A DNA stretch of 64,000 nt from Burkholderia sp. BCC0506. Its GTDB lineage: Bacteria; Pseudomonadota; Gammaproteobacteria; Burkholderiales; Burkholderiaceae. The notes under the pieces are model-generated. The model had not been told where the DNA came from and made no database searches. It worked only from the letters and a program-made list of their open reading frames with translations. The stretch is from contig NZ_CADFEN010000002.1 in NCBI RefSeq assembly GCF_902833145.1, forward strand, positions 704,702-768,701, in the 5' to 3' direction. This document shows, piece by piece, positions 1 through 64,000 of this stretch; the stretch's first letter is position 1; each line of letters begins with the position of its first letter. Position numbers and translations under genes: made by a program.

Positions 1-1
1 C

Positions 2-346
2 TATCTGTATTTCGCTTCGAAGGCCGACGTCGAGGGGCAGAACGACGTCGCCGCGCTGTTCCGCTCGACCGCCGAAGGCGAAACCGGCCATGCGCACGGC
101 CATCTGGAATACCTGGAAGCGGTCGGCGATCCGGCCACCGGCTTGCCGTTCGGCTCGTCGCGGCTGAATCTCGAATCGGCGATCGCCGGCGAAACGCACG
201 AATACACCGACATGTATCCGGGCATGGCGAAGACCGCGCGCGACGAAGGTTTCGACGAAATCGCGAACTGGTTCGAGACGCTCGCGAAGGCCGAACGCAG
301 CCACGCGAACCGCTACACGAAGGCGCTGGACAGTCTCGTCGACTGA
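2..346 (+). CDS. Rubrerythrin (5'-truncated by window edge)
   Basis: The C-terminal 114 residues of a ferritin-like di-iron protein are visible; the start lies outside the window. The glutamate/histidine pattern typical of rubrerythrin is present: [12 protein letters not shown], then [12 protein letters not shown], then [11 protein letters not shown], which would supply the diiron ligands. The protein stops right after the four-helix bundle, so it lacks the C-terminal rubredoxin domain of classical rubrerythrin. Family members reduce peroxide in the cytoplasm. It lies 126 bp upstream of an FeS protein and a DUF3501 gene on the same strand, and the three probably form one operon. The family call is firm; the physiological substrate is inferred. 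Confidence 0.9.
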
Positions 347-472
347 CGGGCCGCCCGCCGCGGGCCGCGCGGCGTCGCCGTGCGACCGGCACGCGGCCGG
401 CGGTTCGTTCATCGCCGCCCGCACCGCGCGGGCGGTGCGCTTGCGCACATGCGCGCCACGCGGGAGCGCCCC

Positions 473-1810
473 ATGCCCCACCAGGAAGGCAGTCTCGAAG
501 CCCCGACCCGGCATCCGCTCGACTGGCAGTCCGAAGCGTTCTACGACCAGGCCGCGATCGACGCGGAAATGACGCGCGTATTCGACATCTGCGCCGGCTG
601 CCGGCGCTGCGTGTCGCTGTGCGGCGCGTTTCCGGCGCTGTTCGACCTCGTCGACGACACGCCGATGGGCGACATCGAGGAAGTGCCGAAGGCCGCGTTC
701 GGCAAGGTCGTCGACCAGTGCTATCTGTGCGACCTCTGCTACATGACGAAATGCCCGTACGTGCCGCCGCACGCATGGAACGTCGACTTCCCGCACCTGA
801 TGCTGCGTGCCAAGGCCGCGCGTTACAAACGCGGCGAAGCGCCGCTGCGCGACAAGGTGCTGTCGAATACCGATGCGCTCGGTCATTTCGCGGGCATTCC
901 GGTCGTCACGCAGACGATCAACGCGGTGAACCGGACGCCGCCCGCGCGCCACGCGCTCGAAGCGGCGCTCGGCGTCGATCGCCGCGCGTGGCTGCCGGAA
1001 TTCGCGCCGCGCACGTTCCGGCGTGCCGCCAGGCGCTCGGACGATCCGCCCGTGCGCGACGGCGAACGCACGCCCGGCAAGGTCGCGATCTACGCGACGT
1101 GCTACGTGAATTTCAACGAGCCGGGGATCGGCCATGACCTGCTCGCGATCCTCGCGCACAACGAGATCCCGTACGAACTCGTCACGCGCGAGGCGTGCTG
1201 CGGGATGCCGCTGCTCGAGCAGGGCAATCTCGACGGCGTCGCCGCGAAGCGGGCCGTCAACATCCCGGTGCTCGAGCGTTATGCGCGCGAAGGCTATGCG
1301 CTGATCGGCGCGATTCCGAGCTGCGTGCTGATGTACAAGAGCGAGCTGCCGCTGATGTTCCCCGGCGACGCAGCCGTGCGCGCGGTGGCCGATGCGTTCT
1401 GGGACCCGTTCGAATACGTGATCGCGCGGCATCGCGACGGGCTGCTGAAGACCGATTTCAAGTCCGGCCTCGGCACCGTGTCGTATCACGTGCCGTGCCA
1501 TGCGCGCGTGCAGAACATCGGCCGCAAGACGGCCGACGTTCTGTCGCTCGTGCCGGAGACCCGCGTGAACGTCGTCGAGCGCTGCTCGGGCCACGCGGGC
1601 ACGTTCGGCGTGAAGAAGGCATTTCATGCGGACGCGATGCGGATCGGCGCGCCCGTGTTCAAGGCGATGGCCGAGCCGCGGCCGGACGTCGTGTCGTCCG
1701 ACTGCGCGCTCGCCGGCCATCACATCGCGCAGGGCATCGACGAGAACGGCTTGCCGCAGGCGCCGCTCGCACATCCGCTGACGCTGCTGCGCCGCGCGTA
1801 CGGCATCTGA
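473..1810 (+). CDS. GlpC-like (Fe-S)-binding / heterodisulfide reductase-related protein
   Basis: A 445-residue protein with two N-terminal 4Fe-4S motifs, CAGCRRCVSLC (about residue 40) and CYLCDLCYMTKCP (about residue 83), followed by the cysteine-rich domain of the GlpC/HdrD type. In that domain one CCG motif is intact (EACCGMP) and the second reads CSG (ERCSGHAGTFG). Such proteins carry electrons to or from membrane quinones or partner oxidoreductases. The ATG at 473 is preferred over the in-frame start at 380 because a GGGAG site lies just upstream and the protein N-terminus is then compact. It sits between rubrerythrin and DUF3501, a grouping that suggests it is the electron donor of a peroxide-reducing system. 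That role is an inference. Confidence 0.88.
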   Translation: MPHQEGSLEAPTRHPLDWQSEAFYDQAAIDAEMTRVFDICAGCRRCVSLCGAFPALFDLVDDTPMGDIEEVPKAAFGKVVDQCYLCDLCYMTKCPYVPPHAWNVDFPHLMLRAKAARYKRGEAPLRDKVLSNTDALGHFAGIPVVTQTINAVNRTPPARHALEAALGVDRRAWLPEFAPRTFRRAARRSDDPPVRDGERTPGKVAIYATCYVNFNEPGIGHDLLAILAHNEIPYELVTREACCGMPLLEQGNLDGVAAKRAVNIPVLERYAREGYALIGAIPSCVLMYKSELPLMFPGDAAVRAVADAFWDPFEYVIARHRDGLLKTDFKSGLGTVSYHVPCHARVQNIGRKTADVLSLVPETRVNVVERCSGHAGTFGVKKAFHADAMRIGAPVFKAMAEPRPDVVSSDCALAGHHIAQGIDENGLPQAPLAHPLTLLRRAYGI

Positions 1811-1840
1811 GGCGCTGGCGGCCATCCACGAGGACTTCCC

Positions 1841-2422
1841 ATGACGCTGACCCGCGACTCCCTGCTGACGCTCGAAGCGTACGCGAAGATCCGCAAGGCC
1901 GAACACGCGCGGCTCGTGGCATACAAGCGGCGCCGCGCGGTGGCGCTCGGCAACCATCTGCGGTTCCTGTTCGAGGACGAGACGACGATTCGCTACCAGA
2001 TCCAGGAGATGCTGCACATCGAGAAGATTTTCGACGAGGCCGGCATCGAAGCGGAACTCGACGCGTATCTGCCGCTGGTGCCCGACGGCACCAACCTGAA
2101 GGCGACGATGCAGATCGAGTACGAGCATGAAGCCGAACGGCGCGCGGCGCTCGCACGGCTGATCGGTGTCGAGGATCGCGTGTACCTGCAGGTCGACGGG
2201 CACGCGCGCGTCTACGCGATCGCCGACGAGGACCTCGAGCGCGACAACGCCGACAAGACGTCGGCCGTGCACTTCGTCCGCTTCGAGTTCGATGCGCCGA
2301 TGCGCGCGGCGCTCAAGGGCGGGGCGGCGCTGTCGATCGGCTGCGATCACCCGGCCTATGCGATGCCGCCGCAGCGCGTCGACGCGGACGTGACCGCATC
2401 GCTCGCCCGCGATCTGCGCTAA
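1841..2422 (+). CDS. DUF3501 family protein
   Basis: A 193-residue soluble protein with the N-terminal pattern MTLTRDSLLTLEAYAKIR and a central segment rich in Asp/Glu (EDETTIRYQIQEMLHIEKIF) that matches the DUF3501 family. There is no signal peptide or membrane segment. It starts 30 bp after the FeS protein stop codon, so co-transcription is likely. DUF3501 has no established biochemical role. Its recurrent position with rubrerythrin and an FeS reductase suggests a part in the same oxidative-stress or electron-transfer path, which is inference from context only. Confidence 0.85.
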   Translation: MTLTRDSLLTLEAYAKIRKAEHARLVAYKRRRAVALGNHLRFLFEDETTIRYQIQEMLHIEKIFDEAGIEAELDAYLPLVPDGTNLKATMQIEYEHEAERRAALARLIGVEDRVYLQVDGHARVYAIADEDLERDNADKTSAVHFVRFEFDAPMRAALKGGAALSIGCDHPAYAMPPQRVDADVTASLARDLR

Positions 2423-3151
2423 CGCCGCCGCCGCGGGCCGCGGCCGCGCACGTCGGCTTATTCCATTCGGTTCCGACCCGAAACACGCGCGCCGCACGGC
2501 GTGCGGCGCGGCCGCCTGCCGGTCGCCGCGAAGATGTAACAAGCGTGACGGATTTGCATGCGGGGACACATCGGGCGCGATGCGTCAGCGTGTTTTCATT
2601 ACTCGCCGAGAAACAATAAAGAGATTGTGCATGAAGATAATTTGATTCAAGGCAAATTGAATGATTTACCGATTCGTGAATGTCTTGTTACGAATTTTTC
2701 CCTGATTTACCGATTTCGGGAGACAGTCCCCGGCGAGGTGCCGGCAGGCGCCGAAATCGCCCGAAAAAGCCGGTTTCCACGCATTCTTCAGACGCTGCGG
2801 AGCCCCGCCGGACGGGCCTTTGCAGCCGTCGGCATAAAGATCCCGCAAAAAAATTCAAGCGTAAATGGATTGCTCGCCCATGGCAGGTTGTTTCAGTGCG
2901 TAACATTAAGTCATTGTCATATTGAGATAAACCCTAAGGATGGTATGCTTCGTGCACAAAAATTCCCACATTGGAGTGAGACCGCGATTTGTGCGCCATT
3001 GCCGGGAATCGCGGCACCGTGAAAGTGCGGTGTCGCCCGGTATGCACAACGCCGGATAACCATAATGTGCAACCTGGCCGCCCCGCGACGCGATGTGTCG
3101 CGACGGCGCCGCCAATCGCAGCCCCGGCCTGGCTGCGTGGAGAGATCGACT
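2423..3151. other. Non-coding stretch with AT-rich patch and a promoter
   Basis: About 730 bp separate the DUF3501 gene from the next gene. The open frames here lack recognisable domains and the codon bias of neighbouring genes, so no gene is called. The stretch from roughly 2590 to 2710 and again 2890 to 2965 is clearly richer in A+T than the flanks, which is typical of regulatory DNA or of a remnant of transferred DNA in such a genome. A sigma-70-like promoter is noted separately at 2922-2949. Confidence 0.5.
2922..2949 (+). promoter_or_regulatory. Candidate sigma-70 promoter for the DUF4096-type gene
   Basis: TTGAGA (2922-2927) and TATGCT (2944-2949) are separated by 16 bp. The predicted start would be near 2956, leaving a leader of roughly 195 nt before the ATG at 3152. 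Seen by eye only; no transcription data. Confidence 0.4.
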
Positions 3152-4096
3152 ATGTTCTTCGATGAGCTTAACGATGAAGAGTGGTTTCGCCTTTCAGCGC
3201 TGATCGCCGATGAACCGATCCGGCTGAACCGTCGTGGGCGTCCACGCGCCGAACCGCGCGTCGTCGCCAACGCGGTGCTCTGGATCCTCACGACCGGGGA
3301 AGCCTGGTCAAAGCTGCCCGGCCGCTATCCGTCGGGGCCGACGTGCCGTCGCCGCTACGAAGAATGGCTCGCGAACGGCACGCTGCTGAAGATGATCGAC
3401 GTGCTGACCCAGTTCAGCGGGCGCACGTTCGCGTATATTCCGCCGCCGCCGGAGGCGGTCGTGCCGGCTCGGCGCGCGGAGCCCGCGCCCGACAACGACC
3501 GTCTGCGCGGCGTGTTCTGGCAGAACCCCGAGTCGTGGCAATTGCCGGTTGCGCAGGCAAACGTTTGGCAGGGCGAAGGTGCGTCGTCGTTGAGCGCGAT
3601 GCGGGACGACCAGGTGGATGGCCGCTCCGGCGTGCCGTTCACGGTGCCCGGCGCGCCGGCCGCGGAGTTGCGCCATGCCCGGCCGTCGTCGGCGAGCTTC
3701 GCCGCGGCCGAGCCGCAGATCGACGAGTATCGCGGCTATACGATCAGCGGCATCGCGCAGCCGGTGCAGAACCTGATGTATCGCGCGTGGGCCGAGATCT
3801 CGCAGGACGACCGGCGCGTCGAACGGTCGGGCCTGATCGGCCCGCGTTTCACCGATGCCGAGGAAGCCGAACAGTACGCGCTCGACTGGGCGCGCCAGTG
3901 GATCGATCGCCACGGTGCGAGCGACGCGCCGGCGCGCGAGCCGCAAGGCGAAGTGCTGGCCGGCTTGTCGGCGCTGGCGCGCGCGGAATCGGACATCAAG
4001 CGCTTCATCGCCGAGCGCCGCGCGGGCGCGTTGTCGGAAAGCCGCAACGATCCCGTGCAGTCGGAGCGTCGCGAATACGCGTACCGCGTGGGTTGA
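3152..4096 (+). CDS. Transposase-like N-terminal (DUF4096) domain fused to a DUF6566-like domain
   Basis: A 314-residue protein. Residues 1-85 (FFDELNDEEWFRLSALIADE, then NRRGRPRAEPR, NAVLWILTTGEAWSKLPGRY) look like the DNA-binding insertion-element domain at the N-terminus of IS5-family transposases. No DDE catalytic core follows. Instead there is a Pro/Ala-rich linker and a domain near residues 195-255 (YRGYTISGIAQP, then RFTDAEEAEQYALDWARQWI) resembling the DUF6566 family. No terminal repeats or target duplications were seen, so this looks like a domesticated protein and not a mobile element. The ATG at 3152 has GGAGAG upstream. It lies convergent to bceA, next to the cepacian cluster, so a regulatory role is possible but not shown. 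Confidence 0.75.
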   Translation: MFFDELNDEEWFRLSALIADEPIRLNRRGRPRAEPRVVANAVLWILTTGEAWSKLPGRYPSGPTCRRRYEEWLANGTLLKMIDVLTQFSGRTFAYIPPPPEAVVPARRAEPAPDNDRLRGVFWQNPESWQLPVAQANVWQGEGASSLSAMRDDQVDGRSGVPFTVPGAPAAELRHARPSSASFAAAEPQIDEYRGYTISGIAQPVQNLMYRAWAEISQDDRRVERSGLIGPRFTDAEEAEQYALDWARQWIDRHGASDAPAREPQGEVLAGLSALARAESDIKRFIAERRAGALSESRNDPVQSERREYAYRVG

Positions 4097-4178
4097 TCGT
4101 CTTTGCCGTGCAACGCGCGGGCCGTCGTGTGCCACGACACCCGCGCGGAACCGCAGTGTCTGCCTGTCTGCCTCGCCC

Positions 4179-4203
4179 GGGCGCCGCCGTCGAAGCGGCG
4201 CCC
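4179..4203. terminator. GC hairpin between convergent genes
   Basis: GGGCGCCGC (4179-4187) pairs with GCGGCGCCC (4195-4203) around a 7-nt loop, between the ends of the DUF4096-type gene and bceA. There is no clear T tract, so termination on either strand is only moderately likely. Confidence 0.4.
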
Positions 4204-4217
4204 TTCGGTGCATGGCG

Positions 4218-5759
4218 TTACTGTCGGCCGTAGGTATCGTCGAAGCGGACGATGTCGTCCTCGCCGAGATACGCGCCCGACTGCACCTCGATCAGTTCGA
4301 GCGGCATCTTGCCCGGGTTCTCCAGGCGATGCGAGACGCCGAGCGGAATGTACGTCGATTCGTTTTCGGACAGCAGGAACGTTTCGTCGCCGCGCGTGAT
4401 GCGCGCGGTGCCGCGCACGACGATCCAGTGTTCGGCGCGATGGTGGTGCATTTGCAGCGACAGTTGCGCGCCCGGCTTCACGACGATGCGTTTCACCTGG
4501 AAGCGCTCGCCCATGTCGACCGAGTCGTAGTGGCCCCACGGACGATGCACCTTGCGGTGATCGGTCGCTTCCGTGCCCTGTCGCGCCTTGATGTGCGCGA
4601 CGATCTTCTTCACGTCCTGCACGCGCGATTTGTCCGCGACGAGCACCGCGTCGGGCGTTTCGACGACGACCAGGTTCTGCGTGCCGACGCACGCGACGAG
4701 CCGGCTTTCCGAATGCGCGAACGTCGAGTCGGCGCCTTCGAACAGCACGTGGCCGCGGCCGACGTTTCCGGCGTCGTCCTTCGGCGAGATCTGCCAGATC
4801 GCATCCCACGAGCCGACGTCCGACCAGCCCGCGTCGAGCGGCACGACGACGCTCTCGCACAGTTGCGGCTGGCTCGCGAGCGGCTCCATCACCGCGTAGT
4901 CGATCGAGTTCGACGGCGACGCGGCGAAAGCGTCGCGATCGACGCGGAAGAAATCGCCGTCGTCCCGGCCCTGTGCGACGGCCTGCTCGCAGGCCGCATG
5001 GATCGCCGGTTCGAGCTGCCGGATCGCCTTCAGCCAGACCGACGCGCGCACGATGAAGATCCCGCTGTTCCACCAGTATTCGCCCGATGCGACGTACTGC
5101 TGCGCGAGTTCGAGGTGCGGCTTCTCGACGAAACGGTCGAGGCGGCGTACGTCGAGGGCGCCCGTTCCGGCGTCGCCGAGCGGGGCGCCGACGCGGATGT
5201 AGCCGTAGCCGGTTTCCGCGCGCGTGGGCACGATGCCCATCGTCGCGATCTTGCCTTGCGCCGCGCACTGCACGCCGGCCGCGACGGCCGCGTGAAAGCG
5301 CGGCAGGTCGGCGACCGCATGGTCGGCCGGCATCACGGTCATCACCGCGTCGTTGCCGTTCGCGACGAGCCGCAGCGCGGCGAGCGTCAGCGCGGGCGCG
5401 GTGTCGCGGCCGAGCGGCTCGAGCATGATGGTCGCCCGCTTGGCCGTCAGGCGCAGTTGTTCGGCGGTCGTGAAGCGGTGATCCTCGCCGCACACGATCA
5501 GCACGTCGTCGTTCAGCGGGTGGTCGGCCGTCAGGCCATCGAGGCGCAGCGCAGTGGACTGCAGCAGCGAATGCTCGCCGAGCAGGCCGATCAGCTGCTT
5601 CGGAAAACGCTCGCGCGACATCGGCCACAGGCGCGTGCCGGAACCGCCGGCGAGAATCACGGGCTGCACGGCCAGACGTGTGCCGGCGGTGGGCGTACCG
5701 GCGGCCGGTGCGGCGGAAGAGGAATGGCGCGTTTCGGCGACCACTGCCGGAGCATTCAT
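4218..5759 (-). CDS. bceA: Mannose-1-phosphate guanylyltransferase / mannose-6-phosphate isomerase
   Basis: A 513-residue bifunctional enzyme that isomerises fructose-6-phosphate to mannose-6-phosphate and makes GDP-mannose from mannose-1-phosphate, supplying the sugar donor for cepacian. The N-terminal nucleotidyltransferase carries the signature LAGGSGTRLWPMSRERFPKQ near residue 35. The C-terminal cupin isomerase domain has VKPGAQLSLQMHHHRAEHW with metal-binding histidines and ends FDDTYGRQ. The ATG at 5759 is chosen because GGAGAG lies just upstream; the longer reading back to 5933 has no family similarity. It is divergent from bceB, sharing a 431-bp regulatory region, and matches bceA in the known cepacian cluster. 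ManC/WbpW is the wider family. Confidence 0.95.
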   Translation of the reverse strand: MNAPAVVAETRHSSSAAPAAGTPTAGTRLAVQPVILAGGSGTRLWPMSRERFPKQLIGLLGEHSLLQSTALRLDGLTADHPLNDDVLIVCGEDHRFTTAEQLRLTAKRATIMLEPLGRDTAPALTLAALRLVANGNDAVMTVMPADHAVADLPRFHAAVAAGVQCAAQGKIATMGIVPTRAETGYGYIRVGAPLGDAGTGALDVRRLDRFVEKPHLELAQQYVASGEYWWNSGIFIVRASVWLKAIRQLEPAIHAACEQAVAQGRDDGDFFRVDRDAFAASPSNSIDYAVMEPLASQPQLCESVVVPLDAGWSDVGSWDAIWQISPKDDAGNVGRGHVLFEGADSTFAHSESRLVACVGTQNLVVVETPDAVLVADKSRVQDVKKIVAHIKARQGTEATDHRKVHRPWGHYDSVDMGERFQVKRIVVKPGAQLSLQMHHHRAEHWIVVRGTARITRGDETFLLSENESTYIPLGVSHRLENPGKMPLELIEVQSGAYLGEDDIVRFDDTYGRQ

Positions 5760-6190
5760 GATGACACTCTCCACGGTTGAAGTCAGTGCCTGTCGTTGTA
5801 GCATGAAGTAAATCGACAATAAAACCGGACCCAATGCCGGATATCCGTCGCGCATTCGTCCGGCAGAATTTTCAGCGCCCGCATCGGCCGACAATAAAAA
5901 AGTAAAAAATAATTCCGGTCGTCGGTCGGACACGACCGCCCATCAAGGGTAAGCGGAAGGCGTAAGGAAGCCGAAAAAATCCCCGTTCCCGCCCGATTCG
6001 GGAAAACCTGCCGATTTAAATAAAAAAGATCGCGGCAAGAATTTCCGATTATTTTTCGAAATACTTGTGCGCTTGAGGCGGAATTTTCTTGTCGCTTCAA
6101 TAGCGTCATGCAACGTTTGATTCGAATGTGCGGCACGGGCTGCACAAGGCGCTGTTCGGCAAACGCCTGTTCAAAGAAGAGGAAACAGAC
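5760..6190. promoter_or_regulatory. Divergent bceA / bceB-K regulatory region
   Basis: This 431-bp intergenic region must hold the promoters for bceA (leftward) and bceB-K (rightward). It contains several A-rich runs (for example around 5890-5910 and 6012-6028) unlike the coding DNA on either side. An inverted repeat at 6032-6095 is described separately. No clear -24/-12 or -35/-10 pair could be fixed by eye. Confidence 0.55.
6032..6095. promoter_or_regulatory. Imperfect inverted repeat upstream of bceB
   Basis: GCGGCAAGAATTTCCG-like arm at 6032-6046 is mirrored by CGGAATTTTCTTGTCGC at 6079-6095, with an AT-rich stretch between. It could be a regulator site or an RNA stem in the bce leader. 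It lies about 95 bp before the bceB start. Confidence 0.4.
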
Positions 6191-7564
6191 ATGTTGAGCG
6201 TGCTGGCGAGAGTCATCGATATCGCGATGGTCGTGACGGGCGCGTTGATCGCGGCCGCGCTGCACGACGGCAGCATCGGGCTCAGCGACCTGCAGCGCAC
6301 GACGGTGCTGTTCGACTGCCTGCTGGTCGTCGTGTTCTTTCCGGCCGTCGGCATCTACCAGTCGTGGCGCGGCAAGCGTCTCGTCGGGCTGGTGGTCCGC
6401 GTGGCGTTCGCGTGGCTCGTGGTGGAGCTCGCGGGCATCCTGCTGAGCTTCAGCTTTCACCAGTCGGGCGACCTGTCGCGGCTCTGGCTGGGTTACTGGG
6501 CGCTCGTGACGATGGCGCTGCTCGCCGGCTCGAAGGCCTGCGTGCACGTGGTGCTGCGGCAGTTGCGCCGCGGCGGGTACAACCTGAAGGCGGTCGCGAT
6601 CGTCGGCGGCACGCCGGCGGCGCGGCGGCTGATCGCGCAGATGCGGGCGCGGCCGGAAGCCGGCTTCAACCCGGTGTGCGTGTACGACGAAAGCGAGGCG
6701 CCGGGCGAAGTCGCGCTCGACGACGTGCGCATCGAGCGGCAGTTCGACTCGCTGGTGTGGCTGGTGCGCAGTCGTGCGATCAGCGAGCTGTGGCTCACGC
6801 TGCCGATCACGGAGGAGCGCCGGATTCACCAGATCGTGACGGTGTTCCGCCACGACTTCGTGAACATCCGCTTCATTCCGGACGTGCGCACGCTGTCGTT
6901 CTTCAACCAGGAAGTGGTCGAGGTGCTCGGCGTGCCGGCGATCAACCTCGCGGCGTCGCCGATTACCGACGTGCGGATCCTGCCGAAGTTCGTGTTCGAC
7001 CGGCTGTTCGCGCTGGCGGCGCTCACCGCGCTCGCGCCGGTGATGGTGCTGATCGCGGTCCTGATCAAGCTGACCTCGCGCGGGCCGGTGTTCTTTCGGC
7101 AGAAGCGCAAGGGCATCGACGGGCACGAGTTCGAGATCTACAAGTTTCGCTCGATGAAGGTGCACCAGGAAGTGGCCGGGCAGGTCACGCAGGCGACGAA
7201 GAACGACGCGCGCGTGACGCCGGTCGGCCGGTTCCTGCGCCGCACGAGCCTCGACGAGTTGCCGCAGTTCATCAACGTGCTGAAGGGCGAGATGTCGGTG
7301 GTGGGCCCGCGCCCGCATGCGCTCGCGCACGACGACATCTACAAGGATCTGGTCAAGGGCTACATGTTCCGCTACCGGATCAAGCCCGGCATCACCGGGT
7401 GGGCGCAGATCAACGGCTATCGCGGCGAGACCGACCAGATCGAGAAGATGATGGGCCGCGTGAAGCTCGACCTGTACTACATGCAGAACTGGTCGTTCTG
7501 GCTCGACATCAAGATCGTCGTGCTGACGCTGTGGAAAGGCTTCACCGGCAGCAACGCGTACTGA
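6191..7564 (+). CDS. bceB: Undecaprenyl-phosphate glucose phosphotransferase
   Basis: A 457-residue inner-membrane protein that starts cepacian repeat-unit assembly by moving glucose-1-phosphate from UDP-glucose to undecaprenyl phosphate. Hydrophobic segments fill the first 120 residues, followed by a Rossmann-like region ([20 protein letters not shown]) and a fifth membrane segment ([20 protein letters not shown]). The C-terminal bacterial sugar transferase domain has [39 protein letters not shown] and VGPRPHAL. The ATG at 6191 is preceded by AGAGGA; a GTG at 6128 would add 21 residues. First gene of the bceB-K operon. Confidence 0.94.
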
Positions 7565-7638
7565 CACCGACGCGCCGCGTCGCGCAGGCATTCCGGTTTT
7601 CCGAATTTCGAATCATTGGTCAAGGGGTCCGACACATC

Positions 7639-9051
7639 ATGAATCTGACTATCATCGGCAGCGGTTACGTAGGGCTCGTCACCGGCGCCTGTCTCGCCGA
7701 CATCGGGCACGACGTGTTCTGTCTCGACGTCGACCAGGCAAAGATCGACATCCTGAACGCCGGCGGCGTGCCGATCCACGAGCCGGGCCTGAAGGAAGTC
7801 ATCGCGCGCAACCGCTCGGCCGGCCGCCTGCGCTTCTCGACCGACGTCGAGGCCGCGGTCGCGCACGGCGACGTGCAGTTCATCGCGGTCGGCACGCCGC
7901 CCGACGAGGACGGCTCGGCCGACCTCCAGTACGTGCTCGCGGCGGCGCGCAACATCGGCCGCTACATGACGGGCTTCAAGGTGATCGTCGACAAGTCGAC
8001 GGTGCCGGTCGGCACGGCCGAGCGCGTGCGCGCGGCGGTCGCCGAGGAGCTCGCGAAGCGCGGCGGCGACCAGATGTTCTCGGTCGTGTCGAACCCGGAA
8101 TTCCTGAAGGAAGGCGCGGCCGTCGACGATTTCACGCGGCCGGACCGCATCGTGATCGGCTGCGACGACGACGTGCCGGGCGAGCGCGCCCGCGAGCTGA
8201 TGAAGAAGCTCTACGCACCGTTCAACCGCAATCACGAGCGCACGCTGTACATGGACGTGCGCTCGGCCGAGTTCACGAAATACGCGGCGAACGCGATGCT
8301 CGCGACGCGCATCTCGTTCATGAACGAGCTGGCGAACCTCGCCGACCGCTTCGGCGCCGACATCGAGGCCGTGCGCCGCGGGATCGGCTCCGACCCGCGC
8401 ATCGGCTACCACTTCCTGTACGCGGGTTGCGGCTACGGCGGCTCGTGCTTCCCGAAGGACGTCGAGGCGCTGATCCGCACGGCCGACGAGCACGGCCAGT
8501 CGCTGCAGATCCTGAAGGCCGTGTCGTCGGTCAACGCGACGCAAAAGCGCGTGCTCGCCGAGAAGATCGTCGCGCGCTTCGGCGAGGACCTGTCCGGCCG
8601 CACGTTCGCGCTGTGGGGGCTCGCGTTCAAGCCGAACACGGACGACATGCGCGAGGCGCCGAGCCGCGAGCTGATCGCCGAGCTGCTGTCGCGCGGCGCG
8701 CGCGTCGCGGCGTACGACCCGGTCGCGCAGCAGGAAGCGCGTCGCGTGCTCGCGCTCGATCTCGCCGATCACCCGAGCTGGCTCGAGCGCCTGACGTTCG
8801 TCGACGACGAGGCGCAGGCCGCGCGCGACGCCGACGCGCTCGTGATCGTCACCGAATGGAAGGCGTTCAAGAGCCCCGATTTCGTCGCGCTCGGCCGCCT
8901 GTGGAAGTCGCCCGTGATCTTCGACGGCCGCAACCTGTACGAGCCGGAGACGATGAGCGAGCAGGGCATCGAGTACCACCCGATCGGCCGGCCGGGCTCG
9001 CGCCAGGCGGTCGCCGCTCGCGTGCCGGGCGCCGCGCGCGCCAGCGCGTAA
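7639..9051 (+). CDS. bceC: UDP-glucose 6-dehydrogenase
   Basis: A 470-residue cytoplasmic NAD-dependent enzyme that oxidises UDP-glucose to UDP-glucuronate, a cepacian precursor. The N-terminal NAD-binding motif is [20 protein letters not shown]. The catalytic cysteine lies in [15 protein letters not shown], and [17 protein letters not shown] marks the C-terminal domain. Length is normal for the family. It follows bceB by 74 bp and precedes bceD by 30 bp in the same operon. Confidence 0.96.
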
Positions 9052-9081
9052 CCCGTTTTCCGTCACTCGTTACGAGACGCC

Positions 9082-9525
9082 ATGTTCCGGAACATCCTGA
9101 TCGTCTGCCACGCGAACGTCTGCCGCAGCCCGGCGGCGGAAATGCTGTTCAAGTCGCACGCCGCGTCGCGCGGCGGCCCGCGTCCGACATTCCATTCGGC
9201 CGGCGTCCACGCGAACGACGGCGACGGCATCGATCCGGTGATGCGGCAACTGCTCGCCGAGCGGGGCGTCGATGCGACGACCCATCGCTCGCGGCGGCTG
9301 TCGCGCCGGATCGTGCGCGACGCCGACCTGATTCTCGTCAGCGAGCGCCGACAGATCGCGGCCGTCGAGGCGGTCGATCCGTTCGCGCGCGGCAAGGTTC
9401 ACCTGCTCGGCAAGTGGGAAGGGGCCGAGATTGCGGACCCGCATGGCGGCCCCGAGGCCGACTACCGCGAGAGCTACTCACTGATCGAACGTCTGGTTCA
9501 AGGATGGCTACAGAAACTATGCTGA
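9082..9525 (+). CDS. bceD: Low-molecular-weight protein-tyrosine phosphatase
   Basis: A 147-residue cytoplasmic phosphatase of the Wzb type. The active-site loop CHANVCRSP lies near residue 10 (CX5R), and the general-acid aspartate is in IADPHGG near residue 118. It is expected to dephosphorylate the C-terminal tyrosines of BceF and so tune chain length and export. Its stop codon overlaps the bceE start region (the ATGCTGA at 9519-9525), which indicates translational coupling. Confidence 0.95.
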   Translation: MFRNILIVCHANVCRSPAAEMLFKSHAASRGGPRPTFHSAGVHANDGDGIDPVMRQLLAERGVDATTHRSRRLSRRIVRDADLILVSERRQIAAVEAVDPFARGKVHLLGKWEGAEIADPHGGPEADYRESYSLIERLVQGWLQKLC

Positions 9526-10697
9526 AACGCCCGATGCGCCCGGTGGCGCTTGCCGTCGCGCTGACGACTTTCCTGTCGGCCTGTGCGACCGCGCCCGGCA
9601 ACTACCTCGATTCGTCGAACCTGAAGGACGAAGGCCGGCAGGAAGCGGCCGAAACCTATCCGGTTCATTACATCGACGCCAAAGTGGTGATGGACCAGCT
9701 GCAGAAAGCGCAGGTCGACCATCCGCTGCCGCCGGGACGTTACACCGATCCGTCGCAGTACACGTATCGCGTCGGCCCGCAGGACATCCTCGGCGTCACC
9801 GTGTGGGATCACCCGGAACTGACGACGCCGCAGGGCCAGTCGTTCTCGAGCGGCGGCAACACGACGCAATCGGTCGCGGGCGCGTTGCAGCAGCCGTATA
9901 CGACCGCGCTGCCGGGCCAGGCCGATCCGTACGGCCAGACGGTCGCCGCCGACGGCACGATCTTCTTCCCGTTCGTCGGCCGCATCCGCGTGGCGGGCAA
10001 GACGGTCGCGCAGATCCGCGACGAGATGGCGTCCAGCCTCGCGCGCTACGTGAAGAATCCGCAGCTCGACGTGCGCGTGCTGTCGTTCCGCAGCCAGAAG
10101 GTGCAGGTGACGGGCGAGGTGAAGCAGCCGGGCCCGCTCGCGGTGAGCGACGTGCCGCTCACGCTCGTCGACGCGATCTCGCGCTCGGGCGGCTCGACCG
10201 CCGAGGCCGACCTGCAGCGCGTGCGCCTGACGCGCGACGGCAAGCTGTACACGCTCGATGCGAACGGCGTGCTCGATCGCGGCGAAGTGAAGCAGAACGT
10301 GATGCTGCAGCCGGGCGACATCGTCAACGTGCCGGATCGCAGCGACAGCCGCGTGTTCATCATGGGCGAGGTCAAGACGCCGGTCACGGTGCCGATGCTC
10401 AAGGGCAGGCTGACCATCGCCGATGCGCTCACCGCGGGCGGCGGGATCCTCGACACCGACGCGAACCCGCGCAAGATCTACGTGATGCGCGGAATGCGCG
10501 ACAACCCGACGAAGCCTGAAGTGTTCCGTCTCGACATGACGCAGCCCGATGCGCTGATGCTGTCGAGCCGCTTCCCGCTTCAACCGCTCGACGTCGTCTA
10601 CGTCAGCACGGCCAGCTCGGTGCAGTTCAACCGCGTGCTGCAGCAGGTGCTGCCGACGATCCAGACGATCTTCTACATGCGGCAAATCACGCGCTGA
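9519..10697 (+). CDS. bceE: Polysaccharide export outer-membrane lipoprotein (Wza-like)
   Basis: A 392-residue lipoprotein that would form the outer-membrane channel for cepacian. The N-terminus MLKRPMRPVALAVALTTFLS is followed by the lipobox Cys (LSAC). A polysaccharide export domain (YRVGPQDILGVTVWDHPEL, FFPFVGRIRVAGKTVAQIR) and two SLBB regions (VTGEVKQPGPLAV; FIMGEVKTPVTVPMLKG) follow. An in-frame ATG at 9504 would add five residues, but the AAGGA then touches the start, so 9519 is preferred. It overlaps bceD and precedes bceF by 50 bp. Confidence 0.93.
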   Translation: MLKRPMRPVALAVALTTFLSACATAPGNYLDSSNLKDEGRQEAAETYPVHYIDAKVVMDQLQKAQVDHPLPPGRYTDPSQYTYRVGPQDILGVTVWDHPELTTPQGQSFSSGGNTTQSVAGALQQPYTTALPGQADPYGQTVAADGTIFFPFVGRIRVAGKTVAQIRDEMASSLARYVKNPQLDVRVLSFRSQKVQVTGEVKQPGPLAVSDVPLTLVDAISRSGGSTAEADLQRVRLTRDGKLYTLDANGVLDRGEVKQNVMLQPGDIVNVPDRSDSRVFIMGEVKTPVTVPMLKGRLTIADALTAGGGILDTDANPRKIYVMRGMRDNPTKPEVFRLDMTQPDALMLSSRFPLQPLDVVYVSTASSVQFNRVLQQVLPTIQTIFYMRQITR

Positions 10698-10747
10698 TAG
10701 CCCGCCGGGGCGGCGTCCGCCCCCCGGCACCACTCAAGCGGGAACGA

Positions 10748-12973
10748 ATGGTGAACACGCAAGCGAAACACTCCTACGCGGACCTGGCCGCGAAAACCGA
10801 GGAAGAGGACGTCGTTCTCGGCCAGTTGCTCCAGGTCATCATGGACGACATCTGGCTGCTGCTCGGCATCGCGGTGATGGTGGTCGCGCTCGCCGGCCTC
10901 TACTGCTTCGTCGCGAAGCCGGTCTACCAGGCGGACGTGCACGTGCGGGTCGAGGGCAACGACAACACGACGCAGGCGCTCACGCAGACGCAGACGGGCG
11001 CGATGATCAACAGCGGGCCGCAGCAGGCGCCGACCGATGCGGAAATCGAGATCATCAAGAGCCGCGGCGTCGTCGCGCCGGTCGTCGACCAGTTCAAGCT
11101 GAACTTCTCGGTCGCGCCGAAGACGCTGCCGTTGATCGGCAGCCTCGCCGCGCGCCTCGCGACGCCCGGCGAGCCGGCACGGCCGTGGCTCGGCCTGAAG
11201 TCGTATGCGTGGGGCGGCGAAATCGCCGACGTCGACTCGATCAGCGTCGTGCCGGCGCTCGAGGGCAAGAAGCTGACGTTGACGGCCGGCCCGAACGGCA
11301 CCTATTCGCTGGTCGACGAGAACGGCACGCGGCTGCTGGCCGGCCGCGTCGGCGAGTCGGCGCAGGGCGGCGGCGTGACGCTGCTCGTGCAGAAGCTCGT
11401 CGCGCGACCCGGCACGCAGTTCACGGTGGTCCGATACAACGATCTCGACGCGATCACCGGCTTTCAGGCGGGCATCTAGGTGACCGAGCAGGGCAAGCAG
11501 ACGGGCGTCGTGCAGATCTCGCTCGAAGGCAAGGACCCGGACCAGACGGCCGCGATCGCGAACGCGCTCGCGCAGTCGTACCTGAACCAGCACGTGGTCG
11601 CGAAGCAGGCCGAAGCGACCAAGATGCTCGACTTCCTGAAGGGCGAGGAGCCGCGCCTGAAGGCCGACCTCGAACGCGCGGAAGCCGCGCTGACGCAGTA
11701 TCAGCGCACGTCGGGCTCGATCAACGCGAGCGACGAGGCGAAGGTCTATCTCGAAGGCAGCGTGCAGTACGAGCAGCAGATCGCCGCGCAGCGCCTGCAG
11801 CTCGCGTCGCTCGCGCAGCGCTTCACCGATTCGCACCCGATGGTGATCGCCGCGAAGCAGCAGCTCGCCGAGCTGCAGGGCGAGAAGGACAAGTTCAGCA
11901 ACCGCTTCCGCAGCCTGCCGGCAACCGAGGTGAAGGCCGTCCAGCTGCAGCGCGACGCGAAGGTCGCCGAGGACATCTACGTGCTGCTGCTGAACCGCGT
12001 GCAGGAACTGTCGGTGCAGAAGGCCGGCACGGGCGGCAACATCCACCTAGTCGATTCGGCGCTGCGTCCGGGCGCGCCGGTCAAGCCGAAGAAGGTGCTG
12101 ATCCTGTCGGCCGCCGTGTTCCTCGGGCTGATCCTCGGCACGGGCATCGTGTTCCTGCGCCGCAACTTGTTCCAGGGCATCGAGGATCCGGACCGCATCG
12201 AGCGCGCGTTCAACCTGCCGCTGTACGGGCTGGTGCCGCAAAGCGCCGAGCAGGTGAAGCTCGACGCGGCGGCGGAGAAGGGCGGCAGCCGCGCGCGGCC
12301 GATCCTCGCGAGCCTGCGTCCGAAGGACCTGAGCGTCGAAAGCATGCGCAGCCTGCGTACCGCGATGCAGTTCGCGATGATGGATGCGAAGAACCGCGTG
12401 ATCGTGCTGACCGGCCCGACGCCGGGCATCGGCAAGAGCTTCCTGACGGTGAACCTCGCGGTGCTGCTCGCGCATTCGGGCAAGCGCGTGCTGCTGATCG
12501 ACGCCGACATGCGTCGCGGGATGCTCGATCGCTACTTCGGCCTCACCGTGCAGCCGGGCCTGTCCGAGCTGCTGAGCGATCAGTCGCCGCTCGAGGAAGC
12601 GATCCGCGAGACGCCGGTGCAGGGCCTGTCGTTCATCGCGGCCGGCACGCGTCCGCCGAACCCGTCGGAGCTGCTGATGTCGACGCGCCTGCCGCAATAC
12701 CTCGAAGGGCTCGGCAAGCGCTACGACGTGGTGCTGATCGATTCGCCGCCGGTGCTGGCGGTGACCGACGCGACCATCATCGGCCGCATGGCCGGCTCGA
12801 CGTTCCTCGTGCTGCGCTCGGGCATGCACACCGAAGGCGAGATCGCCGATGCGATCAAGCGCCTGCGCACCGCGGGCGTCGATCTGGAAGGCGGGATCTT
12901 CAACGGCGTGCCGCCGAAGGCGCGCGGCTACGGCCGCGGCTATGCGGCCGTGCACGAATACCTGAGCGCTTGA
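10748..12973 (+). pseudogene. bceF: Tyrosine autokinase / Wzz-type chain-length regulator, interrupted by in-frame TAG
   Basis: Read through, this is a 741-residue BY-kinase of Wzc type. The order is an N-terminal membrane segment (WLLLGIAVMVVALAGLYCFV), a periplasmic Wzz domain, a second membrane segment (VLILSAAVFLGLILGTGIVF), and a cytoplasmic kinase with Walker A GPTPGIGKS near residue 556, Walker A' LLIDADMRRG, Walker B VVLIDSPPV and C-terminal tyrosines (GYGRGYAAVHEY). Codon 244 (11477-11479) is TAG, in the middle of a conserved periplasmic stretch (ITGFQAGI-stop-VTEQGKQTG). The reading frame is otherwise unbroken, as expected from one CAG-to-TAG change. A 243-residue fragment would be made. 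Reinitiation at the adjacent GTG (11480) would give a 497-residue piece lacking the first membrane segment, so normal function is unlikely. A sequencing error cannot be excluded. Confidence 0.9.
11477..11479 (+). other. Premature amber codon inside bceF
   Basis: In-frame TAG, followed directly by GTG. The upstream bases AGGCGGG could act as a weak ribosome site for that GTG, so limited reinitiation is conceivable. Confidence 0.9.
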
Positions 12974-13035
12974 CCGCATTGCACGACACCGGGCCGGCGC
13001 GAGCGGCGCCTGCCCGGCCGACTGGAGAACCCTCG

Positions 13036-13995
13036 ATGAAAATTTCCGTGCTCGTTCCGACTTACCGGCGCCCCGCCGACCTCGCGCGCTGCCTGCTGGC
13101 GCTGCAGCGGCAGCAGCGGCTGCCCGACGAGGTGATCGTCGTCGCGCGCCCGGAGGACGACGCCACGCACGAACGGCTCGCCGATCCGGCGGTCGGCGGC
13201 GCGCTGCCGCTGCGCATCGTGCCGGTCGACGTGCCGGGGCAGGTGGCCGCGCTGAACAAGGGGCTCGACTCGGCGAACGGCGACATCGTCGCGATCACCG
13301 ACGACGATGCGGCGCCGCGTCCCGACTGGCTCGCGCGCATCGAGGCCGTATTCCGGGCCGACGCGCGCGTCGGCGCGGTCGGCGGACGCGACTGGGTGCA
13401 CGAGAAAGGCCGCGTGCTGGACGAATCGAGAGAGCGGGTGGGCCAGCTCACGCTGTCCGGCAAGATCGTCGGCAACCATCATCTCGGCGTCGGCGGCGCG
13501 CGCGAAGTCGACATGCTCAAGGGCGCGAACATGAGCTACCGGCGCGCCGCGATCGAGCGGCTGCGCTTCGATACGCGGCTGCGCGGCGCGGGCGCGCAAG
13601 TGCACAACGACATGGGCTTCAGCATGCACGTGCGGCGCGAAGGCTGGAAGCTCGTCTACGACCCGGCGATCGCCGTCGATCACTTCCCGGCCGAGCGCTT
13701 CGACGACGACCGGCGCGATGCCGCGTCGCTGAACGCGATCAGCAACGGCGCGTACAACCTGCATCTGATCCTGCGCGAGCATCTGCCGCCGCTGCGGCGC
13801 GAGATCGCGTGGTGGTGGTGGACGCTGGTCGGTACGCGCGTCTATCCCGGCTTCGCGCACGTGCTGCTGTCGCTGCCTGGCGCCCGGCGCGAGCGTGTGC
13901 TCGCGCACTGGCGCGCGGTGCGCCGCGGCGCGCGCGATGCGCGCCGCACGAATCTCGCCCCCCACCGTGCGGCGATGCCGCCGGTGACGTCTTGA
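13036..13995 (+). CDS. bceG: Glycosyltransferase family 2
   Basis: A 319-residue GT-A glycosyltransferase. The N-terminal signature is KISVLVPTYRRPADLARCLL, and the nucleotide/metal-binding acidic cluster is AITDDDAAPRPDWL near residue 95. A downstream acceptor region has FDTRLRGAGAQVHNDMGFS. There is no strong membrane segment apart from a hydrophobic C-terminal stretch (WWWWTLVGTRVYPGFAHVLL). GGAG lies upstream of the ATG. Within the operon it follows bceF and would add one sugar of the cepacian repeat; which one is not visible from sequence. Confidence 0.92.
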   Translation: MKISVLVPTYRRPADLARCLLALQRQQRLPDEVIVVARPEDDATHERLADPAVGGALPLRIVPVDVPGQVAALNKGLDSANGDIVAITDDDAAPRPDWLARIEAVFRADARVGAVGGRDWVHEKGRVLDESRERVGQLTLSGKIVGNHHLGVGGAREVDMLKGANMSYRRAAIERLRFDTRLRGAGAQVHNDMGFSMHVRREGWKLVYDPAIAVDHFPAERFDDDRRDAASLNAISNGAYNLHLILREHLPPLRREIAWWWWTLVGTRVYPGFAHVLLSLPGARRERVLAHWRAVRRGARDARRTNLAPHRAAMPPVTS

Positions 13996-14038
13996 ACGGC
14001 CCGCGCGCACCGCGCGCGGCCACCTCCGGAGGGCTCGC

Positions 14039-15184
14039 ATGACGACCAAGGCTGCAACGAAAGTCCACGTCCATCTGTTCTACGGCGCCGATCCGCGTAC
14101 CTACCGGAAAGGCGACGATATCGGCTGCCTGTACGGCTATCACCATGCCGAATCCGACGAATTCCGGCTGACCTATTCGCAGGACGCCGGCGAGAACCGT
14201 GTCGTGAGCGTCGCGCGCCGCGCGCTGAAGGCCGCGCTCGGCTTCGATATCGTGCATGCGTGGCGCAACCGCGCGGCGCTGCTCGATACCGACGTGATCT
14301 GGACGCACACCGAGCAGGAGCATCTGGCCGCCGCGCTGATCCTGAAGCTCGCCGGCGCGCAGGGCAAGCGTCCGCTGCTGCTCGCGCAGAGCGTGTGGCT
14401 GTTCGACAAGTGGGGCAGCTTCGGCGGCCCGCGCCGCTGGCTGTACCGCAAGCTGCTCGCGCGCGCAGACGCCCTGACCACGCTGGCCCGCGACAACGCC
14501 GACCTGTGCCGCCGCACCCTCGGGCGCGAGGCCGAGTTCGTCTATTACGGGCTGAACACGAAGGATTTCCCGCCGGTCGAGCCGCAGCAATGGAAACCGA
14601 ACCGGCCGCTGCGGATCGCGGCGATCGGCAACGACCGCGACCGCGACTGGCGCACGTTCCTCGCCGCGTTCGGCGGGGACGAACGCTACGACGTGCGGCT
14701 CGCGACGCGCCGCCGCGTGCCGCGCGAATGGCACGCGCCGAACGTGAAGATCGGCCCGGCGGCGGGGCTCGCGAAGCAGCACGAGCTGTACGCGTGGGCC
14801 GACGTGATCGTCGTGCCGCTGCGACCGAATTTTCACGCGTCGGGCATCACCGTGATGCTCGAGGCGGCGGCCGTCGGCAAGCCGATGATCGTGTCCGACG
14901 TGGGTGGCCTGAGCGACTATTTCCCGCACGATACGGCCGCCTACGTGCCGGCGTTCGACGCGCAGGCGATGCGTCAGGCCGCCGACCGTTTCGTCGCCGA
15001 CCCGGCGGCGGCGCTCGACTGCGCGCGGGCGGCCGCCGCGTGCCTGCGCGAGCGCGACCTGACCACGCAGGCGTTCGCCGAGCAGCACGTGCGGATCACG
15101 CGCGACATGCTGCGCCGGCGCCGCACGCCCGCGTCGGCCGGCGTCGCGATGCCGCTCGCGGATTCGAGCGCGTCGTCGCAGTGA
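14039..15184 (+). CDS. bceH: Glycosyltransferase (GT-B fold)
   Basis: A 381-residue glycosyltransferase with a GT4-like C-terminal donor-binding region (GITVMLEAAAVGKPMIVSDV) containing the E-X7-type region typical of retaining GT-B enzymes, although only one Glu is obvious. The N-terminal half (VHVHLFYGADPRTYRKGDDI) is divergent. Strong CGGAGG upstream of the ATG. It ends 10 bp before bceI. The donor and linkage are not predictable from sequence. Confidence 0.9.
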   Translation: MTTKAATKVHVHLFYGADPRTYRKGDDIGCLYGYHHAESDEFRLTYSQDAGENRVVSVARRALKAALGFDIVHAWRNRAALLDTDVIWTHTEQEHLAAALILKLAGAQGKRPLLLAQSVWLFDKWGSFGGPRRWLYRKLLARADALTTLARDNADLCRRTLGREAEFVYYGLNTKDFPPVEPQQWKPNRPLRIAAIGNDRDRDWRTFLAAFGGDERYDVRLATRRRVPREWHAPNVKIGPAAGLAKQHELYAWADVIVVPLRPNFHASGITVMLEAAAVGKPMIVSDVGGLSDYFPHDTAAYVPAFDAQAMRQAADRFVADPAAALDCARAAAACLRERDLTTQAFAEQHVRITRDMLRRRRTPASAGVAMPLADSSASSQ

Positions 15185-15194
15185 GTGCGGATCG

Positions 15195-16661
15195 ATGAGC
15201 ACGATTGCCGCCGAGCGCGCGCCGTCGCGCGCCCGCAGCTGGTTCGCCGAGCCGAAGCACTGGGCCGGGCAGGCCGGGCTGTGGACGTTTACCGCCGCGC
15301 TGATCGCCATCCACCAGGGCAAGGTGCTGACGCTCGCGTTCCCGGTGCTGGCGATCGGGGTGGGCATCTGGCTGTATTTCAAGAGCCCGGCGCGCTATGT
15401 CGGCTTCATGTGGTGGGTGTGGTTCCTGAGCCCGGAAGTGCGGCGCCTGGCCGACTGGTCGAAGGGCGCGTTCACGCCGACGAGCCTGATCCAGGTCGCG
15501 CCGCTCGCGGTGACGATGATCGCCGGCTTCGGGCTGATCAGGCATTACCGCGTGCTCGCGCAGCGGCGCGGCATCCCCGTGCTGCTGATGCTGTTCGGGC
15601 TCGTGTACGCGTACCTCGTCGGCATCGTGTCGAGCGGCGTGATGGCCGCGACCTACGATCTCGCGAACTGGCTGTACCCGATCCTGATCGGCTTTCACAT
15701 CATGGTGAACGCGCGCGACTATCCCGAGTATCGCGACGTGCTGCTGTCCACGTTCATGTGGGGCATGCTCGTGATGGGCCTGTACGGCGTCGTGCAGTAT
15801 TTCGTGATGCCGCAGTGGGACGTGCTGTGGATGGTCGGCTCGCAGATGGGCTCGCAGGGCGAGCCGGTGCCGTACGGCGTGCGCGTGTTCAGCACGATGA
15901 ATTCGTCCGGACCGTTCGCGTTCGCGATGATGGGCGCGCTGGTGTTCGTGCTGGTCGCGCCGCAGAAGATCCGCTGGTTCGCGGGCGCCGCCGGTTTCGT
16001 GTCGTTCGCGCTGTGTCTCGTGCGCTCGACGTGGGGCGGCTGGGTGATCGCGCTCGCGATCCAGCTCGTGCAATCGAGCAACCGCGTACGGATGCGGATC
16101 CTGATCAGCGGCGTCGTGCTGGTCGGGCTGTGCGTGCCGCTCCTGACCGTCGGGCCGGTGGCCGACCGCCTCGGCCAGCGCCTGCAGTCGATCACGAACC
16201 TGAAGGACGACCGCAGTTACGACGACCGCAACAAGTTCTACGCGACCTTCGCGCAGACGGCGTTCACCGACGTCGCCGGCGAAGGGATGGGCGCGACCGG
16301 CGCGTCCACGAAGCTGTCGAGCGACAGCGGCGAGCTCGGCAAGTACGGCAGCTTCGACAGCGGCGTGATGAACGTGCCGTTCGTGCTCGGCTGGCCGGGC
16401 ACGCTGCTGTATCTCGCCGGCGTCGTGATGCTGTTCGGCCGCACGCTGCGCGCGGCGTTCAAGCTGCGCCAGGACAAGTTCGTCGGCGCGTGCCTGAGCC
16501 TGTGCCTGTCGACCTTCGCGATGCTCGTGTTCACGAACTCGCTGATCGGCACCGGCGGCCTGCTGATGTTCACGGCCATTTTTTCGATACTTGCCGCGGC
16601 GCACTGGCAGAAGGCGCAACGCCTGCTGGCCGCCGCGCGTTCACGGGGAGGCGACCATTGA
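15195..16661 (+). CDS. bceI: Polysaccharide polymerase (Wzy-like)
   Basis: A 488-residue inner-membrane protein with about ten to twelve hydrophobic segments (for example TFTAALIAIHQGKVLTLAFP, VRMRILISGVVLVGLCVPLL, MLVFTNSLIGTGGLLMFTAI) and a large periplasmic loop near residues 330-400 (YDDRNKFYATFAQTAF, GEGMGATGAST). This topology and position match the O-antigen polymerase role that links cepacian repeats in the Wzx/Wzy route. Sequence similarity within Wzy proteins is always low, so topology and context carry the call. Its end overlaps the bceJ start by 4 bp. Confidence 0.88.
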   Translation: MSTIAAERAPSRARSWFAEPKHWAGQAGLWTFTAALIAIHQGKVLTLAFPVLAIGVGIWLYFKSPARYVGFMWWVWFLSPEVRRLADWSKGAFTPTSLIQVAPLAVTMIAGFGLIRHYRVLAQRRGIPVLLMLFGLVYAYLVGIVSSGVMAATYDLANWLYPILIGFHIMVNARDYPEYRDVLLSTFMWGMLVMGLYGVVQYFVMPQWDVLWMVGSQMGSQGEPVPYGVRVFSTMNSSGPFAFAMMGALVFVLVAPQKIRWFAGAAGFVSFALCLVRSTWGGWVIALAIQLVQSSNRVRMRILISGVVLVGLCVPLLTVGPVADRLGQRLQSITNLKDDRSYDDRNKFYATFAQTAFTDVAGEGMGATGASTKLSSDSGELGKYGSFDSGVMNVPFVLGWPGTLLYLAGVVMLFGRTLRAAFKLRQDKFVGACLSLCLSTFAMLVFTNSLIGTGGLLMFTAIFSILAAAHWQKAQRLLAAARSRGGDH

Positions 16662-17842
16662 GAATCGCGATCGTCACGCACGTCGTGCGACATAACGACG
16701 GGCAGGGCCGCGTCAATTACGAAATCGCGCGCGCGGCGCTGGCCGAACACTACGAGGTCACGCTGGTCGCGTCGCATGTCGCGCCCGAGCTGCTGGCCGA
16801 CCCGCGCGTGCGCTGGGTGCCGGTGAAGGTCGGCGGCTTCTGGCCGTCGAATCTCGTCAAGCAGCAGGTGTTCGCGCTGAAGAGCGCGGCCTGGCTGCGC
16901 GCGCACCGCGGCGAATACGACGTGCTGCACGTGAACGGCTTCATCTCGTGGATCAAGGCCGACGTCAATACCGCGCACTTCGTGCACGGCGGCTGGTTCA
17001 AGAGTCCGTACTATCCGTTCGGGCCCACGAAGGGGCTGTGGTCGGCTTACCAGTACGTCTACACACGCGTGAATACCGCGCTCGAGCGCTGGGCGTACAA
17101 GCGTTCGCGCGCGATCACCGCCGTGTCGCAGAAGGTGGCCGACGAGATCGCCGGGCTCGGCATCGACAGCCGCAAGATCAGCGTGATCTACAACGGCGTC
17201 GACGGCAGCGCGTTCGCGGCCGCGCAGGCCGATCGCGCGGCGTTCAAGCTGCCGGACGACGCGTTCCTGCTGCTGTTCGTCGGCGATCTCCGCACGCCGC
17301 GCAAGAATCTCGGCACCGTGCTCAAGGCGCTGACGAAGCTGCCCGCGAACGTGCATCTGGCGGTGGCCGGCTATCTGCCCGGCAGCCCGTATCCCGAGGA
17401 GGCGCGTGCGCTCGACATCGATTCGCGCGTGCATTTCCTCGGTCTCGTGAAGAACATGCCGACGCTGATGCGCTCGGTCGACGCGTATGTGTTCCCGTCG
17501 CGCTACGAAGCGATGAGCCTGTCGCTGCTGGAGGCGATGGCGGCCGGGCTGCCGGTCGTCACCGCGCGCACGGCGGGCGGCGCGGAAATCATCACGCGCG
17601 AATGCGGGATCGTGCTGGAGGACCCGGACGATCCGGCCGCGCTCGCGCAGGCGATCGACGCGCTCGCGGCGTCGCGCGACACCTGCCGCGCGATGGGCGA
17701 CGCGGCCCGCGAACTGATGACCCGTTTCGGCTGGGCGCACATGGGCGCCCAGTACGTCGCGCTTTACCGGCGCATCGGCCAACCCACGCAGCCGTCCGCG
17801 TTCGAGCGGGTCGAGCATGCAATCACGCAGGAGCAACCGTGA
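16658..17842 (+). CDS. bceJ: Glycosyltransferase family 4
   Basis: A 394-residue GT-B enzyme. The N-terminus RIAIVTHVVRHNDGQGRVNY is typical of GT4, and the C-terminal donor site is PSRYEAMSLSLLEAMAAGLP (E-X7-E). The start is TTG at 16658, overlapping the bceI stop (TTGA). No ATG fits, and GGGGAGG lies 6-7 bp upstream, so the TTG start is well supported. It ends with TGATG shared with bceK, so the two are translationally coupled. Confidence 0.92.
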   Translation: MRIAIVTHVVRHNDGQGRVNYEIARAALAEHYEVTLVASHVAPELLADPRVRWVPVKVGGFWPSNLVKQQVFALKSAAWLRAHRGEYDVLHVNGFISWIKADVNTAHFVHGGWFKSPYYPFGPTKGLWSAYQYVYTRVNTALERWAYKRSRAITAVSQKVADEIAGLGIDSRKISVIYNGVDGSAFAAAQADRAAFKLPDDAFLLLFVGDLRTPRKNLGTVLKALTKLPANVHLAVAGYLPGSPYPEEARALDIDSRVHFLGLVKNMPTLMRSVDAYVFPSRYEAMSLSLLEAMAAGLPVVTARTAGGAEIITRECGIVLEDPDDPAALAQAIDALAASRDTCRAMGDAARELMTRFGWAHMGAQYVALYRRIGQPTQPSAFERVEHAITQEQP

Positions 17843-19008
17843 TGTCCCCATCTTCCCGGCCGATCAAATCGTTGCAGATCGGCATGCACTGGTTTCCCGA
17901 ACGCGCGGGCGGCCTCGACCGGATGTACTACTCGCTCGTCGGCGCGCTGCCCGGCGCGGGCGTCGAGGTGCGCGGGCTCGTGGCCGGCTCGCCGAAGGTC
18001 GCCGACGACACGGGCGGCGCGATCCAGGGCTTCGGGCCCGCGTCGCAGCCGCTCGCGCGCCGGATGCTCGCAGCGCGACGCGCGCTGCGCGACGAGATCC
18101 GCAGCGAGCGGCCGGACGTGATTTCGTCGCACTTCGCGCTGTATACGTTCCCGGGGCTCGACGTGACGCGCGGGATTCCGCAGGTGTCGCACTTCCAGGG
18201 GCCGTGGGCCGACGAAAGCCAGGTCGAGGGCGCCGCGTCGCTCGGGCAGCGCGCGAAGCGCTATCTCGAACAGGCCGTCTATACGCGCTCGTCGCGGCTG
18301 ATCGTGCTGTCGCAGGCATTCGGCCAGATCCTGACGAACCGCTACGGAATCGATCCGTCGCGCGTGCGCGTGATTCCCGGCTGCGTCGATACCGCGCAGT
18401 TCGACACGCCGCTCACGCCCGCCGAGGCGCGGCACAAGCTGCAACTGCCGCAGGACCGGCCGATCGTGCTGGCCGTGCGCCGGCTCGTGCGGCGCATGGG
18501 GCTCGAGGACCTGATCGACGCGATCGGCCTCGTCAAGCGCCGCCACCCGGACGTGCTGCTGCTGATCGCCGGCAAGGGCAAGATCGGCGAGGAGCTGCAG
18601 CAGCGCATCGACGACGCCGGGCTGCAGGACAACGTGAAACTGCTCGGCTTCGTGCCCGACCACCATCTCGCGGCGCTGTACCGCGCGGCGACGGTCAGCG
18701 TCGTGCCGACGGTCGCGCTGGAAGGCTTCGGGCTGATCACGGTCGAATCGCTGGCGTCCGGCACGCCGGTGCTGGTCACGCCGGTCGGCGGGCTGCCGGA
18801 GGCGGTCGCCGGGTTGTCGAACGATCTCGTGCTGCCGTCGACGGGCGCGGATGCAATCGCCGAAGGGCTCGGCGGCGCACTGTCCGGCGCGATCGCGCTA
18901 CCCGACGAGGCCGCGTGCAAGCGCTATGCGCGCGATCATTTCGACAATGCGGTGATCGCGCGGCGCGTGGCCGGCGTCTACGAAGAGGCGATCCGGGCGG
19001 CCGGCTGA
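17842..19008 (+). CDS. bceK: Glycosyltransferase family 4
   Basis: A 388-residue GT-B enzyme, last gene of the operon. GMHWFPERAGGLDRMYYSLV near the N-terminus is the acceptor-side glycine motif, and VPTVALEGFGLITVESLASG is the C-terminal E-X7-E donor motif. Its ATG overlaps the bceJ stop by one base. A GC hairpin with four Ts follows the operon at 19189-19220. Confidence 0.92.
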   Translation: MSPSSRPIKSLQIGMHWFPERAGGLDRMYYSLVGALPGAGVEVRGLVAGSPKVADDTGGAIQGFGPASQPLARRMLAARRALRDEIRSERPDVISSHFALYTFPGLDVTRGIPQVSHFQGPWADESQVEGAASLGQRAKRYLEQAVYTRSSRLIVLSQAFGQILTNRYGIDPSRVRVIPGCVDTAQFDTPLTPAEARHKLQLPQDRPIVLAVRRLVRRMGLEDLIDAIGLVKRRHPDVLLLIAGKGKIGEELQQRIDDAGLQDNVKLLGFVPDHHLAALYRAATVSVVPTVALEGFGLITVESLASGTPVLVTPVGGLPEAVAGLSNDLVLPSTGADAIAEGLGGALSGAIALPDEAACKRYARDHFDNAVIARRVAGVYEEAIRAAG

Positions 19009-19037
19009 GCGCCTGCGGCGCGCACCTCGCGCGCCGG

Positions 19038-19147
19038 ACCGAAGCGGGACCGAAGCGGAACCGAAGCGGGACCGAAGCGGGACCGAAGCGGAACCGAAGC
19101 GGAACCGAAGCGGAACCGAAGCGGAACCGAAGCGGAACCGAAGCGGA
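19038..19147. repeat. 11-bp tandem repeat, ten copies
   Basis: Ten head-to-tail units of ACCGAAGCGGN, where N is G in units 1, 3 and 4 and A in the others, followed by a partial ACCGAA. It sits 30 bp after bceK and before the operon hairpin. On the minus strand it reads as an open 11-residue periodic pattern, but no gene is supported. Such arrays often vary in copy number between strains. Confidence 0.93.
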
Positions 19148-19188
19148 ACCGAAAGCCGGACCGGCACGCGTGCGTGGCCGGTTCGCGT

Positions 19189-19220
19189 GCCGGCCGCCCG
19201 CCGAGGGCGGGCCGGCTTTT
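19189..19220 (+). terminator. Terminator of the bceB-K operon
   Basis: GCCGGCCGCCCGCC (19189-19202) can fold onto GGCGGGCCGGC (19206-19216), with TTTT following. It would end transcription from bceK after passing through the tandem repeat. Confidence 0.6.
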
Positions 19221-19248
19221 CCCGTTGGGTCCTCACGTCCAATGCGCA

Positions 19249-20484
19249 CTACGTGCGCCGCAGCGTCGCGGCCCATACGCCGAGCGCGGCCACGCTCACT
19301 CCCGCGCCGAGCACGCAGACGCCCGTCCATCCGGCGCGTGCATACATCATCGTCGACGCAATCGCACCGAGCCCGCTGCCGGCCGAATAGAACAGCATGT
19401 AGCAGCCGACGAGGCGCGCCTGCGCGTCGGGCCGCGCGCCGAGAATCATGCTCTGGTTGACGACGTGCACGGCTTGCCCGCCGACGTCGAGCAGCACGAT
19501 GCCGACGATCAGCAGCGCAATCGACGTATCGCCGAACGCGAGCGGCAGCCACGAGCACGCGAGCAGTGCGAGCGCGGCGCCGGTCGTCGCTTCGCCGCGC
19601 CCGCGATCGGCGAGCCGGCCCGCGCGGGCGGCCGCCGCCGCACCGAGTGCGCCGACGAGGCCGAATGCGCCGATCTGCGTGTGCGACATCGCGTGCGGGG
19701 GCGCGCTCAGCGGCAGCACGAGCGCGCTCCAGAAGATGCTGAACGCCGCGAACATCAACAGCGCGATCGCGCCGCGCACGCGCAGCACGCGTTCGTCGCG
19801 CAGCAGCGACACCATCGAGCGCAGCAGCGCCGCGTAACCGATGCGTTCGCGCGGTTCGCGCATATCCGGCAGCAGCCGCGACAGCGCGACCAGCATCGCG
19901 ATCGCGAGCGCGCCCGACACGAGATAGACGGCCCGCCACCCCGCGAGGTCGGTGACGACACCGGCCAGCGAGCGTGCGGCCAGCAGCCCGACCACGACGC
20001 CGCCCTGCGCGGCGCCCACCACGCGCCCGCGTTCGCCTGCGCCGGCGAGGGCGGCCGAGCATGCGATCAGCCCTTGCGTCATCGCGGTGCCGAGCAGCCC
20101 GACCGCGACCATTCCGGCCAGCAGCGCGACGCGTGTCGACGCCGCGGCCACGCCGATGCACGCCGCCGCCAGCAGCAGAAGCTGCACGGCGATCAGACGC
20201 CTGCGGTCCAGCAGGTCGCCGAGCGGCACGACGAACAGCAGCGCGAGCGCGCAGCCGAGCTGCGTCGCCGTGATGACGCCGCCGACCGCAGCCTGCGACA
20301 CGCCGAAATCCCGTGCGATCGAATCGAGCAGCGGCTGCGCGTAGTAGACGTTCGCGACGCTCGCCGCGCAGCAGACGGCCAGCAATGCGACGCGCGCCGA
20401 CGACAGGCGGCCGTCGTCGGCGGGATCGATCGCATCGGCTGACGCATCCGATGCAACGGTGCCGGAATGACAGGATGATTCCAT
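19249..20484 (-). CDS. MFS transporter
   Basis: A 411-residue inner-membrane protein with about twelve hydrophobic segments and the loop 2-3 motif region GDLLDRRRLIAVQLLLLAAA, typical of major facilitator drug or metabolite exporters (DHA1-like). The N-terminal part includes SVANVYYAQPLLDSIARDF, which is characteristic of the YnfM-like subgroup. The ATG at 20484 has GAGGAAG upstream. It is divergent from an HxlR-type regulator 155 bp away, which probably controls it. The substrate is unknown. Confidence 0.88.
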   Translation of the reverse strand: MESSCHSGTVASDASADAIDPADDGRLSSARVALLAVCCAASVANVYYAQPLLDSIARDFGVSQAAVGGVITATQLGCALALLFVVPLGDLLDRRRLIAVQLLLLAAACIGVAAASTRVALLAGMVAVGLLGTAMTQGLIACSAALAGAGERGRVVGAAQGGVVVGLLAARSLAGVVTDLAGWRAVYLVSGALAIAMLVALSRLLPDMREPRERIGYAALLRSMVSLLRDERVLRVRGAIALLMFAAFSIFWSALVLPLSAPPHAMSHTQIGAFGLVGALGAAAAARAGRLADRGRGEATTGAALALLACSWLPLAFGDTSIALLIVGIVLLDVGGQAVHVVNQSMILGARPDAQARLVGCYMLFYSAGSGLGAIASTMMYARAGWTGVCVLGAGVSVAALGVWAATLRRT

Positions 20485-20639
20485 GGCTTCCTCACGCAAT
20501 GCAGTTGCAATTTGAAACTGGATTGGAGTGTAGGGAAAGTGGTTTTAAAATGCAACCTGTTGCGGTGGCGGGCATCGGGCCCGCGCACGGATGGCCGGCA
20601 TGCGCGCGAAGGCGCGCCGGCACGCTTGCGGAGAGGAAC

Positions 20640-21110
20640 ATGGCCAGGCAGAAAAGTCTTGCGGATTCACCGTGCCCGGTGGCGCGCGCGACCGATATCG
20701 TCGGCGATCGCTGGGCGTTGCTGATCGTGCGCGATGCGTTCGACGGCGTGCGCCGCTTCGGCGATTTCCGCGCGAGCCTCGGCGTCGCGAGCAACATCCT
20801 GTCCGACCGGCTGAAGAGGCTGGTGGACGCAGGCGTGTTCGACGTCGTGCCGGCGTCCGACGGCACCGCGTATCAGGAGTACGTGCTGACGAAAAAGGGC
20901 GAGGGGCTGTTTCCGGTCATCGTGATGCTGCGGCAGTGGGGCGAGGCGAACCTGTTCGCGCGCGGCGAGCGGCATTCGGTGCTGGTCGATCGCAGCACCG
21001 GGCGCGCGGTCCGCAAGCTCGCGCTGCGGCACGACGACGGCCGGCCTTTGAAGGCGGCCGAGACGATCGTGAAAAAGATCGATGACGAAGCAGGCACGAC
21101 GCGTCGGTGA
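20640..21110 (+). CDS. HxlR-family transcriptional regulator
   Basis: A 156-residue winged-helix protein. The HxlR signature SPCPVARATDIVGDRWALLI is at residues 9-28, and RRFGDFRASLGVASNILSDR forms the recognition region, followed by LTKKGEGLFPVIVMLRQWGE. The single N-terminal cysteine common to redox- or electrophile-sensing members is present (Cys11). GAGAGG precedes the ATG. Divergent from the MFS gene, it probably represses it. Confidence 0.9.
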   Translation: MARQKSLADSPCPVARATDIVGDRWALLIVRDAFDGVRRFGDFRASLGVASNILSDRLKRLVDAGVFDVVPASDGTAYQEYVLTKKGEGLFPVIVMLRQWGEANLFARGERHSVLVDRSTGRAVRKLALRHDDGRPLKAAETIVKKIDDEAGTTRR

Positions 21111-21176
21111 GCGCGATGCGCGGCAGCCCGTTCGTCGGCCGGCCTGGCGCGACGCGCATCGCGGCGTGCGGCGCGC

Positions 21177-22616
21177 TCAATCGTGCGCCGGCACGCCCTG
21201 ACGCGACCGCGACGCGCCGCGATGCGCGTCGGCCCGCACGCGGGTCGCGAGCAGCGCGGCCGCGATCAGCAGCGCAACCGACACGACGGTTTCGATCCGC
21301 AGCCCGCTGACGACCTGCGACGCACCGCCGCCGCCGGCGAGCGCACCGAACGCCGCGACGCCGATTGCGCCGCCGGCTTGCCGCGCGGTGTTCAGCACCG
21401 CCGACGCGATGCCGGCCCGTTCGTGCGCGACCGATGCGAGCACGGCCGTCGTCATCGCGGGCACCGCGAACCCCATGCCCAACGGAATCAGCAGGAACGG
21501 CACCAGCAGCACGCCGAGCGGCGTCGAGGCGTCGACGAAATGCAGCGACCCGTAGCCGAGCGCGGCGACGAGCGCGCCGGCCACCATCGGCACGCGCGGG
21601 CCGTGGCGGGCGACGGCCCGTCCGCTCGCGAGATTCGACAGCAGGAAGCCGCCGGTGAGCGGCAGGAACGCGAGCCCGGCCTGCAGCGCCGATTCGCCGC
21701 GTGCGCGTTGCAGGTACAGCGCGAGCACGAACACCGTGCCGTAGTACGTGAGGTTCACGCAGATCCCGAACAGCACGGCTGCGCTGAACGTGCGATGGCG
21801 GAACAGCGACAGCGGCAGCATCGGCGTGGCCGTGCGCGATTCGGCCGCGACGAACGCGAGCGCGGCCAGCGCCGCCAGCACGAAGCCGCCGGCCACGACC
21901 GGATGCGCGAGGCCGAGCGGCCGCCATTCGATCACGGCGCCGGTCAGCGCGGTCAGCATCGCGATCGCGATGAACTGGCCGCGCAGATCGAGCGAACGGG
22001 GCGAGCGGGCCGGTGCGGCCTGCTCACGGCGCGCCGGCACCCATGCGAACGTCGCGGCGAGCCCGGCCGCACACAGCGGCAGGTTCACGAGGAAGATGCC
22101 GCGCCAGCCCCACGCGGCGATCAGCAGCCCGCCGACGACCGGCCCGGCCGCGATCGAGATCGACCCGGCCGCCGTCCACCCGCCGACCGCGCGGGCGCGC
22201 AGGCGCGGGTCGTGCCGGCACGCGTCGTTGAGCAGCGCGAGCGAGTTGGGCAGCATCGCCGCGGCGCCGACGCCTTGCAGCGCGCGGGCCGCGATCAGCA
22301 TCGCCGGCGCGACGGCCGCGCCGCACGCGAGCGACGCGAGCGCGAACAGCAGCAGCCCCGCGATATACAGGCGGCGGGCGCCGAAGCGGTCGCCGAGCGC
22401 GCCGCCCGACAGCATCAGCACCGCGAACGCGAGCGTGTACGCATCGACGACCCATTGCAGGCCGGCGACCGGCAGGTGCAGGTCGGCCGCGAGATGCGCG
22501 AGCGCGATGTTGACGATCGTCACGTCGAGCTGCGTGACGACGAAACCGGTGCTGACGGTCGCGACGACGCGCGCGAGCGCGGGCGGGAAAGCCGGGGATG
22601 GTGTGGTCGTATCCAT
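21177..22616 (-). CDS. DHA2-family (EmrB/QacA-type) MFS drug transporter
   Basis: A 479-residue inner-membrane protein with about fourteen hydrophobic segments. Motif D1 (LDVTIVNIALAHLAADLHLP), motif A (GALGDRFGARRLYIAGLLLF) and motif C (GWTAAGSISIAAGPVVGGLL) support the 14-TM DHA2 exporters. The ATG at 22616 is preferred; an ATG nine codons upstream is possible. An AraC-type regulator lies upstream on the same strand. The substrate is unknown. Confidence 0.88.
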   Translation of the reverse strand: MDTTTPSPAFPPALARVVATVSTGFVVTQLDVTIVNIALAHLAADLHLPVAGLQWVVDAYTLAFAVLMLSGGALGDRFGARRLYIAGLLLFALASLACGAAVAPAMLIAARALQGVGAAAMLPNSLALLNDACRHDPRLRARAVGGWTAAGSISIAAGPVVGGLLIAAWGWRGIFLVNLPLCAAGLAATFAWVPARREQAAPARSPRSLDLRGQFIAIAMLTALTGAVIEWRPLGLAHPVVAGGFVLAALAALAFVAAESRTATPMLPLSLFRHRTFSAAVLFGICVNLTYYGTVFVLALYLQRARGESALQAGLAFLPLTGGFLLSNLASGRAVARHGPRVPMVAGALVAALGYGSLHFVDASTPLGVLLVPFLLIPLGMGFAVPAMTTAVLASVAHERAGIASAVLNTARQAGGAIGVAAFGALAGGGGASQVVSGLRIETVVSVALLIAAALLATRVRADAHRGASRSRQGVPAHD

Positions 22617-22736
22617 GCGTCCATCGTAGGCGGTGACCGGCATGCGATGTTTCAGTGGAACGTGAAGCGTCGATACGGATGCCGACGCATGCCGCTTGCT
22701 ACGTGCGCCGATGCGTATCCAGCGACGCCGATGCGT

Positions 22737-23510
22737 TCAGTGCCGTTCGCCGCGCCAGCGCCCCGGCGCCACGCCGAAGCGCTTCGTGAACGCATGCGTG
22801 AACGTGCTTTGATCCGCGAAGCCGACGCTGCCCGCGATGTCGACGAGCGCATGCCGGCCGTCGGCGAGCAGCACGACCGCTGCGTCGAGCCGCAGCCGCT
22901 GCAGGTAGCGATGGGGCGTTTCGCCGAACGCGTCGACGAACAGTTGATGAAACCGGCGCATCCCGTAGCCGCAGTGCGCGGCGAGATCGGCGATGCGCAG
23001 CGGTTCGGCGAGCCGGGCGCGCAGCCAGCGGTCGATGCGCGCGAAATCGAGGCCCGCCGCGGGCGCGGCGATGCCCGCATCGTCGAGCAGCGCGTCGCAC
23101 AGGCGCGCGGCGGCCTGCCACTGGAAGCGATGCGCGGCGGCCCGCCGTGCGTCGCCGGCCGGCGCGTCGTGTTGCGCGGCGGCCGCCGCGACCTGCGCGA
23201 CGAGCGCGGTGAGCGCCGGGTCGATCGCCACGGCGCGTGCATGGTCGAACAGCCGCCGCGGTACCGCGAGCGACGCGGCGGGCAGGTCGATCACGAGCTG
23301 GCGATTGTCGCCGAGGCCCGCGTAGTCGTGGCGCGCGCCGGCCGGAACCAGCCAGGCCGCGTGCCGGTCGATGCGCCGGCCGATGCCGTCCACCGCCATC
23401 ACCATCGCGCCATCGAGGCCGAGCACGACCTGATGGAAGTCGTGCACGTCCGACGCTTCGCACGTGTCGTAGCGGCGCAGCGCGATGGCGGGGGAGGCGA
23501 CGCGTTCCAT
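22737..23510 (-). CDS. AraC-family transcriptional regulator
   Basis: A 257-residue protein with an N-terminal cupin-like sensor region and a C-terminal double helix-turn-helix (DLAAHCGYGMRRFHQLFVDA; DIAGSVGFADQSTFTHAFTK). The end FGVAPGRWRGERH is the usual AraC tail. It lies 25 bp downstream of the FKBP gene on the same strand, and upstream of the DHA2 exporter, which it may regulate. No strong ribosome site is visible for the ATG at 23510. Confidence 0.88.
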   Translation of the reverse strand: MERVASPAIALRRYDTCEASDVHDFHQVVLGLDGAMVMAVDGIGRRIDRHAAWLVPAGARHDYAGLGDNRQLVIDLPAASLAVPRRLFDHARAVAIDPALTALVAQVAAAAAQHDAPAGDARRAAAHRFQWQAAARLCDALLDDAGIAAPAAGLDFARIDRWLRARLAEPLRIADLAAHCGYGMRRFHQLFVDAFGETPHRYLQRLRLDAAVVLLADGRHALVDIAGSVGFADQSTFTHAFTKRFGVAPGRWRGERH

Positions 23511-23535
23511 CGGGAAGGAAACGGCCGGATGCGGG

Positions 23536-23877
23536 TCAGACGTCGAGCAGTTCGACTTCGAACACGAGCGTCGCATTCGGCGGAATCACGCCGCCTGCGC
23601 CGCGCGGGCCGTAGCCGAGTTGCGGCGGGATCGTGAGGCGGCGCACGCCGCCGACCTTCATGCCCTGCACGCCTTCGTCCCAGCCCTTGATGACCATGCC
23701 GCCGCCGAGCACGAATGCGAACGGGTCGTTGCGATCCTTGCTCGAATCGAATTTCTGACCGTCGGTCAGCCAGCCCGTGTAGTGGACGCTGACGGTCTTG
23801 CCGGCTTGCGCTTGCGCGCCGGTGCCTTCGGTCAGGTCTTCGTACTTGAGGCCCGATTCGGTCGTGATGACGGACAT
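23536..23877 (-). CDS. FKBP-type peptidyl-prolyl cis-trans isomerase
   Basis: A 113-residue single-domain FKBP. Active-site residues appear in VSVHYTGWLTDGQKFDSSKD, MVIKGWDEGVQGMKVGGVRR and PPQLGYGPRGAGGVIPPNAT. There is no signal peptide, so it acts in the cytoplasm as a folding catalyst. AGGAG lies upstream of the ATG. Length and motifs are normal for the small Burkholderia FKBP; it may be co-transcribed with the AraC gene below it. Confidence 0.94.
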   Translation of the reverse strand: MSVITTESGLKYEDLTEGTGAQAQAGKTVSVHYTGWLTDGQKFDSSKDRNDPFAFVLGGGMVIKGWDEGVQGMKVGGVRRLTIPPQLGYGPRGAGGVIPPNATLVFEVELLDV

Positions 23878-24453
23878 GATTTCTCCTGAAAGAGCGTGAC
23901 GTAAAACCGCTATTGTAGGCGAGCGGGCAGCGGGCGGGCGCGCGTGGATTTCACGCCGTCGCACGCGTGTCGCGAAGCACGGCGGGGCGCCGCATACGGG
24001 ATTGCGGAAAACACGATTGGAACGCGCGTTTGAATTGGTCGCGAGCCGTTGGGCCAAGGTTGCACCACGGCAGCGCCCCGCGCGTATGAATCGATGTCAT
24101 CGGCACACGCCGCCGCCTGCCGCACGACCCCCGCCGGATGCCGCGAAATACCCGCCGCACGGGGCGCGCGAGCCGCCGCCGGGGCGCTGCATCGTGTCCC
24201 GCAACTCATCGGCGCGGGAACCGGAGCGTTCGAATCGCGACCCGTTCGCGCATCGTTCGAGCGCCGTTTTTTCCGCCTTTCCGACCGTGCCCCGTTTGGA
24301 AGCGCGCATCTACCGCGCGGCTTGCGTGCGCCGGCGCGCACGGCCTATCGTTACATCTGTCGATGTCAGGATTTGGGCGGCGCGCGATACGCCGCCCGGG
24401 CGCGCGCCGGCCGCGTCGGACGATGCGCCGGGCCGCGCCGCAACAGGAGAACG
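23878..24453. other. 576-bp intergenic region without a supported gene
   Basis: This gap separates divergent genes and should hold both promoters. Frames crossing it are Arg/Pro-rich and lack domains. No repeat or clear promoter pair could be fixed. Confidence 0.5.
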
Positions 24454-25377
24454 ATGAACATGAAGTCAGCCGCTTGCGCCACCGCAGCCGGGATCATGCC
24501 GGTGCGCCGCGACCTGCGCTTCGACCTGCCGGTCGAACGCGCGAAGGACTGGCATGGCCTCGGGCCGCACGTGACCCATTTCTTCAACGCGCTGTCGCTG
24601 CTGTTTCCGGCCGGCGAGCGCTTCTTCATGGATTCGGTGCGCAACTACCGCGACCGGATCGACGATCCCGTGCTGAAGCAGCAGGTGCTCGGCTTCATCG
24701 GCCAGGAGGCCATGCATACGCGCGAGCACATCGAATACAACGAACTGATGCAGGCGAACCGCCTGCCCGCGCGCAAGCTCGACCGCCGCGTGTGGGCGGT
24801 GCTCGGCTACATGAAGCGCACGCTGCCCCATTCGGTGCAGCTCGCGCACACGGTGGCGGCCGAACACTACACGGCGATGCTCGCCGACTGGCTGCTGCGC
24901 GACCCGACGCGCCTCGACGGCTCGGTCGACGGCTACCGGCAGATGTGGATCTGGCACGCGCTGGAGGAAACCGAGCACAAGGCCGTGTCGTTCGACGTGT
25001 GGAATGCCGCGATGAAGCCGGGGTTGCGCCGCTACCTGATCCGCATCGGCGTCTATCTGCTGACGACGCTGACGTTCTGGCCGACCGTGTTCCTGATGCA
25101 CGCGACGCTGCTGTGGCGCGATCGCGGCGCCGGCCATCACGTGCGCGGCATGCTGCGTACGATCGCGTTCCTGTACGGGCCGCGCCGCGGGTTGTTCCCG
25201 CGGATCGCCGGCGAATGGCTGAGCTTTTTCCGGCCGGGCTTCCACCCGTGGGACCACGACAATCGCCACCATCTCGCGCGGGTCGACGCGCTGGCCGCCA
25301 CCTACGGCGAACACGGCGGCACACCGGCCGGCCGCGGCCGCGCGAACGTGCCGGCGCCGCTCGCGTCGGGTCGCTGA
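24454..25377 (+). CDS. PF10118-family predicted metal-dependent hydrolase
   Basis: A 307-residue protein of the COG3687 type. Conserved acidic/histidine clusters suggest a ferritin-like di-metal centre: FIGQEAMHTREHIEYNE near residue 85, HTVAAEHYTAML near 134, and WHALEETEHKAVSFDVWNA near 170. A hydrophobic stretch (LIRIGVYLLTTLTFWPTVFL) may anchor it to the membrane. AGGAG lies upstream of the ATG at 24454. The catalytic reaction of the family is not established. Confidence 0.85.
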   Translation: MNMKSAACATAAGIMPVRRDLRFDLPVERAKDWHGLGPHVTHFFNALSLLFPAGERFFMDSVRNYRDRIDDPVLKQQVLGFIGQEAMHTREHIEYNELMQANRLPARKLDRRVWAVLGYMKRTLPHSVQLAHTVAAEHYTAMLADWLLRDPTRLDGSVDGYRQMWIWHALEETEHKAVSFDVWNAAMKPGLRRYLIRIGVYLLTTLTFWPTVFLMHATLLWRDRGAGHHVRGMLRTIAFLYGPRRGLFPRIAGEWLSFFRPGFHPWDHDNRHHLARVDALAATYGEHGGTPAGRGRANVPAPLASGR

Positions 25378-25822
25378 CCCGGCCATCCGCCGCGCGGCGG
25401 GCGCCGCACATGTTGCGCGCGTGCATCAATCGGCTTCTTCCGACGATTGACGAAAATCAACCGGAACCGGCTGCCCGGGCGCCCGCGGGCCCGGCCGACC
25501 GGTTGCGCGCGCATGCGCCGGCGTGCCGATCGTGCGTGCGCCGCGCGTCGCTCACGGTCGTCGTGCGCCAGCACCGGCGCGGTTTTACGCGCACCGCGCC
25601 GGCCCGTTCCGGTCGCGCGCGGCGTTCGCCACGGGGATAACACCCATCTAGCCGCAGGCCGGCCGCATCGATATACCGTTCATGACAACGTCGACTCCGG
25701 CGCGATTCATGCGCAGGGGGATTTTATTCGGACGGAAATACGGCCAATATGTCGGTTCGATCGTGTCCGTCGTACGCGGCGGCGAGCCGGCGCGCGATAC
25801 CAACGCCAAGCGGGGAACAACG
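25378..25822. other. 445-bp intergenic region without a supported gene
   Basis: No recognisable gene, repeat or RNA was found. The last 150 bp before the regulator start are somewhat richer in A+T and probably contain its promoter. The frame upstream of 25823 stays open to 25682 but shows no conserved residues. Confidence 0.45.
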
Positions 25823-27322
25823 ATGGTTGCAAGGTCACCCGACGCAAACGGGCAGGCGGCGCCCGAGATGACGGACGTGTCCGTCACCGCTCCCGAGGCC
25901 GGCCGCAAGCTGTTCGTGATCATGCGTACGCCGGACGAGCCGTTGTTGGCGCAACTGCGCGGGCTCGGCTGGGAGATCGCGGTCGCGAAGACGGCCGGCG
26001 CCGCGCAGAACATGACGTCCGGCGTGAGCGTGGCCGCCGGGCTGATCGATTTCACCGGGTTCACGGCGCGCGACTATCCCGCGTTGAAGATGTGCCTGAG
26101 CCAGCCGGCGATCGGCTGGATTTCCATCGCGCAGGCCGGCATCACGATCGGCCCCGCCGTGCGCGAACTGATTCGCAGTTACTGCTTCGATTACGTGACG
26201 CTGCCGCTGCCGTACGAATGGATTTCGCACGTGCTCGGCCATGCGCGCGGGATGGCCGCGCTCGATCGCGTCGACGGCGCGGCCTACGCGGCGTCGATCG
26301 GCGAACACGGGATGATCGGCAACTGCGAGGCGATGCAGCAACTGTTCAGCACGATCCGCAAGGTCGCGAAGACCGACGCGAGCGTGTTCATCTCGGGCGA
26401 GTCGGGCACCGGCAAGGAGCTGACGGCGCTCGCGATTCACGAGCGCTCCAGCCGAGGCAAGGGGCCGTTCGTCGCGATCAATTGCGGCGCGATTCCGCAT
26501 CACCTGCTGCAGTCGGAGCTGTTCGGCTATGAGCGCGGTGCGTTCACCGGCGCGAACCAGCGGCGCGCGGGCCGGATCGAATCGGCGAACGGCGGCACGC
26601 TGTTTCTCGACGAGATCGGCGACATGCCGGTCGAAAGCCAGGCGAGCCTGTTGCGCTTCCTGCAGGAAGGGAAGATCGAGCGGCTCGGCGGGCAGGAGTC
26701 GATCGCGGTCGACGTGCGGATCATCTCGGCCACGCACGTGGATCTCGACGGCGCGGTCGAGGCCGGGCGCTTCCGCGCCGATCTCTATCACCGGCTGTGC
26801 GTGCTGCGCATCCACGAGCCGCCGCTGCGCGCACGCGGCAAGGACATCGACATCCTCGCGCACTACGTGCTGCAGAAATTCAAGGCCGATAGCGGCCGCA
26901 AGATCAGCGGCTTCACGTCGGCCGCGCTCGACGCGATGCGGCGCTACGAGTGGCCCGGCAATGTGCGCGAGCTGATCAACCGCGTGCGGCGCGCGATCGT
27001 GATGGCCGAGAGCCGGCTGTTGACGCCGCACGATCTCGGGCTCGACACGCCCGGCGAAACCGAACCCGTCACGCTCGAGCAGGCGCGGGCGCTGGCCGAG
27101 CGCACCGCGATCGAGAACGCGTTGCTGCGCAACGATCACCGGATCAACAAGGCCGCCGCCGAACTCGGCATTTCACGCGTGACGCTCTACCGGATGATGA
27201 TCGAGCACGGGCTGAACGATCACGACAACAACGGCGGCAGCGGCGGGAATGGCGGGAATGGCGACAGCGGCGGGCACGACGGCGCACCGTCGGGTGACGC
27301 GGGGCATCAGCGGGTCGGCTGA
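25823..27322 (+). CDS. Sigma-54-dependent transcriptional activator, VpsR-like
   Basis: A 499-residue bacterial enhancer-binding protein. The N-terminal 140 residues (KLFVIMRTPDEPLLAQLRGL, IDFTGFTARDYPALKMCL) resemble the receiver-like VpsR domain without a clear phospho-acceptor layout. The AAA+ core has Walker A GESGTGKE near residue 192, GAFTGA near 239, Walker B GTLFLDEIGDM and the arginine-rich RFRADLYHRL. The C-terminal Fis-type helix-turn-helix is NKAAAELGISRVTLYRMMIE, followed by a Gly/Asn/Asp-rich tail. GGGGAA lies upstream of the ATG. An intact GAFTGA means it should contact sigma-54. VpsR-type relatives, including the Burkholderia c-di-GMP effector BerB, control biofilm polysaccharide; whether this is BerB itself cannot be settled here. 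Confidence 0.86.
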   Translation: MVARSPDANGQAAPEMTDVSVTAPEAGRKLFVIMRTPDEPLLAQLRGLGWEIAVAKTAGAAQNMTSGVSVAAGLIDFTGFTARDYPALKMCLSQPAIGWISIAQAGITIGPAVRELIRSYCFDYVTLPLPYEWISHVLGHARGMAALDRVDGAAYAASIGEHGMIGNCEAMQQLFSTIRKVAKTDASVFISGESGTGKELTALAIHERSSRGKGPFVAINCGAIPHHLLQSELFGYERGAFTGANQRRAGRIESANGGTLFLDEIGDMPVESQASLLRFLQEGKIERLGGQESIAVDVRIISATHVDLDGAVEAGRFRADLYHRLCVLRIHEPPLRARGKDIDILAHYVLQKFKADSGRKISGFTSAALDAMRRYEWPGNVRELINRVRRAIVMAESRLLTPHDLGLDTPGETEPVTLEQARALAERTAIENALLRNDHRINKAAAELGISRVTLYRMMIEHGLNDHDNNGGSGGNGGNGDSGGHDGAPSGDAGHQRVG

Positions 27323-27599
27323 GCGGCGTGCGTGGCCGGCGTCGCCATGTAAAGCGCATGAAACATTTCGCGTCGGCCGCCGCGCGAATTTTCGCGCCGA
27401 AGCGGGCCGATGGGCCGGTGCGCCGCCGGTAAAAATTCCGCGCGCCATTGTTCAGCCTTATTCCGCAAGGCCCTGCCGTTGCAGGGCTCGCGCGTGCTGC
27501 GACCCCGATGTTTCAGTTTCGTAACTTCCGGCATGCCGCGCCCGTTCCGGCCGCCAGCCGGCTCGACCACAGCCTTGTTCGGCCGGGCTCGCGCAGCGC

Positions 27600-27615
27600 T
27601 GGCCCGGTCCTTGCG
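27600..27615 (+). promoter_or_regulatory. Candidate sigma-54 (-24/-12) promoter
   Basis: TGGCCCG-N4-TTGC fits the consensus TGGCACG-N4-TTGC with one change and exact GG-to-GC spacing. It lies 278 bp after the sigma-54 activator gene and points toward the weak reading frame at 27830. Such matches can occur by chance in GC-rich DNA. Confidence 0.5.
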
Positions 27616-27829
27616 GAGACAGGCGTGCGAGCGTCGACGACACGAGGTCCGTCCGGTCGGGCAGCACCCGTCTTCGGTACCGGCCGGAATGCAGTCCGCG
27701 GGGATGCGGCGGCCGCGCGCGGGGCAGCAGCCGCGTCGCGGCGAGCACGGAACGTCGTCGCCTGATCGCCGGGGCATCGGCATCGTCCGGTTGCCGGAAC
27801 AAACATCAGACAGCAAACGGGGTAGAAAA

Positions 27830-28078
27830 ATGATCGATCGTCACACGCCGCGGTCCGCAGGCCGCGATCGCAGTGATTCGGGACATCGCCGCTCGAACGT
27901 CGCGCTTGCGGCCGACCGGCATGCGTCGACAGGCCATCTCTCCGCGCCCGGTGCGAGGCGGATCCGGCTGGTTGCCGGTCATCCGCGCCGGGTCGGCACT
28001 TTCCTGCACGCGAACCCGATCCGCATGGGCATGTGCACACGGGCGCCGGTGCCGCGACGCCCGGTCTTCGCCTATTGA
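27830..28078 (+). CDS. Possible small protein (weak)
   Basis: An 82-codon frame beginning MIDRHTPRSAG and ending RRPVFAY, preceded by GGGGTAG. It is very Arg-rich, lacks any domain I recognise, and only about three quarters of its third positions are G or C, lower than the certain genes here. It is listed only because it lies downstream of a sigma-54-type promoter. It may well not be translated. Confidence 0.2.
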   Translation: MIDRHTPRSAGRDRSDSGHRRSNVALAADRHASTGHLSAPGARRIRLVAGHPRRVGTFLHANPIRMGMCTRAPVPRRPVFAY

Positions 28079-28306
28079 TTCGAGCGGCACGAGATCCGTT
28101 CGTATCGCCCGTCGTTGCCGCGGGCGATTGATTGGCGATCCGAACGATGTCGTTGCGTCGTGCCGCTTGCCGCGGACGACGCAACATGCGAAAAGCATTC
28201 GACGCAACGGCGAACCGCGCGATGCCGTTGCCATCCGGTTGCAAGGGGAGGGGCGGTCGGACGCGCGCGACGGAAAGCAGTCCTCCGTACGCGCGCGACG
28301 CCGTTC

Positions 28307-29089
28307 TCAACTGCCGTAGATGTCGAAGTCGAAGTACTTCGACGCGAGCCGCTTGTAGGTGCCGTCCTTGACCATGTCGGCGATCGCGCGATCGATCTTC
28401 GCCTTCAGGTCGGTGTCCTCCCGGCGCAAGCCGATGCCGGCGCCGATACCGAGCACCTTTTCGTCGACGAGTTCGGGCCCGACGAACGTGTAGTTCGCGC
28501 CGCGCGGCGATTTCAGGAACCCGATCGCGGCCTGCACTTCGTCCTGGAGCGCCGCGTCGAGGCGGCCGGCGATCAGGTCGGCATACACGCCGTCCTGGTT
28601 CTGGTACGACACGACGTTCGCGCCTTGCTTGCCCCAGTACGCCTTCGCATACGTCTCCTGCGTCGTCCCCTGCTCGACGCCGATCGATTTGCCCTTCAGC
28701 GAGTCGGCCGTCGGCAGCAGCGACGAGCCCTTCTTCACGACGAGCCGCGTCGGCTGGTTGTAGATCTTCGTCGTGAAGCCGATCTGCTGCGCGCGCTGCG
28801 GCGTGATCGACATCGACGACAGCACCGCGTCGAACTTCTTCGCCTTCAGCGCCGGAATCATGCCGTCGAAATCGTTCTCGAGCCACACGCATTTCGCCTT
28901 CAGGCGCGCGCAGATCTCGTTGCCGAGGTCGATGTCGAAGCCGATGAGCTTGCCGTCGGGCGCCTTCGACTCGAACGGCGCGTAGCTGGCGTCGGTGCCG
29001 AAGCGGATCGTGGTCCAGTCCTTCGCGACGGCGGAGCCTGCGGATACCGCGAGCAGGGCGAACGAAACGGCGGCAATCAGTCTTTTCAT
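28307..29089 (-). CDS. Periplasmic polar amino-acid ABC transporter binding protein
   Basis: A 260-residue secreted binding protein of the HisJ/ArgT type. The signal peptide is KRLIAAVSFALLAVSAGSAVA, and the mature protein begins near KDWTTIRFGTDASYAPFES. GFDIDLGNEICARLKAKCVW and AVLSSMSITPQRAQQIGFT are family signatures for lysine/arginine/ornithine binding. AAGGA lies upstream of the ATG at 29089. No permease or ATPase gene is adjacent, so it must work with components encoded elsewhere. Confidence 0.92.
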   Translation of the reverse strand: MKRLIAAVSFALLAVSAGSAVAKDWTTIRFGTDASYAPFESKAPDGKLIGFDIDLGNEICARLKAKCVWLENDFDGMIPALKAKKFDAVLSSMSITPQRAQQIGFTTKIYNQPTRLVVKKGSSLLPTADSLKGKSIGVEQGTTQETYAKAYWGKQGANVVSYQNQDGVYADLIAGRLDAALQDEVQAAIGFLKSPRGANYTFVGPELVDEKVLGIGAGIGLRREDTDLKAKIDRAIADMVKDGTYKRLASKYFDFDIYGS

Positions 29090-29202
29090 GGTGCGTTCCT
29101 TGGCGTGGTGCATCCGGTTTCCGTGCGACACGGTCTCCACGGACACGACCCGCGCCGTGACGCGGTGTCCGCCCGGCCATTAACGCAGAAAATAAAATCA
29201 GA

Positions 29203-29215
29203 GTCCAGAATGGAC
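29203..29215. promoter_or_regulatory. Short palindrome upstream of the binding-protein gene
   Basis: GTCCA-GAA-TGGAC, a perfect 5-bp inverted repeat, lies 114 bp before the start of the amino-acid binding protein and 110 bp before the Xre antitoxin. It may bind a dimeric regulator of either gene. Confidence 0.3.
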
Positions 29216-29265
29216 AAAAAATATCGATTTGTCGGATGTCCGCGCGCGAGTGCTGGATGCGACCC

Positions 29266-29320
29266 TTGCAAAAATACGATAATGGACTAATCTTGTTAGT
29301 AAATTCGTTTCGAGACTAAC
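29266..29320 (+). promoter_or_regulatory. Promoter and operator of the Xre-RES pair
   Basis: TTGCAA (29266) and TAATCT (29288) are 16 bp apart. Overlapping the -10 region is ACTAA-N4-GTTAGT (29286-29300), and a further ACTAAC at 29315-29320 repeats the half-site just before the ATG. Three related half-sites across the promoter suggest autorepression by the antitoxin, as is usual for such pairs. Confidence 0.5.
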
Positions 29321-29324
29321 GATC

Positions 29325-29744
29325 ATGTCACAGCCCGCCTATGAATCGCATTCCGCCGTGCCGCACGCCTCGGTCGCGCAGATGTCGGCCGCCGGGCTAC
29401 GCGCGTTTTTCAACATCGCGCGCGACTGGGAGCTGACGATCGACGAGCAGATCGTGCTGCTCGGGTCGCCCGGCCGCTCGACGTTCTTCAAGTGGAAGGC
29501 CGCACCGGAATCGGCGCGCCTGCCGCGCGACACGCTCGAGCGGCTATCGCTCCTGCTCGGCATCTACAAGGGGTTGCAGATCCTGCTGCCGCAGCCCGCC
29601 GCGGCCGATGCGTGGGTCAAGCGGCCCAACGATGCGGCGCCGTTCGGCGGCAAGCGCGCGCTCGACCGGATGCTGGCCGGCAACGTCGGCGATCTGGTGG
29701 CCGTCCGGCAATATCTCGACGCGATGCGGGGCGGCTGGGCGTGA
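29325..29744 (+). CDS. Xre-type antitoxin with C-terminal toxin-binding (MbcA/ParS) domain
   Basis: A 139-residue protein. The N-terminal helix-turn-helix covers DEQIVLLGSPGRSTFFKWKA, and the C-terminal DUF2384-type domain ends FGGKRALDRMLAGNVGDLVA, the part that plugs the toxin active site in this family. It overlaps the RES gene by 4 bp (GTGA), the coupling expected of a toxin-antitoxin operon. It likely represses its own promoter. Confidence 0.88.
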   Translation: MSQPAYESHSAVPHASVAQMSAAGLRAFFNIARDWELTIDEQIVLLGSPGRSTFFKWKAAPESARLPRDTLERLSLLLGIYKGLQILLPQPAAADAWVKRPNDAAPFGGKRALDRMLAGNVGDLVAVRQYLDAMRGGWA

Positions 29745-30442
29745 CGAGACCGATCGACGTCGCCCGGTGGCCCACGACGACTCTCGACTGGGCACCGGCC
29801 TATCGCGTGATTCCCACCCGTTTCCCGGCCATCAACCTGTTCGACCGCGTCGCGTCGGCGGACGATTTCGACGCGCTCTACGCACTCGAATCGCTGACCA
29901 ACGACCGCATCCGCAACGAAGTCGGCACGCTCGACCTCGTGCCGCCCGCCGAGCGCCGCTACGGGCAGGGCTGGGGGCCGATCATGGCCGCGTTCACGCA
30001 CCTGAACCCGCTGGGCAGCCGTTTTTCCGACGGCAGCTACGGCGTGTTCTACTGCACCCGCTCGCGCGACACGGCGATCGCCGAAACGCGTTATCACAGC
30101 GGGCTGTTCCTCGCCGCGACGAAGGAGCCGCCGATGCGCCAGCAGATGCGGCTCTATACCGTGTTCGCGCACGGCGAAGTGGCCGACGTACGCACGTGGC
30201 CGCAGCGCGATCCCGCGTTGCTGGATCCGGTCGACTACGGCGCGGGGCAGGCATTCGGCCGCGCGGTGCGCAATGCCGGCGGCGCGGGGATCGTCTATCC
30301 GTCGGTGCGCGACCCGCGCGGCGAGTGTCTTGCCGCGTTTCGCACGACGCTGCTGCGCGACTGCCAGCACGCGGCCTATCTCGAATACAACTGGAACGGC
30401 TCGGCCGTCGATGCGGTGTTCGAACTGAATCAGGTCGGCTAG
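29741..30442 (+). CDS. RES-domain toxin
   Basis: A 233-residue RES-domain protein. Conserved blocks are RVIPTRFPAINLFDR near residue 23, RFSDGSYGVFYCTRSRDTAI near 90 and the C-terminal ECLAAFRTTLLRDC. RES toxins resemble ADP-ribosyltransferases and degrade cellular NAD+. The GTG start overlaps the antitoxin stop; no ATG fits. The Xre-RES order is the standard one. Length is slightly above the usual 150-200 residues. Confidence 0.88.
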   Translation: MTRPIDVARWPTTTLDWAPAYRVIPTRFPAINLFDRVASADDFDALYALESLTNDRIRNEVGTLDLVPPAERRYGQGWGPIMAAFTHLNPLGSRFSDGSYGVFYCTRSRDTAIAETRYHSGLFLAATKEPPMRQQMRLYTVFAHGEVADVRTWPQRDPALLDPVDYGAGQAFGRAVRNAGGAGIVYPSVRDPRGECLAAFRTTLLRDCQHAAYLEYNWNGSAVDAVFELNQVG

Positions 30443-30461
30443 CGTTCGCCTGGCCGGCGCG

Positions 30462-31193
30462 TCAGGGCAGCGGCCAGTCGCCTGCGTGGCGCTCGCGCGC
30501 TTCGGCCTGTGTCATCGACCACGTGCGGCCGGTGCGCGGTTCGGCGAGCGTGAGGCGCCCGGCCGGCGCGAACGCACCCGTGTCGATGAACCATTGCGCG
30601 CCGATTCGCTGCGGCGCCCGCACCGGCGTGTGCCCGGTGCAGGTCAGCGACAGTCCGGCCTGCCGTGCCGGATCGGCGAGCCCCTGGACGAGATCGCGCC
30701 CCCAGATCAGCCGCTCGCGCACCTCGTGCGGATAGCTGCCGGTATCGAGATCCGCATCCGAGCCGAAGAATTCCGCATGCAGCACGTTGAAGCGCGCCGG
30801 GCCGTCGCCGACCACGCGCACGAGCGGCAACGCGTCGACGCGCGCCGCATGCGCGTGCAGCCGTTCCGGCGGCAGGTCGGCGCCCCAGTCGCCGCCGATG
30901 CCGCGCCACGCGTCGGGCGGCAGCTTGCCGCGTGCGACGAGGCTCAGCACTTCCTCGTGATTGCCGCGCACGACGTGGCACCACGGCCGGTCGAGCAGGT
31001 CGAGCGCGGCTTCGGAGGCCGGGCCGCGGTCGACGAGATCGCCGACCGAGAACAGCCGGTCGCGCGCCGGATCGAAGCGGACGTCGTGCAGCAGTGCGCG
31101 CAGCACGTCCACGCAGCCGTGCAGGTCGCCGACGACGAAGTCGCGGCCGGCCGTGTTCGCGGGATGGCGGCAGAGCAGGGCAGTGGCAGTCAT
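30462..31193 (-). CDS. Metallophosphoesterase (PrpA/ApaH-like serine/threonine phosphatase)
   Basis: A 243-residue cytoplasmic phosphatase. The di-metal motifs are in order: VVGDLHGC near residue 21, [10 protein letters not shown] near 50, VRGNHE near 75 and CTGHTPV near 187. This pattern fits PrpA-type protein phosphatases or bis(5'-nucleosyl)-tetraphosphatases; the substrate cannot be told from sequence. It is convergent with the RES gene, 19 bp apart. Confidence 0.88.
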
Positions 31194-31315
31194 CCCCTTA
31201 TCTTAGGCGCTCGCGCCCATCGCCACGTCACGATGGAATGGCGATAATCGGGGCACGGTACGCGCCGGCGCGGCGCATCGGCCGAACCCTTTCCATCCGC
31301 TTTCGGAACCCTACG

Positions 31316-31969
31316 ATGACGCTTTATCCGCAGGTATTACGCAACCGGCCGCGCATGGTCGCGGCGTTCATCGCCGGCCTGTTGTGCGCGGTGCTGCTGC
31401 CGTTTCCGCTGCGTCCGACCGTACGGGCGTTGATCGGCTGGGATTGCGCGGTCTGGCTGTACCTCGTGCTGATGTGGGTGCGCATGGTCACCGCGCATCA
31501 TCACAAGGTGCGCGAAATCGCGATCCGCGAGGACGAAAACGCGACCACCGTGCTGACCGTCGTGTGCCTCGCGACCGTCGCGAGCGTGGCGGCGATCGCG
31601 ATCGAACTCGCGACCGCCAAGAGCGTCGGCTTCAGCGCGGGGCTCAGCCACTACGCGATCACGGGCGCGACGCTGTTCGGCGCGTGGTTCCTGATCCCGA
31701 CGATCTTCACGCTGCACTATGCGCGGCTCTATTACGGCTCGCCGAGCAGCGATCGGGCGCTCCGTTTCCCGGACCAGCACCCCGAGCCCGACTACTGGGA
31801 TTTCCTGTATTTCGCGTTCACGCTCGCGGTCGCGTCGCAGACGGCCGACGTGTCGCTCGCGAACCGCTCCGCGCGACGCTCGGTGCTCGCGCAGTCGATC
31901 CTGTCGTTCTACTTCAACATGGCCGTGCTCGGCTTGTCGATCAACGTCGCGGCCGGGTTGCTGAGCTGA
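31316..31969 (+). CDS. DUF1345 family membrane protein
   Basis: A 217-residue protein with about five hydrophobic segments ([51 protein letters not shown] and others) and the DUF1345 hallmarks [10 protein letters not shown] and [20 protein letters not shown]. Function is unknown. It ends 6 bp before the convergent GST gene. Confidence 0.88.
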
Positions 31970-31975
31970 CGCCGG

Positions 31976-32644
31976 TTACTTGAGCAGGTCGTACCGGCCG
32001 CCGCGCTCCAGTGCGCGCCGGTACGCGGGCCGTGCATGGATCGTGTCGAGAAAGCGCGCGATCGCCGGATATGCGCCGCCGCCGCCGCGCGCGGCCGCGG
32101 CTTCGAGCGGAAAGCTCATCTGGATGTCGGCCGCGCTGAAGCCGTCGCCAGCGAACCAGCCGGTGCGCGCCAGCGCGCCGTCGACATGGCCGAGATGCAG
32201 CGCGATCTGCGGATCGACGAAACCCGACTGCAGCGTCGCGGCGATCTTGCGCGCGATCGGTCGCGCGAAGAACGGCATCGGCGCATGCGCGATCCGCAGC
32301 GCGACGAGCTTGAGCAGCAGCGGCGGCATCGCCGACCCTTCCGCGTAGTGAAGCCAGTACGTGTAGTCGTGCCGCTCGGGCGAGCCGGGCGGCGGCGCGA
32401 GGCGTCCGTTGCCGTAGCGTTCGACCAGGTATTCGATGATCGCGCCCGATTCCGCGAACGTGCGGCCGTCGTCGGTCACGACGGGCGACTTGCCGAGCGG
32501 ATGGATCGCGCGCAATTCGGCCGGCGCGAGCATCGTTTTCGGATCGCGCTCGTAGCGCACGATCGCGTACGGTACATCCAGTTCTTCGAGCAGCCAGAGC
32601 ACACGTTGCGAACGCGAGTTGTTCAGGTGATGGACGGTAAGCAT
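31976..32644 (-). CDS. Glutathione S-transferase
   Basis: A 222-residue cytoplasmic GST. The thioredoxin-like N-terminal domain has NNSRSQRVLWLLEELDVPYA with the likely catalytic Ser, PLGKSPVVTDDGRTFAESGA with the glutathione-binding ES pair, and IIEYLVERYGNG. The helical C-terminal domain includes FSAADIQMSFPLE. The ATG at 32644 aligns with the usual family start; a longer start is possible. The physiological substrate is unknown. Confidence 0.92.
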   Translation of the reverse strand: MLTVHHLNNSRSQRVLWLLEELDVPYAIVRYERDPKTMLAPAELRAIHPLGKSPVVTDDGRTFAESGAIIEYLVERYGNGRLAPPPGSPERHDYTYWLHYAEGSAMPPLLLKLVALRIAHAPMPFFARPIARKIAATLQSGFVDPQIALHLGHVDGALARTGWFAGDGFSAADIQMSFPLEAAAARGGGGAYPAIARFLDTIHARPAYRRALERGGRYDLLK

Positions 32645-32741
32645 GTCGAGGCCGGGAGGGGGCGGGAACGACATCATACCGAGCGCGTGCGACGCATTCG
32701 CGAATCGCGTGGCGCGGCTGGCCGCGGGCCGCATCGAGCCG

Positions 32742-33449
32742 TCATGCGCGCCGCACCGCGATCCACGCGCCCCAGAACAGGCTCGCGAAAAAGCGCAGCG
32801 GCGCATCGAAGCCCGCGTCGCGCAGCAGCGCGAACACGGCTTCCTCGGATGCGGGCGGATCGGCGCCCTGCAGGATTTTCGCGAGTTGCGCGCGCACGGC
32901 CTCGGGCGTGGCGCCCTTCATGCGCCAGCGCTGCTGCCATGCGTCGAGCAGACGAGGGTGGTCCGCGTAGCGGCGATGGTTGCCGGCGAGCACGAGCGGC
33001 GCGCCGGGCTTCAGGCGCCGCGCGATCGCGTGCAGCAGCGCGGCCTTCGCGTCGTCGCCCGGCACATGATGCAGCACGCCGATCAGCGTCGCGCCGTCGA
33101 ACGCGGGTGCATCGGGCAACGCGTCGACGCCATCCTCGACGAAGGCGGTACGCGCGCCGAAACCCGCGGCTTCGACGTTCGAGCGCGCGAGCGCGAGCAT
33201 CGGCGCGGACGGGTCGACGGCCGTGAATTGCCAGCCCGGTTCGAGCGCGGCCGCGACGGAGATTTCCTGGCCCGTGCCGCCCGCGCCCGCGACGAGAATC
33301 CGGGCATCGGTCGCACCGATCGCCGAGGCGAGCACGCAAGCGGCGAGTTCGTGACAGGCATCGTAGCCGGCGAGCGCGATGCGCGATTGCTCGGCGTATT
33401 CATGCGCGCGTGACGGGTCGAATTTCGCGGCGCTGGCGGGAAGCGACAT
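32742..33449 (-). CDS. Class I SAM-dependent methyltransferase
   Basis: A 235-residue cytoplasmic methyltransferase. Motif I is ARILVAGAGGTGQEISVAAA with acidic motif II ending AVDPS, followed by FDGATLIGVLHHVPGDD. GAGGA lies upstream of the ATG at 33449. Its substrate is not indicated by the neighbours. Confidence 0.88.
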   Translation of the reverse strand: MSLPASAAKFDPSRAHEYAEQSRIALAGYDACHELAACVLASAIGATDARILVAGAGGTGQEISVAAALEPGWQFTAVDPSAPMLALARSNVEAAGFGARTAFVEDGVDALPDAPAFDGATLIGVLHHVPGDDAKAALLHAIARRLKPGAPLVLAGNHRRYADHPRLLDAWQQRWRMKGATPEAVRAQLAKILQGADPPASEEAVFALLRDAGFDAPLRFFASLFWGAWIAVRRA

Positions 33450-33762
33450 GGCGGAGTCCTCGGGTAGGGGGCGGGCGACGTGCCCGCGAACGTGACGCAG
33501 AGCGTAGGGGCGGGCGGCCGGCGCAACAAGGCGAGCGGTCATTCCGGTATGCCGACTACCCGGCTCGTCGACGCGTGCCGGCCGCCGGTTTGCGGGGCGG
33601 GCTGCCGGGGTCGATTCGCATTTAAAAATGTCTGACCACGGTGCATCGCGATGGCGAATCCGGCGCATACTCGTTTCTCTCCCCTAGCCTGGCCGTCGCA
33701 TGCCGGGCCCGATGCGCTGCGCCATTGGCGCGGCCATGCCGCTCGGTACGCACGAGGAGCGC
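33450..33762. other. 313-bp divergent intergenic region
   Basis: Holds the promoters of the methyltransferase and the TreZ-like gene; a small AT-rich patch TTTAAAAATG lies near 33620. Nothing else could be supported. Confidence 0.4.
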
Positions 33763-35406
33763 ATGATGTCCGATTGTCCGCACGATCCGTACGCGCAGCA
33801 CTACATCCATTGTTTGCCGTTTGGCGCGCAGCCTTGCGGCGCGCTCTGCACGACGCCGCGCACGCATTTCCGCGTATGGGCGCCCGGCACCACGTACGTC
33901 CAGCTCGAACTCGATACCGGCTACGGCCCGATGCTTGTCCCGATGACGAGCGCCGGCCCGAACTGGTTCGAAGTCTTCGTCGACTGCGGCGCGGGTGCGC
34001 GTTACCGCTATCGTCTCGACGATACCGTGTCGATTCCCGATCCCGCGTCGCGCTCGCAACCCGAAGGGCTCGACGGCCCGAGCGAAGTCGTCGATCCGCG
34101 CGCATTCACGTGGCGCAATACGTTCTGGCGCGGGCGCGCGTGGGAGGACATCGCGCTCTACGCGATCCGCCCGCACGCGGTAGGCGGTTTCGACGCCGTG
34201 CGCCGCCGCCTGCCGCAGCTCGCGCGCCTCGGCGTGACCGCGCTGGAGCTGCTCGCGTCGCCGCACGACAGCCTGCCGTTCGCACCGCTCGCGGCCGAAG
34301 GCGGCCCCGACGCGCTGAAGGCGCTGATCGACGATGCGCACGGCTACGGTCTCGCGGTGCTGCTGGAACTCGACTACGCGCGCTTCGGCAGCGGCACCGA
34401 TGCGCTGCGCCACTACGCGGGGCCGTTCTTCCATACGCGCGACGATCCGCTGCAGGCGGCGCCGCTCGCGCTCGATCATCCGGAAGTCTGCGATTTCTTC
34501 TGCGACAACGCGCTGTACTGGATCGACGAATACCGTTGCGACGGGCTGCGCCTGCGCGAAGCCGACCGGATCGGCGTGTCGTGGTTGCGGGAGATCGCGG
34601 ATCGCGTGCGCGCCGCCGTGCCGGCCGACCGGCTGATTCACCTCGTGCTCGGCAGCGAGCGGCATCCGGCGCATCTCGCCGATACCCATTTCGATGCGCA
34701 GTGGAACGGTTGCGGCGAACGCGCGCTGCACCGGCTCACGGGGCGCGACACGTCGGCGCATGAAGGCATTTCCACGCACCAGTCGATCCATACGCTCGCC
34801 CGCGCGCTGACCGCGGCCGGCGCGGCCTACCAGCCGGCCGCGTCGGTGGACGGGATGACCGCCGACGGCGGACTGTCGCTGACGTCGCTCGTGCTGTCCG
34901 ATGGCGCATGGCGCGACGGCGGCCCCGGCGATCACGGGCAGGCGGCCGGCCTGGCCGCGCTCGCGCTGTCGCTGCTCACGCCGCAGATCCCGCTGATCTT
35001 CGATGAAACCGCGCGCGACCTCGATCGTGCGCATTTCGTGCAATCGGCGCTCGCCGTGCGCGCGAAGCTGATCGCGCCAAGGCTGTCCGATTGCCGGCCG
35101 CAGGACGCGCGCGCGCTGAAGGCGGACGGCGACGGCGATGCCGACGCGCTGTGCGCATCATGGCGGCTCGCCGACGACGAGACGCTGACGATCGCGTTGA
35201 ACCTGTCGCCCGAGACGGTGCGGTTCGACGCACCGGTCGGGCGGGTGGTGTTCGAGACGCCGGCGCGTGCACGCGACCGGGTCGATGAAGGGGAGCTGCC
35301 GCCGTATTCGCTCGTCGCGTGGCTGACGGGCGACGTCAACCGCTACGCGCTGACGCACGACGCGCGTCGCGTCGACGACGGTGCGTGGCGCGGGATGCGA
35401 ACCTGA
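33763..35406 (+). CDS. TreZ-like GH13 protein lacking the catalytic residues
   Basis: A 547-residue protein laid out like malto-oligosyltrehalose trehalohydrolase: an N-terminal CBM48-like domain (THFRVWAPGTTYVQLELDTG), a TIM barrel, and a C-terminal DUF3459-like domain. Landmark TreZ stretches remain (TLARALTAAG, HFDAQWNGCGERALHRLTG, DNALYWIDEY). The GH13 catalytic regions are altered: region I DVVYNH is LELDYAR, region II GLRLDA is GLRLREAD with no nucleophile Asp, region III lacks the Glu (LVLGSERH), and the NHD of region IV is absent. GAGGAG precedes the ATG. It is probably not an active glycosidase; a binding or regulatory role is an inference. True TreZ is usually next to treY/treX, which are not here. 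Confidence 0.78.
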   Translation: MMSDCPHDPYAQHYIHCLPFGAQPCGALCTTPRTHFRVWAPGTTYVQLELDTGYGPMLVPMTSAGPNWFEVFVDCGAGARYRYRLDDTVSIPDPASRSQPEGLDGPSEVVDPRAFTWRNTFWRGRAWEDIALYAIRPHAVGGFDAVRRRLPQLARLGVTALELLASPHDSLPFAPLAAEGGPDALKALIDDAHGYGLAVLLELDYARFGSGTDALRHYAGPFFHTRDDPLQAAPLALDHPEVCDFFCDNALYWIDEYRCDGLRLREADRIGVSWLREIADRVRAAVPADRLIHLVLGSERHPAHLADTHFDAQWNGCGERALHRLTGRDTSAHEGISTHQSIHTLARALTAAGAAYQPAASVDGMTADGGLSLTSLVLSDGAWRDGGPGDHGQAAGLAALALSLLTPQIPLIFDETARDLDRAHFVQSALAVRAKLIAPRLSDCRPQDARALKADGDGDADALCASWRLADDETLTIALNLSPETVRFDAPVGRVVFETPARARDRVDEGELPPYSLVAWLTGDVNRYALTHDARRVDDGAWRGMRT

Positions 35407-35483
35407 ACGCATGAGCCGATGCGCGCGTGAAGCGCCGGCGCCGGGCGCGATCGTGCGCGGCCGCGCTGTCGGCAGGCACCGAA

Positions 35484-36068
35484 TTACCAGAACCCGCGAA
35501 TGCCCGCGACGCCATGCGCGCCGTGACGGCGCGCGTCGTCGAGGTGCGCACGCGTCATGCCGCCGAGCGCGAACACCGGCATCGCGGCCTGCGCGGCCAG
35601 CGCGTCGAATCGCGCCCAGCCGAGCGTCGGCGCACCGGGGTGGCTGAGCGTCGGCAGCACCGGCGACAGCGTGACGAAATCCGCGCCGGCGCGCGCGGCC
35701 AGCAGCAGGTCGTCCTGCGAGTGGCACGCGGCGGATACCCATCGGCCGGCCGGCAGCGGCCGCCGCGCGGCGGCGCGCAACGCGGCGCCGTCGAGATGCC
35801 AGCCGGCGCCGTCGAGCCGCATCACGCCGGCTGCATCGATCGGGCCGTTCAGCATCAGGTGTGCGCCGGCCGCGTCGCAGCGCGCGAGCGCCGCGGCGGC
35901 CAGTGCCGCGAACGCGGTCGCGTCGAGCGATTTCACGCGCAGTTGCACGAGCGTTTCGCCGCGCGCGAGCACGGCCGACAGCCGGTCGAGGAACGCCACC
36001 CGATCGGCCGCCGACGCGGACGCCGGTTCCGGCGTGATCACGCAGCAGCGCGGCAGCGGCGCGCTCAT
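35484..36068 (-). CDS. ThiE/TenI-like thiamine phosphate synthase family protein
   Basis: A 194-residue TIM-barrel protein with the ThiE-type features TLVQLRVKSLDA, GWHLDG, ACHSQDDLLLAARAGADFV and SPVLPTLSHPGAPTLGW. In many beta-proteobacteria this domain is the C-terminal half of a MutT (Nudix) protein; here it stands alone. Because ThiE active-site residues vary and no other thiamine genes are near, thiamine phosphate synthase activity is uncertain. It starts 22 bp after the CorC-type gene on the same strand. Confidence 0.8.
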   Translation of the reverse strand: MSAPLPRCCVITPEPASASAADRVAFLDRLSAVLARGETLVQLRVKSLDATAFAALAAAALARCDAAGAHLMLNGPIDAAGVMRLDGAGWHLDGAALRAAARRPLPAGRWVSAACHSQDDLLLAARAGADFVTLSPVLPTLSHPGAPTLGWARFDALAAQAAMPVFALGGMTRAHLDDARRHGAHGVAGIRGFW

Positions 36069-36090
36069 CGCGCGACGCGGCGAACGGCCG

Positions 36091-37434
36091 TCATTCGTCG
36101 GCCTCTTTCGCGATCTTCGGATAGACGCGCACGAGCACGATGCGCGGCCCGTTCATCTTCTTCACGACGACGTCGAAGCGATCGAACGACACGCGCTGCC
36201 CTTCGGTCGGCAGGTCGCTCAACGCCTGGATCACGAGGCCGCCGACCGATTCCGCGCGGCCTTCGTCGATGTCGATGCCGAGCGCCTGCTCGAGCGACAC
36301 GACGGGCAGGCTGCCCTTGCCCATCAGCGTGCCGTCGTCGAGGCGGCTCCAGTCGGCGTCTCCCTGGCGGAACTCGTCGTGGATCTGGCCGACCAGCGCG
36401 CCGAGCAGGTTGTCGAGCGTCAGGAAGCCGATCGGCTTCTCGCCCTTGTTGCCGACCAGCGCGAAGTGCGGCGCGCCCTTGCGGAAGCGGCGGAACAGCT
36501 CCAGCGCCGGCGTGTCGGGCTTCACGTACTGCACCGGGCGCACGTAGTCGGAGAGATCGTCGAGCGCGGCGCCCGCGTGACGCGCGAGCAGCAGGTCCTT
36601 CAGGTGGATCAGCCCGCTCACCTGTTCGCGCGACGCATCCTCGAACAGCGGATAGCGGCTGAAGCGGTGCCGCGCAACGATCTCCATGTTGTCGGGTAGC
36701 GGCAGGTCGCGGCGCAGGCCGATCATTTCATGGGCCGGCCGCATCAGGTCCGACACGGTCATCGACGAAAAATCGAGCGAATGCGCGAGCGTGTTCCACT
36801 CGTCGTTGCTGTACGTGCCGCGCGCCGGCTGGGCCGCATTGCCGGCCGCGCTGCGGCGGCTGCGCAGGATCAGCTTCAGCTCGTCGGTCGAATAGTGCGC
36901 ATCGCCGCCGTGGTCGGCCGACAGCCCCGCGAGCCGCAGCACCGCGTTCGCGCTGGTGTTGAGCACCCAGATCGCCGGATACATCGCCCAGTAGAACGCA
37001 TACAGCGGCAGCGCGACCCACAGGCCGACCTTCTCCGACTGGCGGATCGCCATCGATTTCGGCGCCAGTTCGCCGACGACGATGTGCAGGAACGAGATCA
37101 GCGAGAACGCGAACACGAGCGAGATCAGGTGCACGACACGCTCGGACTCGACGCCGATCAGGTCGAGCAGCGGGCCGATCAGTTGCGCGAACGCCGGTTC
37201 GCCGACCCAGCCGAGGCCGAGCGACGCGAGCGTGATGCCGAGCTGGCACGCGGAAAGATACGCGTCCAGCCGGCCGTGCACGATCGCGAGGATGCGCCCG
37301 CGCAGGCCGTGCTTGCGGGCGAGGGTCTTGACGCGCGTTGCGCGGAGTTTGACGAGGCCGAATTCGGCCGCCACGAAGAACCCGTTCAGGGCCACCAGGA
37401 ACAACGCGCCGATGAGCGCGAAGATCTGTAACAA
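36091..37434 (-). CDS. CorC/HlyC-type transporter-associated membrane protein (CNNM/UPF0053)
   Basis: A 447-residue inner-membrane protein. Four N-terminal hydrophobic segments form a DUF21 domain (IGALFLVALNGFFVAAEFGL, FSLISFLHIVVGELAPKSMA), followed by two CBS domains (VSDLMRPAHEMIGLRRDLP, YVKPDTPALELFRRFRKGAP) and a C-terminal CorC_HlyC domain (SLPVVSLEQALGIDIDEGRA). Members take part in magnesium/cobalt efflux or membrane damage response. The start is TTG at 37434, supported by GGAG seven bases upstream. Confidence 0.9.
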   Translation of the reverse strand: MLQIFALIGALFLVALNGFFVAAEFGLVKLRATRVKTLARKHGLRGRILAIVHGRLDAYLSACQLGITLASLGLGWVGEPAFAQLIGPLLDLIGVESERVVHLISLVFAFSLISFLHIVVGELAPKSMAIRQSEKVGLWVALPLYAFYWAMYPAIWVLNTSANAVLRLAGLSADHGGDAHYSTDELKLILRSRRSAAGNAAQPARGTYSNDEWNTLAHSLDFSSMTVSDLMRPAHEMIGLRRDLPLPDNMEIVARHRFSRYPLFEDASREQVSGLIHLKDLLLARHAGAALDDLSDYVRPVQYVKPDTPALELFRRFRKGAPHFALVGNKGEKPIGFLTLDNLLGALVGQIHDEFRQGDADWSRLDDGTLMGKGSLPVVSLEQALGIDIDEGRAESVGGLVIQALSDLPTEGQRVSFDRFDVVVKKMNGPRIVLVRVYPKIAKEADE

Positions 37435-37510
37435 AGAATCGCTCCGGTTATGACAGGCCCATCAGTATAGGGCCGGAAAGGAATTTGTAATGTGTCGGAC
37501 GGCCGATCGC

Positions 37511-38293
37511 TTACACCGGCGCCTCGCAGGGGATCGAGAACGTGATGGTGGCGGCCGCGCCGTCGATGAACAGGTCGTGCACGAACGTGCCGCCGTGCGC
37601 GAGTGCGACGCGCTGGCACAGCGCGAGCGTCCACGCGCTGCGTTTCGCGTCGCGCTCGCGCAGCATCTCGCGTCGGGCGAACGATTCGAACGCGTGCGGC
37701 TGCGCGGGATCGACGAGCGCGTCGGCGTTCACGGTACAGGTGGCGCGCGCCGTGAACTGCCCGCCGTCGCGCGTGCATGCGAACGCGACGCGGCTGCCCG
37801 CGGCGCTGGCTTCGACGGCCGTCGTCAGCAGGATCCAGAGCGCCTGCGCGACACGTTCGCGATCGGCGGTGAGCGACGGCTCGCCGTCCGGCAGCGTCGT
37901 GTCGAGCGCGACCTGGCGCGCGTCGGCGAGCGCGAAGCGCACGAGCGCGATCGTGTCGTCGAGCAGCGCGCGCAGCGCGAACGGCCGCGGCGGCGCGAGC
38001 ACGAGCGTGCGCGTTTCCGCGCGCGGCGCGTCGAGCACGCCATCGATCAGCGCGACCTGCTGATCGATGCCCGCGCGGATGCCCGCGAGCGCGCGCTGCA
38101 GGTTCGGGTCGGCGTTGGCGAGCTGCCGCTCGAGCACGTAGGCCCAGCTGTGCATCGCATTCAGCGGGCTGCGCAGGTCGTGCGACGCGGTGGAGAGTGC
38201 CTGGTCGCGCAGGAACAGCGCCGCCTGGGCGGCGTAGTGCGCTGCGCGTTCGCGCAGCAGGTCGGCGGCGGGATCGACGGAAGTGGACGTCAC
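37511..38293 (-). CDS. Degenerate histidine kinase-like protein
   Basis: A 260-residue soluble protein. The HisKA H-box is intact (STASHDLRSPLNAMHSWAYV, His near residue 38), but the catalytic ATPase domain is degraded: the N-box reads QALWILLTTAVEA without its Asn, and the G2 box reads RSAWTLALCQRVALAHGG without the glycines. It has no transmembrane or sensor domain. It may serve as a phosphotransfer or dimerisation partner. The GTG start at 38293 has only a weak ribosome site. No response regulator is adjacent. Confidence 0.72.
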   Translation of the reverse strand: MTSTSVDPAADLLRERAAHYAAQAALFLRDQALSTASHDLRSPLNAMHSWAYVLERQLANADPNLQRALAGIRAGIDQQVALIDGVLDAPRAETRTLVLAPPRPFALRALLDDTIALVRFALADARQVALDTTLPDGEPSLTADRERVAQALWILLTTAVEASAAGSRVAFACTRDGGQFTARATCTVNADALVDPAQPHAFESFARREMLRERDAKRSAWTLALCQRVALAHGGTFVHDLFIDGAAATITFSIPCEAPV

Positions 38294-38371
38294 GGAGCAG
38301 GCCTGTCGGAAGCGGTTGGCGTGGAAGTCACGCGAATCGCCATTATAGGGACGGCGTAGGGACGGCGGGCG

Positions 38372-39295
38372 TCACGCCGGCAGCGCGTCCTCGTCCTTTT
38401 TGCGTGCGTCGCCGTTCGGCAGCAACTGGCACGCGAGCAGGCCGGCGAGCATCAGCGCGCAGCCGACGAGCGCGCGCAGCGTCAGCGTTTCGCCGAGCGC
38501 GGCCCAGCCGGCGATCGCCGCGAACACGCCTTCCATGCTGAAGATCACGGCCGCATGCGCGGGGGCCGCGTCGCGTTGCGCGACGACCTGCAGCGTATAG
38601 CCGACCCCGACCGACAGCAGCCCGCCGTACAGCAGCGTCGGCAGCGCGCCGCGCAGCATCGCGACGCTGACCGGTTCGACCGCCAGGCCGACCGCGAGGC
38701 ACGCCACGCCGCACACGAGAAACTGCAGGAACGCGAGCACGAGCGGATCGTGGCGTTTCGCGAGATGGCCGACCGCCATCACGTGCGCAGCGATGATGAC
38801 GGCGCCCGCGAGCTGGAACCAGTCGCCGTAGAGCACCGAGAAGTGCTCGTCGATGCTGAGGAAATACAGGCCGATCGCGGCCAGCAGCGCGCCGAACCAC
38901 GTGCCCGCGCCGATCCGGTGACGCGCGAACACGCCCATCAGCGGCACGATCACGACGTACAGCGAGCTGATGAAGCCGGCGTTGGCGATCCGCGTGTATT
39001 GCAGGCCGAACTGCTGCAGCGAGATCGACACGGCGAGCAGCCCGCCGAGCACGAGGCCCGGCAGCAGCAGGGCCGGCGCGCGCCGGATGGCCGCGAGCTG
39101 CGCGCGCGACGCCGGATTCACCGTCAGCAGCGGCACCAGCACGAGCGCGCCGAGCAGGAAGCGCAGCCCGGTGAACAGGAACGGCCCGATCACGTCGAGG
39201 CTCAGGCGTTGCGCGACGAAAGCGGAGCCCCAGATCGCGGCGGCGCCGAGCATCAGCAGGTTGGCGCGGAGGTGCTTGCGGGCTTCGGGCTTCAT
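38372..39295 (-). CDS. EamA/DMT-family transporter
   Basis: A 307-residue inner-membrane protein with ten hydrophobic segments in two EamA halves. The first half opens LMLGAAAIWGSAFVAQRLSL and the second repeats at VIFSMEGVFAAIAGWAALGE, both family signatures. The members export amino acids or metabolites, and the substrate here is unknown. It lies 41 bp after the end of the LysR gene on the same strand, with which it may share a transcript. Confidence 0.9.
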   Translation of the reverse strand: MKPEARKHLRANLLMLGAAAIWGSAFVAQRLSLDVIGPFLFTGLRFLLGALVLVPLLTVNPASRAQLAAIRRAPALLLPGLVLGGLLAVSISLQQFGLQYTRIANAGFISSLYVVIVPLMGVFARHRIGAGTWFGALLAAIGLYFLSIDEHFSVLYGDWFQLAGAVIIAAHVMAVGHLAKRHDPLVLAFLQFLVCGVACLAVGLAVEPVSVAMLRGALPTLLYGGLLSVGVGYTLQVVAQRDAAPAHAAVIFSMEGVFAAIAGWAALGETLTLRALVGCALMLAGLLACQLLPNGDARKKDEDALPA

Positions 39296-39336
39296 CGGAA
39301 TTCGTCTGGAGATTGCGGGCGGCGGAACCCGCTAGT

Positions 39337-40194
39337 TTACGCCGGGATTGCAAGGCTGTCGGCAAACCTGTGCAGCGCGGCGGCGGCCCGGGCGTCGCGT
39401 ACGCGCGAATACAGCACGACCTGCGACGGCGGCAGCGCGGGCAGCCCGAATTTCGCGCCGACGTCGACCAGCGTGCGCGGGGCGACGCGCCGCGCGAGCG
39501 GGCAGACGGCAAGCCCTGCCGCGGCGGCCGCCGTGACCGCCGCGACCCCGCCGCCCGTGAAGCGCTCGCGCCACGGCAGCCCGGCACGGTCGAGCGCGCG
39601 CAGCGCGGCGGCCCGCACGCCGCAGGGGCCGGCCAGCACCGCGAGCGGCAGCGGCTCGCCCGCGCGCGGCGCCCAGTCCGGCGCGGCGAGCCAGGTCAGC
39701 GGCTCGGTGAACAGCAGCGTGCCGTCGTCGCGCGGCGGATCCTCGCCCGGCTCGTGGCGGACGATTACCGCGTCGAACCGCCGTTCGTCGTATTGCGGGA
39801 GCAGGTTCGTCGACGCCCCGAGATGCATTTCCAGCGACAGCCCCGGATCCTGCCGATGCAGGCTCGTGAGCACGGCCGGCAGGTCGGGTACCGCGACGTG
39901 CTCGCTGACGCCGAGCGACAGCCGGACCGTGCCGGTCGAGATCGCGCCGAGCGCATGCTCGTGCGCGTCGAGCAGCGCGCGGGCGGCCGGCAGGAAATTC
40001 TCGCCGTCGGCGGCCAGCTTGACGACGCGCGGCGTGCGCGCCAGCAGCGGCTTGCCGAGATGGGCCTCCAGCCGCTTCAGCTTCAGGCTGACGGCCGATT
40101 GGGTGGTGCCGAGCGCATCGGCGGCGCGCGTGAAGCTGGCGAGGTCGGCGACCAGCACGAATGCGCGAACCGCATCGAGGTCGAGTACTTTCAT
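39337..40194 (-). CDS. LysR-family transcriptional regulator
   Basis: A 285-residue regulator with an N-terminal winged helix (FVLVADLASFTRAADALGTT, QSAVSLKLKRLEAHLGKPLL) and a substrate-binding domain (VRLSLGVSEHVAVPDLPAVL, ending SLAIPA). It is divergent from a tautomerase gene, with two inverted repeats between them. It may control the tautomerase, the EamA exporter, or both; the ligand is unknown. Confidence 0.9.
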   Translation of the reverse strand: MKVLDLDAVRAFVLVADLASFTRAADALGTTQSAVSLKLKRLEAHLGKPLLARTPRVVKLAADGENFLPAARALLDAHEHALGAISTGTVRLSLGVSEHVAVPDLPAVLTSLHRQDPGLSLEMHLGASTNLLPQYDERRFDAVIVRHEPGEDPPRDDGTLLFTEPLTWLAAPDWAPRAGEPLPLAVLAGPCGVRAAALRALDRAGLPWRERFTGGGVAAVTAAAAAGLAVCPLARRVAPRTLVDVGAKFGLPALPPSQVVLYSRVRDARAAAALHRFADSLAIPA

Positions 40195-40205
40195 TTCAAA
40201 TGAAA
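40189..40205. promoter_or_regulatory. Palindrome over the LysR start codon
   Basis: TTTCATTT-C-AAATGAAA is a perfect 8-bp inverted repeat covering the ATG of the LysR gene (40192-40194). It could be an autoregulatory site. Confidence 0.4.
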
Positions 40206-40216
40206 ATGGATGAAAT

Positions 40217-40243
40217 ATCTATCAATCACTGTTCATTATAGAT
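40217..40243. promoter_or_regulatory. LysR-type operator candidate
   Basis: ATCTAT-N15-ATAGAT lies between the divergent LysR and tautomerase genes; T-N11-A-type symmetry and position suit a LysR recognition site. Confidence 0.4.
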
Positions 40244-40307
40244 CGGCGCGCTTAACCTGACGCCGTGTTTTCGTTCTTCAACGTCACTCACCGACAGGAG
40301 CAGCACC

Positions 40308-40691
40308 ATGCCATTCACCCGTATCGCCGTACGCGAAGGCAAACCGGCCGCCTACCGCAAGGCTCTCGTCGACGGCGTGCACCGCGCGCTGATGCAGACC
40401 TTCAACGTTCCCGAGGACGACATCTTCATGGTCGTGACCGAGCATGCGGCCGAGAATTTCGTGTTCGGTCGCCATTACTACGATATCGAACGCAGCGACG
40501 ATCTCGTGATGATCCAGATCACCGCGAACAACACGCGCACGCTCGAGCAGAAGCGGGCGCTGTACCGCACGATCGCCGAGAACCTCGCGCAGCAGCCCGG
40601 CGTGCGGCGGGAGGACGTATTCATCAGTCTCGTCGAGGTGCTGAAGGAGAACTGGTCGTTCGGCAACGGCATCGCGCAATACGCCGTTTGA
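40308..40691 (+). CDS. Tautomerase family protein
   Basis: A 127-residue tautomerase-superfamily protein. The N-terminus is Met-Pro (PFTRIAVREGKPAAYRKALV); after Met removal Pro1 acts as the catalytic base. It resembles the YusQ/4-oxalocrotonate tautomerase group, with a fused-length subunit about twice the classical 62 residues. AGGAG lies upstream. It is probably regulated by the divergent LysR gene. Confidence 0.88.
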   Translation: MPFTRIAVREGKPAAYRKALVDGVHRALMQTFNVPEDDIFMVVTEHAAENFVFGRHYYDIERSDDLVMIQITANNTRTLEQKRALYRTIAENLAQQPGVRREDVFISLVEVLKENWSFGNGIAQYAV

Positions 40692-40829
40692 CGTGCCGGG
40701 TTGACCTGCCACGGGCGACAGGGTCGGATCGATACCTGCGCGTTTGGGCGGCGTGTACTATGGAAGCTGCTTCACGAGCGACGCCGGCGCGGTCGATGCG
40801 CCGGCGATCCTTCTTGTGCAGGAGCTTTC

Positions 40830-42449
40830 ATGTCGCGTGTGCTGGAAATCGTGTTGTCGCTGTCGCTGGAAGGGTGGCCGGGCAAGGGCACGGGCCGCGC
40901 CCGGGGCGCGCAGCGCGACTTCGGCGCCGAGCTCGTGCGTGCGTGGCGGATCTGCCCGCAGGTCCGGATGCGGCGCGGCCACGAGCGCGTGACGATCGAG
41001 CCGTGCCGGATCGAGGAAGCCGAGCGCAGCCCCGGCGCGAGCTGGTGGACCTGGGTCGAATCGAACGCGCATGGCACGCGGGTCGTCGCGTCGCGCACCC
41101 GGACGTTCGCTCCCGGCGTGACGCAGCGCGAACTGTTCGACGCGGAGCACGCGGGCATCGTCGTCGCGACGCCGCTGCCGGTGCCCGCGGCGGCTGCCCC
41201 GGCCGATGACGACGCGCCGGCTGCCGACATCGACGGCGCGACACCGGACACCGACGAAGCGCGGTCCCAGGCATCGGCGCTGCGCGTCGTCAGCGAACGG
41301 CGGCGCGGGCGCTGGGCCGACGACAGCGGTGTCGTGGTCGAGATGACGCTCGACGACATCGCGCTGCACGGCGGCGGCGAGCCGCCGCGCCGCTACGTCG
41401 AGTTGCGTCTGGCCGCACCCGACTGGGAGAACGTTGCCGCGCGCACCGCCGCACTGCATGCGCTGTTTGCCGCGGCGCGCGAACTGAGCGGGGCGTGGCC
41501 CGCCTTCGTGCAACTGACGAGCGTGATCGACCGCGCCTGTGCGGGTGGGCCGATGGCTGCCGCGCTGGTCAAGGCGCAGCCCGTCGACTTGACCGGCATC
41601 CGCACGCAGCGCGCCGCGCTGTTCGCGCTGTCCCGCGACATCACCGCGCAATGGCTCGGCAACGAATGCGGCGTGCTCGAGCGCGACGATCCCGAATTCG
41701 TGCACCAGATGCGCGTCGCGCTGCGCCGCCTGCGCACGCTGATACGCTTTTTCCCGCGCTTTACCGACCGTCAGTGGAAGGACACGCTCGGCGTCGACCT
41801 GCGCTGGCTCGCCGCGCTGCTCGGCATGGTGCGCGACTGGGACGTCTTCGCGACCGAGAGCCTGCCCGCGCTGATCGCGGCCGATGGCGGCGGCAGCGAC
41901 TGGGGCGGCACGCTCGACGCCGCCCGCGCGCAGTCGACGGCCGCCCGCGTCGAGCTGCGGCAGGCGCTGCATTCGGCCCGTTATGCGCGGCTGACGCTCG
42001 GCTGGCTCGAATGGCTGAGCGCGCTCGCGCTGCCGGCGGCCGACGGCGACGACGCGCCGTCGCTGCGGCGTCACGCGACCAAGCGCGTGCGGCGGCTGTT
42101 CGGTCATCTGTACGGGTCGCCGTCGCTCACGTCGCTCGACACGGCGGCACGCCACCAGGTGCGCATCGATGCGAAACGGTTGCGCTACGCGCTCGAATTC
42201 TTCGCATCGCTGGCGTCGCGCCGCACGCGCAACGAGACGGTCAAGACGCTGGCGCGCGTGCAGAGCGTGCTCGGCGAGGCGAACGACGCGATGGTCGCGC
42301 TGCACCATCTCGAGCAACTGGCCGCGCCGCCGTATCAGCTCGGTTTCGTGCGCGGCTACGGCGCCGCGCTCGAACAGCGCGCGGCGCGCGACGCCGAAAC
42401 GCTGCTGGCCAGCCTGCGGCCGCCGAAGCTCGACGGCAAGCCGGGCTGA
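40830..42449 (+). CDS. CYTH and CHAD domain protein
   Basis: A 539-residue cytoplasmic protein. The N-terminal CYTH-type region (RVLEIVLSLSLEGWPGKGTG, then VVEMTLDDIALHGGGE and RYVELRLAAP) has a low-complexity insertion near residues 110-145. The C-terminal CHAD domain has VHQMRVALRRLRTLIRFFPR and HQVRIDAKRLRYALEFFAS, the conserved His/Arg helices that bind polyphosphate or other phosphates. AGGAG lies upstream of the ATG at 40830. CYTH parts can act as triphosphatases, but several usual residues are not obvious here. Confidence 0.85.
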   Translation: MSRVLEIVLSLSLEGWPGKGTGRARGAQRDFGAELVRAWRICPQVRMRRGHERVTIEPCRIEEAERSPGASWWTWVESNAHGTRVVASRTRTFAPGVTQRELFDAEHAGIVVATPLPVPAAAAPADDDAPAADIDGATPDTDEARSQASALRVVSERRRGRWADDSGVVVEMTLDDIALHGGGEPPRRYVELRLAAPDWENVAARTAALHALFAAARELSGAWPAFVQLTSVIDRACAGGPMAAALVKAQPVDLTGIRTQRAALFALSRDITAQWLGNECGVLERDDPEFVHQMRVALRRLRTLIRFFPRFTDRQWKDTLGVDLRWLAALLGMVRDWDVFATESLPALIAADGGGSDWGGTLDAARAQSTAARVELRQALHSARYARLTLGWLEWLSALALPAADGDDAPSLRRHATKRVRRLFGHLYGSPSLTSLDTAARHQVRIDAKRLRYALEFFASLASRRTRNETVKTLARVQSVLGEANDAMVALHHLEQLAAPPYQLGFVRGYGAALEQRAARDAETLLASLRPPKLDGKPG

Positions 42450-42493
42450 GCGCCGCGCGCCGACCCTATAATGGCCGCCCGTTTTCCGCACGC

Positions 42494-43339
42494 ATGCCGA
42501 TGATGACCGACGCACCGCATTCTTCCTCGTCCGCCGAGCCGCTCGAACTGGGCGGCGAGCTGTGGCTGCGCGCCGGCGAACAGACGCTCGGCGGCGCGAC
42601 GCGCATCGCGCTGCTCGCGGCGATCGGCGACACCGGTTCGATCACGCGTGCGGCGAAGGCCGTCGGCCTCAGCTACAAGGCCGCGTGGGACGCGGTCGAC
42701 ACGATGAACAATCTCGCCGGCGAACCGCTCGTCGCGCGTTCGACGGGCGGCAAGGGCGGCGGCGGCACGACGCTGACGCCGCGTGCGACGTCGCTGATCG
42801 CCGCATTCCGCACGATCGAGCGCGAGCATCGCCGCTTCATCGAGGCCGCGAGCGCGGCCGTGGCCGGCTTCGACGTCGACTGGGCGCTGATCGGCCGGAT
42901 CGGGATGAAGACCAGCGCGCGCAACCAGTTGTTCGGCAAGGTCGCGTCGATCGTGCGCGGCACCGTCAACGACGAGGTGACGCTTGCGCTGCCGGGCGGG
43001 CAAGCCGTCGTCGCCGTGCTGACGCACGAAAGCGCCGAGACGCTCGGGCTGCGGGAAGGCGCGGATGCGTGCGCGCTGGTGAAGGCGTCGTGGGTCGTGC
43101 TCGCCGTCGACGATGGCGGCCCCGACCTGAAAGTGTCCGCGCGCAACCGGCTGTGCGGCAGCGTCGAAGCCGTCGCGGCGGGCGCGGTGAACAGCGAGGT
43201 GACGCTGGCGCTCGACGGCGGCGGCACGTTGACGGCCGTCGTGACCAACGACAGCGTCGACGCGTTGCAACTCGCTGCCGGCCGGCGCGCGATCGCGCTG
43301 TTCAAGGCATCGAGCGTGATTCTGGCGGTGACCGGCTGA
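42494..43339 (+). CDS. modE: Molybdate-responsive regulator ModE
   Basis: A 281-residue (from the first ATG) repressor of molybdate uptake. The N-terminal winged helix has TRIALLAAIGDTGSITRAAK and GLSYKAAWDAVDTMNN, and two Mop/TOBE domains follow (SARNQLFGKVASIVRGTVND; SARNRLCGSVEAVAAGAVNS), which bind molybdate. ATGs at 42500 and 42503 are alternative starts. It is convergent with modC, with a hairpin between, and a ModE-type operator lies upstream of modA. Confidence 0.93.
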   Translation: MPMMTDAPHSSSSAEPLELGGELWLRAGEQTLGGATRIALLAAIGDTGSITRAAKAVGLSYKAAWDAVDTMNNLAGEPLVARSTGGKGGGGTTLTPRATSLIAAFRTIEREHRRFIEAASAAVAGFDVDWALIGRIGMKTSARNQLFGKVASIVRGTVNDEVTLALPGGQAVVAVLTHESAETLGLREGADACALVKASWVVLAVDDGGPDLKVSARNRLCGSVEAVAAGAVNSEVTLALDGGGTLTAVVTNDSVDALQLAAGRRAIALFKASSVILAVTG

Positions 43340-43386
43340 CCCGGCCAGCGCGGCTCCCCCCTGGTCCGGCGGTGCGAGGACGGGGC

Positions 43387-43424
43387 GAAGCCGGTACCGC
43401 ACGCGTGTGCGTCGCACCGGCTTC
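43387..43424. terminator. Hairpin between modE and modC
   Basis: GAAGCCGGT (43387-43395) pairs perfectly with ACCGGCTTC (43416-43424). It lies between the two convergent genes and could end transcription from both sides, although the flanking T tracts are short. Confidence 0.5.
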
Positions 43425-43514
43425 GTTTCCGCTTTCAGCATGCGCCGCGGTGCGGCTTCTCTCAGGCTCCAACGTGGCGGCGAGCGCCACGATCACGACC
43501 ACGGCGTCGCGCGT

Positions 43515-44216
43515 TCAGCTGACGCGCGTCGGCCACTCGGTGTGCGGCGAGCTCGCCTGCACGCGTCCTTCGCTCAACTGCACGACCTGGTCGCCGAAGG
43601 CGGCGACATCGTCGGGGTCGTGCGAGATCAGCACCATCGGGATGTCGAGCCGCGCCTGCAGTTCGGCGAGCTCATGGCGCATGCGCTGGCGCATCGCGCC
43701 GTCGAGCGCCGCGAACGGTTCGTCGAGCAGCAGGATGCGCGGCCGCGCGACCAGCGCGCGCGCGAGCGCCACGCGCTGCTTCTGCCCGCCCGACAGTTGC
43801 GACGGATATTGCCCCGCCAGCGATTCGAGGTCGAACGCACGCAGCCAGTACGCGACCTCCGGCGGCACTGTCTTCGCGCGCGGGTTGCGCAGCCCGGCCG
43901 TGAGCCCGAACGCGATGTTCTGCCGCACGTTCAGATGCGGGAACAGCGCGTAGTCCTGGAACAGGTACGCGACACGGCGGTCGCGGGTCGGCACGTCGAT
44001 GCGGCGCGCGGCGTCGAACAGCGGCTCGCCGTTCAGCGTGATCGTGCCTTCGTCGGGCGTCAGCAGCCCGGCGATCGCCAGCAGCGTCATGCTCTTGCCC
44101 GCGCCCGACGGCCCGAACAGCACGACACGCTGCGTCGTTGCCGTGAACGACACGTCGAGCATGAAGCGCCGCTCGGCGCTCGCGCAGGTCTTGCGGATGT
44201 CGACGACGAGGCTCAT
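43515..44216 (-). CDS. modC: Molybdate ABC transporter ATPase
   Basis: A 233-residue ABC ATPase energising molybdate uptake. Walker A is GPSGAGKS near residue 35, the signature is QLSGGQKQRVALARAL, Walker B is ILLLDEPFAALD and the switch His is LISHDPDD. It lacks the C-terminal TOBE/Mop regulatory domain of classical ModC (about 350 residues). GGAGG precedes the ATG. It follows modB by 64 bp in the modABC operon. Confidence 0.92.
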   Translation of the reverse strand: MSLVVDIRKTCASAERRFMLDVSFTATTQRVVLFGPSGAGKSMTLLAIAGLLTPDEGTITLNGEPLFDAARRIDVPTRDRRVAYLFQDYALFPHLNVRQNIAFGLTAGLRNPRAKTVPPEVAYWLRAFDLESLAGQYPSQLSGGQKQRVALARALVARPRILLLDEPFAALDGAMRQRMRHELAELQARLDIPMVLISHDPDDVAAFGDQVVQLSEGRVQASSPHTEWPTRVS

Positions 44217-44280
44217 GCGGGCCTCCGCCGAAACAGGCCGGCCGCGCAATGGCGCCGGCGAGACGGGCGGCACGGGCGCT

Positions 44281-44958
44281 TCATGTCGGCTGGCTCCGCC
44301 GGGCGCGCGACGGCACGAGCCAGCCGGTCGCGAGCAGCACGAGCACGCAGGTGATCGACGTCACGAGCACGAGGAAGCTCGCCGTGCTGTCGTCGCCGGT
44401 CTGCACGGCCGCGTAGATCGCGACCGACAGCGTCTGCGTGCGGCCGGGCAGGTTGCCGGCGATCATCAGCGTCGCGCCGAATTCGCCGAGCGCGCGCGCG
44501 AACGCGAGCAGCGCCCCGGCGAGAATCCCGCGCGTGGCGAGCGGCAGCGTCACGCGGAAGAACACCGCTACTTCGCCGAGCCCGAGCGTGCGCGCGGCGC
44601 GCTCGAGATGCGGATCGACGCCTTCGAACGCCGCGCGCGCCGATTTCAGGATCAGCGGAAACGCGACGACCATCGACGCGATCACCGCGCCTTGCCAGGT
44701 GAACACCAGCTCGATGCCGAGCGTGTCGAGCCACGCGCCGAACACGCCGCGCCGGCCGAGCAGCACGAGCAGGTAATAGCCGAGCACCGTCGGCGGCAGC
44801 ACGAGCGGCAGCGTCAGCACCGCATCGACGACGTCGCGCAGCGGCGAGCGCCAGCGCGCGAGCACGAACGCGGCCGCGACGCCGAGCATGATGTCGAGCG
44901 CGGTCGCCCAGCCGGCAACCTTCAGCGACAGCAGCAGCGGGACCCAGGCGTCTTGCAT
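44281..44958 (-). CDS. modB: Molybdate ABC transporter permease
   Basis: A 225-residue inner-membrane permease with five to six hydrophobic segments. The EAA loop that contacts ModC is seen as AFARALGEFGATLMIAGNLP, typical of ModB/CysT permeases. It starts 10 bp after modA and precedes modC, so the operon order is modABC. Confidence 0.93.
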   Translation of the reverse strand: MQDAWVPLLLSLKVAGWATALDIMLGVAAAFVLARWRSPLRDVVDAVLTLPLVLPPTVLGYYLLVLLGRRGVFGAWLDTLGIELVFTWQGAVIASMVVAFPLILKSARAAFEGVDPHLERAARTLGLGEVAVFFRVTLPLATRGILAGALLAFARALGEFGATLMIAGNLPGRTQTLSVAIYAAVQTGDDSTASFLVLVTSITCVLVLLATGWLVPSRARRSQPT

Positions 44959-44968
44959 TGCGACACGC

Positions 44969-45763
44969 TCACTTGGCGGGCTTGAAGCCGAACGTCGACA
45001 GCACGGCCTGGCCCTGCGGCGACGCGACGAAGTCGATGAACGACTGCGCCTGCGCGGCGTGGCGGCTGTCCTTGACCACCGCGATCGGGTAGGTGATGGC
45101 CGCTTGGGTCGGCACCGTCAGCGCCACCTTCACGCGGCCCGGCATGATCGCGGCGTCGGTGCCGAACACGAAGCCCGCGTCGACCTCGCCGCGCGCGACG
45201 TAGTCGAGGCTCTGGCGCACGTTGGCGGCCAGCACGCCCTTCGCGCTGACGGCGTCCCACACGCCGGCCGCGCGCAGCGCGCCCTCGGTGTAGCGGCCGA
45301 CCGGCACCGAGGCCGGGTCGCCGTACGCGATGCGCTTCACGCCGGGCGTGGTCAGGTCGCGCAGCGACGTCGGCGCGGCCGCATGGCTGTCCGCCGGCAC
45401 GATCAGCACCAGCGAGTTCGCCGCGAAGTCGCGGCGCGTGCCGGGCACGATCACCTTTTCGTTCACCGCGCGATCCATCGCCTTCTGGTCGGCCGACGCG
45501 AACACGTCGGCCGGCGCACCCTTGGCGATCTGCTGCATCAGTACGTCCGACGCGCCGAAGTTGAACAGCACCTTCGTGTCCGGATGCTGCTTTTCGTACG
45601 CGTCGCCGACGGCCTTGAATGCGTTCGTCAGGCTGGCGGCGGCCGACACGACCAGTTCGTCGGCGGCGGAGGCGGGCGCGCTGAACGCGAACCCGGCGGC
45701 AAGCGCGGCGATCGGCAACAGGCGAAGCAGGGTGCGGCGAAGCGGACGGACGGTCGAGCGCAT
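44969..45763 (-). CDS. modA: Periplasmic molybdate-binding protein
   Basis: A 264-residue secreted protein. The signal peptide is RTLLRLLPIAALAAGFAFSA ending near APASA, and the mature part begins ADELVVSAAASLTNAFKAVG, whose serines bind the oxyanion. ASDVLMQQIAKGAPADVFAS is also typical. The ATG at 45763 is chosen because it begins the signal peptide; the frame extends further upstream without similarity. First gene of modABC. Confidence 0.94.
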   Translation of the reverse strand: MRSTVRPLRRTLLRLLPIAALAAGFAFSAPASAADELVVSAAASLTNAFKAVGDAYEKQHPDTKVLFNFGASDVLMQQIAKGAPADVFASADQKAMDRAVNEKVIVPGTRRDFAANSLVLIVPADSHAAAPTSLRDLTTPGVKRIAYGDPASVPVGRYTEGALRAAGVWDAVSAKGVLAANVRQSLDYVARGEVDAGFVFGTDAAIMPGRVKVALTVPTQAAITYPIAVVKDSRHAAQAQSFIDFVASPQGQAVLSTFGFKPAK

Positions 45764-45797
45764 GGCGGATTCGTGTGGAAAGGATGAAAACCGTAAT

Positions 45798-45821
45798 CGT
45801 AATATAGGGCGGGTTATAACG
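45798..45821 (-). promoter_or_regulatory. ModE-type operator upstream of modA
   Basis: Read toward modA: CGTTATAA-N7-TATATTACG, an inverted repeat matching the ModE box pattern (CGTTATAT...ATATAACG). It lies about 35 bp before the modA start, so molybdate-bound ModE would block the operon. Confidence 0.65.
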
Positions 45822-45900
45822 CTCGACATACTGCTCATGCGACGGTCCGCATGAAATGGTCAGACGGGAAAAAGGGCGGGCGTGACGTCCGGGCGGCCCG

Positions 45901-46599
45901 TCACGCGTGAAGCATGTGCGGCGCCGATTCGGTGCGCTGCAGCGACGACGGCTGCGATGCGGGATGGTAGTTCGGATTGGCCTTCCAGCGCGCGCGGACG
46001 AACGGGCGCTCGTGGCCCGACAGTTCCAGCGCGACCCGGGTGACCCAGCGGTGCGATGGCACCGTGATGCCGTGCAGCGCCGCGGTGACGAGCGCGAGGC
46101 TCGCGACGACCGCCGGCACCGACCAGCGGTGCGGCACCGCGCGCCACGAGCCGGCGATGAACCCGAGCGCGGCGATCGCGCCGACGATGCAGCCGGTGAT
46201 CGATTCGGACGGCGAATGCGCGTCGAGCGCGACCCGCGACACGCCGACCGCGATGCCGGCCGCCAGCCCGAGCGCGATGCCGGCGATCCGCACCGGCGTG
46301 CGCGTGCGGATCAGCGCGAGGAACATCGCGACCGGATACACCGACGTCGACAGCATCGCATGGCCGCTGAACCCGGTGAAATCCCACGCGCGAATGCCGA
46401 TGCCCCAGCCGAGGAACGCGATCTTCGTGAGCGCCACCACGCCGATCGCGGCCGCGAGCACGCCGAGCCACGCGGCCGCGCGCCGCCACGAGTAGCCGAG
46501 CGCGAGCCAGACGGCAATCGTGATCGCGAGCGGCAAGGTCAGGCCGGCGCCGCCGAACGCGGTGATCATGATCCACAGGTGAGAGGACAGGTCGAACAT
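45901..46599 (-). CDS. PAP2-family phosphatase
   Basis: A 232-residue membrane protein with about five to six hydrophobic segments. The PAP2 motifs are KIAFLGWGIG (motif 1, weak), FSGHAMLSTS (motif 2) and SRVALDAHSPSE (motif 3). Such enzymes dephosphorylate lipids such as undecaprenyl pyrophosphate or phosphatidate. No strong ribosome site is visible at 46599. The C-terminal ~35 residues are soluble and unusual. Confidence 0.83.
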   Translation of the reverse strand: MFDLSSHLWIMITAFGGAGLTLPLAITIAVWLALGYSWRRAAAWLGVLAAAIGVVALTKIAFLGWGIGIRAWDFTGFSGHAMLSTSVYPVAMFLALIRTRTPVRIAGIALGLAAGIAVGVSRVALDAHSPSESITGCIVGAIAALGFIAGSWRAVPHRWSVPAVVASLALVTAALHGITVPSHRWVTRVALELSGHERPFVRARWKANPNYHPASQPSSLQRTESAPHMLHA

Positions 46600-46855
46600 C
46601 GGGAAGGGGCAAACGAAGGCGGGGAGAATGCTTAAATCAACGCGCGAGCCGGAAAGAACGACTACAACGGATACAAGCGGCGAAACCCCAGTATAGCGCC
46701 GCGTCCGCATGCGTCCCGTTTTTTGCCGCCGGGAACTATCGGCGCGCAGGAAAAATCCGAGAAACAATGTTATGGTGCATTGCACAAAGCCGAACGATGC
46801 ATCCGTTGCGGCGCGTGCATGGCGCCCCTATTTTTCCTGACTGCGAGCCCGATCG

Positions 46856-47965
46856 ATGACCAAAAGTCTGACCAAGGTGTGGCTGGGCGGCGTGAAACGC
46901 ATGCTGTCTCCGGCCGCCAAGCGCGCGGCGCGCGATGCGCGGCGCATCACACGCGACGCGCTCGAGGCCGCGGCCTCTCCTGCCGTATCCGATCTGTCCC
47001 CGCCACGCGAGTCGCGCGTGCGGCCGCGCGCGGCCGCGTGGGCGGCAGGCGACTGGACGCGCGGCGAACATCCGATGGCGCCCGCGCTCGGCCGCCTCGT
47101 CCAGCATCTCGCGTACGGGCTCTACGTGCCGCCCGGCCGCCGGCGCGGTGCGATGCCGCTCGTCGTGATGCTGCACGGCTGCCGGCAGTCCATTGACGAA
47201 TTCGCGCAGGGCACGCGGATGAACCTGCTGGCCGACAAGCACGGTTTCGCGGTGCTGTATCCGGAACAGTCGCTGCGTGCGCACACGCACGGTTGCTGGC
47301 ACTGGTATGAAGACACCGACCGCGCGGGGCGCGGCGAGGCGAACGCGGTGGCGTCGCTGGTCGACGCACTGGTCGACGAACACGGTTTCGACGCGTCGCG
47401 CGTCTACGTGGCGGGGCTGTCGGCCGGTGCGGGGCTCGCATCGCTTCTTGCACTGCATCATCCGGACCGTTTCGCGGCGGTCGCGTTGCACTCGGGCCCG
47501 GCGCTCGGCGAGGCGAATTCCGGCATCACCGCGATGGACGTGATGCGGCGCGGCCTGCGGCACAACCCGGCCGCGGCGGTCGACGCGCTGGTCGATGCCG
47601 GCGCGTATCCGGGCATGCCCGCGCTGATCGTCCAGGGCGACGCCGATCATGTCGTCGCGCCGAAGAACGCCGATCAGCTCGCCGTGCAGTTCATGCGCCT
47701 GAACGGGCTCGCCGACAGCCGCGGCGCGCTGCGCGGCGGCGAGCGGGTCGAGACGCGCGAATCGGGCGCCCAGATCACCGATGTGTGTCGCGACGGCGAG
47801 CCGGTGGTGCGGCTTTGTCACGTGAAGGGGCTCGATCACGCGTGGGCCGGCGGCGACGAAGCCGTGCCGTTTCACGCGGCGGTCGGCCCCGACGCAAGCG
47901 CGATGATCTGGGCCTTTTTCGAGGCGAATCATCGCACTGTGGCGACCGAACGACGCATCGTCTGA
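46856..47965 (+). CDS. PHB depolymerase-family esterase
   Basis: A 369-residue alpha/beta hydrolase. The oxyanion motif is MPLVVMLHGCRQSIDEFA, the lipase box is YVAGLSAGAG with Ser near residue 191, the acid is in VQGDADHVV and the His in GLDHAWAGG. There is a hydrophilic N-terminal extension and no clear signal peptide, so it is likely cytoplasmic. The family includes PHB depolymerases and feruloyl esterases; the substrate is not determined. Confidence 0.88.
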   Translation: MTKSLTKVWLGGVKRMLSPAAKRAARDARRITRDALEAAASPAVSDLSPPRESRVRPRAAAWAAGDWTRGEHPMAPALGRLVQHLAYGLYVPPGRRRGAMPLVVMLHGCRQSIDEFAQGTRMNLLADKHGFAVLYPEQSLRAHTHGCWHWYEDTDRAGRGEANAVASLVDALVDEHGFDASRVYVAGLSAGAGLASLLALHHPDRFAAVALHSGPALGEANSGITAMDVMRRGLRHNPAAAVDALVDAGAYPGMPALIVQGDADHVVAPKNADQLAVQFMRLNGLADSRGALRGGERVETRESGAQITDVCRDGEPVVRLCHVKGLDHAWAGGDEAVPFHAAVGPDASAMIWAFFEANHRTVATERRIV

Positions 47966-47982
47966 TCGACGCTGGTCAAAGG

Positions 47983-48016
47983 CTAGGGTTTTCCCTATAA
48001 TTCGGGAAAACCCTAG
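47983..48016. promoter_or_regulatory. Perfect 13-bp inverted repeat over a -10-like TATAAT
   Basis: CTAGGGTTTTCCC (47983-47995) and GGGAAAACCCTAG (48004-48016) flank the spacer TATAATTC. The TATAAT in the middle is a canonical -10 element, so a dimeric regulator bound here would block RNA polymerase. It lies 30 bp before the DUF3563 gene. Confidence 0.75.
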
Positions 48017-48046
48017 TCAAAGAACCTTCGTATAGCGAGATCGATC

Positions 48047-48223
48047 ATGTACCTGCTGAGCCACCTCTTCCTGATGCTGACCAAGAATGCTGAAACGGCT
48101 GCGAAAGAGCGCGCCGATGCGTACCTGGCCGAAGCCACCGACATCTACGATCTCGAATTCCGTATGCGCAAGATCGATCGCGACGCGGCAATGAACCGCC
48201 CGTATTCGTTCGGCGCGCGCTAA
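48047..48223 (+). CDS. DUF3563 family small protein
   Basis: A 58-residue protein beginning MYLLSHLFLMLTKNAETA and ending NRPYSFGAR, matching the short DUF3563 family common in Burkholderia. The first 12 residues are hydrophobic; the rest (YLAEATDIYDLEFRMRKIDR) is an amphipathic helix. Function is unknown. A perfect inverted repeat covers its probable promoter, and a strong hairpin terminator follows. Confidence 0.85.
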   Translation: MYLLSHLFLMLTKNAETAAKERADAYLAEATDIYDLEFRMRKIDRDAAMNRPYSFGAR

Positions 48224-48268
48224 GCGGCGCACGCGGGCCTGCCGGCCCGCCATTTCGACGATTCGCGC

Positions 48269-48308
48269 AAAAGGGCGCGTGCGGCATGGTGCCGCACGCG
48301 CCCTTTTT
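48269..48308. terminator. Strong shared terminator between DUF3563 and ohr
   Basis: AAAAGGGCGCGTGCGGCA pairs with TGCCGCACGCGCCCTTTT around a 3-nt loop, flanked by T or A tracts on each side. It can stop transcription from DUF3563 (rightward) and from ohr (leftward). Confidence 0.85.
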
Positions 48309-48333
48309 GCATTTCTCCGGGCCCCGCGTCGCG

Positions 48334-48753
48334 TCAGACGACCGTCAGGCGCACCGGCACGTTGTTGCGCGTGGCGTTCGAATACGGGCACACGTGGTGC
48401 GCCTTGTCGACCAGCGCCTGCGCGTCGGCCTTGTCGAGCCCCGGCAGCGACACGCGCAGCTCGATGTCGAGCCCGAAGCCGCCTGCGTCGTTCGGGCCGA
48501 TGCCCACTTCCGCCGTGACTTGCGTATCGGCCGGCAGCGTCTGCTTGTTCTGGCCCGCGACGAACTTCATCGCGCTCAGGAAACACGCCGAGTAACCTGC
48601 GGCAAACAGTTGCTCCGGATTCGTGCCTTCCGCGCCCGTGCCGCCGAGTTCGCGCGGCGCGGCCAGCTTCACTTCCAGCTTGTGGTCGGCGGATACCGCG
48701 CGGCCGTCGCGGCCGCCCGTGCTCGTGGCACTGGTCTTGTACAGAATGTTCAT
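48334..48753 (-). CDS. ohr: Organic hydroperoxide resistance protein Ohr
   Basis: A 139-residue OsmC/Ohr-family thiol peroxidase that reduces organic hydroperoxides. The two reactive cysteines are present in YSACFLSAMKFVAG and KAHHVCPYSNATRNN. AGGAG precedes the ATG at 48753. It sits downstream of ohrR on the same strand, and a shared motif lies in front of both genes. Confidence 0.94.
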   Translation of the reverse strand: MNILYKTSATSTGGRDGRAVSADHKLEVKLAAPRELGGTGAEGTNPEQLFAAGYSACFLSAMKFVAGQNKQTLPADTQVTAEVGIGPNDAGGFGLDIELRVSLPGLDKADAQALVDKAHHVCPYSNATRNNVPVRLTVV

Positions 48754-48908
48754 CGTGCAGCTCCTGTCGGGAAGAGAGGGAAAAGCGGTCCGGTCAGACG
48801 GCATGTCGCCGGCCACGAACGAAATATAGAACACAAATCATTAGTGTGCAAATGAAATTTTGAAGAAAAAACCGGCAGCGCCGGGTGGGGCGATCCGCAC
48901 GTGGCCTG

Positions 48909-49361
48909 TCAGCGTTCGTTGGCTGTCGACAACGCGTCGCGCAACTGCTGGAGGTCGGCACGCAGCCTGACCAGGAATTCGGGCGTTTGCTGCATCGCGC
49001 AAAAGAGATCGGCGGGCACCGAGCGCGCACGATCCTTCAGCGCACGGCCTTCCGGCGTCACGCGCACGTTGACGACGCGTTCGTCGGCCGCGCTGCGCAC
49101 ACGCTCCACGTAGCCGAGCGCTTCCAGCCGCTTGAGCAGCGGCGTGACCGTGGCCGGATCGAGATCGAGCCGCGCGGCGATGTCCTTCACGGCCATGTCG
49201 TCGCGCTCCCACAGCACGAGCATCGCGAGATATTGGGGATAGGTCAGCGACAGCTTGTCGAGCAGCGGCTTGTACGCCTTCGTCATCGCGTGCGAAGTCG
49301 AGTAAAGCGCGAAGCACAATTGCTCGTCGAGCGTCTGGGGCAGCGGGGGCGGGCGATCCAT
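48909..49361 (-). CDS. ohrR: OhrR/MarR-family regulator
   Basis: A 150-residue MarR-type repressor. The redox cysteine expected in OhrR is in LDEQLCFALYSTSHAMT near residue 15, followed by LTYPQYLAMLVLWERDDMAV and the winged helix (LDPATVTPLLKRLEALGYVE). It should repress ohr until oxidised by organic peroxide. A perfect palindrome, TTTTGCGCGCAAAA, lies 46 bp upstream of its ATG. Confidence 0.9.
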   Translation of the reverse strand: MDRPPPLPQTLDEQLCFALYSTSHAMTKAYKPLLDKLSLTYPQYLAMLVLWERDDMAVKDIAARLDLDPATVTPLLKRLEALGYVERVRSAADERVVNVRVTPEGRALKDRARSVPADLFCAMQQTPEFLVRLRADLQQLRDALSTANER

Positions 49362-49406
49362 GATTCGGGCGGCGCGGTAATACGCGAACGATTTGTACAC
49401 GAATTA

Positions 49407-49420
49407 TTTTGCGCGCAAAA
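49407..49420 (-). promoter_or_regulatory. Palindrome upstream of ohrR
   Basis: TTTTGCGCGCAAAA is a perfect 14-bp palindrome. A related TTTGCACAC element lies upstream of ohr near 48849-48857, so both may be OhrR sites. Confidence 0.45.
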
Positions 49421-49548
49421 GATCGGGTTGAACAGGGGCGACCAGCGGCGGTCGATACCGGAAACGGGGCGAGAGCGAAGCGCGCCGGCGACGACCCGGC
49501 GCGGGAAACAGCGGGGGCGGCCGGCGACCTGCGCCGGCCGGGAGAGGG

Positions 49549-50358
49549 TCAGCGGCCCGACATCGTCGTCGTCGCGCCCGGTTCCTGCACGCCGAAGCAA
49601 CCGCGATAGGTCGCGTAGAACGAGCAGTACAGCATCGTGACGATGATGATCGTCACCGGCATCATGATCGTCAGCGCATACGCGCCGGCGCCGAGCGCCT
49701 GAAGCAGCAGCGACAGCGCGAGCGACGTGCCGAGCGCGACACCGAACCAGAGCACGCCGTATACGGCGAAGGCACCGCGATTGCGCCAGCAGCTGACGAC
49801 GCTGAAGAACAGTGCCTTCGCCGGCGGCACGTCGTGCCACGCGACCAGCACCGGCGCGAACCAGAACAGCATCGCGACCGGCAGATAGAGCAGCGTCGCG
49901 AAGAACAGCGCACCGAGCGTGCCTTGCGCGGCGAGCGTCTCGGGCGTCGTATTCGCTTCGTCGGCCGCACCCATCATCACGTGGAACAGCGCGCCGCCGT
50001 CCACGAACGACGAAGCGGCGAACACCAGCACCATCGACGCGACGTAGATCACGCCGAGCGCGAGCAGCCGCTGGGTCGCGACGGCGCCGTACGAGCGGAA
50101 ACCGTCGACGAGGATCGTCGGCATCACGGTCTTGCCGGCCACCGTGTCGCGGCACGCGGCCATGAAGCCGACCGCGACGCCGGGAATGAATACCAGCGGC
50201 AGCGCCGAGCCGATCACGGGCACCATCGACACCAGCGTAATCGCGAGCAGGTACGTGAAGAACAGCGTGATGAACGCGAGCGGATTCCGGCGGAACAGCC
50301 AGATGCCTTGACGGAACCAGACATAGCCCGTTTTCGCGGGCACTTCGATCAGTTGCAT
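49549..50358 (-). CDS. BPSS1780 family membrane protein
   Basis: A 269-residue inner-membrane protein with about six hydrophobic segments ([57 protein letters not shown]) opening [20 protein letters not shown], characteristic of the BPSS1780 family. Its function is unknown. Its start overlaps the end of thrB by 10 bp, so the two are co-expressed. Confidence 0.9.
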
Positions 50359-51347
50359 GCGGTTTGGATCTCGGGAAGCGCGGGCGTATGCGCGATACGC
50401 TCACGCAGAATGCGTTCGAAATGACCGGGGTCGTGCGGCTTGAGCATCTCCGCCGCGCGCGGCAGGTAGAAGTCGTACAGGCGCGACACCCAGAAGCGGT
50501 ACGCGCCGGCGCGCAGCATGTCGCTCCAGTGGCGGCGTTCCTCGGCCGTGAACGGCCGGACCGTCTGGTACGCGCGCAGCAGCGCATCGGCGCGCGCGGC
50601 GTCGAGCACGCCGGTCGCGAGGTCGACGCACCAGTCGTTGACGGTGACCGCGACGTCGAACAGCCACTTGTCGCAGCCCGCGAAATAGAAGTCGAAGAAG
50701 CCGCCGAGGCGCACGTCGTGGCCGGTGCCGGGCGCCGCGTGCGCGAACAGCACGTTGTCGCGGAACAGGTCGCAATGGCACGGCCCGGCCGGCAGCGCCG
50801 CATAGTCGTCCGACGCGAAGAAGCTGGCCTGGTGCGCGAGCTCGCGTTCGAGCAGCGCGCGTTGCGCGTCCGTGACGAACGGCACGATCGCCGGCACGTT
50901 GTCCTGCCACCACGGCAGGCTGCGCAGGTTCGGCTGGCTGCGCGGATAGTCGCGCCCCGCGAGGTGCAGCCGCGCGAGCATCTGCCCGACCTCGATGCAG
51001 TGTTCGACCCCCGGCGCGAGCTCGGCTGCCCCGTCGAGCTTCGTGACGATCGCGGCCGGCTTGCCGTGCAGCTCGCCGAACAACGCGCCGTCGTCACGCG
51101 GGACCGGGTCCGGCACCGGCACGCCGTGCGCGGCCAGATGGCGCATCAGGTCGAGGTAGAACGGCAGTTGCTGCGCCGTGAGCTTTTCGAAGATCGTGAG
51201 GACGTATTCGCCGCGCGTCGTCGTCAGGAAGAAATTGCTGTTCTCGATGCCGGACGGAATGCCGCGGAACGCAAGCACGTCGCCCAGTTCGTAGTGGCGC
51301 ATCCAGTGCGCGAGATCGGAGTCGGAAACAGCGGTGAAAACGGCCAT
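50349..51347 (-). CDS. thrB: Homoserine kinase (APH-type ThrB)
   Basis: A 332-residue cytoplasmic kinase of the aminoglycoside-phosphotransferase fold that phosphorylates homoserine in threonine synthesis. The hallmarks are [20 protein letters not shown], the catalytic [12 protein letters not shown] near residue 197 and [20 protein letters not shown]. It is the alternative ThrB used by many beta-proteobacteria. It lies upstream of the BPSS1780 gene and downstream of a DUF2782 gene on the same strand. Confidence 0.93.
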
Positions 51348-51447
51348 GCGGGATGCGTCAGGTCAGGGTGTCGGCACGCGGGCGGCGTGCATCGCGACAG
51401 CGGGTGAAGGGGGCGGCGCGGCGCGGTCGGTGCGCCGCGCCACGGAA

Positions 51448-51843
51448 TCAGTAGCGCAGGTTCAGCGACGGCAGGCGCGTGATCGGGATGCCCGCGTCGT
51501 GCGGCTTCGGCGACGTGTCGGGTGTCGAGCTCATCTGGTAGCGCGTGCCGAAGTTCGACTTCACGTCGATCTCGACCGGCTTGCCGCGGTCGCGGTACTC
51601 GGTCACTTCGGTGCCGCTCCTGCTCTTTTCGTGGAAGCTCGGCGTGCGGCGGATGTCGGCGAAGTCCACTTTCGACGTGACTTCGGCGCCAGGCCGGTTG
51701 ATCTTGCGGAGATCGGGCAGGCCGGCGGCTTCGTTGGCCTCGGCCCGGGCCTGCGCGTCGGCGTCAGGCGTGCCACCGGCGGCGTGAGCGACGCTGGCGG
51801 CGGCAAGCGCGACGGCAGCGGCGACGAAAATGAGCGGCTTCAT
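51448..51843 (-). CDS. DUF2782 family secreted protein
   Basis: A 131-residue protein with a signal peptide (KPLIFVAAAVALAAASVAHA) and a soluble C-terminal domain with EVTEYRDRGKPVEIDVKSNF and RYQMSS, the DUF2782 signature. Function is unknown. It lies 100 bp upstream of thrB, the usual neighbour in related genomes. Confidence 0.87.
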   Translation of the reverse strand: MKPLIFVAAAVALAAASVAHAAGGTPDADAQARAEANEAAGLPDLRKINRPGAEVTSKVDFADIRRTPSFHEKSRSGTEVTEYRDRGKPVEIDVKSNFGTRYQMSSTPDTSPKPHDAGIPITRLPSLNLRY

Positions 51844-51972
51844 GATGAGTCTCCAGTGAACCCACCGATTTTAGCAAATACTGCGCGCCATCCGGCCCCT
51901 GCGTGCGCAGGGGCGGCCATGAGGGCGACCGGGTTCCGTGGTAATGTCGTCGGATCAGACGAGGTGATGAAA

Positions 51973-53499
51973 ATGAAGAACGATTTGAGCCGCCGGCACC
52001 GTGTGCTGTCGCCCGAAAGCCCGTCGGTCGAGGCTTTCGACGATCCGATCGCCGCCGTTGCGCGGCTGTCCGCCATTTACGACACGAATACGGGCTTCCT
52101 GCGCGACGCATTCGCGCGCTATCGCCGCCACGAAGCGATCACCGAGCACGTGCGCGCGTGCTATCCGTTCGTGCGGATCCGCACCGACGTCAACACGCAC
52201 GTCGATTCGCGCCGCTCGTACGGCTTCGTCGCGGGGCCCGGCGTATTCGAGACGACGGTCACGCGTCCCGATCTCTTCGCGAACTACTACCGCGAGCAAC
52301 TGCGCCTGCTGGCGAAGAATCACCATGTCAAGATCGAGATCGGCGTGTCGTCGCAGCCGATTCCGATCCATTTCGCGTTTCCGGAAGGCATTCATCTCGA
52401 GGGCGAGCTCGATCGCGACCGCCTGCTCGCGATGCGCGACATCTTCGACACGCCCGACCTGTCGTATCTCGACGACCGCATCGTCAACGGCACGTTCGAG
52501 CCGGCGCCGGGCGAGCCGCATCCGCTCGCGCTGTTCACCGCCGCGCGCGTCGACTTCTCGCTGCACCGGCTGCGTCACTACACGGCGACGTCGCCCACGC
52601 ACTTCCAGAACTACGTGCTCTACACGAACTACCAGTTCTACATCGACGAGTTCGTGAAGCTCGGCCGCACGCTGATGACGGAAAGCGACGATCCCGAGGT
52701 GCGCGCGTACCGCAGCGAGTACAGCGCGTTCGTCGAGCCGGGCGACGTCGTCACGTACAACGCGAACCTCGGCGGCGAGCCCGCGGAGGGCACCGCGCCG
52801 CCGCGCCTGCCGCAGATGCCCGCGTATCACCTGAAGCGTGCGGACGGCAGCGGGATCACCATGGTCAACATCGGCGTCGGCCCGTCGAACGCGAAGACGA
52901 TCACCGATCACATCGCGGTGCTGCGTCCGCACGCGTGGGTGATGCTCGGCCACTGCGCGGGGCTGCGCAACACGCAGCGCCTCGGCGACTACGTGCTCGC
53001 GCACGGTTACGTGCGCGAAGATCACGTGCTCGACGCCGACCTGCCGCTGTGGGTGCCGATCCCGGCGCTGGCCGAAGTGCAGCTCGCGCTCGAGCGCGGC
53101 GTGGCCGAGGTCACGCGGCTGGAGGGCGCGGAGCTGAAGCGCGTGATGCGCACGGGCACGGTCGCGAGCGTCGACAACCGCAACTGGGAACTGCGCGACC
53201 ACCGCGAGCCCGTGCAGCGGCTGTCGCAGAGCCGCGCGATTGCGCTCGACATGGAAAGCGCGACGATCGCCGCGAACGGCTTCCGTTTCCGGGTGCCGTA
53301 CGGCACGTTGCTGTGCGTATCGGACAAGCCGCTGCACGGCGAGCTGAAGCTGCCGGGCATGGCCGACACGTTCTATCGCGGGCAGGTCGACCAGCATCTG
53401 CAGATCGGCGTGAAGGCGATGGAGATCCTGCGCACGAACGGGCTCGACAAGCTGCATAGCCGCAAGCTGCGGAGCTTCGCGGAAGTGGCGTTCCAGTAA
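51973..53499 (+). CDS. amn: AMP nucleosidase
   Basis: A 508-residue cytoplasmic enzyme that splits AMP into adenine and ribose-5-phosphate. The N-terminal AMP-N domain begins near FDDPIAAVARLSAIYDTNTG, and the C-terminal purine phosphorylase domain has INIGVGPSNAKTITDHIAV-like residues and SRAIALDMESATIAANGFRF with the catalytic region. GAGGTG lies six bases before the ATG at 51973; an ATG at 51967 is possible. It is divergent from DUF2782. A hairpin terminator follows. Confidence 0.93.
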   Translation: MKNDLSRRHRVLSPESPSVEAFDDPIAAVARLSAIYDTNTGFLRDAFARYRRHEAITEHVRACYPFVRIRTDVNTHVDSRRSYGFVAGPGVFETTVTRPDLFANYYREQLRLLAKNHHVKIEIGVSSQPIPIHFAFPEGIHLEGELDRDRLLAMRDIFDTPDLSYLDDRIVNGTFEPAPGEPHPLALFTAARVDFSLHRLRHYTATSPTHFQNYVLYTNYQFYIDEFVKLGRTLMTESDDPEVRAYRSEYSAFVEPGDVVTYNANLGGEPAEGTAPPRLPQMPAYHLKRADGSGITMVNIGVGPSNAKTITDHIAVLRPHAWVMLGHCAGLRNTQRLGDYVLAHGYVREDHVLDADLPLWVPIPALAEVQLALERGVAEVTRLEGAELKRVMRTGTVASVDNRNWELRDHREPVQRLSQSRAIALDMESATIAANGFRFRVPYGTLLCVSDKPLHGELKLPGMADTFYRGQVDQHLQIGVKAMEILRTNGLDKLHSRKLRSFAEVAFQ

Positions 53500-53516
53500 C
53501 GGGCCCTCGCGGTATC

Positions 53517-53547
53517 AGGCTTCCCGGATGATCCGGGGAGCCTTCTT
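53517..53547 (+). terminator. Terminator after amn
   Basis: AGGCTTCCCGGA (53517-53528) pairs with TCCGGGGAGCCT (53532-53543) with one wobble, followed by TCTT. Confidence 0.7.
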
Positions 53548-53782
53548 GTCGACCAGGTCCAGCGGGTTCGGACGATTCCCCTTTCTTCGCACGCGTTCTC
53601 GTCGGCCAATCGTGCGCGCCGGCAGGCGCGTTTCCAACCCGAGTACGCGCCGATACAGGTGAAGCGGCCGCCGGCCGTGCAAATCACTCGGACAAGCGTT
53701 TCAATGGCTGCGCCACAGGCTTGTCATTGATTCCCTAGCGGAAATAGTCTCGTTTTAAATGATCGTTTTCCACTATTTGGGA

Positions 53783-53882
53783 ATTGAAACAGGCTTCCTA
53801 GACTGGTCATACGTCCCTCCTCGTGCCTGAGTATGGACGGTTGCTTGCCCCGGTCACGGTCCCCCTGTGGTCGGGGTTTTTT
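53783..53882 (+). ncRNA. Candidate small RNA with exposed C-rich loop and intrinsic terminator
   Basis: About 100 nt without a protein gene. A stem CATAC/GTATG (53808-53812, 53831-53835) exposes CCCTCCTCG in its loop, complementary to ribosome-binding sites. A second hairpin, CCCCGGTCAC / GTGGTCGGGG (53848-53857, 53867-53876), ends in six Ts, an intrinsic terminator. The upstream TTTAAAT and CACTATTT resemble a promoter. No upstream gene uses this terminator, because amn has its own at 53517. Start position is approximate; no known family was recognised. Confidence 0.55.
53848..53882 (+). terminator. Intrinsic terminator of the candidate small RNA
   Basis: Ten-base stem with two G-U pairs, followed by TTTTTT (53877-53882). 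Confidence 0.8.
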
Positions 53883-53955
53883 GCGTCGCCTCGCCGGAGA
53901 GGCCGTATTTGGGGGCAAGCGGAGCCCTACCTTGTCACGCGGTTCCGGTGCTGCG

Positions 53956-54519
53956 TCAGCCCGCGGCTCCGGCGGCGGATTCGTGCGACCCGTTGCGGGC
54001 CGTTTCCCGCATCGAATCGCGCACCGCATCGACGACCCGGCTCGCATCCGCGTGCCGCTTGTTCGCGAGCCGCCGTTCCCCGACTGCACGCAACGTCGCG
54101 CCGCCGAAATATTCCATGATGTCCGGCAGCCGGCGCACCGTGCCGCGGCTGCCCCAGCAGCCGTCGTCGATTTCCGTCGGAAAGACCCACACGCGTGTCG
54201 CGACGGCGTCGACCGGCGCGCCTTCCGCACGCGCGACGGCGGCGGTCACGTCGGCGATCAGTGCGGCGCGCGCGGCGTCCGTGTACTGTCCTTCCGGTAC
54301 GGTCGGCACGATCCGGTAGATCGGCGCGGGCGCGACGACGCCTGCGCGATACACGGCCGCCGGCCGATGGACGAAGATCCAGGTCACGTCCCGCACGCGC
54401 GGATCGTCGGGATCGAGCCCCTCGTGACGAATCAGCGTGGTGGTCAGTTCGTTCATCAGTCTTGCTTCGGCCTGCGGCGCGAGCGCCCCTTCGGGGAGGG
54501 TCACATCGATCATCGGCAT
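53956..54519 (-). CDS. Tautomerase-superfamily protein
   Basis: A 187-residue protein starting Met-Pro (PMIDVTLPEGALAPQAEARL) with the two-part tautomerase fold; the proline would act as base. It has extra C-terminal residues (RRLANKRHADASRVVDAVRD). AGGA precedes the ATG. It is on the same strand as the GlxA-type regulator gene upstream, which may control it. Confidence 0.82.
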   Translation of the reverse strand: MPMIDVTLPEGALAPQAEARLMNELTTTLIRHEGLDPDDPRVRDVTWIFVHRPAAVYRAGVVAPAPIYRIVPTVPEGQYTDAARAALIADVTAAVARAEGAPVDAVATRVWVFPTEIDDGCWGSRGTVRRLPDIMEYFGGATLRAVGERRLANKRHADASRVVDAVRDSMRETARNGSHESAAGAAG

Positions 54520-54667
54520 GATGGTGTCCTGGGTTCGTGGAGACGGCGTCGCTGCGATTCCCGCGACGTGAATCCAGTGTATGAACCGCATCCCGATGCG
54601 CGAAGTGGCGAAACTGCCATTCGACGATGCCATTTCCGACATCGCACTTCTCGGCTGTGTCAGGCGG

Positions 54668-55660
54668 CTAACGCGCGAAGCGGCGGCGATACTGGCTCGG
54701 CGAGATGCCGGTCTCGCGCTTGAACAGTTGGCGGAAACCGCTGATGTCCGCATAGCCGACGCGTTCGCACACCGTGTCGATCGCGAGCTTCGTTTCCGCG
54801 AGCAGTCGTTTTGCGACTTCGATCCTGAGCGTCTGCAGATACCTGAGCGGCGGGGCGCCCACCGCATCCCGGAAGCGACGATGGAGCGTGCGTTCGCTCA
54901 TCGCGACATGGTCGCTCAGCCGCGCGAGGCTGAAGGGTTCGCGCAAGTGCTTTTCCATCCAGCGTTGCGCGCGTGCGATGGCCGGATCGTCGTGACCAGC
55001 GTGGCCCATTCGGTCGAGGTCGATGAACGAATCCTGCGAGTCGCGATTCATGTCGATCAGCATGAGCCTGGCGACCGACGCGGCAACGCGCGCGTTCGCC
55101 AGTTTGTCGACGACCCGCAGTGCGAGATTCTGGTACGACGTGACCGCGCCGCCGCAGAGGAGGCCGTCCTGTTCGGTGAGGACGTCCGACGCGCGCAGCG
55201 CGACGTCCGGATAACGGGCGCGGAAGCTCGACGCTTTCGACCAGTGCGTGGTCGCGACGCGGCCGTCGAGCAATCCGGCTTCCGCGAGCAGGAACGCACC
55301 CGTGCAGTACGTCGCGATCAGCGTGCCGCGCGCGTGTTGCCGGCGCAGTGCGTCAAATAGCGGCGCGAGCGATGCGGGCCGGTCGAGCAGCCGGTCGAGA
55401 TTCGCGACGAGCGGACCGGTCAGCCAGATCGCGTCGGCGGCGCTGCCGCCGTCGATCGCACCGTCGACCGGAATGACTTGCCCTGACGCCGTGCGCACGG
55501 GCCGGCCGCCGATCGATTCGACGCGCCAGCGGAACGGCGGGGCCGGACGGCCTGACGTCATCGATGACGCGATGTGGTTGGCCGCCGTGAGAATGTCGGT
55601 GGGCGCGGCGATGCCGGACGCAAGCGCATGGTCGACAGCCCAGATTCGGATGAGCGGCAT
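54668..55660 (-). CDS. GlxA-family transcriptional regulator (DJ-1/PfpI + AraC)
   Basis: A 330-residue regulator. The N-terminal DJ-1/PfpI-like domain contains ATYCTGAFLLAEAGLLDGRV and LLCGGAVTSYQNLALRVVD, and the C-terminal AraC helix-turn-helix is FSLARLSDHVAMSERTLHRR and ETKLAIDTVCERVGYADISG. It lies upstream of the tautomerase gene on the same strand and may activate it. The ligand is unknown. Confidence 0.9.
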   Translation of the reverse strand: MPLIRIWAVDHALASGIAAPTDILTAANHIASSMTSGRPAPPFRWRVESIGGRPVRTASGQVIPVDGAIDGGSAADAIWLTGPLVANLDRLLDRPASLAPLFDALRRQHARGTLIATYCTGAFLLAEAGLLDGRVATTHWSKASSFRARYPDVALRASDVLTEQDGLLCGGAVTSYQNLALRVVDKLANARVAASVARLMLIDMNRDSQDSFIDLDRMGHAGHDDPAIARAQRWMEKHLREPFSLARLSDHVAMSERTLHRRFRDAVGAPPLRYLQTLRIEVAKRLLAETKLAIDTVCERVGYADISGFRQLFKRETGISPSQYRRRFAR

Positions 55661-55753
55661 GAATGGCGGAATTGGCCCTGAACAAGGGCAATCCTACCAC
55701 TCGAAATCGAGCGGTTCGGCCGCCGTTCGTTCGGGAGTCGACGACCGGAAATC

Positions 55754-55790
55754 AAAAGGCCGCCCGGCACCGGAGTGCGCGGGCGGCCTT
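55754..55790 (-). terminator. Terminator of the PAPVVV-repeat protein gene
   Basis: AAGGCCGCCCG (55756-55766) pairs perfectly with CGGGCGGCCTT (55780-55790); the AAAA on the left gives a T tract on the minus strand. Confidence 0.75.
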
Positions 55791-55823
55791 GCGGGTCGAA
55801 CGGCCGTGCTGCGTCTATGTCGC

Positions 55824-56108
55824 TCAGCACTCGCCTTTCTTCGCGTGCCCCGGCGGGCAGTGATAGCCGCCATGACCGCGATGACGCTCTTCCCACTCGC
55901 GGCGTTCCCAGTAGCGATGGCCATCCCAGTAGCGGTCGCCGTGCCAGCCGACGATGACCGCCGGTGCAGGGGCGACCACGACCGGGGCGGGCGCGACGAC
56001 GACCGGCGCGGGCGTGCCGATGTTGACGTCGACGTTGACGGCGTGAGCGAGGCCGGACAGCGAAAGGCCGAGGCCGGCAAAAGCGAGGGCGATCAGCGAG
56101 CGTTGCAT
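55824..56108 (-). CDS. Small secreted protein with Pro/Ala/Val repeat
   Basis: A 94-residue protein with a signal peptide (QRSLIALAFAGLGLSLSGLA ending HA), then VNVDVNIGTPAP, two PAPVVVA repeats and a His/Arg/Tyr-rich tail (WHGDRYWDGHRYWERREWEE) ending in a CPPGHAKKGEC segment. It resembles the small PXPV-type proteins. Periplasmic or surface location is likely; its function is unknown. GGAAAAG precedes the ATG at 56108. Confidence 0.8.
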   Translation of the reverse strand: MQRSLIALAFAGLGLSLSGLAHAVNVDVNIGTPAPVVVAPAPVVVAPAPAVIVGWHGDRYWDGHRYWERREWEERHRGHGGYHCPPGHAKKGEC

Positions 56109-56489
56109 GTTCTTTTCCGTGATGTCGTGATGAATGGGCCGACGCGACGCGATGGAAGCGAGGGGGACCGTTCCACCGGGGGAACGCCGCGCCGACACGA
56201 TGCAGTGTGCTGCCGCGCGACGGAAAAGGCGAGTCGTGATTATTACGGAGGATTGACGGCGCGCGAGCGCGCGGCGTGCCATCCATTTGACATTGGCGGC
56301 CGGCCGATACGGATGATCCCGCAGCATGGTGCGGTGCCCGCTGCGGGGATTTGACATTCGACCGCGCACGGCGGAGCGCGGGTATTAACAGCGCGTTACA
56401 AAGTCACGTCCGGCGGGCCGCCGGATCGCGCTATTCGCTGCATAAAAAGAACGACGCCGGCCGTCGGGCCGGCTGCCGTCACCGACCGG
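56109..56489. other. 381-bp intergenic region
   Basis: Holds the promoter of the small secreted protein and, at 56444-56473, the terminator of the LOG-family gene. No other feature could be supported. Confidence 0.5.
56444..56473 (-). terminator. Terminator of the LOG-family gene
   Basis: GCCGGCC (56456-56462) pairs with GGCCGGC (56467-56473); AAAAA at 56444-56448 becomes a T tract on the minus strand. Confidence 0.65.
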
Positions 56490-57248
56490 TTACAGGTAGA
56501 ACATCCGGTCTTCTTCCGGGCGCGGCGGATGATCGTCGTCGTCCGAACCTTCTTCCTCGCCGCTGTCCTCGTAAAACGCGAGCACCGCGTCGAGCACCTG
56601 GTCGGGATCGTCGATCACCTGCATCAGGTCCATGTCTTCCGGGTTGATCAGGCCCATCGGAATCAGTTGATCGCGGAACCATTGCAGCAGCCCCTGCCAG
56701 AACTCGCTGCCGACGAGGACGATCGGCACGAGGCGCGACTTCTTCGTCTGGATCAGCGTGAGCACTTCGGACAGCTCGTCGAGCGTGCCGAAGCCGCCCG
56801 GCATCACGATCACCGCATCAGAGTTCTTCACGAACGTGACCTTGCGCGTGAAGAAGTGGCGGAAGCGCAGCGAGATGTCCTGGTAGTGGTTGCCGGCCTG
56901 CTCGTGCGGCAGCTCGATGTTCAGGCCGACCGACGGCGCCTTGCCGGCGTGCGCGCCCTTGTTCGCGGCTTCCATGATGCCGGGGCCGCCGCCGGAGATC
57001 ACCGCGAAGCCGGCGTCCGACAGCTTGCGCGCGATCTGCGCGGCGAGCTTGTAGTGCGGGTTGTCGGGTTTGAGGCGGGCAGAACCGTAGATGCTGACGG
57101 CCGGGCGGATCTCCGACAGGTACTCGGTCGCCTCGATAAACTCTGCCATAATCGTGAACATCTGCCACGATGCGCGCGCCTTCTTGGCCGTCGCGCGTTC
57201 TTGATCTGCGAGCGAACGCAGACTCGGAATCACTTTTCTCTTGTTCAT
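56490..57248 (-). CDS. LOG-family (TIGR00730) Rossmann-fold protein
   Basis: A 252-residue cytoplasmic protein. The nucleotide-binding and catalytic motifs are VISGGGPGIMEAANKGA and VIVMPGGFGTLDELSEVL, typical of LOG-type nucleoside monophosphate phosphoribohydrolases. The acidic C-terminal tail (GEEEGSDDDDHPPRPEE) is unusual. Its ATG is one base from the polA ATG on the other strand, so its leader lies within polA. Confidence 0.9.
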   Translation of the reverse strand: MNKRKVIPSLRSLADQERATAKKARASWQMFTIMAEFIEATEYLSEIRPAVSIYGSARLKPDNPHYKLAAQIARKLSDAGFAVISGGGPGIMEAANKGAHAGKAPSVGLNIELPHEQAGNHYQDISLRFRHFFTRKVTFVKNSDAVIVMPGGFGTLDELSEVLTLIQTKKSRLVPIVLVGSEFWQGLLQWFRDQLIPMGLINPEDMDLMQVIDDPDQVLDAVLAFYEDSGEEEGSDDDDHPPRPEEDRMFYL

Positions 57249-57249
57249 A

Positions 57250-60003
57250 ATGCCTGAAGAACGAAATCTGGAAGGTAAGACCCTGCTATTGGTTGACGGT
57301 TCGAGCTATCTGTATCGGGCTTACCATGCGATGCCTGATTTGCGTGGCCCTGGCGGGGAGCCGACCGGAGCGCTCTACGGAATCATCAACATGCTGCGCC
57401 GTATGCGCAAGGAAGTCAGTGCAGAGTATAGCGCTTGCGTGTTCGATGCAAAGGGCAAGACGTTCCGCGACGACCTTTATGCCGACTATAAGGCAAACCG
57501 CCCGTCGATGCCGCCCGATCTCGCGTTGCAGGTCGAACCGATCCACGGCGCGGTGCGCGCGCTCGGCTGGCCGCTGCTGATGGTCGAGGGCGTCGAGGCC
57601 GACGACGTGATCGGCACGCTCGCACGCGAAGCCGAACGACACGGGATGAACGTGATCGTGTCGACCGGCGACAAGGATCTCGCGCAACTCGTGACCGAGC
57701 GCGTCACGCTCGTCAACACGATGACCAACGAGACGCTCGACCGCGACGGCGTGATCGCGAAGTTCGGCGTGCCGCCCGAGCGCATCATCGACTACCTCGC
57801 GCTGATCGGCGACACCGTCGACAACGTGCCGGGCGTCGAGAAGTGCGGCCCGAAGACGGCCGTGAAGTGGCTGTCGCAATACGAGAGCCTCGACGGCGTG
57901 ATCGAACATGCGGGCGAGATCAAGGGCGTGGTCGGCGACAATCTGCGCCGCGCGCTGGATTTTCTGCCGCTCGGCCGCCAGCTCGTGACCGTCGACACGG
58001 CCTGCGATCTCGCGCCGCATCTCGAGTCGATCGAAGCGTCGCTGAAGACGGACGGCGAAGCGCGCGACCTGCTGCGCGACATCTTCGCGCGCTACGGTTT
58101 CAAGACCTGGCTGCGCGAGGTCGAGAGCGCACCCGCGGAAGGCGACGGCGCCGATGCGCCGGAAGGCGAGCCGGCCCCGGTGATCGCGGCGGACGTCGTG
58201 CGCGAATACGACACGATCCAGACCTGGGCGCAGTTCGATGCGTGGTTCGCGAAGATCGATGCGGCCGCGCTGACCGCGTTCGACACCGAGACGACCGCGC
58301 TCGATCCGATGCTCGCGCGGCTCGTCGGCCTGTCGTTCTCGGTCGAGCCGGGCAAGGCGGCCTACCTGCCGGTCGCGCACCGCGGCCCCGACATGCCCGA
58401 GCAGCTTCCGCTCGACGACGTGCTCGCGCGCCTGAAGCCGTGGCTCGAATCGGCCGATCGCAAGAAGGTCGGCCAGCACCTGAAGTACGACGCACAGGTG
58501 CTCGCGAACTACGGCATCGCGCTGAACGGCATCGAGCACGACACGCTGCTCGAATCGTACGTGCTCGAATCGCACCGCACGCACGACATGGACAGCCTCG
58601 CGCTGCGTCATCTGGGCGTCAAGACGATCAAGTACGAGGACGTGGCCGGCAAGGGCGCGAAGCAGATCGGTTTCGACGAAGTGGCGCTCGCGCAGGCCGC
58701 GGAATACGCGGCCGAAGATGCCGACATCACGCTGCAGCTCCATCACGCGCTGTATCCGCAGATCGCGCGCGAGCCGGGGCTCGAGCGCGTGTACCGCGAG
58801 ATCGAGATGCCGGTGTCGCTCGTGCTGCGCAAGATGGAGCGCACGGGCGTGCTGATCGACGATGCGCGCCTGCAGGCGCAGAGCACCGAAATCGCGACGC
58901 GCCTGATCGAGCTCGAGGGCCAGGCGTACGAACTGGCGGGCGGCGAATTCAATCTCGGCTCGCCGAAGCAGATCGGGCAGATTTTCTTCGAGAAGCTGCA
59001 GTTGCCGGTCGTGAAGAAGACGCCGAGCGGCGCGCCGTCGACCGACGAGGAAGTGCTGCAGAAGCTGGCCGAGGACTATCCGCTGCCGAAGCTGCTGCTC
59101 GAGCATCGCGGGCTGTCGAAGCTGAAGTCGACCTATACCGACAAGCTGCCGCGCATGGTGAACCCCGCCACCGGCCGCGTGCACACGAACTATGCGCAAG
59201 CGGTCGCCGTGACGGGCCGCCTCGCATCGAACGACCCGAATCTTCAGAACATTCCGGTGCGCACGGCCGAAGGCCGGCGCATCCGCGAGGCGTTCATCGC
59301 GTCGCCGGGCCACCGGATCGTGTCGGCCGACTATTCGCAGATCGAACTGCGGATCATGGCGCACATCTCGGGCGACGCGTCGCTGCTGCGCGCGTTCTCG
59401 CAGGGCGAGGACATCCACCGTGCGACGGCCGCCGAGGTGTTCGGCGTGACGCCGCTGGAGGTCAATTCCGACCAGCGCCGGATCGCGAAGGTGATCAACT
59501 TCGGGCTCATCTACGGGATGAGCGCGTTCGGGCTCGCGTCGAATCTCGGCATCACGCGCGACGCGGCGAAGCTCTACATCGACCGCTATTTCGCCCGCTA
59601 TCCGGGTGTCGCGCAGTACATGGAAGACACGCGCGCGACCGCGAAGGAGAAGGGCTACGTCGAAACCGTTTTCGGCCGCCGCCTGTGGCTGCCCGAGATC
59701 AACGGCGGCAACGGTCCGCGCCGCCAGGCCGCCGAGCGCGCGGCCATCAACGCACCGATGCAGGGCACGGCGGCCGACCTGATCAAGCTGTCGATGATCG
59801 CGGTGGACGACTGGCTCACGCGCGACGGGCTTGCGTCGCGGATGATCATGCAGGTGCACGATGAACTGGTGCTCGAGGTGCCCGACGGCGAGCTGTCGCT
59901 CGTGCGCGAGAAACTGCCGGAAATGATGTGCGGCGTCGCGAAGCTGAAGGTGCCGCTGGTTGCCGAAGTGGGCGCCGGCGCGAACTGGGAAGAGGCACAC
60001 TGA
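57250..60003 (+). CDS. polA: DNA polymerase I
   Basis: A 917-residue repair and replication polymerase. The N-terminal 5'-3' exonuclease begins LLLVDGSSYLYRAYHAMPDL, the 3'-5' exonuclease has the DEDD-type FDTETTALDPML, and the polymerase domain has DYSQIELRIMAHIS, KVINFGLIYGMSAFGL and MQVHDELVLEVP. All catalytic residues expected for an active proofreading enzyme are visible. No clear ribosome site precedes the ATG. It is divergent from the LOG gene with one base between the starts. Confidence 0.97.
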   Translation: MPEERNLEGKTLLLVDGSSYLYRAYHAMPDLRGPGGEPTGALYGIINMLRRMRKEVSAEYSACVFDAKGKTFRDDLYADYKANRPSMPPDLALQVEPIHGAVRALGWPLLMVEGVEADDVIGTLAREAERHGMNVIVSTGDKDLAQLVTERVTLVNTMTNETLDRDGVIAKFGVPPERIIDYLALIGDTVDNVPGVEKCGPKTAVKWLSQYESLDGVIEHAGEIKGVVGDNLRRALDFLPLGRQLVTVDTACDLAPHLESIEASLKTDGEARDLLRDIFARYGFKTWLREVESAPAEGDGADAPEGEPAPVIAADVVREYDTIQTWAQFDAWFAKIDAAALTAFDTETTALDPMLARLVGLSFSVEPGKAAYLPVAHRGPDMPEQLPLDDVLARLKPWLESADRKKVGQHLKYDAQVLANYGIALNGIEHDTLLESYVLESHRTHDMDSLALRHLGVKTIKYEDVAGKGAKQIGFDEVALAQAAEYAAEDADITLQLHHALYPQIAREPGLERVYREIEMPVSLVLRKMERTGVLIDDARLQAQSTEIATRLIELEGQAYELAGGEFNLGSPKQIGQIFFEKLQLPVVKKTPSGAPSTDEEVLQKLAEDYPLPKLLLEHRGLSKLKSTYTDKLPRMVNPATGRVHTNYAQAVAVTGRLASNDPNLQNIPVRTAEGRRIREAFIASPGHRIVSADYSQIELRIMAHISGDASLLRAFSQGEDIHRATAAEVFGVTPLEVNSDQRRIAKVINFGLIYGMSAFGLASNLGITRDAAKLYIDRYFARYPGVAQYMEDTRATAKEKGYVETVFGRRLWLPEINGGNGPRRQAAERAAINAPMQGTAADLIKLSMIAVDDWLTRDGLASRMIMQVHDELVLEVPDGELSLVREKLPEMMCGVAKLKVPLVAEVGAGANWEEAH

Positions 60004-60280
60004 CGCACCCCCGCGCGGTGCCTGTTCCCCGCGGCATAGTGTTGCAGGGATGCTGAATATCGAGGTGGTTTGCTTGTGGTCAACGCGCAAGCTCCCGGAC
60101 AATGCATGTCAGTCATGTCATTGACGCGGGGCGGCGCGCCCCGCGTTCCGGGCCGGCGCATCGAAGTGCTTCGAACTGCACATCGATGATGTCCGAACCG
60201 GTTAATCCGTCGGGTGGCGTGAGTGCATGGCGTTTGCTTCATCCGGCGGCAGCAGTTTCGAATCGCAAAGGGGGAATCAG

Positions 60281-61615
60281 ATGCATCGGATCATCATCGT
60301 AGGCGGAGGCGCCGGCGGCCTGGAACTGGCGACGCGGCTCGGCGACCGTTACGGCGCGCGCGGCAATCGTCCCGCGCGTGCGCTCGTCACGCTCGTCGAC
60401 CGCAATCCGACGCACATCTGGAAACCGTTGCTGCACGAGGTCGCGGCCGGCAGCATGGACCCGTTCACGCAGGAGCTCGAATATGCGGCGCAGGCGCGCT
60501 GGCACGGCTTCGAGTTCCAGCAGGGCGAGCTGACCGGGCTCGACCGCGCGGCGAAGCGTCTGACGCTGTCGCCCATCAACGACAGCGACGGCGTGGAACT
60601 GTTGCCGGCGCGCGAGCTGGAATACGACACCCTCGTGATCGCGATCGGCAGCACGACGCACTTCTTCGGCGTGCAGGGCGCGCCGGAAAACGCGATTGCG
60701 CTCGACACGGTCGGGGAGGCCGAACGCTTCCGCAAGCGCTTGATCGCGGCATGCATGCGCGCCGAGCACCAGGCGCCGGCGCCGAGTGCGCCAGGCGAGT
60801 CGGCCGAGCCGCGCATCCAGGTCGTGATCGTCGGCGGCGGCGCGACGGGCGTCGAGTTGTCCGCGGAGCTGCGCAATACCGCGCAGGTACTGTCCGCGTA
60901 CGGGCTGCACAAGCTCGATCCGCGCCATGACGTCGGCATCGTGCTGATCGAATCGGGGCCGCGGATCCTGCCGGCCCTGCAGGATCGCGTGTCGGCGGCG
61001 ACGGCCGAACTGCTCGAGAAGCTCGGCGTGCGGCTGATGCTCGGCGAGCGCGTGACCGAGGTGGCGCCCGGGTTCGTGCATACCGCGAGCGGCAAGGCGG
61101 TGCGCGCGGACCTGACGGTCTGGGCGGCCGGCATCAAGGCGCCGTCCGTGCTCTCGCAGCTCGACGGCCTCCAGGTCAACAAGCTCGGGCAGCTCGACGT
61201 GCGCCGCACGTTGCAGACCTTCACCGACGACAACGTGTTCGCGCTCGGCGATTGCGCGGCCTGTGCATGGCCGGGCAACGAACGCAACGTGCCGCCGCGT
61301 GCGCAGGCGGCGCACCAGCAGGCGAGTTTCCTGCTGAAGGCGATCGGCTGCCGGCTCGAAGGGCGCCCGCTGCCCGAGTTCACGTATCGCGATTTCGGCT
61401 CGCTCGTGTCGCTCGGCCACTTCAGCGCGGTCGGCAACCTGATGGGCGGGCTGATCGGCGGCAACATGCTGATCGAAGGGCTGTTCGCGCGCTTCATGTA
61501 CATGTCGCTGTACCGGCTGCACATCGCGGCGCTGCACGGTTATCCGCGGATGATGCTCGACACGGTCGCGCACTGGCTGCGGCGCACGACGCTGCCGCGC
61601 GTGAAGCTGCACTGA
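60281..61615 (+). CDS. ndh: Type II NADH dehydrogenase
   Basis: A 444-residue peripheral membrane flavoprotein that passes electrons from NADH to quinone without pumping protons. FAD-binding RIIIVGGGAGGLELATRLGD starts the protein, the NADH-binding motif is VVIVGGGATGVELSAELRNT, and DDNVFALGDCAAC is the second FAD contact. The C-terminus has an amphipathic/hydrophobic membrane-docking segment (GGNMLIEGLFARFMYMSLYR). GGGGA precedes the ATG. Confidence 0.94.
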   Translation: MHRIIIVGGGAGGLELATRLGDRYGARGNRPARALVTLVDRNPTHIWKPLLHEVAAGSMDPFTQELEYAAQARWHGFEFQQGELTGLDRAAKRLTLSPINDSDGVELLPARELEYDTLVIAIGSTTHFFGVQGAPENAIALDTVGEAERFRKRLIAACMRAEHQAPAPSAPGESAEPRIQVVIVGGGATGVELSAELRNTAQVLSAYGLHKLDPRHDVGIVLIESGPRILPALQDRVSAATAELLEKLGVRLMLGERVTEVAPGFVHTASGKAVRADLTVWAAGIKAPSVLSQLDGLQVNKLGQLDVRRTLQTFTDDNVFALGDCAACAWPGNERNVPPRAQAAHQQASFLLKAIGCRLEGRPLPEFTYRDFGSLVSLGHFSAVGNLMGGLIGGNMLIEGLFARFMYMSLYRLHIAALHGYPRMMLDTVAHWLRRTTLPRVKLH

Positions 61616-61976
61616 TCGCGCGCGTGCGTGCGAAGCGGGCGGGGCGGACGCATGCCATGCGTGTTCCCCGCCCGTTTTTTCTTTTCGATTCGCAAACATT
61701 CGGTCGCACGACGAGCTCGGCCATGCGCATCCGTACGGTGATTCGGCAAGGCCTTCGGCGGGCTTGCGCGCCATGTCGATTCGATCGCCGCAACGCGACG
61801 TAATCGAGTCTTACACATCTGACAGTTGACGCGACAACGGATTATTGGGCATCTTGTCCGGGTTTTCGTTCGCGGCGGGGTGCCAACCGCCGCGACCTCC
61901 GCACCGCGCGCCGGTGCGATGCCCCGTCATGCCGTTCCGCGATCGTGACGGCGGCGCCCAATCGAGGAGTGCATTC
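61616..61976. other. 361-bp intergenic region with ndh terminator
   Basis: Contains the ndh terminator at 61637-61680 and, further right, presumably the promoter of the dienelactone hydrolase gene. No gene was supported. Confidence 0.5.
61637..61680 (+). terminator. Terminator after ndh
   Basis: GGGCGGGG (61637-61644) pairs with CCCCGCCC (61666-61673); an inner GCATG/CATGC pairs too, and TTTTTT follows at 61675-61680. Confidence 0.8.
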
Positions 61977-62852
61977 ATGTTGAAACCCGAAGTCGACAGC
62001 CTGGTCCCCCATGTCCCGTTCTCGCGCCGCAAGTTCATGCAGGCCGCCCTGGGCGGCACCTTCGCGGCGGCCGTGCTGCCCGTGTCGGCGCAGACGGTCA
62101 CGACCGACAGCACCGGGCTGGACGTCGACACCATCGAGATCCGTTCGGGCGATGCGAGCGTGCCGGCTTATCGCGCCCAGCCGGTCGACAAGACGAACCT
62201 GCCGGTCGTCATCGTGATTCACGAGATCTTCGGCGTGCATGCGCATATCGCCGATGTGTGCCGGCGCTTCGCGAAGCTCGGCTATCTCGCGATCGCGCCC
62301 GACCTGTTCGCCCGGCAGGGCAACGCGGCGAAGTATCCGACGATCAAGGATCTTTACGACAACATCATCAGCAAGGTGCCGGACCGGCAGGTCACCGAGG
62401 ACCTCGACGCAACGGTCGCGTGGGCCGGCAAGAACGGCGGCGACCTCACGCGTCTCGGCGTGACCGGGTTCTGCTGGGGCGGTCGCCAGGCGTGGCTGTA
62501 TGCGGAACACAATCCGCACGTGCGGGCCGCGGTGGCGTGGTACGGGTTCGTCGAAGGCAAAACCGACGAGATGACGCCGTTCAACCCGGTCGATCACGCA
62601 TCGTTGCTGAAGGTGCCGGTGCTCGGGCTGTACGGCGAGAAGGACCAGAACATCACGCAGGCGTCGCTCGCGGACATGCGCAAGGCGATCCAGGCGAGCG
62701 ATTCGAAGCTCGCGCGCGAATCGGAAATCGTCGTGTATCCGGATGCCGGTCACGCGTTTTTCGCCGACTACCGGCCGAGCTATGTGAAGGCCGACGCCGA
62801 GGATGGGTGGAAGCGCGCGATCGAGTGGTTCCACAAGTACGGCGTGATGTAA
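61977..62852 (+). CDS. Tat-exported dienelactone hydrolase family protein
   Basis: A 291-residue alpha/beta hydrolase. A twin-arginine signal (FSRRKFMQAALGGTFAAAVL) predicts export of the folded enzyme. The catalytic Cys is in VTGFCWGGRQAWLY, with the acid in GLYGEKDQN and the His in YPDAGHAFF. The family opens dienelactones, but many members have other ester substrates. GAGGAG precedes the ATG at 61977. Confidence 0.92.
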   Translation: MLKPEVDSLVPHVPFSRRKFMQAALGGTFAAAVLPVSAQTVTTDSTGLDVDTIEIRSGDASVPAYRAQPVDKTNLPVVIVIHEIFGVHAHIADVCRRFAKLGYLAIAPDLFARQGNAAKYPTIKDLYDNIISKVPDRQVTEDLDATVAWAGKNGGDLTRLGVTGFCWGGRQAWLYAEHNPHVRAAVAWYGFVEGKTDEMTPFNPVDHASLLKVPVLGLYGEKDQNITQASLADMRKAIQASDSKLARESEIVVYPDAGHAFFADYRPSYVKADAEDGWKRAIEWFHKYGVM

Positions 62853-62863
62853 GCAACGAGCGG

Positions 62864-62938
62864 CGGCATCGGCTGCTGCGGCACTGGCCGCCGCGGGATC
62901 GGCCGCCGCGGCATCGGCCGCCGCGGCATCGGCCGCCG
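62864..62938. repeat. 15-bp tandem repeat, five copies
   Basis: Five units of the pattern CGGCATCGGCCGCCG, the first three slightly diverged. They lie between convergent genes with no promoter role evident. Confidence 0.85.
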
Positions 62939-62966
62939 CTTCATACTCATCGAGTCGCGCGGGGGG

Positions 62967-63836
62967 TCAAGGATTCGGGCCGGTCGCGATCGGCCGCGAC
63001 GGATCGGCGCTCCATTCGCTCCACGACCCCGGGTACAGCGACGCGCCGTGCAGGCCCGCCACTTCCAGCGCCAGCGCGTTGTGGCATGCGGTGACGCCGG
63101 AGCCGCATTGCAGGATCGCGCGGTTCGGCTCGGTGCCGCCGAGCACGGTGGTGAACGCCTCGCGCAACTCATGGCCGGTCTTGAAGCGGCCGTCGGCAGT
63201 CAGGTTGTCCTTGAAGAAGCGGTTGCGCGCACCTGGAATGTGGCCACCCACCGGATCGTTCGTTTCGTTTTCGCCGCGATAGCGGTCGGGTGCGCGTGCA
63301 TCGATCACGACGCGCGCGTGCGACGACACGTTCGCGAGCACGGCCGCTGCATCGACCGTCGATTCGAGCGGCGTTGCCGCGCGGAAGTCGCCGGCGGCCG
63401 GTTTCGGCACGTCGGTCGTCAGCGGCTGGCCGGCCGCTTCCCAGGCCTGCAGCCCGCCGTCGAGCACGGCGACCGAATCGTGGCCGAGCCAGCGCAGCAG
63501 CCACCACAGGCGTGCCGCATAGGCGCCGCCTTGCGCGTCGTACGCGACGACCTGCTGGCCCTGCTTGAGGCCGCGGCTGGCGAGCAGCGTGGCGAGCGCG
63601 TCGCGGGTCGGCAGCGGATGGCGGCCGTTGGTGCCCGTCTTGCGGCCCGACAGGTCGCGGTCGAGATGAAGGTATTGCGCGCCGGGGAGGTGGCCGGCCG
63701 CATACGCGGCTTCGCCGGCGCCGGGATCGGCGAGATCGAAGCGGCAGTCGAACAATGCGACGCTGCCGGGCGCCGCGGCCAGGCGCTCGGCGAGATTGGC
63801 AGCGGAGATCAGCGTGGTGTAGTGAGTGTGTGGCAT
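62967..63836 (-). CDS. sseA: Thiosulfate/3-mercaptopyruvate sulfurtransferase
   Basis: A 289-residue cytoplasmic enzyme with two rhodanese domains. The N-terminal domain is inactive and the C-terminal one carries the catalytic Cys in LQCGSGVTACHNAL, where CGSGVT is the mercaptopyruvate sulfurtransferase signature. GAGC precedes the ATG. It transfers sulfane sulfur from mercaptopyruvate or thiosulfate to cyanide and thiols. Confidence 0.94.
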   Translation of the reverse strand: MPHTHYTTLISAANLAERLAAAPGSVALFDCRFDLADPGAGEAAYAAGHLPGAQYLHLDRDLSGRKTGTNGRHPLPTRDALATLLASRGLKQGQQVVAYDAQGGAYAARLWWLLRWLGHDSVAVLDGGLQAWEAAGQPLTTDVPKPAAGDFRAATPLESTVDAAAVLANVSSHARVVIDARAPDRYRGENETNDPVGGHIPGARNRFFKDNLTADGRFKTGHELREAFTTVLGGTEPNRAILQCGSGVTACHNALALEVAGLHGASLYPGSWSEWSADPSRPIATGPNP

Positions 63837-63881
63837 GGCGGCTCCCTGGGGTGCAAATGGCCTGACACTCCAAGTCTAAAC

Positions 63882-63903
63882 AAAAAAAGACGGGCCGAAG
63901 CCC
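63882..63903 (-). terminator. Intrinsic terminator for a minus-strand gene beyond the right edge
   Basis: On the minus strand GGGC-TTCG-GCCC is followed by seven Ts. It lies upstream of sseA, so it would end a transcript entering from the right, beyond 64000. Confidence 0.6.
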
Positions 63904-63905
63904 TA

Positions 63906-63938
63906 ATGCCGTTCAGTTAAGAACTGAACGGCATTTTT
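63906..63938. terminator. 13-bp inverted repeat near the right edge
   Basis: ATGCCGTTCAGTT-AAG-AACTGAACGGCAT, perfect arms, followed by TTTTT on the plus strand. It can act as a terminator or mark an element end; the rest is outside the window. Confidence 0.55.
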
Positions 63939-64000
63939 GTTTTGGGTGTTGTAAACGATGATGGGGGCTGTTAACCTGCGTCGCCATGCTTGATGACACC

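What the first reader, a model, noticed from the sequence alone, without database searches (positions are those of the whole stretch)
11477..11479. Amber codon splits the cepacian tyrosine kinase gene bceF
The gene reads in one frame for 2226 bp except for a single TAG at codon 244, flanked by well-conserved protein sequence (ITGFQAGI before, VTEQGKQTG after). One CAG-to-TAG change explains it. The break removes the second membrane segment and kinase from the N-terminal part, and a restart at the next GTG would leave the kinase with a misplaced periplasmic segment. Loss of BceF in related strains abolishes cepacian, so this strain is predicted to be non-mucoid. A relation to the mucoid/non-mucoid switch in chronic infection is an inference.
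Basis: partly seen in the sequence, partly recalled or inferred. Interest (0 to 1): 0.85.

Follow-up and report, generated by a model that had tools for sequence, protein, structure and literature searches.

The report
Stop codon breaks slime kinase gene
In this one Burkholderia genome a recent single stop codon cuts in two the gene for a membrane kinase needed to make the slimy sugar coat cepacian, so the strain is predicted to have lost that coat, an ordinary kind of gene loss already known in relatives.

Summary
TAG at 11477-11479 is in frame at codon 244 of a 2226-base gene that is otherwise open. The two pieces, searched apart, are the N-terminal and the kinase part of a Wzc/BceF tyrosine kinase. 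The ten other bce-I genes show no break. The break looks young: apart from the stop, the window's private bceF codons are 8 silent, 0 amino-acid-changing. Best reading: a recent nonsense allele that inactivates BceF, predicted non-mucoid. That is a new instance of a known kind: bceF deletion gives non-mucoid colonies, and a natural bceF deletion is on record. New here: three other mid-gene TAGs verified in 1.86 Mb of the same genome, so bceF is not a special target. Four of four TAG is unremarkable given codon use (P 0.17-0.20). No CTA tRNA was found, but the tRNA-Tyr segment is missing from the assembly. A base-call error is not excluded; chronic infection is untestable here.

The parts
11477..11479 (+). 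In-frame TAG, codon 244 of bceF
   Evidence: sense in 138 of 138 covered non-own loci
10748..11479 (+). 5' piece of bceF: 243 aa, first membrane segment (about residues 37-55), Wzz motif and WZC_N domain
   Evidence: Pfam PF02706 and PF23607; hydropathy
11480..12973 (+). 3' piece of bceF: 497-codon ORF starting with the GTG right after the stop; rest of the periplasmic region, GNVR, second membrane segment (about residues 206-224), BY-kinase domain with intact Walker motifs and three tyrosines near the C-terminus
   Evidence: PDB 6z0p BceF, residues 227-497
4218..5621 (-). bceA-like GMP/PMI bifunctional enzyme, divergent (start approximate)
   Evidence: TIGR01479; no break
6128..7564 (+). bceB-like undecaprenyl-phosphate glucose phosphotransferase
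   Evidence: TIGR03023; no break
7714..9051 (+). bceC-like UDP-glucose dehydrogenase (start approximate)
   Evidence: PF03721, TIGR03026; no break
9082..9525 (+). bceD-like low-molecular-weight tyrosine phosphatase
   Evidence: PF01451; no break
9519..10697 (+). bceE-like polysaccharide export protein
   Evidence: PF02563 and SLBB, found on the longer ORF 8427-10697; gene call; no break
13036..19008 (+). bceG- to bceK-like genes (family 2 and family 4 glycosyltransferases and one protein without a family match)
   Evidence: no break against four relatives; letters assigned by order, recalled

Best explanation
A recent single-base nonsense mutation inactivates bceF, the BY-kinase/co-polymerase of the Wzy-type cepacian pathway, in a Burkholderia strain whose nearest named matches include B. 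cepacia complex species. The ribosome ends at codon 244 and releases a 243-residue inner-membrane stub with the first membrane helix and part of the periplasmic domain. The second helix and the kinase are made, if at all, only by re-initiation at the adjacent GTG, and then without the first helix, so the periplasmic half would not be correctly exported (inferred). Without a full-length octamer that cycles between phosphorylated and free states, chain polymerisation and export fail and no cepacian is made (inferred from published bceF deletions). The stop, its absence from the relatives examined and its youth in this assembly are shown; loss of protein function and of mucoidy are inferred.
For: In-frame TAG without indel. 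Sense codon in 138 of 138 covered non-own loci: 58 loci of 38 unnamed genus genomes and 80 named Burkholderia and Paraburkholderia loci, between which genomes may recur. In 61 of 64 other genus genomes the first piece matches at 70% or more inside an open frame of at least 741 codons; own frame 319. Of 52-55 genes compared with each of four relatives, bceF is the only one with a mid-gene stop. Window-private codons in bceF: 8 silent, 0 changing, plus the stop. No CTA anticodon among 58 tRNA genes; RF1 frame intact. Deletion of bceF makes two B. multivorans strains non-mucoid (PMC10880607, passages).
Against: No reads and no second strain of the same species could be seen, so the base could be an assembly error. 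The GTG after the stop has a fairly good Shine-Dalgarno-like match (-6.3 kcal/mol; 7.2% of 2000 random places do as well), so some kinase may still be made. Two unbroken BY-kinase paralogs (35% and 38% identity) could in theory stand in. The tRNA-Tyr segment is missing from the assembly. No phenotype is known.
Confidence: 0.84

Rival explanations
1. The TAG is a base-call or assembly error, or a minority variant taken into the consensus, and the strain has an intact bceF.
For: Draft of 45 contigs, no reads at hand. The stop is the only private protein-altering codon in bceF, as one stray error would be. Three more single mid-gene TAGs occur in the scanned part.
Against: The site lies inside a long contig (position 716178 of 768701) and the gene is single copy, other matches being 38% identical or less. 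No other gene of the window has a mid-gene stop against four relatives. Window-private changes over 53 genes have a changing/silent ratio of 0.265, within 0.174-0.324 for the four relatives, so there is no sign of a burst of errors.
Confidence: 0.09
2. The gene is split but still works: translation ends at TAG and re-initiates at the adjacent GTG, giving a membrane stub and a kinase half that act together, as two-protein BY-kinases of Firmicutes do.
For: Stop and GTG abut; Shine-Dalgarno-like energy -6.3 against a background mean of -2.76 kcal/mol. The break lies beyond the Pfam WZC_N match, which ends at residue 229 of 243. Two-protein BY-kinases exist in Firmicutes (PMC8394532, passage).
Against: In Firmicutes the membrane adaptor and the cytoplasmic kinase are separate proteins; here the cut is inside the periplasmic region, and the second half begins with about 205 residues before its only membrane helix. 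None of the 138 covered non-own loci has this stop. No private amino-acid change that would suit a new split.
Confidence: 0.04
3. The strain reads UAG as an amino acid at useful rates (suppressor tRNA), so bceF and the other amber-bearing genes still give full-length proteins.
For: The four verified mid-gene stops are all TAG. tRNA-Tyr, a classic suppressor source (recalled), is not in the assembly although 7 of 8 genus mates searched show it.
Against: No CTA anticodon in the 58 tRNA genes found. Four of four TAG has P 0.17-0.20 from codon use alone. RF1 is intact. TAG still ends 21 of 147 called genes. tRNA-Gly(tcc) and tRNA-Thr(ggt), neighbours of tRNA-Tyr in 6 of 7 relatives, are missing too, so a plain assembly gap explains the absence.
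Confidence: 0.02

Closest known systems
Laboratory bceF deletions in B. multivorans P0213-1 and ATCC 17616 (PMC10880607, passages)
   Same: Loss of the same gene; non-mucoid colonies on mannitol medium.
   Different: Engineered full deletion; here a natural single stop with both halves still in place and no phenotype known.
Natural non-mucoid variant of B. multivorans with a 10-bp deletion in bceF (reviewed in PMC12096841, passages)
   Same: Spontaneous loss of bceF.
   Different: Small deletion, found after prolonged stationary phase at 42 C; 14 of the 15 variants there were hit in ompR. Here a nonsense change of unknown origin.
bceB frameshift of B. cenocepacia J2315 (PMC3584217 and PMC3584063, passages)
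   Same: One lesion in bce-I that explains lack of cepacian in a sequenced strain.
   Different: Other gene and kind of lesion. Relative G007 shows a split bceB match, while bceB is unbroken here.
Wzc/BceF BY-kinases (PDB 6z0p, 7nhr and others)
   Same: Domain order and Walker motifs.
   Different: Here divided by a stop in the periplasmic region.

Membership tests
BceF (BY-kinase of the cepacian cluster) | N-terminal Wzz/WZC_N region and C-terminal GNVR plus BY-kinase | tested here: met
   Pieces searched apart: PF02706, PF23607; PF13807, PF13614; NCBIfam Wzc positions 9-215 and 221-710 of 720
BceF (BY-kinase of the cepacian cluster) | Place in bce-I between bceE-like and bceG-like genes | tested here: met
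BceF (BY-kinase of the cepacian cluster) | Walker A, A', B at published positions | tested here: met
   556, 585, 661 (PMC8394532 passage)
BceF (BY-kinase of the cepacian cluster) | One uninterrupted chain of about 741 residues | tested here: not met
   TAG at codon 244; a broken allele, not a working member
Loss-of-function allele (pseudogene) | Intact orthologs in relatives | tested here: met
   Unbroken 741-residue orthologs in four relatives; 61 of 64 genus genomes have a frame of at least 741 codons, 2 have no close ortholog, 1 is divided over contigs
Loss-of-function allele (pseudogene) | Relaxed selection after the break | tested here: not met
   0 changing and 8 silent private codons: too young, or an error
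Loss-of-function allele (pseudogene) | No cepacian | not testable with these tools
   no phenotype data
Programmed recoding / amber suppression | tRNA with CUA anticodon | tested here: inconclusive
   none among 58 tRNA genes, but the tRNA-Tyr segment is absent from the assembly
Programmed recoding / amber suppression | Stop conserved in relatives | tested here: not met
   0 of 138 covered non-own loci

The most novel reading that the evidence does not exclude
The strain tolerates in-frame UAG: four conserved genes (bceF, a squalene-hopene cyclase, a chemotaxis receptor, an alanine-racemase-fold enzyme) carry one fresh TAG each, and no TGA or TAA was verified mid-gene in the part scanned, because a suppressor tRNA lying in an assembly gap (tRNA-Tyr is missing) reads UAG and keeps them partly expressed.
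Probability: 0.02. Interest if true: 0.75.

Novelty: new member of a known kind. Interest (0 to 1): 0.2.

Why it matters
If real, this strain or species reference should not be used as a cepacian producer, and annotation should list bceF as broken. It adds one natural nonsense allele to the known ways Burkholderia loses its slime. The other fresh nonsense alleles in the same genome warn against reading bceF loss as adaptation without reads and phenotype.

Tried and rejected
Tried: amber suppressor (58 tRNA genes read, no CTA; the tRNA-Tyr gap remains; one relative, G045, matched the pattern with CTA in the anticodon place, but ARAGORN finds no tRNA there). Mutator (MutS frame intact; other repair genes not examined). 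Old pseudogene (rejected: no private amino-acid change). Unusual evolution of the two halves (rejected: N-part median dN/dS 0.249 and C-part 0.104 for window against relatives, 0.299 and 0.109 among relatives; only full-length ungapped orthologs over 92% identity were used, 37 distinct of 40). Amber-specific process (not supported, P 0.17-0.20). Same-species strains: none reachable; the plasmid collection gave four Burkholderia records at 91.6-96.5% identity and one Paraburkholderia fragment; the codon at the site was not examined in these. Cited papers PMC1796985 and PMC6088159 are not held. For an amber in bceF: the search for Burkholderia, amber and bceF lists one paper, on drug modelling by its title; searches with 'nonsense mutation' and cepacian or Wzc were seen as listings only.

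Limits of the stop scan: it needs 60 codons of good coding bias on both sides, so it misses short pieces, and it covers 1,864,000 of 7,291,782 bases. Of 32 candidates, 4 were verified by family matches on both sides. One (C3:226405, TGA) had no family match on either side. One (C2:496067, TAG) is an MFS gene followed by a truncated regulator. One (C4:235721, TGA) looks by eye like a start-less LysR remnant. The other 25 have a start codon 0-11 residues behind the stop and were read by eye as gene junctions, not checked one by one. Control: G026, 262,038 bases, 0 candidates; 80 named loci, 1,664,119 bases, 4 candidates, of which one (L113) looks mid-gene by eye. These loci all come from the bceF region, so they are not a random sample, and whether the own load is unusual is not settled.

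Full report
What is there. The window is C2:704702-768701 of a 7.29-Mb, 45-contig genome. The best named matches of its bceF second piece are Burkholderia, B. cepacia complex species among them, at up to 99% protein identity; no tool names the own species. TAG stands at 11477-11479, in frame with the ATG at 10748, as codon 244 of a 2226-base frame with no other internal stop. The codon after it is GTG, which opens a 497-codon ORF.

Identity. The pieces were searched apart. The first (243 aa) matches Wzz and WZC_N, the second (497 aa) GNVR and an AAA/BY-kinase domain; both match the NCBIfam Wzc model, at positions 9-215 and 221-710 of 720. The second piece matches the solved BceF kinase domain 6z0p over residues 227-497. 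Walker motifs fall at 556, 585 and 661 with the stop counted as one codon, as printed for BceF (PMC8394532, passages), so nothing was inserted or lost. Around it lie bceA- to bceE-like genes and glycosyltransferases. The ten other genes from 4218 to 19008 align to those of four relatives without a stop; for bceB the comparison with G007 covers only 307 residues, because that gene is itself divided there, and one G026 gene (window 13036-13962) matches over 309 of 316 residues. A bce-II-like cluster lies on C11: gmd, an acyltransferase, a protein with a weak NHL match and a flippase; only part of it was read. The start of that flippase agrees with the bceQ primer printed in PMC8231446 (passage; my translation of the primer). 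Gene letters other than bceF are assigned by order and recall.

Absent from relatives, and young. Of 146 loci held, 138 non-own loci cover the site and all have a sense codon: 58 loci from 38 unnamed genus genomes and the 80 named loci, between which genomes may recur. Three own copies have the stop, and 5 loci (other places of the own genome, such as the paralogs) do not cover it. Of 64 other genus genomes, 61 match the first piece at 70% identity or more inside an open frame of at least 741 codons (own frame 319); G024 and G041 have no close ortholog and G025 is divided over contigs. For the genomes among these 61 that are not among the 38, the codon itself was not read by genome. Among 37 distinct orthologs of over 92% identity no stop occurs, and 16 of the 20 flanking positions are invariant. 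The window's private codons in bceF are 3 silent in the first part and 5 silent in the second, none changing an amino acid. dN/dS is 0.25-0.27 in the first and 0.035-0.079 in the second part against four relatives, and the same contrast holds among relatives, so it is a property of the protein, not a result of the break. Either the mutation is very recent or it is a base-call error.

Only break in the window. Genes called in four relatives (52, 53, 55 and 54 comparable) were aligned to the window: bceF was flagged with all four. Two further flags came from single relatives: one stop at column 480 of 486 of a G007 gene matched at 22616-21159, that is at the gene's end, and a partial match near 28544-28861 against G037 without a stop. 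In the reverse direction there were two matches cut by the edge of the fetched stretch (G026, G040) and a split bceB match in G007, which resembles the bceB frameshift reported for B. cenocepacia J2315 (PMC3584217, PMC3584063, passages).

Not the only one in the genome. Comparing 200 kb upstream with G026 (96 genes) gave four flags: a TAG at C2:673130, codon 183 of a 558-codon gene 98% identical to its ortholog; two stops in the last codons; and a TGA in a poorly matching end. The reverse comparison (101 genes) gave two flags, one split and one stop at the very end. A coding-bias scan of 1.864 Mb gave 32 candidates. Four have matching family parts on both sides: bceF; the C2:673130 chemotaxis receptor; C2:465335, an alanine-racemase-fold enzyme; and C1:171612, a squalene-hopene cyclase. 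All four are TAG. For the receptor and the racemase-fold enzyme the codon is sense in 29 of 29 other loci in each case (30 loci fetched per query, own included; 65 of 65 and 63 of 65 genomes matched). The cyclase could not be checked because its loci could not be cut. Given codon use, TAG is 65-67% of expected nonsense changes, and four of four has P 0.17-0.20. So there is no evidence for an amber-specific process, but bceF is one of several nonsense alleles, which weakens the idea that its loss was selected. The same scan found 0 candidates in 262 kb of G026 and 4, one of them perhaps mid-gene, in 1.66 Mb of named loci around bceF; this control is too small and too local to say that the own load is high. 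Window-private changes over 53 genes show a changing/silent ratio of 0.265, within the range of the four relatives (0.174-0.324), so there is no general burst of errors or mutations. The MutS frame is intact.

How it works. Shown: the reading frame ends at codon 244. Inferred: the ribosome stops there and releases a stub with the first membrane helix; the kinase half would need re-initiation at the adjacent GTG. The Shine-Dalgarno-like energy there is -6.3 kcal/mol, matched by 7.2% of 2000 random places, so low-level re-initiation is credible, but that product lacks the first helix and begins with about 205 residues that belong in the periplasm. BY-kinases are thought to work as octamers that link kinase cycling to the periplasmic part (PMC8394532, passage), so neither half should work. 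Removing bceF makes two B. multivorans strains non-mucoid on mannitol medium, and the P0213-1 mutant was restored in trans (PMC10880607, passages). A bceF mutant of B. cepacia IST408 made no exopolysaccharide (as cited in PMC3584063, passage). Two unbroken BY-kinase paralogs exist here (35% and 38%); whether the published strains carry the same paralogs was not checked.

Suppression. tRNA genes were sought by Rfam (58 matches) and all 58 read with ARAGORN: no CTA anticodon. tRNA-Tyr, tRNA-Gly(tcc) and tRNA-Thr(ggt) are absent from that list. A degenerate anticodon-arm pattern finds nothing in the own genome but finds tRNA-Tyr(gta) in seven of eight genus mates searched, in six of them followed by tRNA-Gly(tcc) and tRNA-Thr(ggt). 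The segment therefore probably lies in an assembly gap, and a suppressor form there cannot be formally excluded. RF1 is intact.

Verdict. It is a new instance of a known kind. The link to chronic infection is open.

Noticed in passing
G000:C2:673130 (L234:8429-8431), G000:C2:465335 (L270:632-634, minus), G000:C1:171612 (L300:11610-11612, minus): Three further conserved genes of the same genome (chemotaxis receptor, alanine-racemase-fold enzyme, squalene-hopene cyclase) are interrupted mid-gene by a TAG; for the first two the codon is sense in 29 of 29 other loci; the third was not checked in relatives.
   Followed up: partly
own genome G000: tRNA-Tyr, tRNA-Gly(tcc) and tRNA-Thr(ggt) are missing from the 45-contig assembly although genus mates carry them side by side; probably an assembly gap.
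   Followed up: partly
relative G007, counterpart of window 6128-7564: bceB match is split into two overlapping pieces, resembling the bceB frameshift reported for B. cenocepacia J2315.
   Followed up: partly
window 10748-12973: Among 37 close orthologs the N-part of BceF evolves much faster than the rest (median dN/dS 0.299 against 0.109), perhaps because it meets the polymer.
   Followed up: no
window 19000-22700 and 53500-56000: Collinearity with four relatives breaks here; of the four, genes at 53956-55660 match only G040, at dS over 0.4, and the gene at 21177-22523 matches only G007.
   Followed up: no
L271:10166-12298 (G000:C2:496067): An MFS transporter frame is followed, after a TAG, by a truncated LuxR-type response regulator, perhaps a deletion remnant.
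   Followed up: no
L213 (G000:C11:145017-145107): A selenocysteine tRNA gene is present.
   Followed up: no
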